From an uncultured Spartobacteria bacterium (GTDB lineage: Bacteria > Verrucomicrobiota > Verrucomicrobiia > Chthoniobacterales > Chthoniobacteraceae): a DNA stretch of 64,000 nucleotides. Shown here in pieces: positions 1-64,000 of this stretch; position 1 is the first letter of the stretch, and every line of letters begins with the position of its first letter. The notes under the pieces were generated by a model. That model made no database searches. It worked only from the letters and a program-made list of their open reading frames with translations, and was not told the DNA's origin. The stretch lies in assembly GCA_903919125.1 (NCBI GenBank), contig CAIXGS010000076.1:62001-126000 (forward strand), in the 5' to 3' direction. A program made the position numbers and the translations under genes.

Positions 1-652
1 CTGTAGTGCCACCCGTGTAAGTATTTGTCCCGCTCAAAACGAGAGTGCCAGCGTTTAGAGTAATGCTTTTGCTGCTCCCCGAAACTGTTCCACTCAGCGT
101 GACACTGCCCGTACTCGTAGCCGTTGAACTGTTCACTGAGAGACTTTGCGAAAGGGCGAGATCTTGGGTGAGAGTTAGGGTTGTCCCGGCCCCCGCGTCG
201 AGTTTCACGTTCGTGGTGCTCGTACCAGAATCAAGACCCAACGAACCTGAAAAGGTCACGTCGCTCAGGGTGAGGTCTGCAGGAGCGGTCACGGAAATCG
301 AACCCACTTTGTAGGCGCTATTGACAGTAAACGACAGAGCGGAACCGGTAACGATTCCCATCGTGCCAATGATGATTGCGTCACCGGCAGCAGACGGAAC
401 CGGGAAAGTCCCGCTGGTACTCCAATTTGTTATGTCACCGTATGTTGCAGACGTTGATCCCGTAAACGTATAGGTCGCCGCAGAGGCAGTCACGCCGTGG
501 GCCAAAATTACGACGCCCGTCAAGATACGTAACGCAAACCGTTTCCACACAGGCTGAGTGCCAACATCCAGCACGCCGTGAGAGAGCACTTCGCCATATT
601 TTTTGTGAATGGCGTTCTTAGTGGCTGGTCGGGCTTTACGTGACATTGTCAT
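1..652 (-). CDS. Autotransporter-type beta-strand repeat surface protein, 5' part only
   Basis: The minus strand is open from an ATG at 652 (a second ATG lies at 646) to the window edge, so only the first 217 or so residues are present and the C-terminus is missing. After a basic N-terminal stretch of about 40 residues comes a hydrophobic segment (LRILTGVVILAHGV) ending in ASA, which reads as an unusually long signal peptide. The mature part is rich in Ser, Thr, Gly and Val. Its last visible residues, GTLVLSGTNTYTGGTT, match the autotransporter-associated beta-strand repeat, which forms a surface beta-helix. The family is often exported and large. Whether the missing end carries a translocator barrel or a PEP-CTERM anchor cannot be seen. 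Its function is unknown, with adhesion or cell-surface structure likely. Confidence 0.75.
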   Translation of the reverse strand, partial: MTMSRKARPATKNAIHKKYGEVLSHGVLDVGTQPVWKRFALRILTGVVILAHGVTASAATYTFTGSTSATYGDITNWSTSGTFPVPSAAGDAIIIGTMGIVTGSALSFTVNSAYKVGSISVTAPADLTLSDVTFSGSLGLDSGTSTTNVKLDAGAGTTLTLTQDLALSQSLSVNSSTATSTGSVTLSGTVSGSSKSITLNAGTLVLSGTNTYTGGTT

Positions 653-662
653 AAGAGGAAAT

Positions 663-690
663 TTTGTATTCTGAAAAACCTCTGGATCAA
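663..690 (-). promoter_or_regulatory. Possible promoter for the surface repeat protein
   Basis: On the minus strand, TTGATC (690-685) and TACAAA (668-663) are separated by 16 bp and lie just upstream of the ATG at 652. This resembles a sigma-70 promoter with a short leader, but the match is moderate and there is no other support. Confidence 0.3.
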
Positions 691-1058
691 TCTTTTTTAG
701 CGGAATTAACGAACTTTCAAACTGCACGCGTGTTTACTGGAAACCTACCTGTAACCCGTCTGTCGTCAGACCGACGCCAATTTGAGACCCGCCCTGCTTG
801 CCAGCCAACTTGCAATGCAATTTTTCATACATTTTCATGCTTCCGCATTTCTCAAGTCACAAAGTCCAGTCCCTGCCCGCCTGAAACGTACGGTGCTAAA
901 ATTCGTCGGCAATCATATTGACAACGAGGCGTAGCCACAAGAAAGTTGCTCGTTGGCAGATATTTCAGAATGCACTAGCGGTGCAGCTTGAAACATCATT
1001 TCCGTCCACCCCGACGACCACTAACCCTCCAAGTCAGTTGATTATCCCCTCATCACTC
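691..1058. other. Non-coding stretch, nothing recognisable
   Basis: The reading frames here are short, begin with poor start codons and show no family signature. I saw no strong hairpin, repeat or RNA gene. It separates the minus-strand surface protein from a doubtful small plus-strand gene and probably holds promoters for one or both. Confidence 0.4.
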
Positions 1059-1421
1059 ATGAAGAACTTTGCCGAAATCCAAGTACGGGCGACCAAGTTG
1101 GACGATCCAAGTCACAAGCCAACTGAAAACGATATTCAGCTCACCACCCTGCATGGAAAGCTCACAGAGTTCATACCCCGCTTTGGTGCGCTCAACTCCA
1201 ACACGCTTGGATTTGTGCTCCAACTGCTCTCGGTAGGAAAAGTACGCATGGACTTTCGCGACCACCACGAACGCTTGGAACTTTTAGATAAAACGGAACT
1301 CGTGTCCCGTGGCGTTGCCCTCGAGGCCCTCGACGAGTATCTCGCGTCCATAGGCCGAGGCGAGCACACCCAAGGCAGCATCGAGCTCACGCAGAAGATC
1401 ATTATTCAAACCCGCAAATAG
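1059..1421 (+). CDS. Hypothetical protein, 120 aa (doubtful)
   Basis: An open frame starts at ATG 1059; it can be extended upstream to a TTG at 918, but that extension has poor composition. The product is a soluble, charged protein with a C-terminal half predicted to be mostly helical (around VSRGVALEALDEYLASIG). I recognise no family and see no clear ribosome-binding site. The codons are mixed but look more like coding than the overlapping antisense frames, with many third-position C or G bases. There is no operonic partner, since the next gene is convergent. It may be a real small gene or a chance frame. Confidence 0.4.
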   Translation: MKNFAEIQVRATKLDDPSHKPTENDIQLTTLHGKLTEFIPRFGALNSNTLGFVLQLLSVGKVRMDFRDHHERLELLDKTELVSRGVALEALDEYLASIGRGEHTQGSIELTQKIIIQTRK

Positions 1422-1484
1422 GCGAATGGTTTGATTCGGGGACGCCTCGCTGACGGCGACGCGAGCTAGCCCAACTCGCCAGCG

Positions 1485-2909
1485 TCACTGCTGCTTCAGC
1501 TCGGAAAGCATCTCGAGCAAGGCATCGGTCAAAATCACCGAGGCGTCTTCCTGCACCACATTGGTACCCAACCACGTTTCGTAGCCGCCTAACGGATGTT
1601 GCGCAAACGTGGGAAGGTAACCATGTCTTCCATTAGCCAAACCAATCACCAGCGTTTTGGAAAACGGACTACGCTTTTTAAGATCCAGTCCCATCTCCAC
1701 AAACGTCTCAAAAGGAATACCACACACGGCAACGTCGCCGATCCGGATGACTTGAAGCGTCACGTTGAGCGTGTCCTCGGCCCGTTCGGCGGAGGCGACA
1801 GTATTGCGCGCATAGTTTTGGGCTAGGCGTGGAAGTAGCTCCACTGCAGCGGGATCCTTGACGGCAAGAATGGTGCGAGCCTCGGCAAGCTGCTCCTCGT
1901 TTGGGCGACGGTATTTGAGTGCGACCGTGCGCTGGAGCATTCCAAGATGCACGTCGGAGTGATAGTCGTCGATCTTGCGAAACGCCAACCAGGCCGTGTC
2001 GGCGACCTTTTGGGCCACAATCCGAATTTGTTCGAAGGGCTCGCGCGGCGGGCGCACCACATTGAAAGGAATGTTGTTAATATCGCCCGACGCCCCGTTA
2101 GACATCATCGCCACAAAGTCTGCCCCCGCCCCCACGCGGGACGGAAAGACGCGCGCGAACTCGCCGAAATAATCCGCAGAAATCTCGCCCTTTGGAGAAC
2201 CGCCGACGTAATGCAGTGCGTAGTTCGCAAACAGCGCAAGCGGCTTACGCTTGGCGTCCTGAACAAAAAGCACATCGACATCGGGATCCGTTGGACCCGC
2301 CGGATGATCCAAAATGTCAGGACTACTGGGAGGGTTCATCTTGACGGCATCCAACTTACCGAAGGGATTAGGCTGCATCTTTCCCTGTTTGAGATACCAG
2401 CGCCGATTGAATACCTCGTCGGCAAGCGGATGAGACGCGGCACCTATCGCCGCTGGTCGCAACGCGGCATGTGCACGGACAATTGACTCGGCAAGCCCTT
2501 CCACAAGGCGCTTGCGGTAGGCCACGTGCGGAGCGCTACCGGTTTTCGAATAACCGGAGGCGGTGTGCGAATGCGTGGAACACACCAACATGTTAGTCAC
2601 GGGCAGCCCCGTTTTTTCCGAAGCGATTTGCTTTGCCTCGTCGAGGACGTCGGGTCCGGCACCAAGTGTGTCGAGGACGACCATGGCGAGTGTCATGGTG
2701 CCATCGGACAAAACCAGCGCCCGCGCGTGAAGCGGATCATGGGCACTCGTTGCGCCGTTTGCAGTGAAGCCGCCCGGCATATTCACGGGGAATTCCAGAG
2801 GAGTAATGTCGACAGCCGCGGCACCTGCGCGCAAGAGCTCTGCGTCTACCGCCGCTGACGAAATGGCAAATACGCCGAATGCCGTTAAGAATATTTTTAG
2901 GGGGGTCAT
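1485..2909 (-). CDS. Secreted neutral/alkaline ceramidase-like hydrolase
   Basis: The 474-aa product begins with a typical signal peptide (about residues 1-23, cleavage after VDA). The mature protein opens with LRAGAAAVDITP and PVNMPGG, the usual start of the neutral/alkaline non-lysosomal ceramidase N-terminal domain. The metal-binding STHSHTASG motif is at about 111-119 and NGASGDINN lies further on. True ceramidases hydrolyse ceramide to sphingosine and fatty acid with a catalytic zinc. Bacterial homologues of about 450 aa, without the C-terminal immunoglobulin-like domain, are common in Planctomycetes and Verrucomicrobia and mostly have unknown substrates. It stands alone and convergent to the preceding small ORF. 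The substrate is uncertain; the fold and secretion are well supported. Confidence 0.8.
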   Translation of the reverse strand: MTPLKIFLTAFGVFAISSAAVDAELLRAGAAAVDITPLEFPVNMPGGFTANGATSAHDPLHARALVLSDGTMTLAMVVLDTLGAGPDVLDEAKQIASEKTGLPVTNMLVCSTHSHTASGYSKTGSAPHVAYRKRLVEGLAESIVRAHAALRPAAIGAASHPLADEVFNRRWYLKQGKMQPNPFGKLDAVKMNPPSSPDILDHPAGPTDPDVDVLFVQDAKRKPLALFANYALHYVGGSPKGEISADYFGEFARVFPSRVGAGADFVAMMSNGASGDINNIPFNVVRPPREPFEQIRIVAQKVADTAWLAFRKIDDYHSDVHLGMLQRTVALKYRRPNEEQLAEARTILAVKDPAAVELLPRLAQNYARNTVASAERAEDTLNVTLQVIRIGDVAVCGIPFETFVEMGLDLKKRSPFSKTLVIGLANGRHGYLPTFAQHPLGGYETWLGTNVVQEDASVILTDALLEMLSELKQQ

Positions 2910-3125
2910 GAGGGGGGAAAATGAAATAGACTACTGCTTCACTCCGGAAGGCGCCACTTCTTAGGGAGCGAAATCAATCGAACATCGACGAAACGCTAAA
3001 CCCATCAAGACTGCTCGGCAGCCAGACAAACGCGTCGTTGTTGCGTTCATCTGACGTGCCGTTTGTGATAGAGGCCGCCGCGACGGATATTGCACCGAAG
3101 CCTTGTGATGGTATAGTCCGATGGT

Positions 3126-3461
3126 ATGGCTACGATGACAATCCGCACCACTTTTGCACTGGATGCAGTTACAGAGAATTCGATCCGACGCTTGGCCGCA
3201 CTTTGGAAGATATCCAAGGCCGAAGTCGTCCGGCGTTCAGTGGCAGAAGCAGAGCGGGCCGCATCCAATATGGCGCGACCATCGCCCATCGAGGCCCTGC
3301 AATGGTTGCAGAAGAACGGCACGCTCACCGAAGCCGATGTTCAGAAGTGGTCGAGTGCCAGCAAGAGCGGCTGGGAAGAAGCCTGGGAACGTAAAGCGCC
3401 GGCCACACAGACCGTATCCAGACCCGTGAAAACGAAAACTACGAAACCACGCTCCGCATGA
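3126..3461 (+). CDS. VapB-like antitoxin of a toxin-antitoxin pair
   Basis: This 111-aa protein has an N-terminal ribbon-helix-helix-like segment (TIRTTFALDAVTENSIRRLA, then a helix around KAEVVRRSVAEAE), as expected for a DNA-binding antitoxin. Its C-terminal half is variable, with a Lys/Thr/Pro-rich tail that would wrap and inhibit the toxin. Its stop codon overlaps the start of the PIN-domain gene by four bases (ATGA), the usual arrangement of an autoregulated toxin-antitoxin operon. By family behaviour the dimer should bind an operator just upstream of 3126. I saw no unambiguous palindrome there. Confidence 0.7.
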   Translation: MATMTIRTTFALDAVTENSIRRLAALWKISKAEVVRRSVAEAERAASNMARPSPIEALQWLQKNGTLTEADVQKWSSASKSGWEEAWERKAPATQTVSRPVKTKTTKPRSA

Positions 3462-3844
3462 TTCATCTGGATGCAAACATTTTAATCCGTCTGTCCGTTC
3501 CTGGCTCGGGGGCCGCGAAGAAGGTCAGGAAATGGCTGCTCGCGGGCGAGACGCTGGCGGTAAGTGCGCCAACATGGTTTGAATATATTAGCGGGCCAGT
3601 GACGGCTCAGGACATTCTTCACGCTGAAGCCATCTTGACTGGCGGGGTGGCGAACTTCGAAAAGGAGCATTCGCATCAGGCTGCCGACTTGTTCAACCTC
3701 ACAGGCCGTAAACGCGCGATGAAGCTGGACTGCATGATCGCCGCCTGCGCTCTTCTCCAGCGAGCCAAGATCGCCACCACGAACGTCAACGACTTCCTCC
3801 CTTTCGTCCCGCACGGCTTGGCTATCGAAGCCGTGCCAATTTGA
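3458..3844 (+). CDS. VapC-like PIN-domain ribonuclease toxin
   Basis: This 128-aa product has the full length of a PIN toxin. The acidic residues expected to hold the catalytic Mg2+ are present: Asp5 in HLDANIL, Glu42 in TWFEYISG, Asp91 in KLDCMIAA and Asp112 in NVNDFLPF. PIN toxins of this kind cleave tRNA or rRNA when their antitoxin is degraded. Translation is coupled to the upstream antitoxin through a 4-bp overlap. All four acidic residues are intact, so the toxin is probably active. Its RNA target cannot be inferred. Confidence 0.82.
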   Translation: MIHLDANILIRLSVPGSGAAKKVRKWLLAGETLAVSAPTWFEYISGPVTAQDILHAEAILTGGVANFEKEHSHQAADLFNLTGRKRAMKLDCMIAACALLQRAKIATTNVNDFLPFVPHGLAIEAVPI

Positions 3845-4039
3845 ACGGTCACGCTGGCCTCGAGTCAGCTCACGGCTGAAGCATCGACGACGTGCAAGTG
3901 GCAGGTGAATCTACCCCATCTTGGAGAAATTGCTCAGTTCGGTCTAATGGCCACAGCTTAGTTAATTTCATACCGTCTCCCGTGAGTCTTTACCCGGCGC
4001 AATTGGGTATGGTACAAGCCGCTCGTATTTTTCACCTTC

Positions 4040-5107
4040 TTGCGTATGCCCACCCCATCCCTTCATTCAAACCGCAGTGCGGCGAGTTGCCCAACGTTCT
4101 GCTTTGCGGATATACGCAATTCCTCGTGGGCTGCTTATGGACTCACTGCTGCGCTTTTAGGCATCACGCTCTTCTCGCCTTCGCAACTGCACGCAGACTC
4201 TAAAGAACATTCTAAAGCAGAGTTGCTGCGAACACGCGATCTGATCCGCGCAAACGAACGCGCTTCAGTTGCAGCAACGTTTCGCATGATTCAAGGCGGA
4301 GTGTTTGAAATGGGTGAGGCTGTCGATTTGGCCGAGAGCCAACTTTCCACAGAAACTGCCGGGGGACCGTCTCCAAGCGTCACGCTTTCCAATACACCGC
4401 TTCATTCGGTGGAGCTCCGCCCATTTTATATGGCCGAATCTGAAGTCTCTTTTGGGGAGTGGAAGGTCGTCCGCGATTGGGCCAAGGAGCACGGATACGA
4501 CTTTGACAACGAAGGTACGGGCAAGGCTGACAATCACCCCGTTGTAAAAATCAACTGGCTGGACGCCGTAAAATGGTGCAATGCCAAGAGCGAGCGCGCC
4601 GGTTTTCGCCCCTGCTATTACACCCTCGCAAGCTCTGGGTTGGGAGTTGTGTTCCGTGCTGGAAAACAAATAGCGAAGCTCGAGGTAAACACTGATTACG
4701 AAGGCTTTAGACTACCCACAGAGGCTGAATGGGAAAAGGCTGCGCGCGGACGATTAGCTCGTAAAAAATTTCCAACAGGCAACTCCTTAACGAGCCGTGA
4801 TGCGAATTTTGAAAACCAGAATGGCGGCACAAAACCCGTGCAGAGTTACCTGCCCAACGGCTACGGCCTTTACAACATGTCGGGAAACGCTTGGGAGTGG
4901 TGCTGGGACTGGTACTTTAACGGGTACCTTGAGGACTCCACACAAAATCCCCAAGGACCCGCAAAGGGCTCTAATCGCGTCGTGCGCGGCGGGGGGTGGC
5001 AAAGTCCCATGAGCAACTGTACCGTCGGATACCGCTACTGTTACAGCCCAGCGGATCCCTCCGAAATGATCGGCTTCAGGTTGGTCCACGGCGTGCCGCC
5101 GAAGTAG
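4040..5107 (+). CDS. Secreted formylglycine-generating-enzyme-like (SUMF1/FGE fold) protein
   Basis: The 355-aa product has a long N-terminus with a hydrophobic segment ending at QLHA (about residues 34-52), so it is probably exported; ATG 4046 is an equally good start. The body is an FGE-sulfatase domain: FRMIQGGVFEMG, FYMAESEVSFGEW, NHPVVKINWLDAVKWCNA, FRLPTEAEWEKAARG, YNMSGNAWEWCWDWY, VRGGGW and a final IGFRLV. True FGE oxidises a sulfatase cysteine with two copper-binding cysteines in a C-x4-C arrangement near the C-terminus. Here the corresponding stretch reads NCTVGYRYC (C-x6-C), so real FGE chemistry is doubtful. No sulfatase gene is nearby. It may be a non-catalytic binding protein of this fold. 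Confidence 0.8.
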   Translation: MRMPTPSLHSNRSAASCPTFCFADIRNSSWAAYGLTAALLGITLFSPSQLHADSKEHSKAELLRTRDLIRANERASVAATFRMIQGGVFEMGEAVDLAESQLSTETAGGPSPSVTLSNTPLHSVELRPFYMAESEVSFGEWKVVRDWAKEHGYDFDNEGTGKADNHPVVKINWLDAVKWCNAKSERAGFRPCYYTLASSGLGVVFRAGKQIAKLEVNTDYEGFRLPTEAEWEKAARGRLARKKFPTGNSLTSRDANFENQNGGTKPVQSYLPNGYGLYNMSGNAWEWCWDWYFNGYLEDSTQNPQGPAKGSNRVVRGGGWQSPMSNCTVGYRYCYSPADPSEMIGFRLVHGVPPK

Positions 5108-5159
5108 TCTGCCGACCCTAAAAATAAACTGACAGGTAGATTTCCCGGAGCGCGATTAC

Positions 5160-8100
5160 TCACTCTCGATCACCGTCGAGTCGCAGCAAAGCCGTCTGTA
5201 ACGCCTCCACTGTCGCGGCGTCTGGAGCCGACCACATGCCGCGTTGGGCCGCCTCAAGAAGACGCGCAGTGGCCTCTCTCATCGCATCCAGATTATTTTC
5301 TACGAAAAACGCTTCCTGCTGCAAAACAACCTTTTGTGCCACGGCTTCAAAATGGTGATCCCTCACAAGTCCCGTCGTCGCACTATACCCGAATAGATAA
5401 TCCACGGTCGCGGCCAATTCGAAGGCTCCCTTGTAACCATGCTTGCGCATCGCCTCTATCCAGCGCGGATTCAAAGCGCGACTGTGCAACACCCTCACCA
5501 GTTCTTCTCCCAGCGTCCGCATGCGCGGAAGCTCAGGGTCGCTCGAATCGCCATGGTAATTTGCCGGAACACGGCCCCGCAAATGTTCCACCGCCGCCTG
5601 AAGCCCTCCCTGAAATTGAAAGTAATCATCAGAGTCCAGAATGTCGTGCTCCCGGTTATCTTGATTTTGCGCGATGGCTTCGATGTGACGTAACCGCTCC
5701 TTTAAAGCCTCGGGCTCAGAAGTTAAGGCACCGTCAGAACCCACAGCGTGATCACCCCAGCGCACAAAAACATCTGCCAGATCTCCTTTGCTCTCCCAGT
5801 TGCCGGCGTCAAGAAGCGGCAGAATTCCCGCTCCGTAACATCCAGGTCCGGAGGTAAACACACGCAGTCCGGAAGTCCTCTCTGCAACCGTTTCAGAAAG
5901 GCCACTCTCCACCAGAATAGCGCGTTCTCTCAACCAGGCCGCCCTGATCGGGTTGAGCGACTCGGGCTCATCGAGTAACGCAAGGCGCTTGGGAATAGCC
6001 GCTAACAGCCGCACTGTATCTCCAAATGCGTCTCGAAAAAGACCAGAAACGCGCAGTGTCACATCCACTCGGGGTCGCCCCAAAAGGCTTACGGGCAATA
6101 TCTTGAAATCAATCACCCGCCCCGATCCTTCCTCCCAAACCGGCTCGCAACCCCAAAGCCAAATCGCCTGGGCAAGGTCGTCTCCACCGGTTCGCATGTT
6201 TGAAGTTCCCCAAACCACGAGAGCCAATGTCTTTAACGGCTCACCGTGATCCTGAAAATAACGCTTCAGCAAAGACTCCCCCAGCAAACGCCCGCATCGC
6301 CACGCAGTTGGAGTGGGCACCACGCGAGGATCCAGCGCATAAAAATTTCGGCCCGTGGGCAACACATCAATGCGCCCGCGAGTGGGGGCTCCCGCCGGCC
6401 CAGGCGGAACAAACCGCCCAGCGAGTCCCGACAAAAGACGACTCATCTCTTCATCCGTGCGTTCTAAAAGAGGAATGAGTGTGTGTGTCGCAAATCTTCT
6501 CAGTTCCTCTAAAGCAGGTGACTCCAGCTTAGATTCACCCTTCTCGAACAAGCTTTCAACCCAGCTTCGGGCACGGGATTGCAGCTCGTCACGCTCGGAA
6601 GCCCCCATGGCTTCGAAAACAATTGGAGCTCCTGCGAGCGCCTCCAAAAGCCCCGGTCTACCGCCGCTGGGAAGTCGCAACAAACTTACCACAAAATCCA
6701 CAGCCGCAGCTCCAGAAGGCGCGCTCCCAAAAATGTGTAATCCTGAACGAATCTGAGATTCCTTGAGTTCACAAAGAAAGTTAGCCGCCCCTGAAATTGA
6801 ACGCCCAGCCTCAGGAATATCCGCACGCCAAGGAGCTGCCTCCAGAAGCGCGTTAATTTCCACCTCCAACTCCTCCGCTCTTCTGGGATAAAGAGATGCC
6901 GCCTGAGAATGCTCTTCTAAAAGCCGTTCCAATTGTTCCATTTGCCCATACAGTCCCGCCCTCGTGAGCGGTGGCGTCAGATGATCCACGATCACCGCAC
7001 CCGTACGTCGCTTAGCCTGTGTTCCCTCGCCGGGATTGTTCACAATGAACGGATACAGATGCGGCATCGGCCCCAAACAAAGCCGCGGATAATCATCTGG
7101 GCCCAGTGCAGCAGCGCGCCCAGGCAGCCACTCCAAATTGCCATGCTTTCCAAGATGAATAATGACGTCGGCTCTGAACACTTCCCGTATCCAATGATAA
7201 AACCCCACATACACCGGTGGAGGGGGAAGATCGGGGCTGTGATAAATCGCCTGTGATTGCAGCGAAAACCCTCGAGGCGGCTGAATGCCGACGAACACGT
7301 TTCCGAACTGCACTCCGGAAACAGGTAAATATTCGGGGAGAGCCTCGGGCCAGTGACGGTCCATCTCGGCAACCCGATGCGCGGGCCACGTCGCCATAAA
7401 CGCGCGGAGTTCCCCAGCAGAAACAGATTGTGCACAGCTTTTTCCGTAAGACCCATCGGGATCATTCGTCACGCCCGCCAAGAGCTGCCGCATTAACTCC
7501 GCACCATTTTCCGGTAGGCCTTCCACTAAAAATCCCTCCGCCTGCAGTGCGTGCAAAACCGCCGCAGCACTTGCCGGCGTGTCCAACCCTACACCGTTTC
7601 CTACGCGTCCGTCGCGATTAGGATAATTTGCGAGGATAATGGCCACGCGCTTTTGAGCTGACGCCAGTCTGCGAAGCCGAGCCCAGTTGTGCGCCAACTG
7701 GCAGATGAATTCAATTTGTGAAACATCCGCCCTCAACCGCTTCAATACGCATTGAGCAGCCACGAGGCGTTCATTTTCTTCCTTAAAACCCGCAACGCTC
7801 GAGAGCACGCGTCCATCAATTTCTGGCAATGCGATCTGCACCGCAACCTCGCTCGGCGACAGCCCGCCGGAGAGAGACTCCCACGCCGTCTTCGCTCCGC
7901 TAGACACAGGCACCTGCAATACCGGACATCCAAAAGCCTCAAAAAAACCGCCGCCTTCAGATTGCGCAGTGCTGACCGTAAAGCTCTGCATTGTAAGCAC
8001 AACATCTGGCGCCACGACGGAACCTCTAAGTGCTAAAAGACTTTCCTGCACAAAGGGTTCCCGAAGTGATTGGCAGTAAAAAGCCCCGACCGCAAAACCA

Positions 8101-8762
8101 AGCTTTTCCAAATTCTCGATCAGAGCATCCACAATCTCCAGATCGTTGGTTTGATGCCAGGCGCGGTAAAATGTCAGCCAAGCCACGGGGCCAGAGGGCG
8201 TACTCGACACCGATTGATACCAACCACAGGACGCAACTTTTTCGACGTCTGGCAAGCAAAGCGGATCGTCAACAGTCCAATCCAACAACCTCATTAAAAA
8301 CTCACCGGCACGCGCCAAATTCTTAGGCCCACCTTCACTCAACAAGGCCTGCAACACTCCTGCAACCTCCCGAGGAAAGTCGTTCAGAAGGGCAAGATCT
8401 TCATCCACCTCTCCTACACCAGGTAAAAGTAGCAGCCGTGCACGCGTAGAAAACTCCCGCATATCCTCTAACGCTTGGAGCAAGTGCGGAAAGTATCCAC
8501 GCCCCCCAAGAAGCCGAGCAACAAGCAGCTTCGAACCCTTTACAACTGTCGCGACAAAGTGGTCGGCTGCTACGGGCTGACGAAGAGCCCCAGCGGCGCT
8601 TAAACGCAACTTGGAACTAAACACGCCTCCCCATGAGCCCGCAACTGCAACCAGATCGGTGTCAGCCGCACTTAGAAACACGATGTCCGCGGGAGACTGA
8701 TCGCTTAAGATCAGCGCCCGTTCGGCATCAAAACGCCCTTCCTGTGTGCCTACCCAGTGCAA
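5160..8762 (-). CDS. cobN: Cobaltochelatase large subunit CobN
   Basis: At 1200 aa this is a full-length CobN/BchH-type chelatase subunit. The family hallmark HLGKHGNLEWLPGRA lies near the middle, followed by NNPGEGTQAKRR, RGRIDVLPTGRNFYA and a C-terminal GYKGAFELAATVDYLFGY. CobN inserts cobalt into hydrogenobyrinic acid a,c-diamide in the late-insertion (aerobic) route, working with AAA+ partners CobS and CobT. Neither partner is encoded in this window, so ChlI/ChlD-type partners elsewhere would be needed. It is the last gene of the B12 operon, 24 bp after cobW. Its presence beside an early-insertion chelatase (cbiX) is odd. The assignment is firm; its use in vivo is open. Confidence 0.93.
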   Translation of the reverse strand: MHWVGTQEGRFDAERALILSDQSPADIVFLSAADTDLVAVAGSWGGVFSSKLRLSAAGALRQPVAADHFVATVVKGSKLLVARLLGGRGYFPHLLQALEDMREFSTRARLLLLPGVGEVDEDLALLNDFPREVAGVLQALLSEGGPKNLARAGEFLMRLLDWTVDDPLCLPDVEKVASCGWYQSVSSTPSGPVAWLTFYRAWHQTNDLEIVDALIENLEKLGFAVGAFYCQSLREPFVQESLLALRGSVVAPDVVLTMQSFTVSTAQSEGGGFFEAFGCPVLQVPVSSGAKTAWESLSGGLSPSEVAVQIALPEIDGRVLSSVAGFKEENERLVAAQCVLKRLRADVSQIEFICQLAHNWARLRRLASAQKRVAIILANYPNRDGRVGNGVGLDTPASAAAVLHALQAEGFLVEGLPENGAELMRQLLAGVTNDPDGSYGKSCAQSVSAGELRAFMATWPAHRVAEMDRHWPEALPEYLPVSGVQFGNVFVGIQPPRGFSLQSQAIYHSPDLPPPPVYVGFYHWIREVFRADVIIHLGKHGNLEWLPGRAAALGPDDYPRLCLGPMPHLYPFIVNNPGEGTQAKRRTGAVIVDHLTPPLTRAGLYGQMEQLERLLEEHSQAASLYPRRAEELEVEINALLEAAPWRADIPEAGRSISGAANFLCELKESQIRSGLHIFGSAPSGAAAVDFVVSLLRLPSGGRPGLLEALAGAPIVFEAMGASERDELQSRARSWVESLFEKGESKLESPALEELRRFATHTLIPLLERTDEEMSRLLSGLAGRFVPPGPAGAPTRGRIDVLPTGRNFYALDPRVVPTPTAWRCGRLLGESLLKRYFQDHGEPLKTLALVVWGTSNMRTGGDDLAQAIWLWGCEPVWEEGSGRVIDFKILPVSLLGRPRVDVTLRVSGLFRDAFGDTVRLLAAIPKRLALLDEPESLNPIRAAWLRERAILVESGLSETVAERTSGLRVFTSGPGCYGAGILPLLDAGNWESKGDLADVFVRWGDHAVGSDGALTSEPEALKERLRHIEAIAQNQDNREHDILDSDDYFQFQGGLQAAVEHLRGRVPANYHGDSSDPELPRMRTLGEELVRVLHSRALNPRWIEAMRKHGYKGAFELAATVDYLFGYSATTGLVRDHHFEAVAQKVVLQQEAFFVENNLDAMREATARLLEAAQRGMWSAPDAATVEALQTALLRLDGDRE

Positions 8763-8786
8763 GGCGAAAAGGTGAGTATGCCGCGC

Positions 8787-9932
8787 TTAAGCCCAATGCG
8801 TGCCCGTGACACTGTGCAAAATCTCCGCGACGATTTGCCGCTTCGGGTGATACCCGATGAACACCACCGAAGATTCCGCAGGCGCGTGATCGTGGGCATC
8901 GTAATAAGATTGCACGCGGGCACGCACCGCCTGGAGGACAAGTGCGTGATGTTTACCAGCCACTGAGGCGTGACCTTTTGCGCGAAGAACAGGCTGAGCC
9001 AGAGCCACCTCTGAAATAGCCTTCTTGAGCGCCTCAGCGTCCTGCGGCTCAGCACACCGCAGCACAAAAGACTGCCAGCCTGGGTCGTGGCCGTGAAAGT
9101 GTTCATGCGTTTCCTCACCATGATGATGCGCATCCAGACCGGTATGAGCGTGCCCATCAAACTGAGATTGATCACCAAGGGGCGCGTCGTGCGCATCGGG
9201 CATTTGGTGAAGCGGCCCGTGGTGGTGGTGATGACCATGCTCGTGCACTGCGGGCGCGGGCCCATCATGGAGGTGAAGCCCCATGCACAACCGCGTATCC
9301 AACTGCGCGTGATAAGCCAGTTCCAAGAAGCGGACTTTCGGAGCACGGGCGCGGATGGTGTCCTCTGCCCGCAACAAATCATCTTCGGTGATCGCATCGA
9401 TCTTGTTGAGAACCACGACGTCAGCGTTCTCGAGCTGCTGCAGCAAAATCGCGTCTACTGCCTCTACATGCGAGGGCGCCTCCGCAGAGTCTGCACCCGG
9501 AGCTTTCATTCCCTTATCCAAATTGCCTGCAAGCAGTTGCGGCACATCAACTATGGTCACCACTGCATCCAGCTGAAAGTCTGCTCGGATCTCCGGCCAG
9601 TTCAGTGCCTGCATCACGGGTTGCGGCAACGCCAAACCAGACGTCTCAATAATCACATGGTCCACCTGATGTTTTCTTGCCTGGAGCTGTTGCATCACTG
9701 GGACAAAATCATCGTTTACCGAACAACAAATGCAGCCGTTAGGAAGGTCGTGAATTTCCACCCCGCAACCGTCCCCAGCGGAACGCAACAGCGCGCCATC
9801 GACGGACACCTCACCGAATTCGTTGACCAGAACTGCAAGACGCCTTTCCGGATTCTTTTTTAACAGTCCACAAATGAGGGTCGTCTTTCCCGAACCGAGA
9901 AAGCCGGTAACAATGGTGACAGGAATTTTCAT
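8787..9932 (-). CDS. cobW: CobW-family GTPase / cobalt metallochaperone
   Basis: This 381-aa G3E-family GTPase carries a P-loop GFLGSGKTT at 10-18, the metal-binding CICC motif at 67-70, an ETSGLA switch region near 96-101 and an NKID guanine-specificity motif around residue 155. Between the GTPase and the C-terminal CobW_C domain lies a long His/Asp-rich insert (roughly 225-300, with runs such as HEHGHHHHHG) suited to storing or handing over a divalent metal. Family members in B12 operons are thought to deliver Co2+ to cobalt-dependent steps. The position between hupE and cobN supports a role in cobalt delivery to chelatase. Confidence 0.92.
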   Translation of the reverse strand: MKIPVTIVTGFLGSGKTTLICGLLKKNPERRLAVLVNEFGEVSVDGALLRSAGDGCGVEIHDLPNGCICCSVNDDFVPVMQQLQARKHQVDHVIIETSGLALPQPVMQALNWPEIRADFQLDAVVTIVDVPQLLAGNLDKGMKAPGADSAEAPSHVEAVDAILLQQLENADVVVLNKIDAITEDDLLRAEDTIRARAPKVRFLELAYHAQLDTRLCMGLHLHDGPAPAVHEHGHHHHHGPLHQMPDAHDAPLGDQSQFDGHAHTGLDAHHHGEETHEHFHGHDPGWQSFVLRCAEPQDAEALKKAISEVALAQPVLRAKGHASVAGKHHALVLQAVRARVQSYYDAHDHAPAESSVVFIGYHPKRQIVAEILHSVTGTHWA

Positions 9933-9949
9933 TGGATTTAGTTTTTAGC

Positions 9950-10582
9950 TTAGCGCACACCTTCAATCAGACGAATCACACATTCATTCCATTCCGGCAC
10001 GAATGCGAGAATCGCTGCGCCCAAGGCAACAGTCGCGCCAGTGAGACGCGCCACTGAATGTTTTGCGTTAAGACGGAGCGCCGTCCCCACGAGGAAACCG
10101 ATTAAACACACCAATAAACCGCTAAGTCCGCAGCCCAAGGAAAACAGCGGTGAGGAGAGCAAAACCGGTTTCTCCAAAAGAGCCTGCCCATTCACAACGG
10201 CAGACAATAAAACAGCTAAACCTGCCAAGGATACAATCCCACTTTTTCCAAAATAAATAACTACCCCCAAGACTATTGCAGCAATTGGGACAGCAAGTTC
10301 AGGAAGCGAAACTCCGCTCAGATTTAAACAACCTCCAACGAGTAATAAGACAGAAAAAAGCAGCGGGAACCAAAGACGCAAACGGCCTCCGACCTGAGCC
10401 GCTACTAGTCCAACGGCGAGCGCAGAAAGCACATGGTCCAATCCATGCAACGGCATACTGAGCCCCTGAAGGAAGGGCTGACCTGACATCGCCTCGGCGT
10501 GGTGCGCATGCGCAGTGCTCAGCGATGCGAGCGTTGCTACGAGGGCTAGACTGGGCGGACTTAAAAGGATCGGGCGTTTCAT
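9950..10582 (-). CDS. HupE/UreJ-family cobalt (or nickel) permease
   Basis: The frame is open further upstream, but ATG 10582 is the sensible start because it begins a signal-like hydrophobic segment that ends in TAHA before the HHAE stretch. The 210-aa product has about six further membrane segments and the family motif MPLHGLDHVLSALAVG, whose His and Asp residues bind metal. HupE/UreJ proteins import Ni2+ or Co2+. Being inside a riboswitch-controlled B12 operon, next to cobW, strongly favours cobalt. It would replace CbiMNQO or CbtAB here. It lies 41 bp after cbiH-cbiJ and 17 bp before cobW. Confidence 0.85.
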   Translation of the reverse strand: MKRPILLSPPSLALVATLASLSTAHAHHAEAMSGQPFLQGLSMPLHGLDHVLSALAVGLVAAQVGGRLRLWFPLLFSVLLLVGGCLNLSGVSLPELAVPIAAIVLGVVIYFGKSGIVSLAGLAVLLSAVVNGQALLEKPVLLSSPLFSLGCGLSGLLVCLIGFLVGTALRLNAKHSVARLTGATVALGAAILAFVPEWNECVIRLIEGVR

Positions 10583-10623
10583 ACGGTGGCGTTGGATTGT
10601 GGATTGAAAATGTTTGAATCGAT

Positions 10624-12153
10624 CTAAGGAGTTTCTAGGGCGCGTATCCAGCGGAGAACCTGAGCTGAGTCCTGCGTCATGTTGGAATACTCGATCGAAG
10701 GCCGGTTGACTACCAACACTGGAATTTTGAGCGCACGTGCCGCCTCGATCTTTGCTGGTAACCCGCCCGCCTCTCCGGACTCTTTGGTGATCACGCAATC
10801 AATTTTCCAATCCGCCCAAAGCGCCTCGTTGGCCCGCTGGGAAAACGGCCCCTGCATCGCACAGAGATGCGCAGCTGGAATCCCCGCGTCAACGGCTCTC
10901 GAAACAGAATCCTGATTGGGAGTCACCCGTGCAAACCATTGGCAACGTTTTAAGGCGTCAGCCTGAATGAAAGTGGAGATGTCCTTCACCCCTGTTCCAA
11001 GAAAAATCCGCTTGTGGCCGTTTATTGCCGCGGCCGCAACATCCTCCATCGTATCGAACCCCTGCACATCTGGGGGCAGCACTTTTCCCGGACGCTCGTA
11101 GCGGAGATAAGGAAGGTTTATTTCAGCGCAAATCTGAGTGAGCTGTGTGGAAATCCGGGTGGCGAAAGGATGGGTCCCATCCACGATGGCGCGGGCCCCG
11201 CTTTCAACAAGCAGCGCACGCCGCGCGATTGCACCAATGTGGCCCTCGACTATGTGTGCTTGCGGCACATGGCGACGCGCTTGAGCGGCTCCGTACTCCG
11301 TGGCAACGGAGATCACCACGGGAATCCCCTCGGCCGCGCACTCTTTAGCGAGCGCATTGCCGTCGCGGGTTCCGGTGAAAAACCAAACCGCATGCTTCGG
11401 CGCTGCGTCGTGAATCTGCCATCCGTGATATCCCCGTGGAGAGTAAAGGTAATTGCCAGTGCGCTGCGTAAACCGCGTGCCGATGATGAGCGTGGTCAGC
11501 ATATCGAAACGACGCTGGCGAAGCTCGGCAAGAGAGCAAATTTCGGAGGAAGCATCCCCTCTAAAAGCGTTACGAACGATGCCGCACCACGTTTGAGCAG
11601 GGCGATGCCTTAGCAAGATATCAAGTATCTGATAGACGCCATCTTGGCGTGCAAGACTTTGTATATTGTACAACGCGAGCGCAATATCTGCCTTCGCAAT
11701 CTGTTCAGCACGGTCTTGAATCCATTTCCACGGACACAACAAATCCGAGAGCGAGAGTGTGGCGAAATCATGTCCGAGCGGCGCTCCCAGCAAGGACGCG
11801 CAACTTAGGGCAGCGGTGATTCCCGGAATGACCCGAACCTCAGTTTCCTCTCCCTCTTCCAGCATCTCAAAAACAAGCGGAGCCAAACCGTAGACACCAA
11901 TATCGCCACTCGAAACCAAACTCACCACTTCTCCCTCGCGAGCCAGTTTGAGTGCGAGGGCCGCGCGCTCACGCTCCTTTGTGAGCGGCAATGCGTGTAC
12001 CACCTTTCCTTCAAGCCACGGGGCGATCCATTGCAGATACAAGCCGTAGCCAACGACAGAGCGGCTCTGCAGCAAGGCCTCGCGCGCCATGGGAGGGATC
12101 AACTCTGCCGATCCAGGCCCTACAGAAACTAAATTAATCCGGCCTCTTTTCAT
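10624..12153 (-). CDS. cbiHJ: Fused CbiH-CbiJ: precorrin-3B C17-methyltransferase and precorrin-6A reductase
   Basis: I use the start MKRGRINLVSVGPG at 12153, one base after the cbiG stop; a frame extension to 12192 would overlap cbiG. Residues 1 to about 245 are a SAM-dependent corrinoid methyltransferase (GPGSAEL, VSSGDIGVYG, IPGITAALSCASLLGAPLG), matching CbiH/CobJ, which performs the ring-contraction step. From about 256 to the end is a CbiJ/CobK reductase (IVDGTHPFATRIS, GTGVKDIS, VTKESGEAGG-like end reading CVITKESGEAGG), which reduces precorrin-6A. The two halves act at separated but related steps. Fusions of this pair are uncommon but consistent with pathway channelling. Confidence 0.9.
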   Translation of the reverse strand: MKRGRINLVSVGPGSAELIPPMAREALLQSRSVVGYGLYLQWIAPWLEGKVVHALPLTKERERAALALKLAREGEVVSLVSSGDIGVYGLAPLVFEMLEEGEETEVRVIPGITAALSCASLLGAPLGHDFATLSLSDLLCPWKWIQDRAEQIAKADIALALYNIQSLARQDGVYQILDILLRHRPAQTWCGIVRNAFRGDASSEICSLAELRQRRFDMLTTLIIGTRFTQRTGNYLYSPRGYHGWQIHDAAPKHAVWFFTGTRDGNALAKECAAEGIPVVISVATEYGAAQARRHVPQAHIVEGHIGAIARRALLVESGARAIVDGTHPFATRISTQLTQICAEINLPYLRYERPGKVLPPDVQGFDTMEDVAAAAINGHKRIFLGTGVKDISTFIQADALKRCQWFARVTPNQDSVSRAVDAGIPAAHLCAMQGPFSQRANEALWADWKIDCVITKESGEAGGLPAKIEAARALKIPVLVVNRPSIEYSNMTQDSAQVLRWIRALETP

Positions 12154-12154
12154 T

Positions 12155-12961
12155 TCAAAATTGGATAGGAGCCCCGTCCGACACCACGGCAACAGTCACC
12201 CCAGCGGTAGCAAGCTTTGGCACCACAAGCGTTCCACGGGGAGACGCCAGCAACGCACACGGCTCGCAAACGCCCGCCAGCCCGATACTCGAGAAAACCC
12301 AACGCGAGGGAGTGGCTGTCAAGGGCCTTTGCGCGAGCTGCTCCGAAGAAAAAATTCGCAACGGGATATCGTGTTGCTCAACCCATTTAATCAATCCGAG
12401 TTCGCGCCCTTTGAGGTCCACGGTCGCTATTTCGCGCACGCTAGAAAGCGAAGCTCCTATCATTCGGAGGGCGTTTGCAATCGCGTCGTCGATTCGCTCA
12501 ACACCGACACCTTTTCGACAACCAATGCCCAAAGTAAGAGGCTTTAGGGCTTCTGTTGCAGTGGTGATGACGGGAACTGCTCCGGTTTTTGCGGCAATGC
12601 GATAGGCCAATGCATTGGCTCCACCTTCGTGACCGCACAAAAGAGGGATAGCAAAGCGGCAAGCCTCATCCAAAACCACAACCCCTGGATCGCTATTCTT
12701 ATCGTAAGGCAGCCCCGCGAGGTAGCGCGTTGCAATTCCCGAAGCCATGAGCATCACCCATTGTTTCGCACTCGGAAAGGCCGCCACAAAACGCTCGCGG
12801 TTACTCGGTCCACCGCCCATCGCAGAAATGGCATCCGGCAGGACAAGCGCCTCGAGAAAATCCCCAAGCTTCTCGGCGAGAGGCCGAGCCGATTCGCGCA
12901 CGAGCCAAATAGCGGTGTTAGGAAGAGATTTCAAAACTCGAGCTTGGAGATCGCTAACCAT
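12155..12961 (-). CDS. cbiG: Cobalt-precorrin-5A hydrolase CbiG
   Basis: ATG 12961 is chosen; it overlaps the end of cbiF by 8 bp, and the longer frame to 13117 lies inside cbiF. The 268-aa product contains the CbiG signatures MASGIATRYLAG, GVVVLDEACRFAIPLLCGHE, EGGANALAYRIA and, in the C-terminal domain, LGIGCRKGV. CbiG opens the delta-lactone of cobalt-precorrin-5A and releases acetaldehyde. It is a marker of the early-cobalt (oxygen-independent) route. The next gene starts one base after its stop. Confidence 0.92.
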   Translation of the reverse strand: MVSDLQARVLKSLPNTAIWLVRESARPLAEKLGDFLEALVLPDAISAMGGGPSNRERFVAAFPSAKQWVMLMASGIATRYLAGLPYDKNSDPGVVVLDEACRFAIPLLCGHEGGANALAYRIAAKTGAVPVITTATEALKPLTLGIGCRKGVGVERIDDAIANALRMIGASLSSVREIATVDLKGRELGLIKWVEQHDIPLRIFSSEQLAQRPLTATPSRWVFSSIGLAGVCEPCALLASPRGTLVVPKLATAGVTVAVVSDGAPIQF

Positions 12962-13721
12962 TGGGAACCGCCTTACGGAAGCGGTGTGAATATTCAGGAC
13001 TGTAAAGTCGGGAGGCAAGTCCGGGCTCTGATGCCAGCGCTTCGCCCACCAGCAACATCGTAGAAAGCCTCCAATCCTCAGAAAAAACACCAGAGAGCAA
13101 TGTCGAAAGCGTTGCACTATAGGTCTTTTCCTGTGGCCAACTGGCTTTACAAACCAACGCTGCCGGTGTGTCCCCAGGATAACTTAGCAACAGCTCCTCC
13201 ACCGTATTCTGCAATGAGGCACCGGATAAAAATATCGCCATAGTCGCCTGATGCGAGGCAAGCGCCGCGATCGACTCACCCTCCGGGATACAAGACGCCC
13301 GCCCTTCATTGCGCGTGATGATTATAGTCTGAGAAACCTCGGGCCTCGTCAGCGATACTTTAAGCACCGCCGCTGACGCGGTGAACGAAGACACTCCGGG
13401 CACAACTTCGTAGGGAATGTCTAAGTCCTCCAGCGCCCGCATCTGCTCGCTTATCGCGCCATATATTGCAGGGTCGCCGGAATGCAGCCGCGCAACCAAA
13501 AGCCCGTGCTGCTTAGCCCGAGCGTATTGGGCTATCTGCTCGTTGAGGTTCATCCCCGAGGTATCAAAAAGCTCCGCCTCACTTCGGCAATGAACGAGCA
13601 TGTCTTTGCTCACCAGCGAACCCGCATAGAGGACAATGTCGGCCTCTGCAAGGGCGCGGGCTCCCCGAAGCGTTATGAGATCTGCTGCACCAGGCCCGGC
13701 ACCGATAAAAATGACTTTCAT
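12954..13721 (-). CDS. cbiF: Cobalt-precorrin-4 C11-methyltransferase CbiF
   Basis: The 255-aa product shows the corrinoid methyltransferase fold with IGAGPGAADLITLRGARAL at the N-terminus, RLHSGDPAIYGA and EVVPGVSSFTASAA, the CbiF/CobM pattern. It methylates C11 of the corrin precursor using S-adenosylmethionine. Its start overlaps the cbiL stop by 4 bp, and its end overlaps the cbiG start by 8 bp, indicating coupled translation. The length is normal for the family. Confidence 0.93.
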   Translation of the reverse strand: MKVIFIGAGPGAADLITLRGARALAEADIVLYAGSLVSKDMLVHCRSEAELFDTSGMNLNEQIAQYARAKQHGLLVARLHSGDPAIYGAISEQMRALEDLDIPYEVVPGVSSFTASAAVLKVSLTRPEVSQTIIITRNEGRASCIPEGESIAALASHQATMAIFLSGASLQNTVEELLLSYPGDTPAALVCKASWPQEKTYSATLSTLLSGVFSEDWRLSTMLLVGEALASEPGLASRLYSPEYSHRFRKAVPNG

Positions 13722-14446
13722 AAAATCGTGGGCGCCGGATTACGGATCAAAAGCGTGGCTAAGTAGCCAGATGGTTGCTTACCAATGATCCCTCGGAGAT
13801 CTGTGAGTAACGCCTCGTCGGACATCCCCACCCGACTCCCCAAAACGGTGTGGCTAAGAAGATCCATACGCTGAAGTAACGCCAATACACCCGGCAGGCG
13901 ATGGCCCACTTTCATAAGAACGACAAGATGATTGGAGCAGATTACCCTGGAAAGAACCTCCATATCTTCCGGACATGGAAGAATTTGCACACGCTCCTTA
14001 CCCTCCCCTAAAGTCTGCCCCGTCGCAGCGGCGAGAGCGGCAAAGCTAGTCACCCCAGGAAACACTTTCCACGGTGCCTCTGGGCAAACCGCTCGCACCG
14101 CTCGCAGTGCGTAGTTAAAAGTCGAGTACGTCATCGAGTCACCGAGGGTCAGATAGGCCACGGATTTTCCTTGTCTGAGCAACTCTGCAATCGTCGCTGC
14201 CATGGCGGTGTAGCGCGACTCCAGCGCGCTGTGGTCGCATGACATATCAAATTCAATTTCGTGGAACCGATCCGCCGCAATGTTGTTTTTCGGGAGACAT
14301 TGCTTCGCGGTGGAAGCATCTTGCGAAGTAGCCCGCGGAACGAAAATAGCGTCGCACTTCTGTACAATTTCCCACGCGGCCACAGGGATCAGTCCGATCT
14401 CACCCGGTCCCACGCCGATGCCATAAAAAGTGCCAAGAGGAGTCAT
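13718..14446 (-). CDS. cbiL: Cobalt-precorrin-2 C20-methyltransferase CbiL
   Basis: This is a 242-aa SAM-dependent methyltransferase with FYGIGVGPGEIGLIPVAAWE and then FVPRA, YLTLGDSMTYSTF, FPGVTSFAALAAATG and LMKVGHRL. The sequence VGPGEIGLI and the TLGDPS-like block (TLGDSMTYST) are typical of CbiL/CobI. It adds the methyl group at C20 of (cobalt-)precorrin-2. It overlaps both neighbours (cbiD and cbiF) by 4 bp. Confidence 0.92.
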   Translation of the reverse strand: MTPLGTFYGIGVGPGEIGLIPVAAWEIVQKCDAIFVPRATSQDASTAKQCLPKNNIAADRFHEIEFDMSCDHSALESRYTAMAATIAELLRQGKSVAYLTLGDSMTYSTFNYALRAVRAVCPEAPWKVFPGVTSFAALAAATGQTLGEGKERVQILPCPEDMEVLSRVICSNHLVVLMKVGHRLPGVLALLQRMDLLSHTVLGSRVGMSDEALLTDLRGIIGKQPSGYLATLLIRNPAPTIL

Positions 14447-15588
14447 CGAGTCCCTCCTAAAGAAGCGCCATCCATCGAAAAAAGCCGAACACGGACCGCA
14501 TCAACGCGATCGAGTCTCGCAGCCAAAACATTCACAATAGCGTCCTCCACCGATATCCAAAATGCAGGCGCGCATGGGTGTTGAGCAAGGCGCTCGATCA
14601 CCACTTCGCAGCTATTAGCATCCAAAAGCTCAGGAACAATACTGGGATGTTTGCTCAACGCGATCGTCATCAAAGCGGACACTGCACAAGCACTACGATG
14701 CGAGTGAGTATCCCATGCCCCATCGATAAGCTTCGCGAGCTTTCCAGGATGCCCGACCACCCAAAGCAAGGGCAACGTCGCCTCCTCTTCGCGCAAAGTA
14801 TCGCAGACACTATCTAATGCAAAGCCAACGAAATTAGACATCTGCACGATCTGCTTAAGGGGTAAATCTAGCGAGGCACGAGCGAATCGTTGGCCCAAAT
14901 TCCCCGGCGACAGCACGATCTGAGAGGGGTTGTCCGCGAGAGCAACACGAATATAAACTTCAATCGACGCCTTAAACGACGCCAGAGACTTCGGTTCCAC
15001 AACGCCCGTTGTACCCAAAATTGATATTCCGCCAAGGATGCCTAATCTCGGATTGAAAGTCCGAAGCGCGATGACCTCACCATGCTCGCAGCCAATCTCG
15101 ACATCCAGTCCCGCGTCAGGAGCGTCCGTTTCAAGAACCTCTAAAACCGCCTGCCGAATCATTGCGCGAGGCACAGCGTTAATAGCAGGTTCGCCAATAG
15201 GAATTCGTAAACCGGGCTGAGTCACTACCCCTACCCCCTCTCCCTTCAAAAATTTAATTTGCCCAGAAGTGTTCCGTCGGACCCGCGCAATAATCCGAGC
15301 CCGATGAGTCTGATCGGGGTCGTCGCCCGCATCCTTAATGACCGCAGCACTCGACCACCCTTCGAACTGCTCCATCGGCGTAACTGGAATGGTCAGATAA
15401 TGCACTCCGTCGGGCAGAGATACCTGAACCAGATCAGGCAAGCTGCCAGTCTGGAGGAGCATCAGCGCAGCTTTGGTCGCTGCGGTGGCGCAGGTTCCAG
15501 TGGTGAATCCACGTCGCAATCCGTTCTCGGCGGGAGCCGCGAGGTCGAACGGACTTCGGATTTGAAACGTGGGGTGCATCGCTGACAT
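14443..15588 (-). CDS. cbiD: Cobalt-precorrin-5B C1-methyltransferase CbiD
   Basis: The 381-aa product carries the CbiD N-terminal hallmark LRRGFTTGTCATAATKAA near residue 23, followed by GDDPDQTH and EPAINAVPR-type motifs. CbiD methylates C1 after lactone opening by CbiG and is specific to the early-cobalt pathway; the aerobic route uses CobF instead. Its ATG overlaps the stop of cbiX-cbiC by one base (TAATG). Length and motifs are normal. Confidence 0.94.
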   Translation of the reverse strand: MSAMHPTFQIRSPFDLAAPAENGLRRGFTTGTCATAATKAALMLLQTGSLPDLVQVSLPDGVHYLTIPVTPMEQFEGWSSAAVIKDAGDDPDQTHRARIIARVRRNTSGQIKFLKGEGVGVVTQPGLRIPIGEPAINAVPRAMIRQAVLEVLETDAPDAGLDVEIGCEHGEVIALRTFNPRLGILGGISILGTTGVVEPKSLASFKASIEVYIRVALADNPSQIVLSPGNLGQRFARASLDLPLKQIVQMSNFVGFALDSVCDTLREEEATLPLLWVVGHPGKLAKLIDGAWDTHSHRSACAVSALMTIALSKHPSIVPELLDANSCEVVIERLAQHPCAPAFWISVEDAIVNVLAARLDRVDAVRVRLFSMDGASLGGTR

Positions 15589-17144
15589 TAACGTGGAAGG
15601 CGACTAGCTTGGATGAGCATCGCATTGACTACGGCCGCCGCCCAAGGAGAACCGCCCCGCGTGCCTTTGTTCGTAATACGCGGCACATGCAGACAACGCC
15701 GCAATCGCTCTTTGGACTCCTGTGTTCCAACAAACCCGACGGGCAGTCCGACGAGCAACCGCGGCCGCCAGCCTTGTTCTTGAACTAAACGAATCGCCTC
15801 CTCCACGGCTGTGGGCGCGTCACCGATCACCAACAAGACCTCATTCCCAAACTTCAGCCAGGCTCTTCGGATGCCTGCGGCAGACTTCGTGAGACCATTA
15901 GCCTTCGCCACAAGATCGGTCTCATCATCATGAACCAAGCAGACCGTTCGCAAACCAAACAGACTTATAAGTGACCTGCGCAGACCTGCTTGCACCATTG
16001 TTACATCGGTCACGATAGTACAACGATCCAAGATTGCCCGGATGCCAGCCGCTGGAGCGCCGCTGGAAAGGAAGACATCGTCTGGGACTGCAAAATCTCC
16101 CGAAGTATGAACCAAGCGTTGGAGAATTTCAATCTGATCGGGGGCGAACATGCTCCAACACCGTCCAGCCGCGATGATCTCAAAACTCTTCTCTTCGATA
16201 GGGTGCGCCTCATAGGGAGTTGGGAGCTTTCGAAGGGTCGCTTTGGCTTCAATTTCTGCCTGAGCACCACCGCGCACGTGGAAATGATGCGCCTCCTGAG
16301 GAGCACCCGCCTCGCTCTCGTAACCAATGATCGCGGTGCGGTATTTGCACAGACTACAGTTCATGTGGGCCGTGCCCTCGAAGGCTTCCCTCGCTCTATC
16401 CAGAAGGGCATCAGCAGTGAGTGAGTGTGCCTCAAGGGGACGGGAAAAAAGAACCTCTACATTCGGGCGACTGGCCGCTACTACCGCCACAGCTTCCTCA
16501 ATCCGCTTGATGAGAACACCGGTAAAGAGGAAAAATGGGAGAACCAAAAGACGCCGATACCCAAGGCGTACTGCAGCCTCAAGGCCGGCGCTAAGCGTAG
16601 GCTTTGCAGTGCCCGAATAGCACACAAACGCACTACCAAAGCCCAATCCCTCCTCCAAAATCCGAGCTAGTTTTGCAACATCAGAGTTCGCATCGGGATC
16701 GGTCGTACCTCGCCCGACAACCACCAAGCACGTATCCGAACGGGGAACGATTTCTGAGGACCGCGCCTCGGCTTCGACGATCCGCAAGCGACACAGTTGC
16801 AACACTGAAGGATGCAGGTGCATCGGAGCGCCATATTTAATTTCACACTCAGGAAACTCCCGTTGAAGCGTTTGCACCTCCACGGGCATATCGTTTTTAG
16901 CGTGTGTGGCGCCAAGCAAGACGGCCGGCACCACTGAAATACGTTTGGCACCTGCCTCAACAGCCTTCCGCACGCCTTCATCAATCGTAGGCTTTGAAAA
17001 CTCTAAGTAACCATGCTCAACAATACGTGTGCCAGAGCGGCCGCGGATCACTTCAACGAAGCCTTCAAACTGAGCCACGCCTTCAGGATCACGACTGCCG
17101 TGTCCCGCAACCACTAACGCTATATCTTGAGGGAATGTGATCAC
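15588..17144 (-). CDS. cbiXC: Fused CbiX-CbiC: sirohydrochlorin cobaltochelatase and precorrin-8X methylmutase
   Basis: This 518-aa fusion joins two pathway ends. Residues 1 to about 300 are a long CbiX, made of two ferrochelatase-like halves ([12 protein letters not shown] at the start, [15 protein letters not shown] mid-way) plus a C-terminal Cys/His-rich tail ([16 protein letters not shown]), as in CbiX proteins that bind an Fe-S cluster. CbiX inserts Co2+ into sirohydrochlorin, the entry to the early-cobalt route. From about 315 on is CbiC/CobH ([14 protein letters not shown], catalytic His in [23 protein letters not shown]), which moves the methyl group from C11 to C12 to give cobyrinate. 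Its start overlaps cbiE by 4 bp. Confidence 0.92.
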
Positions 17145-17824
17145 GGGGAGCTGTGGATTTGGCTGGGGAAAGGCGTTAGCGCACGGATGAGTAAAATGCT
17201 CATATCAGAAAATTCGGCAGTGCATTCGTGGAGTTCACCGCTCCAATTTGCTTCGCCTCGCGTCAACTGCTCCCACACCTCAACCGAGTGATTGGGGGCA
17301 ATACCCTCATTCATAAGATAAGCGGAGATGTCGCGCGGCATGAAATCCCAAGGACGCGGAATGACAATCGCGTTGCGCCCGTCTTGGAGCACGTGGAGGA
17401 GGTGTCGCTGAAATGGCTCAATATCACCCCTGCGATGGAATGTGATAAAGGTGGTTTCGTCGAAACAAACTCGGGCGCGGCTTGCCAAAATTTGAGCTGA
17501 ACTAATCCCAGGAATGGTTTCCACCGGATGGCCGCATGCCTTGTCAATGCGCTCTAAAAATTGGAAACCGGAAAAGTGAATATCCCCCATGAATACGACA
17601 ACGCATCGCTTTCCAGCATGATGCAGAAGCGCGACCTCAGCCAGACGTGCGGACTGATCACGGTAATTCATCGGGATCACCATGCAGTCCCTAGGAAAGT
17701 GAGGGCGAGCCACTTCCAGAACGGCATCGAAACCCGCAACCACATCCGCTGCAGCAAGCAGTTCAGCAGCTCGCAATGTTAAATATCCTGGGTCGCCAGG
17801 ACCCGCTCCAATGCAGTGTATCAT
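17141..17824 (-). CDS. cbiE: Cobalt-precorrin-7 C5-methyltransferase CbiE
   Basis: The 227-aa product starts [22 protein letters not shown], the CbiE/CobL N-terminal pattern, and continues with [13 protein letters not shown] and [15 protein letters not shown]. CbiE methylates C5. It ends where the methyltransferase domain ends: the CbiT decarboxylase domain fused in CobL is absent, and no separate cbiT gene is seen in the window. It overlaps cbiA and cbiX-cbiC by 4 bp on each side. Confidence 0.88.
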
Positions 17825-19164
17825 GAGTAAAATCCCAAGTGTGTGCGCACCAAATTCGCGCTGTTTGAAAAATGAAGATGCACATAGGACGCATGTAGCC
17901 CCCCGGCACGGAACCCCTCCTGGCGCGCAGATCCCGTCCGCCTGCGCGTGACACTCCAGGCATTGCCATGCTCAGTTTCTGCGCTCCACACAGAGTGGTG
18001 AAACTCATGACCTTGGTGCGGAAGAGAGCCCCCATCGAAGGCGCTGCAATAACCAAAATGCTGTAACGCGGGCGTCATCTCAACCGTACCTGGGAGAGCT
18101 CCAGCCATGGGGAACACATCGCCACGAACATCGATTAATTTATCGGCAAGCAACATCAACCCCCCGCATTCCGCGTAGCACGGCAACCCGTCAAGAAGGG
18201 CCTCTCGAAGATTGCCCCTCAGCGTCTGATTGTCCGAAATCGCCCCAGCATAAAGTTCGGGAAAACCACCACCGAGCAAAATGCCGTCGATGTTGGCAGG
18301 GAGTGAGCGAGAATGGATCGGAGAAAATGGAACCAGTTCTGCGCCTTGTCGTCTCAACCAATCAAGATTGTTGGCGTAATAAAAATGGAACGCTTCGTCT
18401 TGGGCAACGGCGACGCGGCAAACCACATCAGAGAGCGGGCTAGCTGCCACCTCCTGATTATTGGGATGCATTTGCGCCAATCCTTCGAATCGCTCCAAAT
18501 CCAAATAGAGCGCTGCGAATGCAGCGAGTTCGCCAACCAAGGGCAATTGCCCTGCCTGAGCCGATCGCAAACCGAGATACCGCTCCGGCCAATCCAAAAT
18601 TGCGCTCCTCGGAATAGCGCCAAGTACGGGCACACCAAGCGGCAAAAGCGCCTCTCGCAAATATTCAGCGTGAGAACTACCGCTCACTCCATTGAGAACC
18701 ACGCCGGCAATGCGATGCGGATGCGCCTCAGCGATAAAACCCCGCAGTGCCGCTGCAAGGGAGCGACCAGCCTTTGCCGCGGGCACGCAAAGCACCACGG
18801 GCCATTGCAACAACCGAGCGAGTTCCATTGTACTGCCTTCGTCACTGGAGGCAGAAGCGCCGTCAAAAAGCCCCATCACGCCCTCTAAAATTCCCGTAGC
18901 ACAGCGGGTACTGGAACGCGCTACGGAGAGAACATCAGGCTCACCCATAAGCCAGGAATCCAATGTGATGGAGGGCTTTACAGAAAAGTGATTATGATAG
19001 CCAACATCAATATAGTCCGGGCCGGCCTTGAACGGCTGCAAGGCGTGACCGCGCGCAGCCAATCCAGCGAGCAGCAGACATGTGAGCACGGTCTTCCCGC
19101 TGCTACCATGCAGGCCTCCCAGCACAATACCGCCGGGCAAACTCGTTGGGGTGGGGCTATGCAT
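17821..19164 (-). CDS. cbiA: Cobyrinate a,c-diamide synthase CbiA
   Basis: At 447 aa this is a standard-length CbiA/CobB. It has an N-terminal ATP-binding domain with the P-loop [12 protein letters not shown], followed by FKAGPDYID and GYHNHFS, and a C-terminal class I glutamine amidotransferase domain with the nucleophile Cys in [11 protein letters not shown] and a late HASYVHLHF. It amidates the a and c acetate side chains using glutamine and ATP. It lies 11 bp after cobO and overlaps cbiE by 4 bp. Confidence 0.94.
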
Positions 19165-19175
19165 GCTCTGGTTTC

Positions 19176-19730
19176 CTAAAACTCGATGCCGCGCCGGGCC
19201 GATACACCCTTGTCGAAGTGATGCTTTACCTTGCGCATTTCCGTAACGACATCTGCCACTGCGATGAGGGCATCGGGCGCGTAACGACCGGTGAAAACGA
19301 GTTCCACTTGCGGAGGTCGCGCGAGCGCTAAAGACACCGCACGCTCCAGAGGTATCAAGCCACGATGAAGGCAGTAATTAATCTCATCGACGACGACTAA
19401 GTCGTATTCGCCCGAGCAAAGCACTGTTTGAAGGACATCCATTTCTGTTGCCAATGCGACGGTCATCGCTTCGACGTGTTCGGGGATATGCTTGCTGCGC
19501 GAAAGAATCCAGTCCTGCTCAACATTGCGGTAAGTAAGATTGGGATGAAGCGTCGGACACAAAGCCAGCTCCCCGGTTTTCCATCGGGGCTTCATCATCC
19601 GCAAATAGTAGACGTGGAAACCACAGCCCAAAGCACGGAGCATGAGTCCCATAGAAGCGGTACTCTTACCCTTTCCTTCCCCGGTATATATCTGAAAAGC
19701 ACCCTGCTTAAGGCGTTGATTTTGTTCCAT
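19176..19730 (-). CDS. cobO: Cob(I)alamin adenosyltransferase, CobO/BtuR type
   Basis: The 184-aa protein has the reversed-P-loop motif YTGEGKGKSTASMGLMLRA typical of the CobA/CobO/BtuR class, then VVVDEINYCLHRGLI and VELVFTGRYAPDALI. It transfers the adenosyl group of ATP to Co(I) corrinoid. Its N-terminus overlaps the end of cbiB by 23 bp. Confidence 0.94.
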   Translation of the reverse strand: MEQNQRLKQGAFQIYTGEGKGKSTASMGLMLRALGCGFHVYYLRMMKPRWKTGELALCPTLHPNLTYRNVEQDWILSRSKHIPEHVEAMTVALATEMDVLQTVLCSGEYDLVVVDEINYCLHRGLIPLERAVSLALARPPQVELVFTGRYAPDALIAVADVVTEMRKVKHHFDKGVSARRGIEF

Positions 19731-20793
19731 AAATAATTTGCCCTTGAAGCTTCACCGGAGCAGGCGAAGGTTGCAGGACAACCTCCTGCTTAAGTGTCGG
19801 CGCTCTCAGGTTGAATTCGCTGATATTCGGCGCCTCAAACCCGCTGGAAGGGCGTGCTGATTGGTCACGCTTGGCGACGTAGAGCCCTAATAGAATGACA
19901 CAAAGAAACGCCACTCCCCAAAACCAGCGGAGTACTCTCAGAATGTCGCGAGGCTCCGGCGGTTGCCCATTTTTATTGAAAATCGGTCCCTGAGCCGGAA
20001 CGCCATCATAGAAATTTAAGCCTCCGAGCCGCAGATTTAGAGCCCAAGCTGCAGCCGCCTCACCCCAACCTGCGTTGGGACTCGAATGCTTGGCTGCGTC
20101 CTCCATCACTGCGATGGCGTAACGAAAACCACGCGGCAGTAGAGAAAACAGCGCACATAACCTTGCGGGGATAAAACTCAGTGCGTCGTCTGTGAGCGCG
20201 GAAAACTTGCCGAACAATTCGTAGCGTTCATTTCGGTGCCCCACCATAGAATCGAGAGTATTTGCGCAGCGATACAAGAGAGCGCCGGGCACACCGCCAA
20301 CCACCGCCCAGAAAAGAGGAGCAACAAACCCGTCTGTAGCGCTTTCAGCCACGGCTTCCACTGTTGCGCGGGAGACGCCCTGCACATCGAGGGCCACGGT
20401 ATCTCTACCTACCAAAAAACCGACACGGCGTCGGCTCTCCTCCAAATCACCAAGGACAAGAGGAACGACCACCGCCCTTGCATGGCCATCAAGATCCCGT
20501 GCAGCCACTGTCTGGTAGACGACGAATATATCGAAAATCCATGCAAGGGATGGACTTATTGCTTCTAAAATCTGTCGCACCACTGCGTACGCAGCCAACA
20601 TTCCACCACAAACAGAAAGCCAGAAACACACACCAGCAGGGACATTACGGCCCATCGCGCTAGACCAAAACTTTTCCAGTGCGGCTGCCATGTGGCCAGC
20701 CAAGCGAGTAAGATGCGGCCAACCACGCGGATCCCCGAGTAAGAGATCGAGCCCAACAGCAGCCAGAAATTGAAATAAATCAATCTGCCACAT
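19708..20793 (-). CDS. cbiB: Adenosylcobinamide-phosphate synthase CbiB
   Basis: The 361-aa integral membrane protein opens with LAAVGLDLLLGDPRGWPHLTR, the CbiB/CobD signature, and contains GRDTVALDVQGVSRATVEA and AVMEDAAKHSSPNAGWGEAA. CbiB joins adenosylcobyric acid to (R)-1-amino-2-propanol phosphate. The C-terminal 40 or so residues beyond the last membrane helix are extra, polar and Pro/Ser-rich. It overlaps cobD-cbiP by 14 bp and cobO by 23 bp. In the aerobic naming system this protein is called CobD, not to be confused with the decarboxylase. Confidence 0.92.
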   Translation of the reverse strand: MWQIDLFQFLAAVGLDLLLGDPRGWPHLTRLAGHMAAALEKFWSSAMGRNVPAGVCFWLSVCGGMLAAYAVVRQILEAISPSLAWIFDIFVVYQTVAARDLDGHARAVVVPLVLGDLEESRRRVGFLVGRDTVALDVQGVSRATVEAVAESATDGFVAPLFWAVVGGVPGALLYRCANTLDSMVGHRNERYELFGKFSALTDDALSFIPARLCALFSLLPRGFRYAIAVMEDAAKHSSPNAGWGEAAAAWALNLRLGGLNFYDGVPAQGPIFNKNGQPPEPRDILRVLRWFWGVAFLCVILLGLYVAKRDQSARPSSGFEAPNISEFNLRAPTLKQEVVLQPSPAPVKLQGQIIYGTKSTP

Positions 20794-23332
20794 AACGCCA
20801 GAGGTCCTCCAGATTCAGGTGCTCTTCAATTAAATCAGCCATGCCATTGTACAATGTCTCGCGTTGAGTACGAAACGCAACCGGCGACGCTCGGTGCCCC
20901 AATAATCCGACACTCTGCGTAGCGGCGAGTCGTATACGCGCAGACTCAAAAACACCGTGTAGGTAGGTGCCCCAGACTCCGTTGTGACGCACCCCTTCAG
21001 CCCGCTCTGCTCCCTCTTCCAGAACAGTAAGGAGCGGAGAAACGGCACGCGACGCGGTCGAACGGCCCATGTGAATTTCATACGCGTCCCACACCTCGTC
21101 CTCGAATCGGACTTTCACGGTGCCCAATTGCTTCTCTTCAAAAAACAGGGTCTCCACTGGTAAGAGCCCAAGCCCAAGCATCTCACCGCTCTCGCCTGCG
21201 ATGCCAGTAGGGTCAGAAAGATATTGGCCCAACATTTGAAAACCGCCGCAAATGCCGATGATAAGCGCGCCGCGTTGGTGAGCAGCAAGGACGGCATCCG
21301 CCATTCCAGAGGATCGCAGCCAAGCCAGATCGGCAAGCGTGTTTTTGCTACCCGGGAGCACCACAATCCTAGCATTAGAAAGAGAAGCGGGTTGGCTGAC
21401 CCACTCCACACGTACGCCTTCATCAAGCTGCCACGGATTCGTGTCCTGAGAGTTGGAGAGATGAGGGAACCTCACCCAATGAATGGGCTCTCCATGAATG
21501 CTTGCCACGGGTTCCTCCGAGAGACTGTCTTCATTTTCCGGCTGTAGATGGGCTGCGTAGGGAAGCGTGCCGAAAAATGGTGCGCCGAAATGCGGAGCAA
21601 AATGCTGCTCAGCATCAGCAAAAAGAGAAAGATCACCCCTAAACTTGTTCACGATTAGCCCTGCGCAGCGTTCGCGGTCAGAGCCCTGCAGTAAACCCCA
21701 TGTACCTGCAACCTGTGCAAATACGCCGCCCCGCTCGATGTCGGCCACCAGTAACCAGCGGCCGTCAAGCTGACGCACCGGCCACAAATTAACCAAGTCA
21801 CGCTGCATCAAGTTGAGCTCAACGGGACTGCCCGCGCCCTCCAAGATTAGCGCGTCACAGCGCCCTTCCCAATAACTCAAACTTTCAGTCACTACGGGCC
21901 ATAGACTCTCGATGGCCTCATAATACTCCCTCGCCTTGATGTGGCCCCGCGCCCGCCCCAAAACCACAAGCTGCGAGCCGGAGGTCCCTGAAGGCTTCAG
22001 CAAAATTGGGTTCATTCTCACCGAGGGTGCCAAGCCGCAAGCCTCCGCTTGGACAGCCTGCGCACGGCCTATCTCGCCCCCGTCCAGAGCGACGGCCGAG
22101 TTGTTCGACATATTTTGCGCCTTAAACGGAGCAACACGCACCCCGCGCCTTCTCAGCCAGGCACAAAGAGCCGTCGCAACCCAACTCTTTCCGCTATTAG
22201 ACGAAGTGCCCAGAACGCTGATAGCACGCATCTGCTTTTTCCTGAAAGTTTTGCGAGGGGAATTGAGGGCTTTCGAGAGGTTATGGAGCGAGTCAATGAG
22301 TCGGTCGTTTTCCAGAGTTGTGCGCACCGCAACGCGAAAATAGCGCTCTGGCTCGAGTGCGAGAAATCCGACACACTCCCGAATCAAAATACCTTGCCGA
22401 CCGAGAGCCTCTGCCAGGTTTCTCGCATTGAGTCCCCGAGTTTCGACGAGTAAAAAGTTGGCGTCCGAGGCGAGAGGAAACAGGCCAGGGAGCGCTGACA
22501 GAGCCGTTGAGAAGCGTTCGCGCTCAGGAGCTAGGGCACGCAAGCTTTCGTGAACCGCGGCGAGGGTCGGCTTGTTAAGATGCGCATTTGCCCAAGACTC
22601 CGCTACGCCACAAAGAGGCCATGGCGGCTGCATTGCGCGAAGTTGGGCGAGCCAAGAAAGGTTAGCCGTTACTAAAAATCCTAGACGCAACCCAGGAATG
22701 CTCCAACTTTTGGTGAGCGCGCGCAATACGAGTACATTGGGAAGACGCTCAATTTTGGAAAGCAAGGAATGACGTTCCGGCTCCGGCACAAATTCGATAA
22801 ACGCTTCGTCAATAATCCAATACAGATGCGAAAGTGCGGGATGTAAAACAACCTCTACAAGGTTTGGAAAGAGACGCCCCGTGGGATTATTGGGGTTGCC
22901 TAGTATCACTACATCCACAGATAGAGCCCACTGGACGAATTGCTCCGTATCCGGAGGATTTGGAAAAAGGGAACAGGTTTTTATTTCAAGACCCGCTGAC
23001 AAGCATGCCCGACTATAATCCGCAAAAGCGGGTGCAAATATAAGCGCACGCTTTTGAGTAAAGAGACGTACTGCGAGATAAAGGCCCTCGATGGCGCCCG
23101 CAGTAGCGAGGACATGATCGGGGCGAACATCGTATAGATCAGACAGCAGCAGGCGCACGGAGTTCGCGTCGGCCTCCGGGTAGCGCGTGATTGCATCGGA
23201 CAAAGGCACGGCGGCAAGAGCGGCGGGCGGATGCCAGAAGGCATTGGTGTTGACGCTAAAATCGAGGAAGGCTTGATGGCCAAAGCGCTCCTTTGCCTCA
23301 CTCAAACGTCCGCCATGAAATGCTTGGCTCAT
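20780..23332 (-). CDS. Fused CobD-CbiP: threonine-phosphate decarboxylase and cobyric acid synthase
   Basis: This 850-aa frame is uninterrupted. Residues 1 to about 360 are a class I/II PLP enzyme of the CobD/CobC type: FSVNTNAFWHPP, GNPNNPTGRLF, DEAFIEF, and the PLP lysine (Lys208) in ALTKSWSIPGLRLGF. It makes aminopropanol phosphate from threonine phosphate. From Met368 (base 22231) begins a complete cobyric acid synthase: P-loop LGTSSNSGKSWVAT, FKAQNMSNNS, and a glutamine amidotransferase domain with IGICGGFQMLGQYL and GVWGTYLHGVFES. CbiP amidates four side chains. Internal initiation at Met368 could also yield free CbiP. It overlaps cobU by 4 bp. Confidence 0.92.
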   Translation of the reverse strand: MSQAFHGGRLSEAKERFGHQAFLDFSVNTNAFWHPPAALAAVPLSDAITRYPEADANSVRLLLSDLYDVRPDHVLATAGAIEGLYLAVRLFTQKRALIFAPAFADYSRACLSAGLEIKTCSLFPNPPDTEQFVQWALSVDVVILGNPNNPTGRLFPNLVEVVLHPALSHLYWIIDEAFIEFVPEPERHSLLSKIERLPNVLVLRALTKSWSIPGLRLGFLVTANLSWLAQLRAMQPPWPLCGVAESWANAHLNKPTLAAVHESLRALAPERERFSTALSALPGLFPLASDANFLLVETRGLNARNLAEALGRQGILIRECVGFLALEPERYFRVAVRTTLENDRLIDSLHNLSKALNSPRKTFRKKQMRAISVLGTSSNSGKSWVATALCAWLRRRGVRVAPFKAQNMSNNSAVALDGGEIGRAQAVQAEACGLAPSVRMNPILLKPSGTSGSQLVVLGRARGHIKAREYYEAIESLWPVVTESLSYWEGRCDALILEGAGSPVELNLMQRDLVNLWPVRQLDGRWLLVADIERGGVFAQVAGTWGLLQGSDRERCAGLIVNKFRGDLSLFADAEQHFAPHFGAPFFGTLPYAAHLQPENEDSLSEEPVASIHGEPIHWVRFPHLSNSQDTNPWQLDEGVRVEWVSQPASLSNARIVVLPGSKNTLADLAWLRSSGMADAVLAAHQRGALIIGICGGFQMLGQYLSDPTGIAGESGEMLGLGLLPVETLFFEEKQLGTVKVRFEDEVWDAYEIHMGRSTASRAVSPLLTVLEEGAERAEGVRHNGVWGTYLHGVFESARIRLAATQSVGLLGHRASPVAFRTQRETLYNGMADLIEEHLNLEDLWRYVAD

Positions 23333-23862
23333 GGCAATCGTCCTCCCTTAAGAACCAGAGGCAGACCTGCAATTTGAAATTCTACAAGGTCGGCTTCGGC
23401 GGCCACGAGTTGGTTAGCCCGGCCGCACAGATCCCGAAAACTACGCCCTGCAGGATTGGATGGGACCAATCCCATTCCCAGCTCGTTGCTCACAATCAGA
23501 ATGCTGTGTGCGTTCCTCTTTGCACTAACAATTGAAGCCCTAAGATAATCAAATAGAACATTTTCCTCCATCGCTTCACAGTGGAAGGACAGCCACAAAG
23601 TAAGGCAATCTAGGAGGATGGTGCGCCCGCTTAACTCGGCGAAAAGGACGGGTAAGTCGAATCGATTTTCAACCGTCAACCAGTGCGCTGGGCGACGTCC
23701 TTGGTGCGCTCCAATCCGATCGAGCATCTCAATGTCCGCAAGTGACGTGGCGCAGGTGGCCACATAAACCACATCAGCTTCGCTGGCCGCCGCAAGGGCT
23801 TCAGCGCGGCGACTTTTCCCACTGCGTGCGCCACCAAGAATAAGGGAGAGGTGAGCGCTCAT
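23329..23862 (-). CDS. cobU: Adenosylcobinamide kinase / guanylyltransferase CobU
   Basis: The start is ATG 23862 (MSAHLSLILGG), overlapping cobS by 4 bp; the frame reaches further upstream only into cobS. The 177-aa enzyme has the P-loop LGGARSGKSRRAEALA, DCLTLWLS, and GMGLVPSNPAGRSFRDLCGR, all CobU/CobP signatures. It phosphorylates adenosylcobinamide and then adds GMP, activating it for loop attachment by CobS. Confidence 0.94.
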   Translation of the reverse strand: MSAHLSLILGGARSGKSRRAEALAAASEADVVYVATCATSLADIEMLDRIGAHQGRRPAHWLTVENRFDLPVLFAELSGRTILLDCLTLWLSFHCEAMEENVLFDYLRASIVSAKRNAHSILIVSNELGMGLVPSNPAGRSFRDLCGRANQLVAAEADLVEFQIAGLPLVLKGGRLP

Positions 23863-24617
23863 GAACGGCTGAGGAGAGCGGTTAGAAACGTTAGCTCGGA
23901 AATCTGGACGGTGGCGCCCAAACAATCCCCGGTGATACCGCCGATCTTTCTGTGGAAAAAGTTCGCCAGAAAAAAGACCACTAATATGACGCAAGAGAGG
24001 ACTGGCATAGTGGCCGCTTCAAAACAAAACAGCGCTAGAACAGCCGGAGGTGCGAGCGAACCCCACACCTGAATGCGACTGAGAGTGCGGCAAAAAGGAT
24101 GCGCACGAGTAGTGTCTAAGCCCACGTGGGGCTGCAGCTGCATGACGGCAACGGCCGCAGCACGACTGGCCGCGTGAGCGCACACAATCGCCTGCATGGC
24201 AAACAAAACACCCTTGGCCAGAAGAGCTTCCAAAATAAAAAATTTTGCACTAAAGGCGAACCAAATGGCGATCGCCCCGAAGCTACCAAGCCGGGAATCC
24301 TTCATAATTTCCATGCGTTGAAACGGAGTGCGGCCTCCGAAGATTCCATCGGCGGCATCGGCAAGACCATCTTCGTGAAAGGCGCCGGTGATCAGAACGC
24401 CGGCCAGCATGGAAAGGAGCACTGCGAGTTTCGCTGGAAAAACATCCGCCGCCGTTGTCAGTACACCGGCGCAGAGTAGCCCTACGAGCGCACCCACCGC
24501 CGGAAAGTACGCTACAGAGGCTGTCACCGCGTCCGGCGAATAGTTGCACCAGCGCCCAACGGGGAGTCGCGTGAGAAGCATAACAGCGGTCAGAAATTGA
24601 TTCCACGCGTCCTTCAT
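23859..24617 (-). CDS. cobS: Adenosylcobinamide-GDP ribazoletransferase CobS
   Basis: This 252-aa membrane protein has LLTRLPVGRW near the N-terminus, ITGAFHEDGLADAADGIFGG (the conserved acidic metal-binding region) and several hydrophobic helices. CobS condenses adenosylcobinamide-GDP with alpha-ribazole (phosphate), the last step of cobalamin assembly. It overlaps cobT and cobU by 4 bp each. It should not be confused with the chelatase subunit of the same name in the aerobic pathway, which is absent here. Confidence 0.93.
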   Translation of the reverse strand: MKDAWNQFLTAVMLLTRLPVGRWCNYSPDAVTASVAYFPAVGALVGLLCAGVLTTAADVFPAKLAVLLSMLAGVLITGAFHEDGLADAADGIFGGRTPFQRMEIMKDSRLGSFGAIAIWFAFSAKFFILEALLAKGVLFAMQAIVCAHAASRAAAVAVMQLQPHVGLDTTRAHPFCRTLSRIQVWGSLAPPAVLALFCFEAATMPVLSCVILVVFFLANFFHRKIGGITGDCLGATVQISELTFLTALLSRS

Positions 24618-25720
24618 AAAAGGTTAGGAGCGATGGGAGCACCGCTTACTCCCGCGGCTTCAAACGTAGCCATTTCCGTGAGCAACCGCGCAGCGGCGCG
24701 CAACAGCGGTAGAGCAAGAGCAGCACCGCTGGCCTCACCGAGGCGCATTTCTAGTTGGTGTATCGGCCTGACATCTAATGCGGCAAGCACCGCAAGATGC
24801 CCCGCTTCCGCGGACTGATGCGCAAAGAAACAACACTCCAAACACCCCGGCTCTAAGCGCGCGGCTAAGAGCGCGGCCGCTGTTGCGATAAATCCATCTA
24901 CCACAATGGGTAGCCTAAGTCGGGCTGCTTCCAAAATACACCCAGTCAGCGCCGCTATTTCCAGCCCTCCCACCGCCGCGAGCCAATGTAGCGCGGCCTC
25001 AGGCCCTGTGGCCTCGGAGGCGTGGAGCGCGAGCCCTACACGGATGGCACCTAGTTTTCGCGCCAACCCAGCACCATCGACCCCCGTGCCAAGTCCGGTG
25101 ACGCAGGCGGCATCCGCGGGAAGCAACGCCGCGCACAATGCGGCCGCAGACGTTGAATTGCCAATACCCATTTCGCCAATGCCTAACGCGTCTATGGAGT
25201 CTGCCGCGGCGAGCCTCGCCTGTTCACGCCCGACTTCCAGAGCCGCAGCGCATTCACAGGGGAGCATGGCGGGAGCCGTCACAAAGGATTCAGTTCCCCG
25301 CTTGATACGTCGTGAAAAGAAGGAGGAATGCTTTAGCAAATTTCCGGGAAAGTCTGCATCTACACCAACATCAACAATATGCAGCGATGCTCCTGCAGCA
25401 CGGGCAAGAACACAAACCGCCGCCCCGCCATTTAAAAAGTTGGCAACCATCTGGCCGGTGACTTCTGCAGGGTACGCACTAACCCCCTCGCGAGCGACTC
25501 CGTGACTGCCCGCGAAAACACAGATCCGCATGTGCTCTACCTTTGGAGTGAGTGTGCGTTGAAGCAACCCAAGGCGCAGTCCAATTTCCTCGAGCATGCC
25601 GAGGCTACCGGGTGGCTTGGTTTGAGAAAGCAGGCGTTGCTGCAGGGCGCGACGAAACGCAACGTCACCTTTGGGGACGTCGAAGGCTGCCGGACCGCGA
25701 GGCTCGGAACTTTGTAACAT
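24614..25720 (-). CDS. cobT: Nicotinate-nucleotide:dimethylbenzimidazole phosphoribosyltransferase CobT
   Basis: The first gene after the riboswitch is 368 aa long, the usual CobT length. It contains KPPGSLGMLEEIGLRLG, VFAGSHGVAREGVSAYP, GEMGIGNSTSAAALCAALL and a late HQSAEAGH. It makes alpha-ribazole phosphate from the lower-ligand base and nicotinate mononucleotide. The ATG at 25720 has only a weak ribosome-binding site, which fits control by the upstream RNA. The naming clash is with the aerobic chelatase subunit CobT, which this is not. Confidence 0.94.
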   Translation of the reverse strand: MLQSSEPRGPAAFDVPKGDVAFRRALQQRLLSQTKPPGSLGMLEEIGLRLGLLQRTLTPKVEHMRICVFAGSHGVAREGVSAYPAEVTGQMVANFLNGGAAVCVLARAAGASLHIVDVGVDADFPGNLLKHSSFFSRRIKRGTESFVTAPAMLPCECAAALEVGREQARLAAADSIDALGIGEMGIGNSTSAAALCAALLPADAACVTGLGTGVDGAGLARKLGAIRVGLALHASEATGPEAALHWLAAVGGLEIAALTGCILEAARLRLPIVVDGFIATAAALLAARLEPGCLECCFFAHQSAEAGHLAVLAALDVRPIHQLEMRLGEASGAALALPLLRAAARLLTEMATFEAAGVSGAPIAPNLL

Positions 25721-25811
25721 GGATCTTTCTTGCAGAGAGAGATCCTGCCCCCCGCTTGCGCTAGGAACTGATCCCTCATTCTTCTTTTTTGCGAAGAAGG
25801 TTTGTCATCAA

Positions 25812-25862
25812 AGGCTCGAGACGAGAATACGTTAAAAAACGCGTCTCCATCGCAAATAGCCT
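25812..25862 (-). promoter_or_regulatory. Hairpin between riboswitch and cobT, possible expression platform
   Basis: On the minus strand AGGCT (25862-25858) can pair with AGCCT (25816-25812), and GAGACG (25847-25842) with CGTCTC (25823-25818), giving a nested hairpin just after the riboswitch P1 stem. There is no clean U-run directly after it, so it may act on anti-termination or on folding rather than as a simple terminator. A weaker CTTCTT/AAGAAG pairing follows closer to cobT. Confidence 0.4.
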
Positions 25863-25879
25863 CCGACGAATGAGTTGCT

Positions 25880-26056
25880 GGTGCCGTGAATGTTCTGGCT
25901 CCCGGCTACGGCCGAGCGGCAAAGGCTATGCCCTCCGATCGACCAACCTCGCTCCCGCCTTCACCCTTACCGAAGTAAAGATTGGCATTTTGGGAGTCTG
26001 TCCCCGGTTACAGCAGCGCGACTGCCCCCGGCTTACACGGGGTTCCTCGCGGCACC
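25880..26056 (-). ncRNA. Cobalamin (adenosylcobalamin-type) riboswitch
   Basis: Read on the minus strand, the element is closed by a perfect P1 stem, GGTGCCG (26056-26050) with CGGCACC (25886-25880). In order it contains the GC-rich arm with GTAAGCCGGGGGCAG, the conserved TGCTGTAA (26015-26008), AATGCCAAT (25989-25981), GTGAAGGC (25964-25957, cf. GGGAAGGC) and a B12 box AGCCGGGAGCCAGAAC (25907-25892). Spacing and order fit the cobalamin riboswitch, about 180 nt. It sits 160 nt upstream of cobT and should repress the 17-gene operon when adenosylcobalamin is plentiful. Confidence 0.88.
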
Positions 26057-26154
26057 TGCAATGAAGCAACAGTGTGCGCGCTCAAAGTGGAAGGGCAAGG
26101 AGATTTGAGGGACTCGGGAACGCGCCAACGTAAGAGCGGAATCCGTCCAAACAA

Positions 26155-26189
26155 AAGCCGCTGTCTCCCACTAGAGGAGACAGCGGCTT
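26155..26189 (-). terminator. Rho-independent terminator of rpsU
   Basis: A perfect 14-bp inverted repeat (26155-26168 with 26176-26189, 7-nt loop) is followed on the minus strand by TTTTGTTTGG. It lies between rpsU and the riboswitch, so it should end the rpsU transcript and insulate the B12 leader. No comparable T-run follows on the plus strand. Confidence 0.85.
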
Positions 26190-26273
26190 AAAAACTTCTC
26201 AAAGTGACTTAGGCGAGATGCCTGCGAACTCTAAGCGTCGTACTACAAAATTGTGCTTCGAACAAGTTTTGAG

Positions 26274-26294
26274 CCGAATTCTATTCAAATTCGG
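26274..26294 (-). other. Second hairpin downstream of rpsU
   Basis: CCGAATT (26274-26280) and AATTCGG (26288-26294) form a perfect 7-bp stem with a 7-nt loop, 28 bp after the rpsU stop codon on the minus strand. It lacks a U-tract and may stabilise the rpsU mRNA 3' end. Confidence 0.4.
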
Positions 26295-26322
26295 TCCAAA
26301 ATTTGAGCCACACGACTGAAGA

Positions 26323-26520
26323 CTAGGAGGCGTTAAAACGCTGCTTGGCTTTCGCTTTTTTGGCGTTGGCCTTCGCTTTGCGCTTCGTCTTCTGGGTGGG
26401 CGTTTCAAAGGCGCGCAGCCTCCGAACTTCCTCCATGATGCTTTCCGTCTCCATCTTGGACTTCAAGCGTTTCAGGGCCCGATCAATCGGTTCCCCTTTG
26501 CGTACTGCTACTTCTGGCAT
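26323..26520 (-). CDS. rpsU: 30S ribosomal protein S21
   Basis: The 65-aa basic protein starts PEVAVRKGEPIDRALKRLK, the conserved S21 N-terminus, and has RRLRAFETPTQKTKRKA followed by a Lys/Ala-rich tail. S21 binds the small ribosomal subunit and aids initiation. It is monocistronic here, with a good Shine-Dalgarno (AAGGAGG) close to the ATG, its own promoter and its own terminator. Confidence 0.93.
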   Translation of the reverse strand: MPEVAVRKGEPIDRALKRLKSKMETESIMEEVRRLRAFETPTQKTKRKAKANAKKAKAKQRFNAS

Positions 26521-26572
26521 GGTGTTTCCCTCCTTTCTGTCGACGAATCGATGTTCAATAGTTGAACCGAGA

Positions 26573-26602
26573 AATGTAGGACCTCACAGCATTCAGTGTC
26601 AA
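26573..26602 (-). promoter_or_regulatory. Promoter of rpsU
   Basis: On the minus strand a perfect -35 TTGACA (26602-26597) is followed after 18 bp by TACATT (26578-26573) as the -10 element, about 50 bp upstream of the rpsU ATG. The 11-bp repeat array begins about 30 bp upstream of the -35. Confidence 0.7.
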
Positions 26603-26631
26603 TCTTCCGATTTGTTTAACCTTGGTAATTT

Positions 26632-26783
26632 GGCTCATCCTTGGCTCATCCCTGGCTCATCCTTGGCTCATCCTTGGCTCATCCTTGGCTCATCCTTGGC
26701 TCATCCTTGGCTCATCCTTGGCTCATCCTTGGCTCATCCTTGGCTCATCCTTGGCTCATCCTTGGCTCATCCTTGGCTCATCC
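26632..26783. repeat. Tandem array of an 11-bp repeat, about 14 copies
   Basis: The unit GGCTCATCCTT (AAGGATGAGCC on the other strand) is repeated head to tail about 13.8 times with almost no variation; the second copy has CCT instead of CTT. It fills the gap between the znuB-like stop codon and the rpsU promoter. The period is close to one turn of the DNA helix. In one plus-strand frame it would encode an 11-residue repeat, but that frame has no supported start and lies opposite real minus-strand genes. It has the look of a variable-number tandem repeat. Confidence 0.95.
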
Positions 26784-26792
26784 AGCGCCGAC

Positions 26793-27683
26793 TCAGTGCT
26801 GGTGCTCCCAGCGCGCCAGACTCTCCTTGTGAAAATGGCGCGCTTTCCAAAGCTTGGGAATCAGTCCGTAGCGAGGACTGACGAGATAGGCGACGCAAAA
26901 CAAACCACCCAGTACCAGCACGATACACGCGCCTGACGGCACCCCAAGCCAATAACTCAACCACAAACCGCTCACCGCTCCGAACACCCCAAGCGCCCCG
27001 CCTCCCCACAAGAGCGCTGGGAAGGAGTCGCACAACAAATACACCGTGGCGGCCGGCGCGATAAGAAGTCCCAATAGTAAAATTACGCCCACCGCTTGCA
27101 ACGAACTCAGCATCGTGAGCACTAGGGCGACCACCAATCCAATGTTAAGAAGCGCCACTGGCACGCCCTGACTTCGCGCCACCGAGGCGTCGAACAACAA
27201 CAATTGTAAGGGCCGTTCTGCAGCCACCAACAAGGGCAGCACCACCATAGCGACGCCGTACGCCAGCCACAAATCCTGATTTGAAACACCCAAAATGTTG
27301 CCGAAAAGATAGTGCAGTAATGACACCCGAACTTTGACAAAGCTCAGGAGCACCACGCCCGAGGAAAAGGCGCACGTGTAGAGAATTGCCAGAGCCGTGT
27401 CCTCTTTGACGCGCGTCCCGCGAGCCAGCAATTGCGCTCCAAGTGCCACGACAAGAGCAGCCGAAAGCGCGCCGAAAAAGAGCCCCATCGGAGCCAACCC
27501 GAAAAGCAGCACACCCACTGCGAGTCCGGGCAGCAACGAATGACTCAACGAATCCGCCATGAGCGCCATTCGACGCAACATGACGAAACCACCCATGAAG
27601 CCGTTGAGAAAACCAATCAGGATGCAGGCCACCAGAGCCCGCTGCATGAAAGCGTGTTGGAAGGGTTCAAGTAGCCAGTCCAT
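26793..27683 (-). CDS. Metal ABC transporter permease, ZnuB/MntB type
   Basis: This 296-aa polytopic membrane protein has the ABC-3 family features [53 protein letters not shown] and [21 protein letters not shown]. It forms the channel of a Zn2+ or Mn2+ importer with the ATPase and binding protein encoded just upstream. Its start overlaps the ATPase gene by 17 bp. The C-terminal tail holds several His residues ([13 protein letters not shown]) facing the cytoplasm or periplasm, which is not unusual. Zinc is favoured over manganese only by context. Confidence 0.9.
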
Positions 27684-28413
27684 GATCGATTCTTGAAAAG
27701 ACCCGCGTCCCGTAAGTGCGCGTCAGATTCTCCTGAGTAAAAACGTCCGCCACCGGACCAGCGGCGAGAAGTTCGCCGTTCAAAAGTAATACTTGGTCGA
27801 ACAGCTCAGGAACGCTCCCGAGGTCGTGGTGTGAAATAAGCAGCAGCTTTCCCTGCGCGCGCAACTGTCTGAACACGAGTTTAAGTCCCTCCTGGCTAGG
27901 TTGATCTAATCCGGTAAAAGGCTCATCCAACAAAAGCACATGCGCCTCCTGTGCCAGCGCCCTCGCTAAAAAAACACGCTGCTGCTGGCCGCCCGAGAGC
28001 GCGGAAATCTGACGGTCCTGCAAAGCCGTCATCTGCATCGCCTCCAAAGCGGCGTCGACCGCGAGGCGATCCTCCTGCGAAAAACGCTTCCACCAACGCA
28101 CGCTCAAATAACGCCCCATTTCCACCACCCCACGCACCGTCGTGGGAAAATCCCAGTCGACCATTTCCCTTTGCGGCAAGTACGCGAACTCCTGATTGGC
28201 TCCCTTCATTTCGCGACCGTGAAACGTAATACGTCCCGTCTCTAGCGGCAGCAAACCAGCGAGTGCCTTGAGCAAGGTCGACTTCCCCGCTCCGTTGGGC
28301 CCCAACACACCCACGGCACTGCCGCAAGTTAGCGTAAAACCAACGTGGTGCAGCGCTGGGATGCGCCGATAACTCACGGTCAAATCCTCCACGTGAAGCG
28401 AGTGCGAGCTCAT
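27667..28413 (-). CDS. Metal ABC transporter ATPase, ZnuC/MntA type
   Basis: The 248-aa protein contains Walker [10 protein letters not shown], the family-typical FAYLPQRE, the signature [15 protein letters not shown], Walker [13 protein letters not shown] and a switch His in LLISHHDLG. It powers uptake through the permease encoded next. It overlaps the small unknown upstream gene by 4 bp (ATGA) and the permease gene by 17 bp, so the set is one operon. Confidence 0.92.
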
Positions 28414-28838
28414 GGAAATGGGATCACCGCCTCCACCGTGCGCGCGCCCCAGAGGCTGCGTTCGTATTCGTTGCCATCGGGGGCCGTGAGCTGCAAACGC
28501 AAGGCTCCCTGCGCCTCCCCTTCAAACTCAACACTGACAACCAACTCCACTCCCTCCTTGGGAAACGGAATTTGTAGTTCCCCTGCCTCGTGCAAACCTG
28601 GATGGTCTAAAGTCCACAAGGACTTCCCCGCGTAACGGACTTCTGCACGGAGAGCTTTTTGAGAAAAAGTGAGTGCCAGAGGCAATCGGGAAGGCGCTGC
28701 TGCCTCAATCACAGTTACCGGAGCCCGAGCGGCCTCCACCTGCGCGGCTTCCCTTTGGAGGAGCAATCGCAGCGGCCAACTTAGAGCCAACAACCCGAGG
28801 AGCAACAACAAGGCTCTTGTTAGAGGAGATCCCCGCAT
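28410..28838 (-). CDS. Unknown small membrane-anchored protein in the metal transporter operon
   Basis: This 142-aa protein has one N-terminal membrane helix (about residues 8-28, [20 protein letters not shown]). The rest is probably a periplasmic beta-rich domain of about 100 residues, with alternating hydrophobic segments such as [26 protein letters not shown] and [12 protein letters not shown] recognise no family and see no Cys or His cluster for metal binding. It is locked between the solute-binding protein (1-bp gap) and the ATPase (4-bp overlap), so it is surely co-translated with a metal importer and may assist it. The function is unknown. Confidence 0.8.
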
Positions 28839-28839
28839 T

Positions 28840-29727
28840 TTACTTAAGCGCCTCCACCACAGTATTTACGTTGTGCCGGAACATCCCCAGATAATTGGCG
28901 GCCTCCCCAGTCCCCAACCCATCCACCCACAACTGCCCGCCCAAAACTGCTCCAGTCTCGGCCGTGATCTGCTGCAGGACCTTTGGGTTCACTGTGTCCT
29001 CGGCAAAAACAGCTTTCACTCGCTGCTCTTTAATAATCTTAAGCAAGTCTGCAACCTTCCGCGAAGATGGCTGCTCGGCAGAAGTCAACCCAGAGACGGG
29101 ATACACCTTGAAGCCGTAGTCTTTTGCAAAGTACTGCAAGGCGTCGTGAGATGTTACTAACTTGCGTTTATCTCTCGGCAACTCGGCGACTTTGGCGCGT
29201 GCCCATTTGTCCAATTCAAGCAATTCCTTCTCATAAGCACGTGCGTTCACTCCAAAAGCTTCCTTTTGCTCTGGGCGCACCTCCGTCAGAGCATCCCGCA
29301 CCACAGCAACCGCCCTGCGCATATTCCCAACGGAATTCCACCAGTGAGGATCCTCGACCTTCTCCCCGGCACGGCCGCTCTCTGCCTCTTGCCAGAGTGA
29401 CGGCATTTGCGCTCCGACTTCCATAAACCGCGCCCTCCCATCGGTGGCCTCTCTTAATTTACCCACATATCCCTCCAAATGCTTCGCACTCAGGAGTACC
29501 AGATCCGCCCTCGATACCACCTTTAGATCTGAAGGTTTAGGCTCAAACTCATGGGGATCCGATCCCGCAGCCACATGCCCAGTGACAGTCACCAACGGGC
29601 CGCCCACTCGCTCGGCAAGCTCCGTGAGCACCGACGAGAACGTGGAAACACGCACCGGTTCGGCGGCGACCCCCGTTGCAAAGCAGCACCAAAACAAAGT
29701 AAGCGAAAAGAAAAGTCCTTCTTTCAT
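28840..29727 (-). CDS. Metal ABC transporter substrate-binding lipoprotein/protein, ZnuA/TroA type
   Basis: The frame is open to 30189 but the start is taken at ATG 29727, where a signal peptide begins (KEGLFFSLTLFW to VAA, about 22 residues); the upstream extension is antisense to the next gene. The 295-aa product has the cluster A-1 metal site: His59 in GSDPHEFEPKPSD, a second His in SAKHLEGYV, a third in DPHWWNSVGN, and an acidic ligand in AEDTVNPK. There is no long His-rich loop, so zinc versus manganese is not settled. It is the first gene of the four-gene importer operon. Confidence 0.88.
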   Translation of the reverse strand: MKEGLFFSLTLFWCCFATGVAAEPVRVSTFSSVLTELAERVGGPLVTVTGHVAAGSDPHEFEPKPSDLKVVSRADLVLLSAKHLEGYVGKLREATDGRARFMEVGAQMPSLWQEAESGRAGEKVEDPHWWNSVGNMRRAVAVVRDALTEVRPEQKEAFGVNARAYEKELLELDKWARAKVAELPRDKRKLVTSHDALQYFAKDYGFKVYPVSGLTSAEQPSSRKVADLLKIIKEQRVKAVFAEDTVNPKVLQQITAETGAVLGGQLWVDGLGTGEAANYLGMFRHNVNTVVEALK

Positions 29728-29758
29728 TGGTGAGAAACTTAGCACAAGCGGATCTCTA

Positions 29759-29775
29759 TTGCAACTCAAATGCAA
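29759..29775. promoter_or_regulatory. Palindrome upstream of the metal transporter operon, candidate metalloregulator operator
   Basis: TTGCA and TGCAA are arranged as a perfect 5-bp inverted repeat with a 7-bp spacer, 32 bp upstream of the ZnuA-type start codon. The size and position suit a Fur-family (Zur) operator, and a Fur-type regulator is encoded at 33738-34193. No second copy was found by eye, so this is only a candidate. Confidence 0.35.
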
Positions 29776-29851
29776 CAAGCTCACTCCACCACTCCCCTCT
29801 CCCCGATGGTGGACTTTCCTCCACATGCAGTTCATTTTATCTAGTCCTCCC

Positions 29852-31984
29852 ATGTTTTCCATGCGTCCACTGCTTTTCTCGCTGCTTCTGTTGCTAACCT
29901 TGCTGCCGAGCGCCTCTGGCCAAACCGGCGGCTTCGGCTCCTTCCTTCCCGGCCCCCCCAAAGCCGTTCCCGCCCTGCTCGCTGATACCACGGCCATCGC
30001 CGCTTCAACCCCCTTCCATGTGGGGATCCGATTTAAACTGGCCGACGGCTGGCACTTGTACTGGCGCTTTCCGGGCGATTCAGGTGCCGCCCCCCAAGTA
30101 AAATGGACGCTACCTCCGGGATTTGAAGCGGGCGAAATCCAGTGGCCCCTCCCGCATTCGCTCAAGTCCGAGGGGGACATTTTCACCAATGTCTACGAGG
30201 GCGAGGTGCTGCTGCCCGTGGAAATCCGCCCACCAGCGAGCCTGCCAAAAGGTCCGTTTATATTCCAAGCCCAACTCAAATGGTACGTCTGCTCCGAAAC
30301 CTGCCTGCCTGGTGAGGGTGACGTGAGCCTTACTCTCACTTCGGGCCCGCCGCAGCCCGCAAACACGGAGCTCTTCACCCTCTGGAACAACAGGTTGCCA
30401 CAGCCCGCGCCGCCTCCCTTTTCGACTGAATGGGGTCGGGCTCCAGACGGCCTGCTCATAAAAATTGAGGGTGCCCCAGTTGGCCAAAAGGTTGAAGTTT
30501 TTCCGATACCTCCCTCTGGAGCCACGGCGCAACATCCAGAGATGGTCAGCCGGACTTTTCGCATTCCAGCGCCTGGGGCCGCTTCAAATCCAGAGGGTTG
30601 GAAAGCATTGGTCGTCTTGGAAGAGCCGACCGGAGAACGTCGAGGATGGGAGGTTGAGGGAAACGCGTCCGTCAAAAATCCCCCTGAAAGCAAAGAACAA
30701 CAGACGAATCCCGTTGGGACTCCATCACCACAAACACCTCCCTCCCAGAAAATTACCCCTCAATCTGAGGGCCTTGCCAGTATCCTCTGGGCAGCGTTTT
30801 TGGGCGGACTACTACTCAATTTGATGCCCTGCGTCCTTCCAGTGGTTGCACTTAAAATACTCGGGTTCACTCAACAAGCAGGGGAGGATCCCAAACGAGT
30901 ATTCAAACTCGGGTTGGCATTTTGCGCCGGAGTATTCGCCTTCTTTTCGGGGCTCGCGGTTGCTGTGTTGGGATTGAAGGCGGTTGGAAGCGGTTTGAAT
31001 TGGGGATTTCAATTCCAAAACCCTTGGATTTTAACGGGACTCATTACCGCAGTCTTCATCTTTGGGCTTAATTTGTTGGGCGTTTTCGAAATCACACTGG
31101 GCGGCGATACAAGTTCAAAGCTGGGCGAACTCTCTAGCAAACAAGGCTTTGGGGGCGCCTTCCTCCACGGTGCATTCACCACTCTACTGGGGACTTCGTG
31201 CACCGCTCCCTATCTCGGTGTGACGCTTGGCTTTGCAGTTAGCCAGCCGGCTGGCTCGGTGTTTGCGATCTTTTTCACCATCGCCGCTGGGATGAGTCTT
31301 CCGTACCTCGTATTGACCTCCAACCCGACGTTGCTGCGTTTCCTCCCCAAGCCGGGTGCGTGGATGGAACGTTTGAAGCAAGTCATGGGGTTCGTGATTC
31401 TGGGCGTGGCGATTTGGTTGCTCGGCGTACTGGGCCAAGGGCGCGGGATAGAATCGCTTTCCGGGATGTGTTCATTTCTCCTCATTGCTGGCATAGGCTG
31501 CTGGCTTGTAGGCATTTTGCGTTCCCGTTTAATAGCGCTTTTCTTGGCACTCCTCCTTCTGGGTGGCGGTTATCGTTTTTTTGTATTCGACACCATTAGC
31601 AACCCAATTGCCCCCAAAACCGCGCTCACCAGCGACGAATGGGTCCCCTTTTCCCCCGAACGCCTCGCCAAAGAACGCGCTTTGGGGCGGCCCATATTTG
31701 TCGATTTCACCGCGGACTGGTGCCTAAATTGTAAGGTCAATGAGCGACTCACACTTTCCAAAAAAGAGATCAAAGACGCATTCGCAACCCATAACGTGCT
31801 TCTGATGAAAGCCGACTGGACCAACAGCGACCCCGTGATCACCGCCGAGCTCCACCGCTTCGGTCGCATCGGGGTCCCCTTTTATCTGCTCTACGCGCCG
31901 GACGCTCCTGATCCCCTAATTCTACCAGAGTTGCTCACGCCGAAAGTCATCCTTGAGGCGCTGGAAAAACTTCCTTCACGCTAA
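29852..31984 (+). CDS. dsbD: DsbD-like thiol:disulfide interchange protein
   Basis: The start is ATG 29852 (29861 is also possible); the longer frame runs antisense to the ZnuA gene. The 710-aa product has a signal peptide (ending SASG), an N-terminal periplasmic domain with the Cys pair in WYVCSETCLPGEG, a Pro/Gln-rich linker, and an eight-helix membrane domain with its two redox Cys residues in LMPCVLPVVALKIL and LGTSCTAPYLG. The C-terminal thioredoxin-like domain carries ADWCLNCKVNE. DsbD carries electrons from cytoplasmic thioredoxin to periplasmic proteins, for example for cytochrome c maturation. All three Cys pairs are intact. Confidence 0.9.
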   Translation: MFSMRPLLFSLLLLLTLLPSASGQTGGFGSFLPGPPKAVPALLADTTAIAASTPFHVGIRFKLADGWHLYWRFPGDSGAAPQVKWTLPPGFEAGEIQWPLPHSLKSEGDIFTNVYEGEVLLPVEIRPPASLPKGPFIFQAQLKWYVCSETCLPGEGDVSLTLTSGPPQPANTELFTLWNNRLPQPAPPPFSTEWGRAPDGLLIKIEGAPVGQKVEVFPIPPSGATAQHPEMVSRTFRIPAPGAASNPEGWKALVVLEEPTGERRGWEVEGNASVKNPPESKEQQTNPVGTPSPQTPPSQKITPQSEGLASILWAAFLGGLLLNLMPCVLPVVALKILGFTQQAGEDPKRVFKLGLAFCAGVFAFFSGLAVAVLGLKAVGSGLNWGFQFQNPWILTGLITAVFIFGLNLLGVFEITLGGDTSSKLGELSSKQGFGGAFLHGAFTTLLGTSCTAPYLGVTLGFAVSQPAGSVFAIFFTIAAGMSLPYLVLTSNPTLLRFLPKPGAWMERLKQVMGFVILGVAIWLLGVLGQGRGIESLSGMCSFLLIAGIGCWLVGILRSRLIALFLALLLLGGGYRFFVFDTISNPIAPKTALTSDEWVPFSPERLAKERALGRPIFVDFTADWCLNCKVNERLTLSKKEIKDAFATHNVLLMKADWTNSDPVITAELHRFGRIGVPFYLLYAPDAPDPLILPELLTPKVILEALEKLPSR

Positions 31985-32025
31985 GGCTTGAATTTTGCCT
32001 GCGCGTTCCGAAACAAAACCACCCT

Positions 32026-32700
32026 ATGTCGCCGCCGCTTATTACTTTGCTAGTCCTACTCCTTGTGCCCGCCTACTTGTTAGGAAGCGTCCCCTTTGGA
32101 CTATTACTGGCACGGTTACGCGGCGTTGATATTCGCGAACACGGCAGCCGCAACATCGGCGCGACGAACGTATGGCGGGTGCTCGGCCCCAAATGGGGAA
32201 CCGCGACCTTCATTTTAGACGCAGCCAAAGGCTTCGCAGCAGTGCGCTGGGCGCAAAACATCGCAGCAAATCAACCCGCGCCCCCAGAGATGGGCGAACA
32301 GTACATGGCTTACGCGGGGATGATTGCAGCGCTGGCCTGTATGGTGGGACATAGCTTTCCGATCTGGCTCAAGTTCAAGGGAGGCAAAGGGGTGGCGACC
32401 TCCGTTGGCATCCTCGTGAGCCTGATGCCCGCAGTGGCAACGGGGCTTGTAATCGGCGTCTGGATCGCAGTCTTCGCGATCTCACGCTACGTTTCGCTGG
32501 CCTCGCTTTGCGCCGCAATTACGCTTCCAATTACAATCGGAATTCTATTGCGCCTAAATGAATTAGAAGGAAGCGCCTACCTCGCATTCGCCTGCGCCGC
32601 AGCTTATCTGGTAGTGCGCAGGCATCGCGAAAATATCCACCGACTTTTTGCTGGAACCGAATCCCGCTTCGGGTCCAAGCCAGATTCGCAAAACTCATGA
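32026..32700 (+). CDS. plsY: Glycerol-3-phosphate acyltransferase PlsY
   Basis: The 224-aa membrane protein has the PlsY motifs LGSVPFGLLLARLRGVDIRE, HGSRNIGATNVWRVLG, GHSFPIWLKFKGGKGVAT and a third conserved loop near the C-terminus. It acylates glycerol 3-phosphate with acyl phosphate in the first step of phospholipid synthesis. Its stop codon overlaps gpsA by 4 bp; the pairing supplies substrate and first acylation in one operon. Confidence 0.94.
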   Translation: MSPPLITLLVLLLVPAYLLGSVPFGLLLARLRGVDIREHGSRNIGATNVWRVLGPKWGTATFILDAAKGFAAVRWAQNIAANQPAPPEMGEQYMAYAGMIAALACMVGHSFPIWLKFKGGKGVATSVGILVSLMPAVATGLVIGVWIAVFAISRYVSLASLCAAITLPITIGILLRLNELEGSAYLAFACAAAYLVVRRHRENIHRLFAGTESRFGSKPDSQNS

Positions 32701-33698
32701 AACCCGCATTCAGCCACGTAGGCATTGTAGGCGCGGGTTCGTGGGGGACAGCACTCGCTTTAGTGCTGCACCGCAACGGATTGCGCGTGACAGTTTGGGG
32801 CAATGACGCCTACGCCGTCTCGCAAATCGAAGCATTAAAAGAAAACCGGCCGTATCTGCCTGGCGTGCCGATGCCAGAACTTATTGAGTTCACGGCTGAT
32901 ATGAGGGCACTTGATTCCCTCGACCTGCTTCTACTGGTTACCCCTTCCAGAGCCTTAAGAGAAGTGGCTTCACGCCTTAGTACACTCCCGCTCAAGTCAG
33001 GTTGCGTCCTGCTAAGTTGCACCAAAGGCGTGGAGCGTGGAAGTGGGCTCCGCATGAGCGAAATTTTACGGGAGACCCTGCCCGACCATCCCATCGCAGT
33101 GCTCTCCGGACCGAGTCACGCGGAAGAAGTCGCGCACGGCGCTCCGACCGCCGTGGTCATTGGGTGCGAGGATGAAGAACTCGCGACTCGGCTTCAAACT
33201 GCGTTCAACCAGCCGGCCTTTCGCGCTTACACCAGTTCCGACGTGATCGGCATCGAGCTGGGGGGCGCACTCAAAAACATCTATGCTCTCGCGGCCGGGG
33301 TCGGCGACGGGCTGCAGTTGGGAGACAACACGAAGGCAGCGCTGGTGACACGCTCTCTCGCGGAGCTCATGCGACTGGGTTGTGCGCTTGGGGGAAGGCG
33401 CGAGACGTTTATGGGACTAAGCGGCATTGGCGATCTGATGGTGACATGCTTCTCAAAGCACAGCCGGAATCGAGCCGTGGGCGAACGCTTAGGACGTGGT
33501 GAGTCGCTGGGCTACATCGTCAGTTCGATGCGGATGATTGCAGAGGGTATTCCAACCACTGCAAGCGCTTACGAGTGCGCAAGACGCCTCGAAGTGGATA
33601 CACCCATCATTGACCAAATTCGACTATTACTCGACGGCAGCCTTTCTCCCGCAGAAGCCATGGCAGCACTGCTCGCCCGCGACCCCCGTCGGGAATAG
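32697..33698 (+). CDS. gpsA: Glycerol-3-phosphate dehydrogenase [NAD(P)+]
   Basis: At 333 aa it has normal GpsA length. It shows the dinucleotide-binding VGAGSWGTALALVL, then VLLSCTKGVERGSG, LSGPSHAEEVA, ELGGALKNIYALAAGVGDGL and GDNTKAALVTRSLAE. It reduces dihydroxyacetone phosphate to glycerol 3-phosphate, the substrate of the preceding PlsY, with which it is translationally coupled. Confidence 0.95.
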   Translation: MKPAFSHVGIVGAGSWGTALALVLHRNGLRVTVWGNDAYAVSQIEALKENRPYLPGVPMPELIEFTADMRALDSLDLLLLVTPSRALREVASRLSTLPLKSGCVLLSCTKGVERGSGLRMSEILRETLPDHPIAVLSGPSHAEEVAHGAPTAVVIGCEDEELATRLQTAFNQPAFRAYTSSDVIGIELGGALKNIYALAAGVGDGLQLGDNTKAALVTRSLAELMRLGCALGGRRETFMGLSGIGDLMVTCFSKHSRNRAVGERLGRGESLGYIVSSMRMIAEGIPTTASAYECARRLEVDTPIIDQIRLLLDGSLSPAEAMAALLARDPRRE

Positions 33699-33737
33699 TG
33701 AAAAGGGAATCATCCCGAGCGCCGTCCAGTCCGCAAC

Positions 33738-34193
33738 TCAACCTTGTGCGATCGCTTGGCACCCGGCGCAGGTTCCGAAAATCTCCAGTGTGTGGGTCAC
33801 GTTGGCGTACCCCATCTGGCGCACCAAGCGCTCAAGTCCATCTGCGAAACAAACATCTAAATTATTTACGCTACCACATTTACGACAAATAATATGATGA
33901 TGATGATGTTCCCCCGTATTAAATTCGTAGCGGTAAATTCCATCCCCAAAGTCGCAACGGCGCACCAAGTCGATCTCCTCCAACGCACTAAGTGAACGAT
34001 AGACAGTCACCGGATCGCACATTCCCTGAGGAAGGCGCTTGTGCAATTCCTCCGCACTAAAGGGGCCATGCTCACTGGTGAGCACTTTTAGCAAACCGCG
34101 CCGAGGTGCTGTAATACGGTGACCGGCCTTGCGCAAAGTCTCCAAGGAGGCCTCCATTCGCTCCTCGGGGTCCTGAGCGGCGTGATTCATCAT
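33738..34193 (-). CDS. Fur-family metal-dependent repressor (Zur-like)
   Basis: The 151-aa protein has an N-terminal winged helix (RITAPRRGLLKVLTSEHGPFS, VTVYRSLSALEEIDLV) and a C-terminal dimerisation domain with the His-rich metal site GEHHHHHIICRKCG and a second Cys pair in CAGC. Two C-x2-C motifs form the structural zinc site. It may regulate zinc or iron uptake; the nearby metal importer operon makes a Zur role attractive. It is convergent with gpsA, and the VOC protein gene lies 12 bp upstream on the same strand. Confidence 0.88.
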   Translation of the reverse strand: MMNHAAQDPEERMEASLETLRKAGHRITAPRRGLLKVLTSEHGPFSAEELHKRLPQGMCDPVTVYRSLSALEEIDLVRRCDFGDGIYRYEFNTGEHHHHHIICRKCGSVNNLDVCFADGLERLVRQMGYANVTHTLEIFGTCAGCQAIAQG

Positions 34194-34205
34194 ATTGCGG
34201 AGGGC

Positions 34206-34556
34206 CTAGCGATGCCGAGCCTTGGTGAGCATGATCTCGTTTCCTTCGGAATCTAAACACATGGCCAAATGCGCGGGCTCCTCCGGCGTATCCACGGGTT
34301 CACGAAGCACTTCCCCACCGTGGGTTTTCACCAAGGCGCAGCCTTCGAACAAGTCGGCGATCTGAAAAGCCATCCCAGTCCATGTACGCTCAGACTCCCC
34401 ACCGTTGTGAATTCCAATGGTGGAACCCGCAACAGACACCTCGCTGATGACCTCACTTTCTCGCACTACACTGGCGTCGAAGACTCCGCGATAAAAACTC
34501 ACGGCGCGCGCCATGTCCTTTGCCCAGATAATGTACTTCAAACGTTCCACATGCAT
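34206..34556 (-). CDS. VOC-superfamily (glyoxalase-like) protein
   Basis: The 116-aa protein is a single vicinal-oxygen-chelate unit: LKYIIWAKDMARAVSFYRGVF at the N-terminus, a central TIGIHNGG and a C-terminal AMCLDSEGNEIMLTK. Such domains pair to form a metal site and serve lyases, dioxygenases or antibiotic-binding proteins. The substrate is unknown. It ends 12 bp before the Fur-family gene on the same strand, so the two may be co-transcribed. Confidence 0.8.
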   Translation of the reverse strand: MHVERLKYIIWAKDMARAVSFYRGVFDASVVRESEVISEVSVAGSTIGIHNGGESERTWTGMAFQIADLFEGCALVKTHGGEVLREPVDTPEEPAHLAMCLDSEGNEIMLTKARHR

Positions 34557-34681
34557 CTTCGCAGCCTATGCCATGCTCTGGGGAATTCCAGCCTTGAAAG
34601 CACACCTATTTCCCAAAGCACCACAGCTTGCAGCCCAAGGCTCGACCCGATAACCTCTCCTTAAGAGCTTCCTTTATCAAA

Positions 34682-35101
34682 ATGCAAATTCCCGCCATCC
34701 GGAGCCCACACGCCCAGACACATTCCCTCGTTTACTTCGGGCGCATGCTGGACAAAATCAGGCTGCACGCCCAACACCTTCTCCCGCAAGATTATGTCGC
34801 CAATCTGGGCGAGGGATTCGATCTTCGTTGTGTCAATTTTCTCCATGTGACCTACGCCGACCTCAGCGCGCAAGTTCTCGCTGGCGGCTCCGATGAACAA
34901 GTTTTGGAATGGTGCTTCACTCACGGCCGTCGTCCGTCGGAAGAGGAAATCGAGGTATGGAACGAATTTTTGCGGAAACGCGGCTGGAACGACGTTGCCT
35001 CCACTCGGCTCAAGGAGCGTCTCGCGGAAGGCGGCTTTCAAGACCGCACAGACATTCATACTTTCTTTGATTTCATAGACTTGGACGAAGGCCGCCGCTA
35101 A
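34682..35101 (+). CDS. DUF5069-domain protein
   Basis: I prefer the ATG at 34682 (MQIPAIRSPHAQTH) to the upstream in-frame start at 34628. The 139-aa product matches the DUF5069 pattern as I remember it: IRSPHAQTHSLVYFGRMLDKIRLHA near the N-terminus, a central CVNFLHVTYADLSAQVLAG, and WNEFLRKRGWND. The function is unknown. It is soluble, all-helical in look, and lies 30 bp before the gspF-like gene, which may be chance. Confidence 0.75.
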   Translation: MQIPAIRSPHAQTHSLVYFGRMLDKIRLHAQHLLPQDYVANLGEGFDLRCVNFLHVTYADLSAQVLAGGSDEQVLEWCFTHGRRPSEEEIEVWNEFLRKRGWNDVASTRLKERLAEGGFQDRTDIHTFFDFIDLDEGRR

Positions 35102-35131
35102 GTCTTCCAACGCTTCATCCGCCCGCCCCCC

Positions 35132-36391
35132 ATGCCTCAATTCCATTTCGTCGCCCGCTCCTCCAAAGGTGAACTCTTGGAGGGGCTCCTGGATTGTACC
35201 GATCGTGCCGCTGCGATCCGTGAGGTGGAAAAGACCAAGGGCTTTCCCGTGCGCATCCAATTGGCGACAGCGGCCAACGCCAAAGAAGCGCCGGCAGCAG
35301 CCGCGAAAACCACGCCCGACCCCACAGGAGCCATCGCAGTACAGACGCTTTCCTACGATCAGCAGCATCTTTTCACGGAACAGTTGGCGCTGCTTCTAGG
35401 TGCAGGAATGACGTTGGATGAAGCGCTGCAAATTCTAGTGCGTCGCATGAAGCATCCCAAGATGCATGGGCTCGCTAAAAAATTGCATCAAGCACTGGTA
35501 GAAGGACGCAGCCTCTCGCAGGCGCTCAAGGACTTCCCAAAAATCTTTGAGCCACTTTACATCAACATGGTCGCAGCCGGCGAGGCGTCGGGCACCCTTG
35601 CTGATATCCTAAAACGTCTGGTCACCTACTTGGCTGAGGTGAAAAACCTTCGCGATCGAGTGCAGCAAGCCCTTGTCTACCCTGCAGTTCTGGTCGTCGT
35701 GGGCTTCGTCATGGTGATCTTTTTCATGACTTTCATGGTGCCCAAACTCATGAAGTTTTTCACCGACACCAATCAGGAGTTGCCGCTACCCACGCGGATT
35801 CTGATGAACGTGCACGGGGCCATTGCCCATTATTGGTGGGTGGGAGCTCTTGCGGTAGTGGGAACCACGATGCTGCTACGCACGTGGACGGCGACAGCCT
35901 CCGGGCGCAAACAGTGGGACACTATTCTGTGGCATATCCCAGGTTATAGCAGTGTGTTACGCCATCGTTACTATGCCCAGTTCGCGCGCACGCTTGGAAC
36001 ACTGCTACTCAACGGAGTCACGCTGGTGCGGGCATTGGAGCTCATCCAGGATATCGCAGGTAACGTCTACGTGTTGGAACGTATGAAGTTAGTACAGCGC
36101 TCCGTGGTGGATGGCGTGGCGCTTTCCAACGCCATGACTCAGCAGAATATTTTTCCGGAACTATTCTCCGATATGCTTTCGGTTGGGGAACAATCGGGAC
36201 GTCTGGGTGAGACGCTCAATAACATCGCCGACGTCTACGATCGTGAGCTCGACAAACAAGTCCGCATGATCTCCACACTCATCCCGCCTCTGGTAATGGT
36301 TGGGATTGCAATCGTAGTGGGTTTTGTCGTCTTCGGCATCCTAAGTGCTGTGTTTTCGATGACCAAAGGGCTGCGCCCGGGAGGCGGTTAA
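35132..36391 (+). CDS. gspF: Type II secretion / type IV pilus inner-membrane platform protein GspF/PilC
   Basis: The 419-aa product has the tandem T2SSF domains: LFTEQLALLLGAGMTLDEAL and FARTLGTLLLNGVTLVRALE each start one copy, and each is followed by a transmembrane helix (VVVGFVMVIFFMTFMVP; a last pair at the C-terminus). The N-terminal cytoplasmic part is shorter than usual and Ala-rich (residues 40-70). GspF connects the assembly ATPase with the pseudopilus. The ATPase gene is not in the window. Confidence 0.9.
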   Translation: MPQFHFVARSSKGELLEGLLDCTDRAAAIREVEKTKGFPVRIQLATAANAKEAPAAAAKTTPDPTGAIAVQTLSYDQQHLFTEQLALLLGAGMTLDEALQILVRRMKHPKMHGLAKKLHQALVEGRSLSQALKDFPKIFEPLYINMVAAGEASGTLADILKRLVTYLAEVKNLRDRVQQALVYPAVLVVVGFVMVIFFMTFMVPKLMKFFTDTNQELPLPTRILMNVHGAIAHYWWVGALAVVGTTMLLRTWTATASGRKQWDTILWHIPGYSSVLRHRYYAQFARTLGTLLLNGVTLVRALELIQDIAGNVYVLERMKLVQRSVVDGVALSNAMTQQNIFPELFSDMLSVGEQSGRLGETLNNIADVYDRELDKQVRMISTLIPPLVMVGIAIVVGFVVFGILSAVFSMTKGLRPGGG

Positions 36392-36461
36392 TCCTTTCCC
36401 AACTTTTTTCTTTATCCAAATCTCTCCCCCTTTTCTTCTCTCTCTTTCCCACTGCAAGCTC

Positions 36462-37502
36462 ATGCGCAGTACACTTTCTAAATTCCTCGTCGCAGTCTTG
36501 GCGGCCGCGCTGCTTGCCATGCCCGCTCTTGCTGCGCAATCCCAGTTGCGCCAACAGACGACGACGTTTGCTATTCGTTTTGACCCGATTCAACTGCTGG
36601 CGGAGCGCCCTTTGAGCTCCCTTCCCATGTGGATTCAAAGCGTTAGTGTGCAGCATCATCGATTCGACGCCACAGCGCTGAACATATCGAAGGCGGATGC
36701 CACCCGACTCCGACATACCTCGATTCGATTGCACTTGAGGAAGCTCAATTTTCTGGCCCAAACGGTGGAGCTCCACGTAACCCTCGCGCCCGGAATTGGT
36801 CAGGCAACGGCAGCAAGCTGGACAGAAACTGGCACACAAGTATACCATTCAGAACCATTTGGATCTCAAGAGGAGGCTGCAACACAGACACTTTTCGCGT
36901 CCATAGAAGGAGCCGACTACTTGGAGATCGACATCCCGGGCGACGGCTCACGACTCAAAGGTCTTTTCGCCAGCGCAATGCGTTACAACAAGGTGCTGCA
37001 GGCCGTTGATTTCAACACAGCCCCGATCGCCGACGCTTTTGGCAATTCCGTCAGTACCCTGCCACCGCGTGCAGAAGACCGCTACCTTTGGAACCGTGTG
37101 GAGGCCCCGCTGGATGCCGGTCCGTTCAGCTTAACGGCAGGTCAACCCCAGGCTATTGAGTTTGAACTCGCTAGCCAGCCAACGTGCGCAGTCATCACTT
37201 TTGAAGTCAGAAACGTCGTCCCAGATATGCCACCAGTTTTGCAACTAAACGAAGCTGATCTCCCACCAGTGTCGCTCTCGCTTCCTGATCTTGCGGACCC
37301 CGCGTGGCATTCGCGTGACGAGCCTGCGCCCCAAGCTGGCGTCAGTTCGACGCTGCACTACACGGGCTGGATCCGAGTCCAACAATTTCTGCCTGGATCT
37401 GTTTTGCAAAAGGGGAAGAACATTCTACAACTCACTCAACCCATTGAAGGTGAGTCCATTGAAGTTCGCCGCGTGGAACTTCAACTCCGCTCCCGCCGCT
37501 GA
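36462..37502 (+). CDS. Unknown secreted protein between gspF and gspG
   Basis: The 346-aa product has a clear signal peptide (FLVAVLAAALLAMPALAA, cleavage about residue 24). The mature part is beta-rich without Cys clusters, and I recognise no family. The second half (LDAGPFSLTAGQPQAIEFEL, VNVV-like strands, then LHYTGWIRVQQFLPGSVL) resembles a jelly-roll or carbohydrate-binding style fold only in a general way. Its position between two secretion genes suggests an envelope role or a substrate of that system. Confidence 0.75.
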   Translation: MRSTLSKFLVAVLAAALLAMPALAAQSQLRQQTTTFAIRFDPIQLLAERPLSSLPMWIQSVSVQHHRFDATALNISKADATRLRHTSIRLHLRKLNFLAQTVELHVTLAPGIGQATAASWTETGTQVYHSEPFGSQEEAATQTLFASIEGADYLEIDIPGDGSRLKGLFASAMRYNKVLQAVDFNTAPIADAFGNSVSTLPPRAEDRYLWNRVEAPLDAGPFSLTAGQPQAIEFELASQPTCAVITFEVRNVVPDMPPVLQLNEADLPPVSLSLPDLADPAWHSRDEPAPQAGVSSTLHYTGWIRVQQFLPGSVLQKGKNILQLTQPIEGESIEVRRVELQLRSRR

Positions 37503-37551
37503 TCCTAAGCTAATCACCCAAGCCACTCAGACCACCGCCCCGACCTACCCT

Positions 37552-38004
37552 ATGAAACGTTCCCCCCTCCATTCCACGCTCCGTTCTAACATCTCCCGAC
37601 GCTCGGGATTCACGCTAATCGAGATTATGATGGTCGTCATGATTATCGGCCTCCTAGCGGGGGTTGCTGCCTACACGTTAGGCGACAATTTGGGCGTCGC
37701 CAAAGACACCAAGATAAAAAGCGACCTTCAGACCATTCAAACCCAACTCATGGTCTACGAGAGCATGAATGGATTTCCTCCAAGCACGGAACAAGGGCTC
37801 AAGGCGCTCGTCCAGCAACCCTCCTCCTCTCCGGCACCACGCAACTGGCGGCAACTGCTCAAAGAAGTCCCCTTGGATCCTTGGGGCATGGAGTATCAGT
37901 ACGTTGCACCAGGCCGACGCAATGCCGACAGCTACGACCTTTTCTCCGCCGGCAAAGACCGCACAGCGGGAACGGACGATGACCTAGGTAACTGGAGAAA
38001 GTAA
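37552..38004 (+). CDS. gspG: Major pseudopilin GspG
   Basis: The start is taken at ATG 37552, giving a short basic leader followed by the prepilin cleavage site and hydrophobic stretch RRSGFTLIEIMMVVMIIGLL. The 150-aa product continues with the GspG-type C-terminal domain: PPSTEQGLKALVQQP, VPLDPWGMEYQYVAPG and a final YDLFSAGKDRTAGTDDDLGNW, which in the family binds calcium. It polymerises into the type II secretion pseudopilus. The overlapping frame from 37291 runs inside the preceding gene and is not used. Confidence 0.92.
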   Translation: MKRSPLHSTLRSNISRRSGFTLIEIMMVVMIIGLLAGVAAYTLGDNLGVAKDTKIKSDLQTIQTQLMVYESMNGFPPSTEQGLKALVQQPSSSPAPRNWRQLLKEVPLDPWGMEYQYVAPGRRNADSYDLFSAGKDRTAGTDDDLGNWRK

Positions 38005-38040
38005 CTGGAGAAGGTTAAATGCCTCTGTTGCTCTATCCCC

Positions 38041-40368
38041 TTAACTAGAACCCTTTCCCCTTAGCGTCCCACTGGAACGCAGACGCACGGCGTTGAGCAC
38101 AACACTCAACGAGGACAGTGCCATGGCCGCTGAAGCCGCCATAGGACCGGGCGACCACCCGTGCCAGACTTCGAGCAACCCGGCGGCCAGTGGTACGGCA
38201 AGAATGTTGTATCCAAAGGCTAATGCGAGATTTTGGCGAATAACTTGGAGGGTCTTCCGAGAAACGACAATCGCGTCAAGAAGCGAGCGCAAATCGTCGC
38301 GAATCAGAGTGATATCCGCCGTTTGACGCGCGGCCGCGGTTCCACCGCCCATGGCGATGCCGACATTTGCCTGCGCCAGTGCTGGCGCGTCGTTGACGCC
38401 ATCCCCCACCATTGCCACGACTCCAGACTCCTGCAGCTGCCGGATACGAGACCGCTTTCCCTCCGGATTCACACCCGCAAATACCTTTTCAATACCTACT
38501 TGTGCAGCAATTGCCTGCGCGATCTCGGGCTGATCTCCCGAAAGTAAAACCGGCGTAACTCCTTTTTCCTTCAACTCCGACACGACCGCCCTCGCCTCCG
38601 ATCGCATTTCGTCTGCCACGCGAAACCAACCCGCGAACTCGCCTTCGGTCGCAATCCAAATGCGCTCAGCTTTTTCCGAAGCAGAAGCTTCTGGTAATAC
38701 CACGCCGCAGGATTCCAACCACGCGGCTCCACCCACCAGCAGTTCCAGCCCCGCAACCTCCGCTTTAAGGCCGCATCCCTGAACGGCTGTGACCTCCTGC
38801 GCCTCGCCAATAGGCAGCCCACGCTCGGATGCCGCAGCGACCACCGCCGCCGCTAGTGGATGCAGGCTTCGCCTTTGCGCCGCAGCGACAATCCCTAATA
38901 GCCTGCCTTCAAACGATCTGCGCTCCCACCATTCCACCACCCTCATCCGACCAAAAGTAAGTGTCCCCGTTTTATCGAAGACCACGACATTTACCTCAGA
39001 TAAAATTTCGAGCACCGCACCGTTGCGAAATAATATCCCGAGCTGCGCCGCACGGCCCGTGCCGGCAAGAACAGCAACAGGAGTTGCCAACCCCAATGCG
39101 CAGGGACACGCTACAACCAAAACGGAAAGCCCGTGCCAGAACGCCGCACTCCAACAAGCCTCTTCTGACCCGAATACAGCCCATATCACGGTGGTGATTG
39201 CTGCTGCAATTGCCACTCCGAAACAGAAATGCACCGATACGGCATCGGCGAGCTTTTGAACCTTCGGCTTTTTTTCCTGCGCGTCCCGAACAATTCGAAG
39301 CACCTGTTGCAAAAACGTGTCGCGCCCACCAGCCGCAACAGTCACCCGCAACGCCCCGTCCCCGTTCAAAGTGCCACCGATCACCTTTGCTCCAGGCGAG
39401 CGCAATACTGGGAGGGACTCTCCTGTAATCCAACTTTCATCGACGAAAGACGTGCCCTCCAATAAAACTCCGTCCACAGGAATCCTCTCCCCTGGTGCGA
39501 CTTGCACAATCATTCCTGGCGCAACCTCACGCACATCGATGGATCGAACTCCCCCGGCGACCTCCACGCGGACCGTCCCCGGTTGCAACTGCGCAAGTGC
39601 CCGAATCGCAGCCCCAGCCTTTTCTCTAGTTCCTCGCTCCAACCAGCGTCCAAAGAGCGCAAAAGTTACAATTCCAGCCGCAACCTCAAAATAAGAGCCC
39701 ATAGCCCCGCCCGAATTTAGCAACGTGTTTGCGAGGGTTCCACACCACGCGAGAACAGCTCCCAAACCAACCAGAAAATCCATATCGGGAACGCCTCTGC
39801 GCAAAGCCGCCCAGCCCGCCTTTAGGATCTCAGATCCCGCTCCAAAAACGACCGCCCCGGAGACCACAGCCTCCACCCAAGTCCTGCCGGGAAAGGGCGC
39901 AAAAAGGGCGGCATGCGGCCAGAAATGTCCGGCCATAGTGAGCACGGAAAGAGGGACAAATCCGACCGCGGCCCACATCCATCTTTTTGCAGATTGATCA
40001 TGGTCAAACGACTGGTCTGCATCGCTTTCTAATGTTTCAACGGCAATAAATTCACCCGCAAATCCCGCCGTTTTGATTGCAGTTTCCACAGCCTCGCACA
40101 ACGGTCCCTTCTCCATCCCAGCCACCGTCGCCGTACTCGTAGCAAAGTTGACCGTCGCGCCGGAAACGCCGTCGAGGGCTCCCAACACATTTTCTAAACG
40201 CGAGGCGCAGCCAGCACAATGCATCCCGGAAATTTTCCAACGACTTTTTACTCCTCCAAATTTCGGGCGCTTTGATGGGCCACTCTCCCCACCCAACGCG
40301 CTAATATCGCTATTTTCCACTGGAGCAATATCAAAGAAAAGTGGCAGTTCGTCGCGCGCTTTTTTCAT
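38041..40368 (-). CDS. copA: Copper-type P1B ATPase (heavy-metal-translocating)
   Basis: This 775-aa pump has an N-terminal heavy-metal-associated domain with ISGMHCAGCASRLENVLG, then eight membrane helices with the Cu+-binding CPCALGLATPVAV, the phosphorylation site FDKTGTLTFG, a nucleotide-binding domain with an HPLA motif, and a hinge GDGVNDAPALAQANVG. The CPC motif marks Cu+ or Ag+ export. About 45 charged residues precede the metal-binding domain. It is divergent from the GreA-domain gene, with about 30 bp between start codons. Confidence 0.92.
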   Translation of the reverse strand: MKKARDELPLFFDIAPVENSDISALGGESGPSKRPKFGGVKSRWKISGMHCAGCASRLENVLGALDGVSGATVNFATSTATVAGMEKGPLCEAVETAIKTAGFAGEFIAVETLESDADQSFDHDQSAKRWMWAAVGFVPLSVLTMAGHFWPHAALFAPFPGRTWVEAVVSGAVVFGAGSEILKAGWAALRRGVPDMDFLVGLGAVLAWCGTLANTLLNSGGAMGSYFEVAAGIVTFALFGRWLERGTREKAGAAIRALAQLQPGTVRVEVAGGVRSIDVREVAPGMIVQVAPGERIPVDGVLLEGTSFVDESWITGESLPVLRSPGAKVIGGTLNGDGALRVTVAAGGRDTFLQQVLRIVRDAQEKKPKVQKLADAVSVHFCFGVAIAAAITTVIWAVFGSEEACWSAAFWHGLSVLVVACPCALGLATPVAVLAGTGRAAQLGILFRNGAVLEILSEVNVVVFDKTGTLTFGRMRVVEWWERRSFEGRLLGIVAAAQRRSLHPLAAAVVAAASERGLPIGEAQEVTAVQGCGLKAEVAGLELLVGGAAWLESCGVVLPEASASEKAERIWIATEGEFAGWFRVADEMRSEARAVVSELKEKGVTPVLLSGDQPEIAQAIAAQVGIEKVFAGVNPEGKRSRIRQLQESGVVAMVGDGVNDAPALAQANVGIAMGGGTAAARQTADITLIRDDLRSLLDAIVVSRKTLQVIRQNLALAFGYNILAVPLAAGLLEVWHGWSPGPMAASAAMALSSLSVVLNAVRLRSSGTLRGKGSS

Positions 40369-40398
40369 TCACCCTTTCCGAACTCAAAACCCGTGAGT

Positions 40399-42285
40399 AT
40401 GGTACAGGACTCTATGCAGCACCCCGAGATTCTGAAGGCAGTCGAAGCAGGCAAAATTTCCACCACCACCGCTACCGCTCTTGAGCAATTAAGCGAGGGC
40501 ACCTGTATCTATCACAAGAGTTGGAAGTTCGGTAAGATCGTGAGTTTAGATTTTTTACTGAACAAAGTGGTGATTGATTTCACTGAAAAAAAGGCCCACG
40601 AGATGCAGATGCAGTACGCTGCCGAGTCTCTTACTCCCCTCGCCGCCAACCATATCCGCGCTAGAATAGCGGAAAATGTTGAGGCCGTTCGCTCCAGCGC
40701 TGCCACCGATCCCGTCGAATTTACCAAACAGATCCTCTCGGATTACAATAACCGGATGACTCAGGACGAGTTGACCAAAATCCTCGTTCCCTCCGTTTTC
40801 AAAGAACCTGACTTCAAAAAATGGTGGGACAGCACCAAGAAACTGCTCAAGAAAAACGGACACTTCTCGCTCCCTGTCAAAAAGACCGAGCCGATTCTTT
40901 TCCGTTCCGAAGCGGTTTCGCGAGCCGAACAACATCTCAGCGCCTTTCACGCCGCTCGACAGGTCAAGGATCAGATCAGCGCGGTGGAAAAGATCCTTCG
41001 TGACTTGGAGGAGTTCAAAGAGCCCGTTGTCCAACTCACTCCGCTCCTTTCGGAAATGGACGAGTCTGCGCGCCGAAACCTCAAACTGCGTACGGCGGAG
41101 TGTCTTACACTGATCACTTTGCGGGATGAAATCATCGAGCGCGGCAAGGGACTAGTCCTCGGCACGGACTCTTTGACCATCGCCGGCATTCTTTTGGAGG
41201 AACAACGCAACCTGACCACGCTGTTAGAAGAGATCCCGGCGGCGAAGCTCAAGCGCGCCATGGCCGCCCTTCAGGAATCCTTCGGAGAAGACTGGTCCGC
41301 AAAAGCGCTCCAACTCATCCTCCGAGGCAGCACTCGCCTTGTTGCAGAGTCCGCCCGCCTGCTGCAAGAACACGACTATTCGGAACAACTGCGCGCAACG
41401 CTAGATCGTTCCATTCGAGATCATTCCATTTCATCCGCCGCACTGACATGGCTATGTGACAAAAAAGAACGTAATCGCAAGGGTAGCGAATTCCGCGACC
41501 TGTTGCACCCGCGCGTGATGAGCGCAATTTTATCGGCTCTGGAGCGCGATCAGTTCAACGAGAACCGCGACCGCAAATTGCACGATTTGGTGATTAACGA
41601 CGAAGGGTTGCTGCCCGACCTGCTTTCGCGAGCGGAGTTGGAGGAGGTGCGGGAGGCGATGCGCAAGCTGTTGTTAACCCCTGTTTTCGAGGACCTTAAC
41701 AAGCGCTCCCTACTGGGACGTTTCGTGCGCGTTTACCCTGAACTGGAAGCGCTAATCTCTGGCGAACGTGCCGAGTCTCATTCTGGAGAAAAGGAAGAAA
41801 AACAGGAGGGACTCGTTGTTTCTTGGGAGAGCCTGCAGAAGCGCCAGGAAGAGTACGAAGATCTCATCAACAAGAAGATCCCAGACAACTCCCGCGACAT
41901 CGCCGAAGCGGCCAGTCACGGCGATTTAAAGGAAAACGCCGAGTTCAAGGCCGCCAAGGAAAGCCAGCGCATGCTCGGACGACGCCGCGCGGATCTCGAA
42001 CGCGAGATTATGACTGCACGCGGCACGGACTTCGCAAATCCAGATACAAGTCGCGTTGGGATAGGCACTTCTGTTTCCATCAAAGACACCGTTTCCGGCG
42101 AAACCGAGACTTACCACATTCTCGGAGCGTGGGACACCGTCACCGAACAGAACATCATTTCCTACAAGGCCGCTGTGTCACAGGCGATGATCGGCAAGCA
42201 GCCCGGAGATACCGTGGAGCTCCCGACAGAAACCGGGCAGCGGCATGTGGAGATCCTCTCTATTGAGGCCTGGCTCAAAAACTGA
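40399..42285 (+). CDS. Giant GreA-domain transcript cleavage/elongation factor homologue
   Basis: About 628 aa long, four times the size of GreA. I take ATG 40399; GTG 40393 and ATG 40414 are also possible. The last 155 or so residues are a complete GreA: a coiled-coil with the catalytic acidic tip AASHGDLKENAEFKAAKESQ, then the FKBP-like domain ending GDTVELPTETGQRHVEILSI. The first 470 residues are a largely helical extension with an N-terminal small beta module (GTCIYHKSWKFGKIVSLDFL). GreA rescues backtracked RNA polymerase. The extension is of unknown role but is seen in relatives as I recall. It precedes eno. Confidence 0.85.
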   Translation: MVQDSMQHPEILKAVEAGKISTTTATALEQLSEGTCIYHKSWKFGKIVSLDFLLNKVVIDFTEKKAHEMQMQYAAESLTPLAANHIRARIAENVEAVRSSAATDPVEFTKQILSDYNNRMTQDELTKILVPSVFKEPDFKKWWDSTKKLLKKNGHFSLPVKKTEPILFRSEAVSRAEQHLSAFHAARQVKDQISAVEKILRDLEEFKEPVVQLTPLLSEMDESARRNLKLRTAECLTLITLRDEIIERGKGLVLGTDSLTIAGILLEEQRNLTTLLEEIPAAKLKRAMAALQESFGEDWSAKALQLILRGSTRLVAESARLLQEHDYSEQLRATLDRSIRDHSISSAALTWLCDKKERNRKGSEFRDLLHPRVMSAILSALERDQFNENRDRKLHDLVINDEGLLPDLLSRAELEEVREAMRKLLLTPVFEDLNKRSLLGRFVRVYPELEALISGERAESHSGEKEEKQEGLVVSWESLQKRQEEYEDLINKKIPDNSRDIAEAASHGDLKENAEFKAAKESQRMLGRRRADLEREIMTARGTDFANPDTSRVGIGTSVSIKDTVSGETETYHILGAWDTVTEQNIISYKAAVSQAMIGKQPGDTVELPTETGQRHVEILSIEAWLKN

Positions 42286-42336
42286 AATTGAATTTGCCAG
42301 CGTCCCTCTGGGACGGGCAATCTCTGACTGGCTTGA

Positions 42337-42363
42337 GTCCGGCACGCTTTAAGAGTGCCGGAC
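42337..42363 (+). other. Hairpin between the GreA-domain gene and eno
   Basis: GTCCGGCAC and GTGCCGGAC form a perfect 9-bp stem with a 9-nt loop. It lies 50 bp after the stop codon of the GreA-domain gene but lacks a U-tract, so it is a possible weak terminator or mRNA-stabilising structure. An additional short CGTCCC/GGGACG pair lies just before it. Confidence 0.5.
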
Positions 42364-42415
42364 GACAAACTGCCGTGTCGGAGCTTTACTGTATCATTCA
42401 TCGTTTCAATTTTAA

Positions 42416-43717
<1,302 letters not shown>

Positions 43718-43723
43718 AAATTT

Positions 43724-44056
43724 GTGAGCGATAGATTCTTCGAGCATCAAACGAATCAAGCGCCCCCGGTGTGGGTCTCCCTCAACCGGGCGGTGGCTTC
43801 TATCATCGTTTTGCTCGTTGTCGCAACCCTCGCAATCCGTTATCTTCCAGAGACTTCGCGTCGAAATGAAATGCGCGCGCAAATTCAAGATCTGGAAAAC
43901 AAACTGGCAGAGAAGAAGTCGATTTTGCAAAGACACGAGCGTGAGGAACGACTTTTGCGAACCAGTTCGGAATATCTGAGTCTGATCGCACGCGACAAAC
44001 TCGACCTAATGCAAGAAGGCGAGACTCTCTTTCGCTTCGACGCCACCAAGCACTGA
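43724..44056 (+). CDS. ftsB: FtsB/DivIC-like septum formation initiator
   Basis: The 110-aa bitopic membrane protein begins with GTG 43724, six bases after the eno stop. It has a membrane helix at about 24-42 (ASIIVLLVVATLAIRYL) followed by a coiled-coil (MRAQIQDLENKLAEKKSIL) and ends with the DivIC-type YLSLIARDKLDLMQEGETLFRF. Such proteins link FtsL and FtsQ in the divisome. The eno-ftsB order is common among bacteria. Confidence 0.88.
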   Translation: MSDRFFEHQTNQAPPVWVSLNRAVASIIVLLVVATLAIRYLPETSRRNEMRAQIQDLENKLAEKKSILQRHEREERLLRTSSEYLSLIARDKLDLMQEGETLFRFDATKH

Positions 44057-44065
44057 AGCCCTTCT

Positions 44066-44086
44066 GCCCGTGAATGATTCATGGGC
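44066..44086 (+). terminator. Possible terminator after eno-ftsB
   Basis: GCCCGTGAAT and ATTCATGGGC form an interrupted inverted repeat directly after the ftsB stop, with a T-rich stretch (44092-44110) a little downstream. The stem is decent but the T-run is not directly adjacent. Confidence 0.4.
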
Positions 44087-44112
44087 CTTACTTTGGTTGC
44101 GCTTCTTTTTCG

Positions 44113-44158
44113 AGGTTTCCCAAAAGGAAGGCACTCAGGTGTGCGTGCTTAGAAACCT
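44113..44158 (+). other. Paired element in the prfB leader
   Basis: AGGTTTC (44113-44119) and GAAACCT (44152-44158) are perfectly complementary, enclosing GCAC and GTGC segments that could form an inner stem. The element ends 36 bp before the prfB start codon. It does not match a riboswitch class I know. Confidence 0.35.
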
Positions 44159-44194
44159 TAATCTTGCGAACCGCAAAAGCATATCCCCTTCCCT

Positions 44195-45329
44195 ATGTCC
44201 CTTGACCTTTCTAACCTTGATTTAGCCCCGCTTTCCGCGCGCCTCCACGAACTCCGGAGGTACCTTTGACTTAGCCTCGCTTCAAGCCCGTCTCTCCTCT
44301 GTGGAAGACGCCATGAGCGCTCCGGATTTTTGGAACCACAAGGAACGCGCGCAAGAGTTAGTGGAAGAAGTCTCCACACTTCGGGCCAAGATTAATCCCT
44401 TCATTTCACTCCAGCGTCAGTTGGCTGATTTGGAGGTTCTTGTAGAGCTCGCGGCCATTGAAGCCGACCAAGCGCAGGCCGCCTCCGAGGTTGAGGCAGA
44501 ATTAAAGGCCTTCACCAAAACATTGGAGCAGTTCGAGCTTAAAATGCTCCTCTCCGGCCCGACTGACCGCTGTTCGGCGTTTCTCTCTGTGCAAGCCGGT
44601 GCCGGTGGAACGGAGGCCTGCGACTGGGCAGATATGCTGCTGCGCATGTACCAACGCTGGTGCGAAAGGCGGGGTTATCAGACAGCGATCATCGACGTCC
44701 AAGCAGGAGACGAAGTCGGCATTAAGTCCGCAACCATCAGAGTGACAGGGGAGTACGCTTTTGGTTATCTGGCAACGGAACGCGGAGTGCATCGTCTAGT
44801 GCGCATTTCACCCTTTGATTCCAACAAGCGGCGCCACACCTCTTTTGCCGGGGTGGACGTCGTACCAGATCTTCCCGAGAGTGCCCCGGTGGAAATAAAC
44901 GAGAGCGACCTGGAAATCGACACGTACCGCGCGGGGGGCAAGGGTGGGCAAAACGTCAACAAGGTGGAAACGGCCGTGCGCATACGCCACCTCCCGACTG
45001 GATTGATCGCTGCCTGCCAAAGCGAACGTTCTCAAAACCAAAACAAGAACCTCGCGCTACGAATGCTCGCGGCAAAGCTCCACCAAATGGAAGCCGACAA
45101 ACGCAGCGCCGAACTCGAGCGCCAATACGGTGAAAAGGCCGACGTCGCTTTTGGCTCCCAGATCCGCTCCTACGTCTTCCAGCCCTATCAAATGGTAAAG
45201 GATCTACGCACTGGAGTTCAAACGAGTGATATCCAAGGCGTTATGGATGGCGATATTGACGCATTTATCGAAGGAAAACTGCGTGGTCTTTCCGTGAAAC
45301 GCGGCGCGGGAGAAGACGATCTGGAATAG
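44195..45329 (+). CDS. prfB: Peptide chain release factor 2, with programmed +1 frameshift
   Basis: The gene starts with a 24-codon frame (ATG 44195) that stops at TGA 44267-44269. Translation must slip +1 at CTT-TGA-C and continue from GAC 44268 to the stop at 45329, giving about 377 residues. The main frame carries the RF2 SPF stop-codon recognition motif ([15 protein letters not shown]) and the catalytic GGQ ([14 protein letters not shown]). RF2 releases peptides at TGA and TAA. The frameshift is the classic autoregulation: low RF2 lets the ribosome pause at TGA and shift. Calling only the second frame from an internal ATG would truncate the protein. Confidence 0.95.
44256..44270 (+). promoter_or_regulatory. 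Programmed +1 frameshift signal of prfB
   Basis: GGAGG (Shine-Dalgarno-like) is followed directly by TAC-CTT-TGA-C, the same spacing as the classic AGGGGGTATCTTTGAC element. The in-frame TGA is the RF2-specific stop, so slippage from CTT to TTT restores the reading frame when RF2 is scarce. Confidence 0.95.
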
Positions 45330-45369
45330 CGCGGGAGGAAGCGGAAGCGCGGGCAATCAGTGAGTGGAG

Positions 45370-46053
45370 CTAAACGCTGCTCCAATCTATCAAAGGGGCA
45401 GCATGGTCGGGTTCACAATGGGTGCAACGACCTGGGATCGGCGTAATGAGCGTCCTCCCTTTGGCACCCAGCGCCAAAAAAGCATAGTAATCGTAAGGAT
45501 GAGTTCCACCAATGAAGGGAGCCCAATCCGGGAGATCCGCTCGAATGGTTCCGACGAAACAAGCAAATGTTAGAGTCGTGCTATTGGTTAGCTTCCAATG
45601 CGAGCTTTGAGTTAACAAAACTTTTGTAACCTCGGCGCAATCCGGACCAATGGCAGGGTTTCCGCCAGACTCAGCAGACCTGTATTTGTCCATGTGGTCA
45701 TACAGAGAGACATAATGAGCGCGCCGGAGGCCCTCCAGTAGCAGAGTCCGTGAACCAGGAAGATGAAGATAATCATCTTCAACAAAATAAACAGGCTCGT
45801 CATCCGGTAAGGAGAGCGCGTACTCAATCGCAATTCGGAATCCTGCAGCACTGCTCCCTCCTTCGGTACGGATCAAATTACAGTTAAAAGCCTTTAACTG
45901 CTCAAACGTCTCATCTTTGACCTTGTCGGCAAACAAGACCACTTCTTGAGCTGGAAAATGCTTCAGAAAGTTCTCCAAGCAATAAAGCTTAGTGGCCTTT
46001 TGAAAGCGGACTTTTTCGTAGGAATTATCGCTGAGCCGGTAGAGTACCTTCAT
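45370..46053 (-). CDS. Glycosyltransferase-like (GT-A fold) protein
   Basis: The 227-aa product begins with KVLYRLSDNSYEKVRF and holds a GT-A-like acidic motif YFVEDDYLHLPGS near residues 90-105, where a DXD-type metal site would lie, followed by LREGLRR-like helices and a His/Cys-containing end. The arrangement resembles a small sugar transferase that binds a nucleotide sugar, but I cannot name the family. Two hand-counted blocks are 45-47 percent GC, below most neighbours. It is a single gene, convergent to prfB and divergent from metH. Confidence 0.5.
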   Translation of the reverse strand: MKVLYRLSDNSYEKVRFQKATKLYCLENFLKHFPAQEVVLFADKVKDETFEQLKAFNCNLIRTEGGSSAAGFRIAIEYALSLPDDEPVYFVEDDYLHLPGSRTLLLEGLRRAHYVSLYDHMDKYRSAESGGNPAIGPDCAEVTKVLLTQSSHWKLTNSTTLTFACFVGTIRADLPDWAPFIGGTHPYDYYAFLALGAKGRTLITPIPGRCTHCEPDHAAPLIDWSSV

Positions 46054-46283
46054 TAAAAATGCAGATTCTTAGTCGATAACCGTCCTTCAAACCATATTTT
46101 CTGTCGAACCAAAAATAGATAACAGCTGCTTAAAAAAAGATAAACGAAGCTGAAGATTACGCAAATCACACTAAAGAGTATTCCGATGAGGCACGGGCCA
46201 CAAACCAACCCATCTATCCATCATGATGCGTCGATTTGTTTTACTTGCTCGCCTCCCTCTCCCCGTTTTTACTCTAATCCATC
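46054..46283. other. AT-rich intergenic region upstream of metH
   Basis: This 230-bp gap separates divergent genes and should hold promoters for both. I checked it for SAM, SAH and cobalamin riboswitch cores and found none that fit. No repeat or strong hairpin was seen. Confidence 0.4.
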
Positions 46284-49200
46284 ATGGCTCATCCCCTTCT
46301 TTCCCTACTCCAAAACCGCGTCGTTATCCTAGACGGCGCCATGGGAACCATGGTCCAGCGCTACAAACTCGACGAGTCTGCCTACCGCGGAGAACGCTTC
46401 GCTAAGTGGACCGGTAAAGACCTCAAGGGCAACAATGAGCTCCTCCTGCTCACCCGTCCAAACGTGATCGAGGAAATCCACACCGGATATCTCGAAGCGG
46501 GATCGGATCTGATTGAAACCAACACCTTCTCCGCCACGACAATCGGCCAGCACGATTTTCTACTTCAAGGCGAACATCCGCGAAAGGATCAGGAGTTCAT
46601 GGAACGCGTCATCCGCGACCCGTTTTTGAGGGAAACGGCTTGGGAAATGAACGTCGTGGCGGCACGTCTGGCGCGCAATGCAGCGGATCGCGTTACCGAA
46701 CGCACTGGGCGCCAAAAGTTTGTTGCAGGTGCGATTGGGCCTATGCCAGTAACTGGCTCACTTTCACCGGATGTCAACGATCCTGGATTTCGCACAGTAA
46801 CCTTTGAGCAACTGCGCTTTGCGTATCGAGAGCAGGTCGAGGCGCTGCTGGAGGGCGGCGTGGACACGCTTTTAGTGGAGACGATCTTCGACACTCTTAA
46901 TGCGAAGGCGGCTTTCGCGGCGATCCTCGATGTCTATGAGGCTCAGGGAATTGACGCAGTTCCAGCAACGGGCGGAGTCTACACCCCGGGCCGGCGGCGC
47001 ATACCGATCATGGCATCGGTGACCTTTACACAGGCCAACAGCGACCGGACCCTCACGGGACAAACGCCCGAGGGCTTCTGGAACTCAGTGTCCCACGTGC
47101 CGCTACTTAGTGTTGGGATCAACTGTGCGCTGGGGCCCAAAGAGATGCGTCCGCGAGTGGAGGAACTTTCCCGTTGTTCGCCGGTTTTTCTCAGCGTATA
47201 CCCCAACGCAGGCTTACCCGATCCGCTTTCGGAGACTGGTTTTCCTGAAACACCGGAATCCCTTGCGCCTCAACTGGGTGAGTGGGCGGCGACCGGTTTT
47301 CTCAACATCATTGGCGGTTGCTGCGGCACGACACCGGCGCACATCGCAAAGATTGCCGAGGCGGTTCGGGACACTGCGCCGCGACAGATTCCGGCGATTT
47401 CGGAATCCTCCGCACTTCGGTTATCCGGGCTGGAGGCGTTCAATGTCACCTCGGCGACGAATTTTGTGAACATCGGAGAGCGCACCAATGTTACGGGTTC
47501 GCCCAAGTTCCAGAAGTTGGTGCTCGCGGGGGATTACGAAGCGGCGGTGGCCGTGGCTAAACAGCAGGTGGAAAACGGCGCGCAAATCATCGACCTCAAC
47601 ATGGACGAAGGGATGCTAGACGGCGTTGCGGCCATGCGGCGGTTTTTGCACCTCATTGGATCGGAGCCGGATATTGCCCGGGTGCCGGTGATGGTGGATT
47701 CCTCCAAATGGACGGTACTGGAAGCGGGCCTGCAATGCCTTCAAGGAAAAGGAATTGTTAATTCAATATCCCTCAAGGAGGGAGAGTCGAAATTTCTGGA
47801 ACAGGCGCGCAGCATCCGACGATACGGAGCGGCAGTGGTAGTGATGGCGTTCGATGAGCGCGGTCAGGCGGACAACTTTGAGCGTCGACAGGAGATCTGC
47901 GGCCGCTCCTACCGTTTGCTAGTTGAAGAGGTCGGGTTCCCAGCCGAGGACATTATTTTCGACCCGAACGTTCTTACGGTAGCCACTGGCATTGAGGAAC
48001 ATCAGAACTATGCGGTGGACTTCATTAAGTCGACACGTTGGATCAAGGAGAACCTTCCTGGAGCGAAAGTTAGCGGTGGAATTTCCAATATTTCGTTTAG
48101 CTTTCGGGGCAATAATCCGGTGCGTGAAGCGATGCACTCCGTATTTTTGTTTCACGCAATTCGTGCGGGGTTAGACATGGGAATTGTGAACGCGGGAATG
48201 CTGGAAGTGTACGAAGAGATTCCGCGCGAACTCTTGGAGTTGGTGGAGGACGTGCTTTTAAACCGGCGCACGGAGTCTACCGAGCGGTTGGTGAACTATG
48301 CCGAAACCATCCGGCACAAGGATAAGGCAGAAGTCCAGGTAGAAGCTGAGGCGTGGAGGCACGGCACAGTCGGCGAGCGGCTCAAGCACGCGTTGATAAA
48401 GGGTGTGGTGGATTACATCGAAGTCGATGCTGAGGAGGCGCGACAACTTTTAGGAAGGCCTCTTCTGGTTATCGAGGGACCTCTCATGGACGGGATGAAC
48501 GTGGTGGGCGACTTGTTTGGCGAAGGTAAAATGTTCCTGCCTCAGGTGGTGAAATCAGCCCGCGTGATGAAAAAAGCGGTGGCGTATCTTACTCCATTTA
48601 TGGAGGAGGAGAAGGCAGCAGGTGGCGGGAGAGCTCAAGGTAAAGTGTTGCTAGCCACAGTGAAAGGAGATGTCCATGACATCGGGAAAAACATCGTCGG
48701 AGTCGTACTCGGTTGCAACAATTACGAGGTCATCGACTTGGGCGTAATGGTACCCTGCGACAAAATTTTAGAAGCTGCGCGCCAACACAATGCGGATGTC
48801 ATCGGACTGAGCGGCTTGATCACTCCCTCGTTAGACGAGATGATTTATGTGGCTAGGGAAATGCAACGGCAGGGCTTCACTACTCCCCTACTGATTGGCG
48901 GGGCGACCACCAGCAAAGCCCACACGGCGGTGAAAATGGCTCCGTACTATGACCACGCCGTGGTTCATGTTCTCGACGCCAGCAGGGCAGTGCCAACCGT
49001 CGGCGCGTTGATTTCCCCCGAACAAAGGCGAAAGTTTGTGGACGAAAATTCGCGGATGCAGGAGTCGTTGCGCAACCAACACCAAGGGGCCGCCGAAGCG
49101 CTGGTGTCCATCGAGGAAGCGCGTGCCAGGCGAACTCCTATTCAGTGGCGCGCTCAAGACATTGCGCAACCGTCGTTTACGGGAGTCAGGATATTCGTGA

Positions 49201-50141
49201 CCGAGGCTGCTGACGGCATTAAGACGCCTCCCCTTGAGGCGAAGGGCGCGCCAGTCTCCGTCGTGCGCCTGGAGGAGATTGCAGCGTTCATCGATTGGGG
49301 TCCGTTCTTCCACACTTGGGGACTGCGCGGCGTATATCCCAAAATTTTGACCCACGAAAAGTACGGAGATGAGGCTCGAAAACTTTTCGCCGATGCGCAG
49401 GTGCTGCTGAGTCGCATTCTTTCTCAAAAGCTTCTGGCGCTCCGGGCTGTGTACGGCTTTTTCCCCGCTGCGGCGGAGGGCGACGACGTGACGGTTTTTG
49501 CTGACTCGGAGGAGCAGACTCCATTGGAAAAATTCTATTTCCTGCGCCAACAGCGTGAAAAAACTGAGGGCAAGCCTTACCGGTGCCTCTCGGACTTCAT
49601 CGCGCCGGCGGGCGGCGGTTGGAGGGATCATTTGGGTGCGTTTGCGGTGACCTCAGGATTCGGACTACCCGAACTAATGGAGGAGTTCCGGAAAAACAAC
49701 GATGATTACAACATCATCATGGCGGAAGCTTTGGCGGACCGACTCGCGGAGGCCTGCGCCGAGTGGTTGCACGCACGCGCCCGCAAGGATTGGAGCTATG
49801 GATGTTCTGAAACGCTTAATATCGAGGAAATTATTGAGGAGCGTTACCGGGGTATCAGGCCTGCTCCGGGATATCCCGCGTGCCCAGATCACACCGAGAA
49901 GGGAAAACTGTGGCGGCTTTTGCAGGTTGAAGAGCGGCTTGGGATGCGCCTGACAGAAAGTTTTGCGATGTGGCCAGGCTCCAGTGTGAGCGGGTTGTAT
50001 TTTGGGCATCCGGAATCCCGTTATTTCAGCGTGGGAAATTTAGGGAAAGATCAACTAGAAGATTACGCAAAGCGCAAGAAGTCGGCTTTTAGCGAGGTGG
50101 AGCGCTGGCTGGGGCCTTGGCTGGGCTATTCACCGGCGTAG
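46284..50141 (+). CDS. metH: Cobalamin-dependent methionine synthase
   Basis: At 1285 aa this is a four-module MetH. It has a homocysteine-binding domain ([17 protein letters not shown]; zinc-binding Cys in INCALGP and [11 protein letters not shown]), a pterin-binding domain ([28 protein letters not shown]), a cobalamin domain with the axial His in [18 protein letters not shown], and a C-terminal reactivation domain that binds S-adenosylmethionine ([15 protein letters not shown]). It methylates homocysteine from methyltetrahydrofolate through methylcobalamin. This is a direct user of the B12 made by the operon at 5160-25720. No B12-independent MetE is seen in the window. Confidence 0.96.
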
Positions 50142-50439
50142 CCCATTTGTCAGAGGCCAACCGGAAAGTATGTTTAAATAAAATCATACACCCACGCTAA
50201 ACGCCTACTTTCCTCAATAAACGAGCTTCCAACACAGAGATTGGGGGCCTTGGTTATCTGACTAATTATTGACCTTTGAGGGATCATCGTTAGCCTTGGG
50301 AGAGATGATTACTTACTACAGTTCGCCAGATTCGCCACTTGTGGATAGATATTAAGTAACAGGGCTAACGACAAAAATGCCGATGTTTCCATCAAACGCA
50401 TCACTATCGAAAAGTGGTTCTTCAATTGCACAACATTTG

Positions 50440-50829
50440 ATGAAGTCGTCTGTTGTGCATAAGGTTAAACTCATATCGTACTCATCAGCGATCATTCTGA
50501 CTTGTGCGTTCATTCTTCTGGGGCTGGGCGGTTGCAACAACGGTTCCACGCAGGATGCCGAGAGCCCCCAGATCATGAAAGAGCTTCTGACGGTGAAGCT
50601 CACCAAGGGACTCGAACTCTCCGCAGCAAAAGCTCTCATGGAGAAGGAAGGGTTCAACTGTGAAGTCAAGGAGAAGACGTTCTGGAAGAAAAGGGGGGTG
50701 GTAGATTTTTTGGAGTGTAAGCGAACGGACGGTTCCCCGCCTATTTTCCGTATTTGGGATGTCGCTATTTTCCACGACGGCACAAAAGTAACTGACTTCG
50801 ACGTCCGATCAGCGTTGAAATACCCCTGA
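50440..50829 (+). CDS. Small hypothetical lipoprotein
   Basis: I prefer ATG 50440 to the upstream in-frame start at 50377. The 129-aa product has a hydrophobic signal segment ending in a lipobox (LLGLGGC), so it should be lipid-anchored. The mature part is short, with two Cys and a pattern of SAAKALMEKEGFNCEVKEK that resembles a small alpha/beta unit. I recognise no family. It is convergent to mfd and 300 bp after metH. Confidence 0.6.
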   Translation: MKSSVVHKVKLISYSSAIILTCAFILLGLGGCNNGSTQDAESPQIMKELLTVKLTKGLELSAAKALMEKEGFNCEVKEKTFWKKRGVVDFLECKRTDGSPPIFRIWDVAIFHDGTKVTDFDVRSALKYP

Positions 50830-50849
50830 TTTCTGGGGGGCGTGCCAAG

Positions 50850-53800
50850 TTAAAGTTGTTCGACTAGCTTCAGTAATGCACGCAGGCGCTTAGCTGGAGA
50901 GTCACTCGCGTTTAAGCGAGGGAACTTACTCCCAATGAGCACGTAATCTGCAGACTGTCGCATCATCACTTTGTTTTCCTTCACCTCCACTGAGTGAATA
51001 CCCCGCTGTCCCGCCGCAATCCGAATCGCGCTCATGAGCAGCAGATTGGAAACAGCCTCCGGCATTCGCGCTCCAAAACGGTCCTTCCAACTGAGCTCCA
51101 GCGCCGCCAACCCAGGAGCGTCGCGCACAGCGGCAAGACTGCGATACGCCTCGATGCGCGTTTCGGGCGCGGCAATGTAGGCCACCGGCAAAAACGCGGG
51201 CGCTTTCTGTCCCTTTCCAGCGGCTAGAAAATCCGGTTCGCGGGAGGCGACAAACTCAAGATGCAGAACGGCCTGCTCCTGTTTGGCCTTTGTATCCCCT
51301 CGATGTTTGGCCATCGCCTGCTTGAGAAGACTACAATACAACTCAAAGCCTATCGCCACAATGTGACCGCTTTGCTGGGTCCCCAACACATTGCCCGCGC
51401 CGCGAATCTCCAAATCACGCAGCGCGATCTTAAACCCCGCGCCGAGGGAGGAATATTGTTTGATGGCGTTAATGCGCTTTCTTGATTCCCCCACAGTCAA
51501 CAATGCTTTAGGGAGCAACAAGTAAGCGTAAGCTTGATGCGTACTGCGTCCCACCCGGCCGCGCAGTTGGTAAAGATCCGCAAGTCCGAAGCGATCGGCA
51601 CGATCAATGAGAATCGTGTTGGCGTTTGGAATATCCAAGCCGCTCTCGATGATCGTCGTAGAAATCAGCACGTCCGCCTCTCCGGAGACGAACTGGTGCA
51701 TCACGTCTTCTAGTTCGGACTCGTCCATGCGTCCGTGTCCAATCAGGATCTTCGCCTTGGGTAAAAGCGCTTGTAAACGCTCCTTCACTCGGTGAATCGA
51801 CTCAATCCGGTTGTGCAAAAAATACACCTGCCCACCGCGGGCCATTTCCCGTTTGATCGCATCCCGAATGATACGCTCATCGTAGGCACAGATCGCGGTT
51901 TCCACAGGCACGCGATTGGCAGGAGGCGTCTCCAAAGTGCTCATATCCTTGGCTCCCATGAGCGAGAGATAGAGGGTGCGCGGGATGGGCGTCGCTGAAA
52001 GCGTCAACTGGTCCACGAGCCGGAAACGCTCCTTTAATCGCTCTTTATGAAGCACCCCAAAGCGCTGCTCTTCATCAATCACGACCAGTCCCAAGTCCTT
52101 AAACTCCATACTGGAAGAGAGAATCCGGTGCGTGCCAATGACGATATCCACCGAGCCGTCTTTCAACCCTTGCAGAGTCTCTCTTTGCTGCGCTTGCGTG
52201 CGGAAACGCGAAAGCATTTCAATACGAACGGGAAAAGCACTCATGCGCTCCCTGAAGTTGCGAAAGTGTTGCTCCGCCAACACGGTAGTGGGCACGAGCA
52301 TTGCCACCTGTTTACCACCCATGACCGCCTTAAACGCCGCGCGAATGGCGACTTCCGTTTTTCCAAAACCAACGTCCCCGCAAATGAGCCGGTCCATGGG
52401 ACGCGGCGACTCCATGTCGGCCTTCGCGGCGGCGACTGCTGTGAGTTGATCGGGCGTCTCTTTGAAAGGAAAGGCGTCCTCAAACTCCTCCACCCAGCGG
52501 TTGTCTGGGGGGAAAGCGAAGCCGTTATTGGTCTCACGTTCAGCCTGTAATGCGAGAAGACGGCCCGCGTATTGAAACACTGCTGCCTCTGCATTCTTAC
52601 GCGCCCGCGCCCACTTTCCATCCCCCAACTCACTCAACGGTGGATTCTTTCGACCGATGCCAACGTAGCGAGTGATCAGGCCGCTTTGTTCCAATGGCAC
52701 GAAAAGCCGCGCTTCGTTTGCGAAATGCAGCACCAAAACCTGCTCCGAAGTGCCCTCCCGAGGAATGTCTCGCAACCCTTCATACCGACCAATCCCATGC
52801 TCAAGATGCACCACCAGTTCACCCTCGTTGAGCTCCGTAAAATCCAACATCCCACGCGTCAACGCCTCAGTCACAGGTCTGCTGCGCATCCGCCCCCCAC
52901 GCAGCGAGCGCCCCAACAAATCGGCATCACACAAAACCGCCACGTTCGCTCCGGGACAAACAAACCCGCCGGGAATCTCGCCTTGCAACCACACTAAAGA
53001 ATCCGAAAGGCCTGCTGGAATAATCTCCTGCAAACGTTCGGTATCGCCTTCGTTCCGACAGAACAGAAAGACTCGCCACTGCTGCGCAATCCAATCAGCG
53101 AGCTGTTGGAAGAAAAGCTCCCGCTTACGCTCATCCACAATAAAATCGCCGACCTCAAAAGAGCCAAGTCCCGTGGGATAGCAGGCGGTTTGATGATTCT
53201 CGGTAAGCGCAGGAGCCTCCTCCGTCTCGGGTGCGTTTCCTGTCAGGAGGAGAAACGCATCTGCACCAGGCACTTCGCACATAGGCAAATCATCCTCGCG
53301 CAAAAACGCATCGGAATTCACCACGCGATCCCGAGGAGCGATAAGCTGCACCAAAGGCAGCAGACCGGCTTCCGGAGCGTCGATTCCCACCAGAGTACAT
53401 TCCTCCAACGCCTCCACGGAACTCTGCGAATCCAACTCAAACGCCCGAATCGACTCCACTTCATCCCCAAAAAATTCAAGCCGCACCGGACGCAAGTGCT
53501 GGTAGCCGAATATGTCCAAAATCCCGCCTCTCACCGCGAAATGACCGCGCTCTGCCACGCGTGGAACCAACTCGTACCCTTCTTTCTCAAGCTGTGAAAG
53601 GACAGCCTCCCGCTCAATGGTCTGTCCCTTTCGAAACTGCAAAGACGTGCGGCGCAACCCCTCCGGATTAGGAACCTCGGATAACAAACTTGCCCTTGTT
53701 AGGACAATACATTCGCCAGGGTGCGCCTCATCCTGGAGTTGCGAGAGCAGAGAAAGGCGCTCGGCAACGGCTTCAGGGTCGGGAATAGCACCCTCTATGG

Positions 53801-54074
53801 AAGCGGCAGAGGCTTCCGGAAAAAAAAGCGCGTTGGGCAACCAAAGCTGGAGCGCAGAAAAAAGGCGCTCTTGGGCAGAGGAATTCGCACAAACCACCCA
53901 AGTCCGGCCGACATGGGTGCTCACCAGAAGCGCGGCGAGCAGAGGATGCGCTTCGGGAACCGTGTGTTGGAAGGCGGTTGGTTTGAGACGCCGCTTTCGG
54001 GCAGCAGTTTTGCGCAGCACCTCCTGAAACGCAGGTGCGCTGGAAAAGGTATCAAGAAGAGAGGCAACGGCCAT
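50850..54074 (-). CDS. mfd: Transcription-repair coupling factor
   Basis: The 1074-aa protein has the order of Mfd modules: a UvrB-homology region (FVRGGILDIF-like FAVRGGILDIFGYQHLRPV), an RNA polymerase interaction domain (VVHLEHGIGRYEGLRDI), and the RecG-like helicase with Walker A ICGDVGFGKTEVAIRAAFKA, VIDEEQRFGVLHKE and RGRVGRSTHQAYAYLL. It frees stalled RNA polymerase from lesions and recruits UvrA. It is somewhat shorter than the E. coli protein, which is normal for many phyla. Confidence 0.95.
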   Translation of the reverse strand: MAVASLLDTFSSAPAFQEVLRKTAARKRRLKPTAFQHTVPEAHPLLAALLVSTHVGRTWVVCANSSAQERLFSALQLWLPNALFFPEASAASIEGAIPDPEAVAERLSLLSQLQDEAHPGECIVLTRASLLSEVPNPEGLRRTSLQFRKGQTIEREAVLSQLEKEGYELVPRVAERGHFAVRGGILDIFGYQHLRPVRLEFFGDEVESIRAFELDSQSSVEALEECTLVGIDAPEAGLLPLVQLIAPRDRVVNSDAFLREDDLPMCEVPGADAFLLLTGNAPETEEAPALTENHQTACYPTGLGSFEVGDFIVDERKRELFFQQLADWIAQQWRVFLFCRNEGDTERLQEIIPAGLSDSLVWLQGEIPGGFVCPGANVAVLCDADLLGRSLRGGRMRSRPVTEALTRGMLDFTELNEGELVVHLEHGIGRYEGLRDIPREGTSEQVLVLHFANEARLFVPLEQSGLITRYVGIGRKNPPLSELGDGKWARARKNAEAAVFQYAGRLLALQAERETNNGFAFPPDNRWVEEFEDAFPFKETPDQLTAVAAAKADMESPRPMDRLICGDVGFGKTEVAIRAAFKAVMGGKQVAMLVPTTVLAEQHFRNFRERMSAFPVRIEMLSRFRTQAQQRETLQGLKDGSVDIVIGTHRILSSSMEFKDLGLVVIDEEQRFGVLHKERLKERFRLVDQLTLSATPIPRTLYLSLMGAKDMSTLETPPANRVPVETAICAYDERIIRDAIKREMARGGQVYFLHNRIESIHRVKERLQALLPKAKILIGHGRMDESELEDVMHQFVSGEADVLISTTIIESGLDIPNANTILIDRADRFGLADLYQLRGRVGRSTHQAYAYLLLPKALLTVGESRKRINAIKQYSSLGAGFKIALRDLEIRGAGNVLGTQQSGHIVAIGFELYCSLLKQAMAKHRGDTKAKQEQAVLHLEFVASREPDFLAAGKGQKAPAFLPVAYIAAPETRIEAYRSLAAVRDAPGLAALELSWKDRFGARMPEAVSNLLLMSAIRIAAGQRGIHSVEVKENKVMMRQSADYVLIGSKFPRLNASDSPAKRLRALLKLVEQL

Positions 54075-54172
54075 TAACAGATGAAGTAATCTAGCGGAAC
54101 ACGATGGGGAATGCTCGGAATTTCGGAGTTTGTCATTGGCTCGCGAGCCTCAACACGTTAAGTTCATGAGTC

Positions 54173-54640
54173 ATGAGGCTCCCCAGCGTTACAAACTTTG
54201 CCTACGTCGTTTTTGCGACGGTTGCGTTGTCATCACTCACACCGCTCACTCTTGTCTCTACAGCGTTAGCGGACATACAAGATCCGCCACTACGCGAGCA
54301 CGGAGCCATCCGAAAGCTCGGACGTGGCATCGGAAATATCACAACCGGCTCAAGCGAAATTTTCAACGCAATGGATGTGAGCAACCCCACGGTGAGCAGT
54401 TCTGGGATTTTCAGCTACGGCATCGTTTTGGGGGCAGGAAGAACGCTGATGCGTTTGGGGGCAGGAATTTACGAAGTCATGACCTTCCCCTTCCCTTCTT
54501 ACCGAGGGGGCTACAAGCCAGTACTTCCACCTACAACCCCTTGGGTTAAAGGTGGCTACGAGGAATTTCCGCCGGAACTTGGATTTGATTCCCGCATGAG
54601 TTACACGAGGGATCAAAATTGGAATTCAAGGATGCCGTGA
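54173..54640 (+). CDS. Exosortase-associated TIGR04073-like secreted protein
   Basis: The 155-aa protein has a signal peptide (cleavage near TALA, residue 33). The mature part carries a short motif set I associate with the exosortase-system TIGR04073 family: IRKLGRGIGNITTGSSEI, then a glycine-rich RTLMRLGAGIYEVMTFPFPS. Its role in those bacteria is not known to me beyond co-occurrence with exosortases. The stop codon overlaps the next gene's probable GTG start, so the two are likely coupled. The family call is from memory. Confidence 0.65.
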   Translation: MRLPSVTNFAYVVFATVALSSLTPLTLVSTALADIQDPPLREHGAIRKLGRGIGNITTGSSEIFNAMDVSNPTVSSSGIFSYGIVLGAGRTLMRLGAGIYEVMTFPFPSYRGGYKPVLPPTTPWVKGGYEEFPPELGFDSRMSYTRDQNWNSRMP

Positions 54641-55791
54641 GTCAGCGGCATTCCCAAAACCAATCGCGTCGCTCTGACCAGACCACTGAAGAACCAGAGC
54701 TGAGTCTCAAAATCGACAGCATCGCCTACGGCGGAGCGGGAGTGGGACGCTCTGGAGGTAAGGTTTATTTCGTTCCGTTTACTGTTCCAGGCGAGCAGGT
54801 TAGCGTCAAGGTAGTGCGCCAACAGAAACGCTTTTGCGAGGCCCGTCTGCTCTCGGTGGAAGTCGCAGCCGAAGAGCGAGAAGAACCGCGTTGCAAACAC
54901 TTTGGGATCTGCGGAGGCTGCGCCTACCAGCACGTGCCCTACTCCCAGCAGCTCCTTTGGAAAGCCGATCAGGTGCGGGAACTTTTACAGCGCGTGGGGC
55001 GCATTGAGAACCCACCGGTTTTACCCACAGTCCCCTCGGCAGCTGAATGGGCGTATCGCAACCGGATTCGCGTTCACTCGGATGGGAGGCGCGTTGGGTT
55101 TTACCCGAAATTCGGGCGGGAATTAGTGGACGTTGCGGAATGTCCCATCGCCAGTGCTCCCGTGAACCAGGCGTTACACGCTCTGCGCAAAACACATCCC
55201 GAACCGGGTGAATATCCGCTATCGGCTCGGACTGGGGTTCGTTTTTTTGAACAAACCAACGACAGCGCGGCGGCGGAGTTGTTGCGCGTTGTCGACGAGG
55301 TAATTTTGGAAAAAGACGTCACGCTTGAGGACGACTTCGCGTTGGTGGACGCCTACAGCGGCGCGGGGTTTTTCGGGCGACGCCTTGCGCCTCGTTTCAC
55401 ACAAGTAATTGGAATTGAAACGCATGAAGGCGCCGTCGAGTCGGCGCAACGACGCGCTGGGCCGACGGAGCGCTATGTGTGTGGGGACGTCGCAGTGCAC
55501 TTGGGCCCGGTGCTTGAGGAGCTTCCTCGCGCCCGAACGGTGGTGCTGCTGGATCCTCCGGCGGCCGGCGTGGAGGCGCGCGTCACAGACTTGCTCACTG
55601 CGCTGCAAGTTGCACGCGTGGTGTATGTTTCATGTGACCCTGCGACGCTCGCCCGTGACCTCGGTGCGCTGGTGAGAGGAGGCTACCGACTCAGCTCAGT
55701 GACGCCACTAGACATGTTCCCCCAAACAGCCGACGTGGAAGTGGTCGCCGTACTTGAGCCGATCTCAACTGGTGGGATAGAGGGACGCTAA
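54637..55791 (+). CDS. RumA/TrmA-family RNA (uracil-5-)-methyltransferase
   Basis: I favour GTG 54637, overlapping the preceding stop by 4 bp (GTGA); TTG 54619 would extend it by 6 residues. The product of about 384 aa has an N-terminal TRAM domain (LKIDSIAYGGAGVGRSGGKV), a Fe-S binding set (CKHFGICGGC and a fourth Cys in VAECPIAS), a SAM-binding domain (DAYSGAGFFGRRLAP), a DPP motif (LLDPPAAGVE) and the catalytic Cys in YVSCDPATLARDL. It methylates U in 23S rRNA or tRNA. The exact target is open. Confidence 0.88.
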   Translation: MSQRHSQNQSRRSDQTTEEPELSLKIDSIAYGGAGVGRSGGKVYFVPFTVPGEQVSVKVVRQQKRFCEARLLSVEVAAEEREEPRCKHFGICGGCAYQHVPYSQQLLWKADQVRELLQRVGRIENPPVLPTVPSAAEWAYRNRIRVHSDGRRVGFYPKFGRELVDVAECPIASAPVNQALHALRKTHPEPGEYPLSARTGVRFFEQTNDSAAAELLRVVDEVILEKDVTLEDDFALVDAYSGAGFFGRRLAPRFTQVIGIETHEGAVESAQRRAGPTERYVCGDVAVHLGPVLEELPRARTVVLLDPPAAGVEARVTDLLTALQVARVVYVSCDPATLARDLGALVRGGYRLSSVTPLDMFPQTADVEVVAVLEPISTGGIEGR

Positions 55792-55808
55792 CGGCGAGAC
55801 GCCCAAGT

Positions 55809-56225
55809 CTAGTGTTTGGGCTGAGGTTGGCGAATCAGGATGCAAGTTTCTGGAAGCGTCTGCCCTCCAGAAGTTGAAATCCGTGTCCAAACCATCTTTT
55901 TTCCCGAGACCAACTTCATAAATGCCTCGCCTCCTCCAGCGCGATTACGCACCTCAAACTGCACACGCGCCCCCCCGTCCACGACGGTCCCCATAATGGA
56001 CGGTGCCGCGTTGTCGGCTCGCAAGACAGAGTCAATCTGGTTGCCGCCACTCAGGATCGCGGAATGGTAGCCTTCGACTCGGTCGCCTTTGCGGACCAGA
56101 TCCAGTTCGAATAATGCTTTTTCAGTGTCAGGGGCTATCCAAAGGCCGGTGAAGTTTCGGCTGGCGCAGGCGCTGAGAAAAAAGCAGGCGATGCAGGCGA
56201 TAAGGGGAAGGAACAGTCGCTTCAT
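55809..56225 (-). CDS. Hypothetical lipoprotein
   Basis: The 138-aa product starts with a classical signal and lipobox, CFFLSAC, with the lipidated Cys near residue 20. The mature portion (NFTGLWIAPDTEKALFEL, then DRVEGYHSAILSGGN) looks like a small beta-barrel of the lipocalin or FTGTW style, but I cannot name it. It sits alone, convergent to the methyltransferase gene. Confidence 0.7.
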   Translation of the reverse strand: MKRLFLPLIACIACFFLSACASRNFTGLWIAPDTEKALFELDLVRKGDRVEGYHSAILSGGNQIDSVLRADNAAPSIMGTVVDGGARVQFEVRNRAGGGEAFMKLVSGKKMVWTRISTSGGQTLPETCILIRQPQPKH

Positions 56226-56323
56226 TGTGGACTATAAAGACAGCACTCCGCCGGAAAAGAAAGTCTGTTTAAGATAAGCATAAATGATCGATTTCGAGGC
56301 GTACCCTGACAATTTTAAAAGCA

Positions 56324-57736
56324 ATGAACCCCACTGACATTCAAATCCGCGCGGCAAGCTGGCATGCGGTGCCAATCCAACTTCGCATCCCGCTAAAATT
56401 TGGGGCGGAAACCGTGACCAGCGTCGTTTGCGCCCGAGTGTGCCTCGAAGTGGAACGCGCTGACGGGACGCTAGCGAAGGGCTGGGGCGAGACTCCGCTC
56501 AGTGTGCAATGGGTTTGGCCATCGTCTGTTGCCTATGTGGAACGACTCAACGCACTGGTTGATTTTTGCAACCGACTTACTCGGGCCTACGCGGATTTTC
56601 GCGCTTCGGGCCACGCGTTTGAAGTCGGCCACGCCTTCCTTCAAGAAGTCCTTCCATCGCTCCTTCACGAAGCCAACGCAGCACTCCCTTCCGGAGTTGA
56701 TATTCCGCATCTCGCCGCACTGGTGTGCGCCTCCCCTTTCGACCTAGCGCTCCATGATGCCTATGGCGTCGCTCATGGCGTCCCCACGTATTCCACGTAT
56801 TGCAAACCGTGGATGGACAAGGACCTTTCACATTATCTCCAGCCCGCAGAAGACGCTCACGGAGTCGATTTTCACGGTCTCTATCCAGCAGACTTTTTCC
56901 GGCCAGCCCCAGAAACACATCTCTTGGCCTGGCACCTCGTCGGCGGTCTGGATCCCTTGGAGGCGCAGGATCCGGGAGCAGGAGAGGTGAAGGACGGCTA
57001 CCCCTCCACCCTGTGCGAGTGGATTGAGCGCGACGGCTTGCAGGCGCTCAAAGTGAAATTACGAGGAAATGACGCAGCCTGGGATTTTGAGCGTCTTAAG
57101 CGCGTAGGCGCCATCGGTCTGGCGCGAGGCGTCCACCTCTTCACCGCCGACTTCAACTGCACGGTCACCGACCCCGCGTATGTAACGGACATTCTGCGCC
57201 AACTCCGTGCGCAGGAACCGGCTCTCTGGGAAAAACTCGCCTACGTGGAACAGCCCTTCCCCTACGATTTGGAAGCGCATCCAATTCCAGTGCACACAGT
57301 AAGCGAAATGGTTCCCCTCTTCCTCGATGAAAGCGCCCATGACTGGACCCTCGTTCGGCTGGGACGCACGCTGGGCTGGAACGGCGTCGCCCTCAAGACT
57401 TGCAAGACCCAAACTGGGGCGCTGCTCAGCCTCTGCTGGGCTCGTGCTCACGGGATGCAGCTCATGGTGCAGGACCTAACCAACCCGATGCTGGCGCAAA
57501 TTACCCACGCCTTGCTTGCCGCACACGCTCCAACACTCGCTGGGGTAGAAACCAACGGCATGCAGTTTTACCCAGACGCCTCCGCTCCGGAAGCTGTGAT
57601 CCACCCCGGTCTGTATCGCCGCAACCACGGACAAATCGATCTCACAACCCTCAAGGGAGCCGGTTTCGGCTATCGCTTAGAGGAAATCCAGCGCGATTTG
57701 GGCGTTCCACAAGCCTCCGCCACCCGACAAGAGTAG
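56324..57736 (+). CDS. Enolase-superfamily (mandelate racemase/muconate lactonising-like) enzyme
   Basis: The 470-aa protein has an N-terminal capping domain (RIPLKFGAETVTSVVCARVCLE) and a barrel with the superfamily features: a KxK-type ALKVKLRGN near residue 250, metal ligands in FTADFNC, VEQPFPYDL and LDESAHDW, and a late Lys in KTCKTQTGA. It therefore probably removes an alpha proton from a carboxylate. It is longer than typical members (about 370 aa), with an insert around residues 170-235. The reaction and substrate are unknown; sugar-acid dehydratase, epimerase or lactonase are all possible. Confidence 0.75.
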   Translation: MNPTDIQIRAASWHAVPIQLRIPLKFGAETVTSVVCARVCLEVERADGTLAKGWGETPLSVQWVWPSSVAYVERLNALVDFCNRLTRAYADFRASGHAFEVGHAFLQEVLPSLLHEANAALPSGVDIPHLAALVCASPFDLALHDAYGVAHGVPTYSTYCKPWMDKDLSHYLQPAEDAHGVDFHGLYPADFFRPAPETHLLAWHLVGGLDPLEAQDPGAGEVKDGYPSTLCEWIERDGLQALKVKLRGNDAAWDFERLKRVGAIGLARGVHLFTADFNCTVTDPAYVTDILRQLRAQEPALWEKLAYVEQPFPYDLEAHPIPVHTVSEMVPLFLDESAHDWTLVRLGRTLGWNGVALKTCKTQTGALLSLCWARAHGMQLMVQDLTNPMLAQITHALLAAHAPTLAGVETNGMQFYPDASAPEAVIHPGLYRRNHGQIDLTTLKGAGFGYRLEEIQRDLGVPQASATRQE

Positions 57737-57795
57737 GTGAATCGTAATTTCCAGGCTAAGAATGCCGTGTGTAGTTGGTGGAATTTATCCCGTCC

Positions 57796-58203
57796 ATGGC
57801 TCCTCTGACTCACATCACCCTCGCTTTCTTCCTTGGCGGTACTTCGCTAGTTGCCGCCCCGGACACGACCGTGCACAGGTGGACCATCCGCGACTTTGAC
57901 GGCGTGCTTTCCGTTGGACTGGAGGGGCATCGCAACTTCGAACGCGGGTGCGACCATTTTAAAGCGGCTTGCGCTGGTTGCCACACCCTCGGCAAGTTTG
58001 GTGGCGGCCAAGCAGTCGATTTAACTCGGCGCGCCCTCACTTACACCCCTGAAGAGCTGCTTTCCCAAATGCTCAACCCCGCGCACCACTCGCCCACGCC
58101 CGCGCGCCAGCTTAACGCCTTTCCCCAGTCTGAGGTGCTCGATCTGCTCGCTTTTGTACTCAGCGGCGCAGATGCTGGGCATTCTTTCTTCCTCAATCCC
58201 TGA
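57796..58203 (+). CDS. Exported monohaem cytochrome c
   Basis: I take ATG 57796 over the upstream TTG 57775. The 135-aa product has a signal sequence (THITLAFFLGGTSLVAA) and a single haem-c motif CAGCH in FKAACAGCHTLGKFGGG, with a likely distal Met ligand in SQMLNP, and an aromatic-rich C-terminus. It would carry electrons outside the inner membrane. The neighbouring enzyme gene and the TolC gene give no clear partner. Confidence 0.75.
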   Translation: MAPLTHITLAFFLGGTSLVAAPDTTVHRWTIRDFDGVLSVGLEGHRNFERGCDHFKAACAGCHTLGKFGGGQAVDLTRRALTYTPEELLSQMLNPAHHSPTPARQLNAFPQSEVLDLLAFVLSGADAGHSFFLNP

Positions 58204-58232
58204 GCGCCCCGGTTTCCTTGCCCATACTTTCT

Positions 58233-59597
58233 ATGCCGCGTTTAGACAAAATATCCCTAGCTTTCCTTCTAATCTGCTCCAACGCAGCAGCCCAGACCTT
58301 GGAAGTGACCGCACCAGTGATGGCGCCACGCTCGACTTCCGAGCGTGAGCCCGTTGGCACACTGATGACTTTGGAACACGCCTACGACATCGCAGCGGCG
58401 TCTGACCAGTCATTGCGAATCGCATTTATCGAAGTAAGCAAGGCTGAGCTTTTACCCAAAAGTGCACTGACAAAAATCATGCCGCGCGTCTCCGGAGGAG
58501 TGGGTTATGAAAAAAGCTCTACCACTTATTCCAGTTCCCAAGCGAGACACAGTGGAACCGCCCAGGCTGACCTTACTTTGACACAACCGCTGCTCGATAT
58601 GACCGTATTTCCCGCACGGCGTAAAGGAGTCCTGGCGGTGGAGGCAAAGCGTCTCGCAAGGCAATTTACCATTCGGGAAACGCTTTATGGCGTGGCATCC
58701 GCCTATTTTGGCGTCCTCAAAGATGAGCGCATTGTGGCGGTGAACAAACAGTCTTTGGCTCTGGCGCAAGAGCAGCAAAACCTGGCTCAGAAGCGTGCCG
58801 ACGTCGGAGAGGTGACCCGCTCCGACGTGTTGCGGGCGCAGGTCAGCGTGGAGACGGCGCGCCGTGTATTAATCACAGCGGAAAACACGCTGGAGCTGCA
58901 GCGTAATACGTTGCGCAACATCCTGAATCTGCCCCCCGACGCTCCTTTGCGTCTGGCCGAGCCGTTACCCTACAAACAGGATGTGCCTGCATTCGGCACC
59001 TTGCTGGCAAGTGCTTATGATCACCGCGAAGACCTGCGCGAACGCGAACTTGTTGTTCAACAAGCCGAGCAAGCAAAGCTAGAGGTTCGTGCGCAGTACG
59101 CGCCGACAATCGTGGCTAACGGCGGACCAACCGTTACAGATTCTCCGCACGCTATTCCCGGAAGCCGAGCAACGAATTGGTCGGCGGACATCGCGGTGAA
59201 ATTTCCCTTTTTCACTGGGGGCCAGCGAGAGTTGGACTTGGTCAATGCGCGCCTGCTCATCGATCAAGCCGTGTTAGAAAAAGAAGTTTTAAGTAAGACC
59301 ATCGAAGGGCAGGTCAAACAAGCGTGGCTAAACGTCCAGACGCTTGAAGGTTCATTGACCGCAGTCAAGGCTCAGGTAAAGGCTGCGGAACAGGGCTACG
59401 CCGACTTGCAAAACCAGTACAGCGCGGGCACAGCCAAAAGCGTCGACGTCCTCTCCGCCCTCCAGGATTTGAGCTCAGCCCGGTTGGATCTCACCTCACT
59501 AACTCTAGACTACGAAGTGGCGCTGCGCGGACTGGAACAGTTCAGCGGCACGTTTCAAGACCTGCGTGTGCGCCAGTTAATGGAAAGAAAACGGTAA
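58233..59597 (+). CDS. TolC-family outer membrane efflux protein
   Basis: I take ATG 58233 (TTG 58218 is the alternative). The 454-aa product has a signal peptide ending in AAA and the two-repeat outer membrane efflux pattern: long helical segments (QEQQNLAQKRADVGEVTRSD; RRVLITAENTLELQRNTLRN; ALQDLSSARLDLTSLTLDY). It forms the outer-membrane channel of a tripartite pump. The following three genes encode the MacA and MacB parts, so the four act together. Confidence 0.88.
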   Translation: MPRLDKISLAFLLICSNAAAQTLEVTAPVMAPRSTSEREPVGTLMTLEHAYDIAAASDQSLRIAFIEVSKAELLPKSALTKIMPRVSGGVGYEKSSTTYSSSQARHSGTAQADLTLTQPLLDMTVFPARRKGVLAVEAKRLARQFTIRETLYGVASAYFGVLKDERIVAVNKQSLALAQEQQNLAQKRADVGEVTRSDVLRAQVSVETARRVLITAENTLELQRNTLRNILNLPPDAPLRLAEPLPYKQDVPAFGTLLASAYDHREDLRERELVVQQAEQAKLEVRAQYAPTIVANGGPTVTDSPHAIPGSRATNWSADIAVKFPFFTGGQRELDLVNARLLIDQAVLEKEVLSKTIEGQVKQAWLNVQTLEGSLTAVKAQVKAAEQGYADLQNQYSAGTAKSVDVLSALQDLSSARLDLTSLTLDYEVALRGLEQFSGTFQDLRVRQLMERKR

Positions 59598-59691
59598 CCT
59601 CGAAAAACAGCACCGCTTTAACAAAAGCGGTGAAATTGATCACTCGCACAACATCGCTTCATACAGTGTGTGACATTCGCCCCTTATTTGA

Positions 59692-60879
59692 ATGAAACGT
59701 TTCGTACTAATACTCCTACTACTCAGCGCTGCCGGAGGAGGTTGGTGGTATTTTATCTATAAAAAAGCTGAAACGCCTGAATACAACACGGAAACCGTAG
59801 CGAAGGGAGACATCACCCAGATTGTGACCGCTACGGGTTCGCTCAAACCAGTGATTAACGTCACCGTGGGTTGTCAGATTTCGGGCACTATCGATAAGCT
59901 TTTCGCCGACTTTAACTCCGTGGTGAAGGAAGGTGACGTGCTCGCCAGCATGGATCCCGCAACCTACGAAGCGATTGTGCAGCAAGCTGAAGGCGAACTC
60001 GCGAACGCCAAAGCCACGTTGGAACTTGCTGAAATCACGGCCCAACGCAAGGAGGAGCTGCTAAAACAGAAAGCGGCCTCCCAAGCCGACGTAGATACCG
60101 CCAATGCCACGCTCCATCAAGCCCTCGCGGGAGTCGCAATTAAGGAAGGCGCTTTAAAGAGGGCGCGCGTCGACCTCAGTCGCTGCACCATCTACTCGCC
60201 CATCAGCGGAATGATCATTTCTCGAAGCGTGGATGTCGGCCAAACCGTGGCGGCCTCCCTGAGCGCTCCGAATTTATTCACTATCGCCAACGACATGACC
60301 AGTATGCAAATTGTTGCATCCGTTTCGGAAGCTGACATAGGCATGGTCGCTGAAGGCCAATCCGTCGAATTCACCGTGGACGCCTTCCCCTACACTCCCT
60401 TCAGCGGAATCGTCGAACAAATCCGTAACTCCCCCATCACTGTTCAAAGTGTGGTGACCTACGATGTGCTCGTGGCTGTCAAAAACCCAGAACTCAAACT
60501 GAAGCCCGGCATGACCGCCAACGTCTCCATCACGGTAGCCCAACGCAAAGATACTCTGCGAGTCTCCAACGCGGCGCTGCGCTTTCGCCTACCGGACCCT
60601 GCTCCTACCGGAGAAAAACCCGTCTCAGGCAACCGTCCCTCTGGAGGGCGCTCCAAGGGGAATCGCCCAGAGAGGAAAGTTCATGTGCTCAAACCGGAGG
60701 CTTCATCCCCGGCTCCTACGCCACTAAAACTGGGAATTTCGGATAATATTTTCACAGAGGTCATCAGCGGCATTTCGGAAGGTGAAGTCGTCGTCACCGG
60801 CTTAAAAAACCCGACTGCCAATGGCGCTCCAAAACCGCCTGCAAATCCCTTGGGCAGCCCCCCAATGCGCCCGCGTTAG
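59692..60879 (+). CDS. macA: MacA-like periplasmic efflux adaptor
   Basis: The 395-aa product has an N-terminal membrane anchor (VLILLLLSAAGGGWWYFIY), then the HlyD-type lipoyl halves (ITQIVTATGSLKPVINVTVG, CTIYSPISGMIISRSVDVGQ) flanking a coiled-coil hairpin (ANAKATLELAEITAQRKEEL), and a C-terminal Pro/Gly/Arg-rich tail with a run of polar residues. It bridges inner-membrane MacB with the TolC-like protein. The long disordered tail near residues 300-330 is unusual. Confidence 0.87.
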   Translation: MKRFVLILLLLSAAGGGWWYFIYKKAETPEYNTETVAKGDITQIVTATGSLKPVINVTVGCQISGTIDKLFADFNSVVKEGDVLASMDPATYEAIVQQAEGELANAKATLELAEITAQRKEELLKQKAASQADVDTANATLHQALAGVAIKEGALKRARVDLSRCTIYSPISGMIISRSVDVGQTVAASLSAPNLFTIANDMTSMQIVASVSEADIGMVAEGQSVEFTVDAFPYTPFSGIVEQIRNSPITVQSVVTYDVLVAVKNPELKLKPGMTANVSITVAQRKDTLRVSNAALRFRLPDPAPTGEKPVSGNRPSGGRSKGNRPERKVHVLKPEASSPAPTPLKLGISDNIFTEVISGISEGEVVVTGLKNPTANGAPKPPANPLGSPPMRPR

Positions 60880-60901
60880 GACTTGCGGCCCAAAAATCCC
60901 G

Positions 60902-61639
60902 ATGTCGCCGGTTATCCAACTCGAACACGTCTGGAAAACGTACCGCTCCGCAGATGTTGAACTGCACGCGGTCCGCGACGTTTCGCTTAAGATTGAGCGG
61001 GGTGAATTCGTGGCGATCATGGGCGCGAGCGGTTCGGGGAAATCGACGATGATGAACATTCTGGGGTGTCTGGACAAACCGACGCAGGGCCGCTTTCTAT
61101 TGGACGGGTGCGACGTCTCCACCTTGGATCGAGACGGACTCGCGGACATTCGCAATCAGAAAGTTGGGTTCGTTTTTCAAGGATTTAACCTGCTCACGCG
61201 CACCTCGGCGCTCGAAAATGTCGAGTTGCCCATGATGTACTCCAGAGGCTCGCTCGGTTCCCGTGAGATGCGCAAACGGGCTGAGGCGGCACTGGCCATG
61301 GTGGGACTCTCCAACCGTGCGGACCATCATCCCAACCAGCTTTCCGGAGGGCAGCAGCAGCGCGTGGCCATCGCTAGGGCTTTGGTAAATCAACCTGCTT
61401 TATTATTAGCGGATGAACCCACCGGCAACCTGGACAGCAAAACCTCCATTGAAATTATGGATGTTTTTCAAACCTTAAACGAGCAGGGCATCACCATCGT
61501 GATGGTCACTCATGAACATGACATCGCCCAATACAACAAACGTTGCATTGTAATGCGCGACGGCGTGGTGCGCAGCGATTCTCCCGTGGTGGATAGGCTC
61601 GACGCCAAAACCCAGCATGCTGCTCTAGAAAACGCATGA
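60902..61639 (+). CDS. macB: MacB-type ABC transporter ATPase
   Basis: The 245-aa ATPase starts at ATG 60902 (the frame from 60821 is overlapping noise). It shows Walker A GASGSGKSTMMNILG, VGFVFQGFNLL, the signature [15 protein letters not shown] and Walker B LLLADEPTGNLD. It is the nucleotide-binding part of a MacB/LolD-type exporter, separate from its permease. It overlaps the permease start by 4 bp. Confidence 0.9.
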   Translation: MSPVIQLEHVWKTYRSADVELHAVRDVSLKIERGEFVAIMGASGSGKSTMMNILGCLDKPTQGRFLLDGCDVSTLDRDGLADIRNQKVGFVFQGFNLLTRTSALENVELPMMYSRGSLGSREMRKRAEAALAMVGLSNRADHHPNQLSGGQQQRVAIARALVNQPALLLADEPTGNLDSKTSIEIMDVFQTLNEQGITIVMVTHEHDIAQYNKRCIVMRDGVVRSDSPVVDRLDAKTQHAALENA

Positions 61640-62853
61640 CCGCGCTGGCCACTTTCAACCTCGCATTACGCGCCCTCCAGCGCAACAAACTGCGCTCCCT
61701 GCTCACGATGTTGGGCATTGTCATTGGCGTGGGAGCCGTTGTCGCAATGGTGGGCATCGGCAACGGAGCCAAAGCGCAAGTGGAAGCGCAAATCGCGACC
61801 TTGGGCCAGAACGTCATTCTGATTTTTCCCGGCAGCTCGTTCAGCGGCGGCGTGCAATCAGGCTCCGGTGGGGTAGGAACGCTCAAACTGGAAGACGCAA
61901 AAGCCATTGCCGACGAGGTTCCCGGCGTAGTGGCGGTGAGCCCAGGCACGCGAGTGACCTCACAGCTCGGGTTTGGAAACCAAAACTGGAGTACTTCCGT
62001 CGCCGGAGAAGCTCCCGAGTATTTCGACATCCGCCAATGGGAAATTGTGGGAGGCGCGGGCTTCACGGAGCAGGATGTGCGCGCTGCTGCAAAGGTTGCG
62101 GTGATCGGCGCCACCGTCGCAAAACAGCTCTTCGGCGAAGAGGAGCCCATTGGCCAGATCATGCGGGTGCGCAACGTTCCGTTCCAAGTGATCGGCGTTT
62201 TGAAACCCAAAGGAACCTCCATCATGGGCTCCGACCAGGATGACGTCGTCGTTGTCCCCTACTCGACCGTCATGAAACGCCTTAGCGGCATCACGAATCT
62301 ACGCATGATTTCCGTGCAATGCGTCAGTGAGGAGCGAACTCAGGCGGTTGTGAATGGAATCACTGATTTAATGCGCCAACGCCACCGCTTGGGACAGGAC
62401 CGCGAGAATGATTTTATGGTGCGCAGTCAACAGGAGATCGCGGAAATGGCGACGGCTACGTCCAAGGTCCTGCGCCTGCTGCTCGGAGCGATCGCAAGCG
62501 TATCCCTTGTGGTAGGCGGCATTGGAATCATGAACATTATGCTCGTCAGCGTAACCGAACGCACCCGGGAAATCGGGATCCGCATCGCGCTAGGTGCTCA
62601 CGGAGCAGACATTTTAAAGCAATTCCTCATCGAGGCGGTGACGTTAAGTTCGCTGGGTGGATTGATTGGGATTCTGCTGGGACTTGGCACCTCGACACTG
62701 CTTTCCCGCTTTGCTGGCTGGCCGACGCTCACTTCAATCAACGCCATCATCATTGCCTTCCTTTTCAGCGCGGCTGTGGGTGTTTTCTTCGGACTCTACC
62801 CAGCAAAAAAAGCTGCGGCGCTGGATCCAATCGACGCCTTACGTTACGAATAA
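61636..62853 (+). CDS. MacB-type ABC transporter permease
   Basis: The 405-aa membrane protein has the FtsX/MacB fold: one N-terminal helix ([20 protein letters not shown]), a large periplasmic domain (about 45-270), and three C-terminal helices with the conserved [21 protein letters not shown] and a final [18 protein letters not shown]. Together with the preceding ATPase, MacA and TolC homologues it makes a MacAB-TolC-like exporter. The substrate is unknown. Confidence 0.9.
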
Positions 62854-62968
62854 GGGGACCAAACTGGCTGCCCCTCCGCGCTTGCGGCGGGCGCGCTTAA
62901 TGAGTAAATACACCCTTGTACAGACGTTTTTAACACACGGACAATCTCAGTTTCCCCGCATCACTTTT

Positions 62969-63934
62969 ATGGGCCACATCTATAACAACATCATCGAAAC
63001 CGTTGGCCGCACGCCTTTGGTCAAACTCAACCACGTCACAGCTGGTTTGGAGGCTACAATCGCTTTAAAATGTGAGTTCTTCAACCCGCTAGGTAGCGTG
63101 AAGGATCGCATCGGAGCAGCGATGATCGAGGCCGCCGAGCACGAAGGTAAAATCAACGCCGACACAGTGATCGTGGAACCCACTAGCGGTAACACTGGGA
63201 TCGCTCTCGCCTTTGTTTGCGCAGCAAAGGGTTACAAACTAATCCTCACCATGCCCGAGACAATGTCCCTGGAACGCCGCACTTTGCTGGCGATGCTCGG
63301 CGCCCAACTCGTCCTCACCCCCGGCGCTGAAGGTATGAAAGGCGCCATCTCCCGCGCCGAAGAACTGGTGCGTAGTACCCCAAACGCCTGGATGCCCCAG
63401 CAGTTCAACAATCCGGCAAACCCTGAGATTCACCGCAAAACAACCGCCGAAGAAGTCTGGAGTGACACAGACGGAGCCGTGGACATTTTCATCTCCGCCG
63501 TCGGTACGGGCGGTAGTATCACGGGGTGCGCCGAGGTGCTCAAGGCGCGCAAACCTAGTCTAAAAGCCATTGCAGTGGAACCCGCCGACTCGCCGGTCAT
63601 CACGCAGACGATGCACGGTGAACCTGTCAAACCAGGCCCACACAAAATACAGGGCACAGGCGCCGGCTTCGTCCCCAACAACTTGCACGTGAGTGTGCTG
63701 GATGAAGTGATCACTGTCACCAATGACGAGGCTTTCGCCATGGCCCGTCGCCTTGCCAAAGAAGAAGGAATCCTCGCGGGAATTTCCTCCGGCGCGAACG
63801 TACATGCCGCAATCCAAGTGGCCAAACGTCCCGAAAACAAAGGAAAGCTCATCGTAACGATCGCCTGCTCCACAGGGGAACGCTATCTCTCCACCGCCTT
63901 GGCCGCAGAAGCTCGCGCCGCCGTCGGAGCGTAA
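62969..63934 (+). CDS. cysK: Cysteine synthase A
   Basis: The start is taken at ATG 62969 ([17 protein letters not shown]), giving a normal 321 aa; a longer frame runs back into the permease gene, and ATG 62900 would add 23 residues. It has the PLP lysine in [24 protein letters not shown], the phosphate-binding GTGGSITG and GAGFVPNNL. It makes cysteine from O-acetylserine and sulfide. About 66 bp of the window remain after its stop, with no further gene visible. Confidence 0.93.
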
Positions 63935-64000
63935 AGAGTAACCCCGCTAACGCGGTTCCGCCATGAGTCCTTCGCGCCCCACGCCCCAAGCAACCCGTGT

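Follow-up and report, generated by a model that had tools for sequence, protein, structure and literature searches.

The B12 operon of an uncultured Spartobacteria bacterium (Verrucomicrobiota, Chthoniobacteraceae) combines the enzymes of the cobalt-early pathway, among them the chelatase CbiX, with a full-length CobN, the large subunit of the late cobaltochelatase. The same genome encodes, away from the operon, a single-chain AAA+/VWA protein (ChlID) that is probably the partner of CobN. We propose that HupE, CobW, CobN and ChlID may form a late-type module, added to the cobalt-early pathway, for the use of metal-free corrinoids; taken as a whole, this statement has about an even chance of being right.

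Organization of the B12 operon

The window, i.e. the whole stretch of 64,000 nucleotides that was analysed, contains a B12 operon of 17 tightly packed genes on the reverse strand (5160-25720), headed by a cobalamin riboswitch; neighbouring genes overlap or lie at most 41 bp apart (Table 1). The coexistence of the two chelatases was originally noted for positions 5160-17144, where it was confirmed, but that extent proved too small, as the operon runs from the riboswitch to CobN. The CobS and CobT encoded at its start were rejected as chelatase subunits: they are nucleotide-loop enzymes, unrelated namesakes of the latter. A promoter and terminator scan of positions 4800-11000 yielded nothing exceeding shuffled sequences. 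Upstream of the operon and in the same direction lie genes of a zinc-type ABC transporter (ABC-3, ATPase and ZnuA, 26793-30189), with a Fur-family regulator beyond them (33738-34193).

Table 1. Riboswitch and genes of the B12 operon in the order of transcription (positions in the window).
Feature	Position	Strand	Evidence and remarks
Cobalamin riboswitch	25868..26089	-	Rfam RF00174, 58.8 bits (gathering 31.5); upstream of the operon
CobT-type NaMN:DMB phosphoribosyltransferase (nucleotide loop)	24614..25720	-	By position; as a tblastn query, it retrieves its syntenic counterpart from relatives
CobS cobalamin-5-phosphate synthase (nucleotide loop)	23859..24617	-	PF02654
CobU	23329..23994	-	PF02283
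CobD-CobQ(CbiP) fusion	20780..23332	-	PF00155 + PF01656 + PF07685
CbiB	19708..20793	-	PF03186
CobO/BtuR corrinoid adenosyltransferase	19176..19730	-	PF02572
CbiA a,c-diamide synthase	17821..19164	-	PF01656 + PF07685
CbiE, no CbiT part	17141..17824	-	NF004457, 319 bits, over cut-off
CbiX(L)-CbiC fusion, early cobaltochelatase + precorrin-8X methylmutase	15588..17144	-	PF01903 + PF02570
CbiD	14443..15588	-	TIGR00312, 355.9 bits, over cut-off
CbiL	13718..14446	-	TIGR01467, over cut-off
CbiF	12954..13721	-	TIGR01465, over cut-off
CbiG	12155..13117	-	PF11760 + PF01890, over Pfam cut-offs
CbiH-CbiJ fusion	10624..12192	-	TIGR01466 + TIGR00715, over cut-offs
HupE/UreJ-type permease	9950..10582	-	PF04955, 77 bits; start moved to the ATG at 10582
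CobW G3E GTPase, cobalt metallochaperone	8787..9932	-	PF02492 + PF07683; GFLGSGKT, GCICC, His-rich stretch
CobN, class I cobaltochelatase large subunit	5160..8762	-	TIGR02257, 1203.9 bits (cut-off 822.05); PF02514; last gene

CbiD, CbiG and CbiX, which the original prediction took as markers of the early-cobalt route, are all present. The CbiX part of the fusion protein has His15 and His81 in its N-terminal lobe, MNCSLC at 261 and HHFHVR at 286; two catalytic histidines in this lobe, an MXCXXC motif and a His-rich tail make up the pattern of Bacillus CbiX(L) (PMC7689651), and the histidine pair and MXCXXC are kept in nine of nine orthologues. CbiE stands alone, and no CbiT in the genome reaches the cut-off (best match 46.6 bits, on contig C13, against 78.3), which leaves C15 methylation/decarboxylation unaccounted for. 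The conserved part of CbiG begins near codon 65 and most relatives match from about that residue; the first ~65 codons, which overlap CbiF, are probably untranslated.

CobN, the only one in the genome, closes the operon as predicted and is intact: it is a protein of 1200 residues, with a TTG start and no internal stop. Its identity to eight relatives ranges from 55 to 86%, the hallmark blocks are invariant across the nine aligned sequences, and a search for inactivating changes found none. The gene preceding it, 24 bp away, is cobW, which usually adjoins cobN (PMC7689651). The late pathway receives its Co(II) from CobW, whereas the early pathway manages without this protein (PMC10206600, PMC7895991); the best family match of the protein encoded here is TIGR02475, with 272 bits under a cut-off of 332. 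The HupE/UreJ-type permease probably serves cobalt uptake, and HupE relatives are able to transport cobalt (PMC7689651).

Genome-wide search for late-pathway components

The assembly comprises 4.34 Mb in 87 contigs and is 95% complete. The original prediction described the CobS and CobT partners of CobN as missing from the window; neither chelatase CobS (TIGR01650) nor chelatase CobT (TIGR01651) has a match in the whole assembly, so that neither a canonical CobNST chelatase nor a complete CobST pair was found. The absence of CobG and CobF, the markers of the aerobic (cobalt-late) pathway, also extends to the whole genome: the best CobG score is 69.5 bits against a cut-off of 234.8, in a 574-residue ORF probably encoding a nitrite/sulfite reductase, and none of the six tetrapyrrole methylases is CobF, judged by position and relatives (CobZ, an alternative to CobG, was left out of the search).

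ChlID as a candidate partner of CobN

The same genome search, which also covered ChlI and ChlD, revealed a ChlI-ChlD-like protein of 575 residues, encoded next to secA on contig C48 (85836-87563, reverse strand). In this single chain, an N-terminal ChlI-like AAA+ half with Walker A (GHRGCAKS) and Walker B (LYLDE) motifs is joined to a C-terminal VWA_CoxE-like half containing DASRS. The VWA_CoxE match has an E-value of 1.3e-5 but, at 25.2 bits, is under the cut-off of 26.4; aligning 15 sequences showed the Walker motifs, DASRS and SDG to be conserved. The best NCBIfam match of ChlID is TIGR02442 ("putative cobaltochelatase"), at 357 bits below the cut-off of 779, with a VWA half that is divergent. 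Among the matches listed for the source genome there is no separate protein of ChlI strength, the next being a 361-residue ORF (E = 4e-12), and no BchD/ChlD is found over the cut-off.

Both distribution and gene order connect ChlID with CobN. Ten of the 97 genomes of the order encode both proteins and 84 encode neither; one has CobN only, its copy being broken by a contig end, and two, 62-68% complete, have ChlID only (Fisher p = 6e-11, with genomes treated as independent although they are related). In a sample of 288 genomes from the phylum, the three CobNs with more than 700 bits sit in exactly the three TIGR02442-positive genomes. In the genus of the window ChlID is encoded apart from the B12 operon, and in loci of the sister family, Deltaproteobacteria and SAR324 it lies directly 3' of cobN; this adjacency in several phyla is stronger evidence than the p-values. 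The CobN and ChlID trees are similar, but no control gene was compared, and the likeness, which speaks for co-inheritance only, was therefore left out of the functional evidence. We conclude with good confidence that ChlID is the partner of CobN, in line with the original suggestion that a ChlI/ChlD-like protein might serve it. Since the genome encodes this protein and relatives tend to have it along with CobN, the original concern that CobN is idle is unlikely to hold.

Several loci with other arrangements were seen. Cobalt-early genes lie beside cobN in six SAR324-type loci (L105, L110, L111, L113, L116 and L118), with no ChlID-like gene within the stretch examined. Four loci from Tepidiforma and one other MAG (L108, L109, L117 and L124) have a tandem pair of cobN genes with a ChlID-like gene between them.

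Distribution of the two-chelatase combination

CbiD occurs in 16 of the 97 genomes of the order. Eleven share the operon type of the window and CobN is kept in ten of them, the eleventh being broken and 62% complete; the five whose early operon is of another type have no full-length CobN, and at four of these loci there is a short CbiX match. These counts bear on the objection, raised originally, that most relatives might lack cobN. In the phylum sample, 38 genomes encode CbiD, and CobN over the cut-off (two of 288 genomes) accompanies it only in the genome of the window. Early-route B12 synthesis thus does not need CobN, and the combination is lineage-specific here.

Weaker CobN-like proteins are encoded in 32 genomes of the phylum sample, none with a TIGR02442 match. 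Their scores are well under the CobN cut-off, the genomes have no ChlI/ChlD match and many have CbiD; these proteins are possibly HmuS-like. The close relatives that carry names are mostly Chthoniobacteraceae MAGs of Verrucomicrobiota, and sample names suggest a freshwater habitat. Two MAGs with closely related cobN genes (L084 and L087) are titled Opitutus sp. GAS368 and Akkermansia muciniphila, unlike the Chthoniobacteraceae relatives, and are probably mislabelled bins.

Proposed role of CobN

In the most likely scheme, CbiX would insert cobalt early in de novo B12 synthesis, while a late-type module, consisting of HupE for uptake, CobW for delivery and CobN as the corrinoid-binding chelatase, would supplement this pathway, with ChlID powering CobN at the expense of ATP. 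CobN, ChlID and CobW would most likely place cobalt into metal-free corrinoids that are either imported or arise from failed early insertion, and the cobalt-loaded products would re-enter the pathway at cobyrinic acid a,c-diamide. We infer a CobN-ChlID complex and cobalt as its metal from gene content and context. The substrate is probably a metal-free corrinoid of one of these two origins because CobG and CobF were not found, which makes a complete metal-free route unlikely. Bacteria can make such compounds, since a Chromatium strain supplied with DMB yielded hydrogenobalamin (PMC7693184). Salvage of metal-free corrinoids is our best guess at the function of CobN; counted against it are the unlinked position of ChlID here, its score under the TIGR02442 cut-off and the perhaps aerobic nature of the genome described next.

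G226, a genome of the same class (4.1 Mb, 98% complete), has CobN, CobW, CobO, ChlI, ChlD, CbiA, CobT, CobS, CobU, CobD, CobQ and CbiB together in ~17 kb (C1:41671-58472; loci L192 and L205) and lacks CbiD. No clear ring-synthesis gene is present in the 1.57 Mb of its sequence covered (38%), where a single weak match resembled CbiE (E = 9e-4). This cluster is a possible corrinoid-salvage genotype, although genes in the other 62% of the genome may provide aerobic ring synthesis. A more general version of the proposal, in which CobN, ChlID and CobW constitute a self-sufficient unit that salvages or repairs metal-free corrinoids and can be joined to a cobalt-early pathway or, as G226 may illustrate, to no ring synthesis at all, is possible but doubtful. 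If true, it would imply that cobalt-free corrin rings are exchanged in freshwater communities.

Alternatively, when cobalt is scarce or oxygen high, metal-free intermediates might pass through permissive Cbi enzymes and receive cobalt late from CobN-ChlID, which would make the two chelatases alternative options of a single pathway. Several Cbi enzymes do accept cobalt-free substrates (PMC8305020), and CobN, CobW and HupE share the riboswitch-led operon with the ring genes. However, with neither CobG nor CobF found (CobZ left out) and with the CbiG reaction dependent on cobalt (PMC8305020), such a route would have no visible ring-contraction step; we regard it as unlikely, and the related suggestion in the original prediction that the organism switches routes is weakened by the failure to find these two Cob enzymes.

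CobN might instead act on another metal or tetrapyrrole, for example by stripping iron from heme, as its homologue HmuS does (PMC12583661), or by demetallating corrinoids. Many genomes of the phylum do have CobN-like proteins without ChlID. This CobN, however, exceeds its family cut-off, and its closest solved chains are CobN (914 bits versus 312 for HmuS); its gene adjoins cobW in a B12 operon and falls in the ChlID-bearing group, unlike those weaker proteins. Sequence affinity and operon context together make this other role, also raised in the original prediction, improbable.

We see a similarly slim chance that cobalt is chiefly inserted by CobN and that the CbiX domain works mostly in sirohaem synthesis or is left over: class II chelatases show little metal specificity (PMC7689651), the best solved relatives of the domain are SirB ferrochelatases and the genome has a probable nitrite/sulfite reductase ORF, but CbiX is fused to CbiC inside the B12 operon, it keeps the histidine pair and the MXCXXC/His-rich tail, and CbiG requires early cobalt. 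That CobN-ChlID is dispensable, the residue of a module gained by horizontal transfer and retained through operon linkage, would agree with its patchy spread (CobN in 11 of 97 genomes of the order and, over the cut-off, in 2 of 288 of the phylum sample) but is hardly likely, as the reading frames are intact in the copies read and both genes, though unlinked, are conserved in the genus, which suggests selection on the pair.

Relation to known systems

It is difficult to assign a pathway to a genome that has both kinds of chelatase, and the chelatases are not confined to a single route each (Shelton et al., PMC6461909). The genotype, though uncommon, has been described in salt-loving archaea and in cyanobacteria, and a Chlorobium population and Geobacter lovleyi are published cases in which CobN accompanies early-route genes in the absence of CobST; thus, it is not new in itself. 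What is new here is another lineage that has it and a partner that can be named. The lineage is a clean case: its early route is intact, the search for an aerobic enzyme of ring contraction (CobG, with CobZ left out) found none, and a candidate CobN partner was identified.

The closest parallel in gene content is Haloferax volcanii, where a cobalt-early pathway accompanies CobN and ChlID (HVO_B0051/HVO_B0050) and salvage has been suggested (PMC8305020). Both organisms have a CbiX/CbiG early route, CobN with a ChlI-ChlD-type partner and no late route; in the archaeon chlID is adjacent to cobN, whereas here it lies elsewhere in the genome, CbiX forms a fusion with CbiC, and HupE and CobW precede cobN. 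The question posed by Haloferax, what a late chelatase is for in a cobalt-early organism, becomes testable with a defined CobN-ChlID-CobW set.

Cyanobacteria likewise have CobN without CobST in genomes that also bear early-route genes, and their CobN has been proposed to share ChlI/ChlD with the Mg chelatase (PMC9227772); they synthesize chlorophyll and have separate ChlI and ChlD, in contrast to the one chain found here. The CobNST systems of Pseudomonas denitrificans and Rhodobacter have the CobN large subunit and the CobW chaperone in common with the present one, which differs in that CobS, CobT, CobG and CobF were not found. HmuS heme dechelatase is a distant homologue of CobN and is not encoded in a B12 operon with cobW. 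Finally, a frameshifted chlD that gives small and medium subunits (PMC9227772) also provides ChlI and ChlD functions from one gene and has CobN as partner. Expression of ChlID by frameshifting was rejected for the present lineage: each full-length gene is a single open frame over the AAA+ and VWA parts, with no shared slippery heptamer conserved near the junction.
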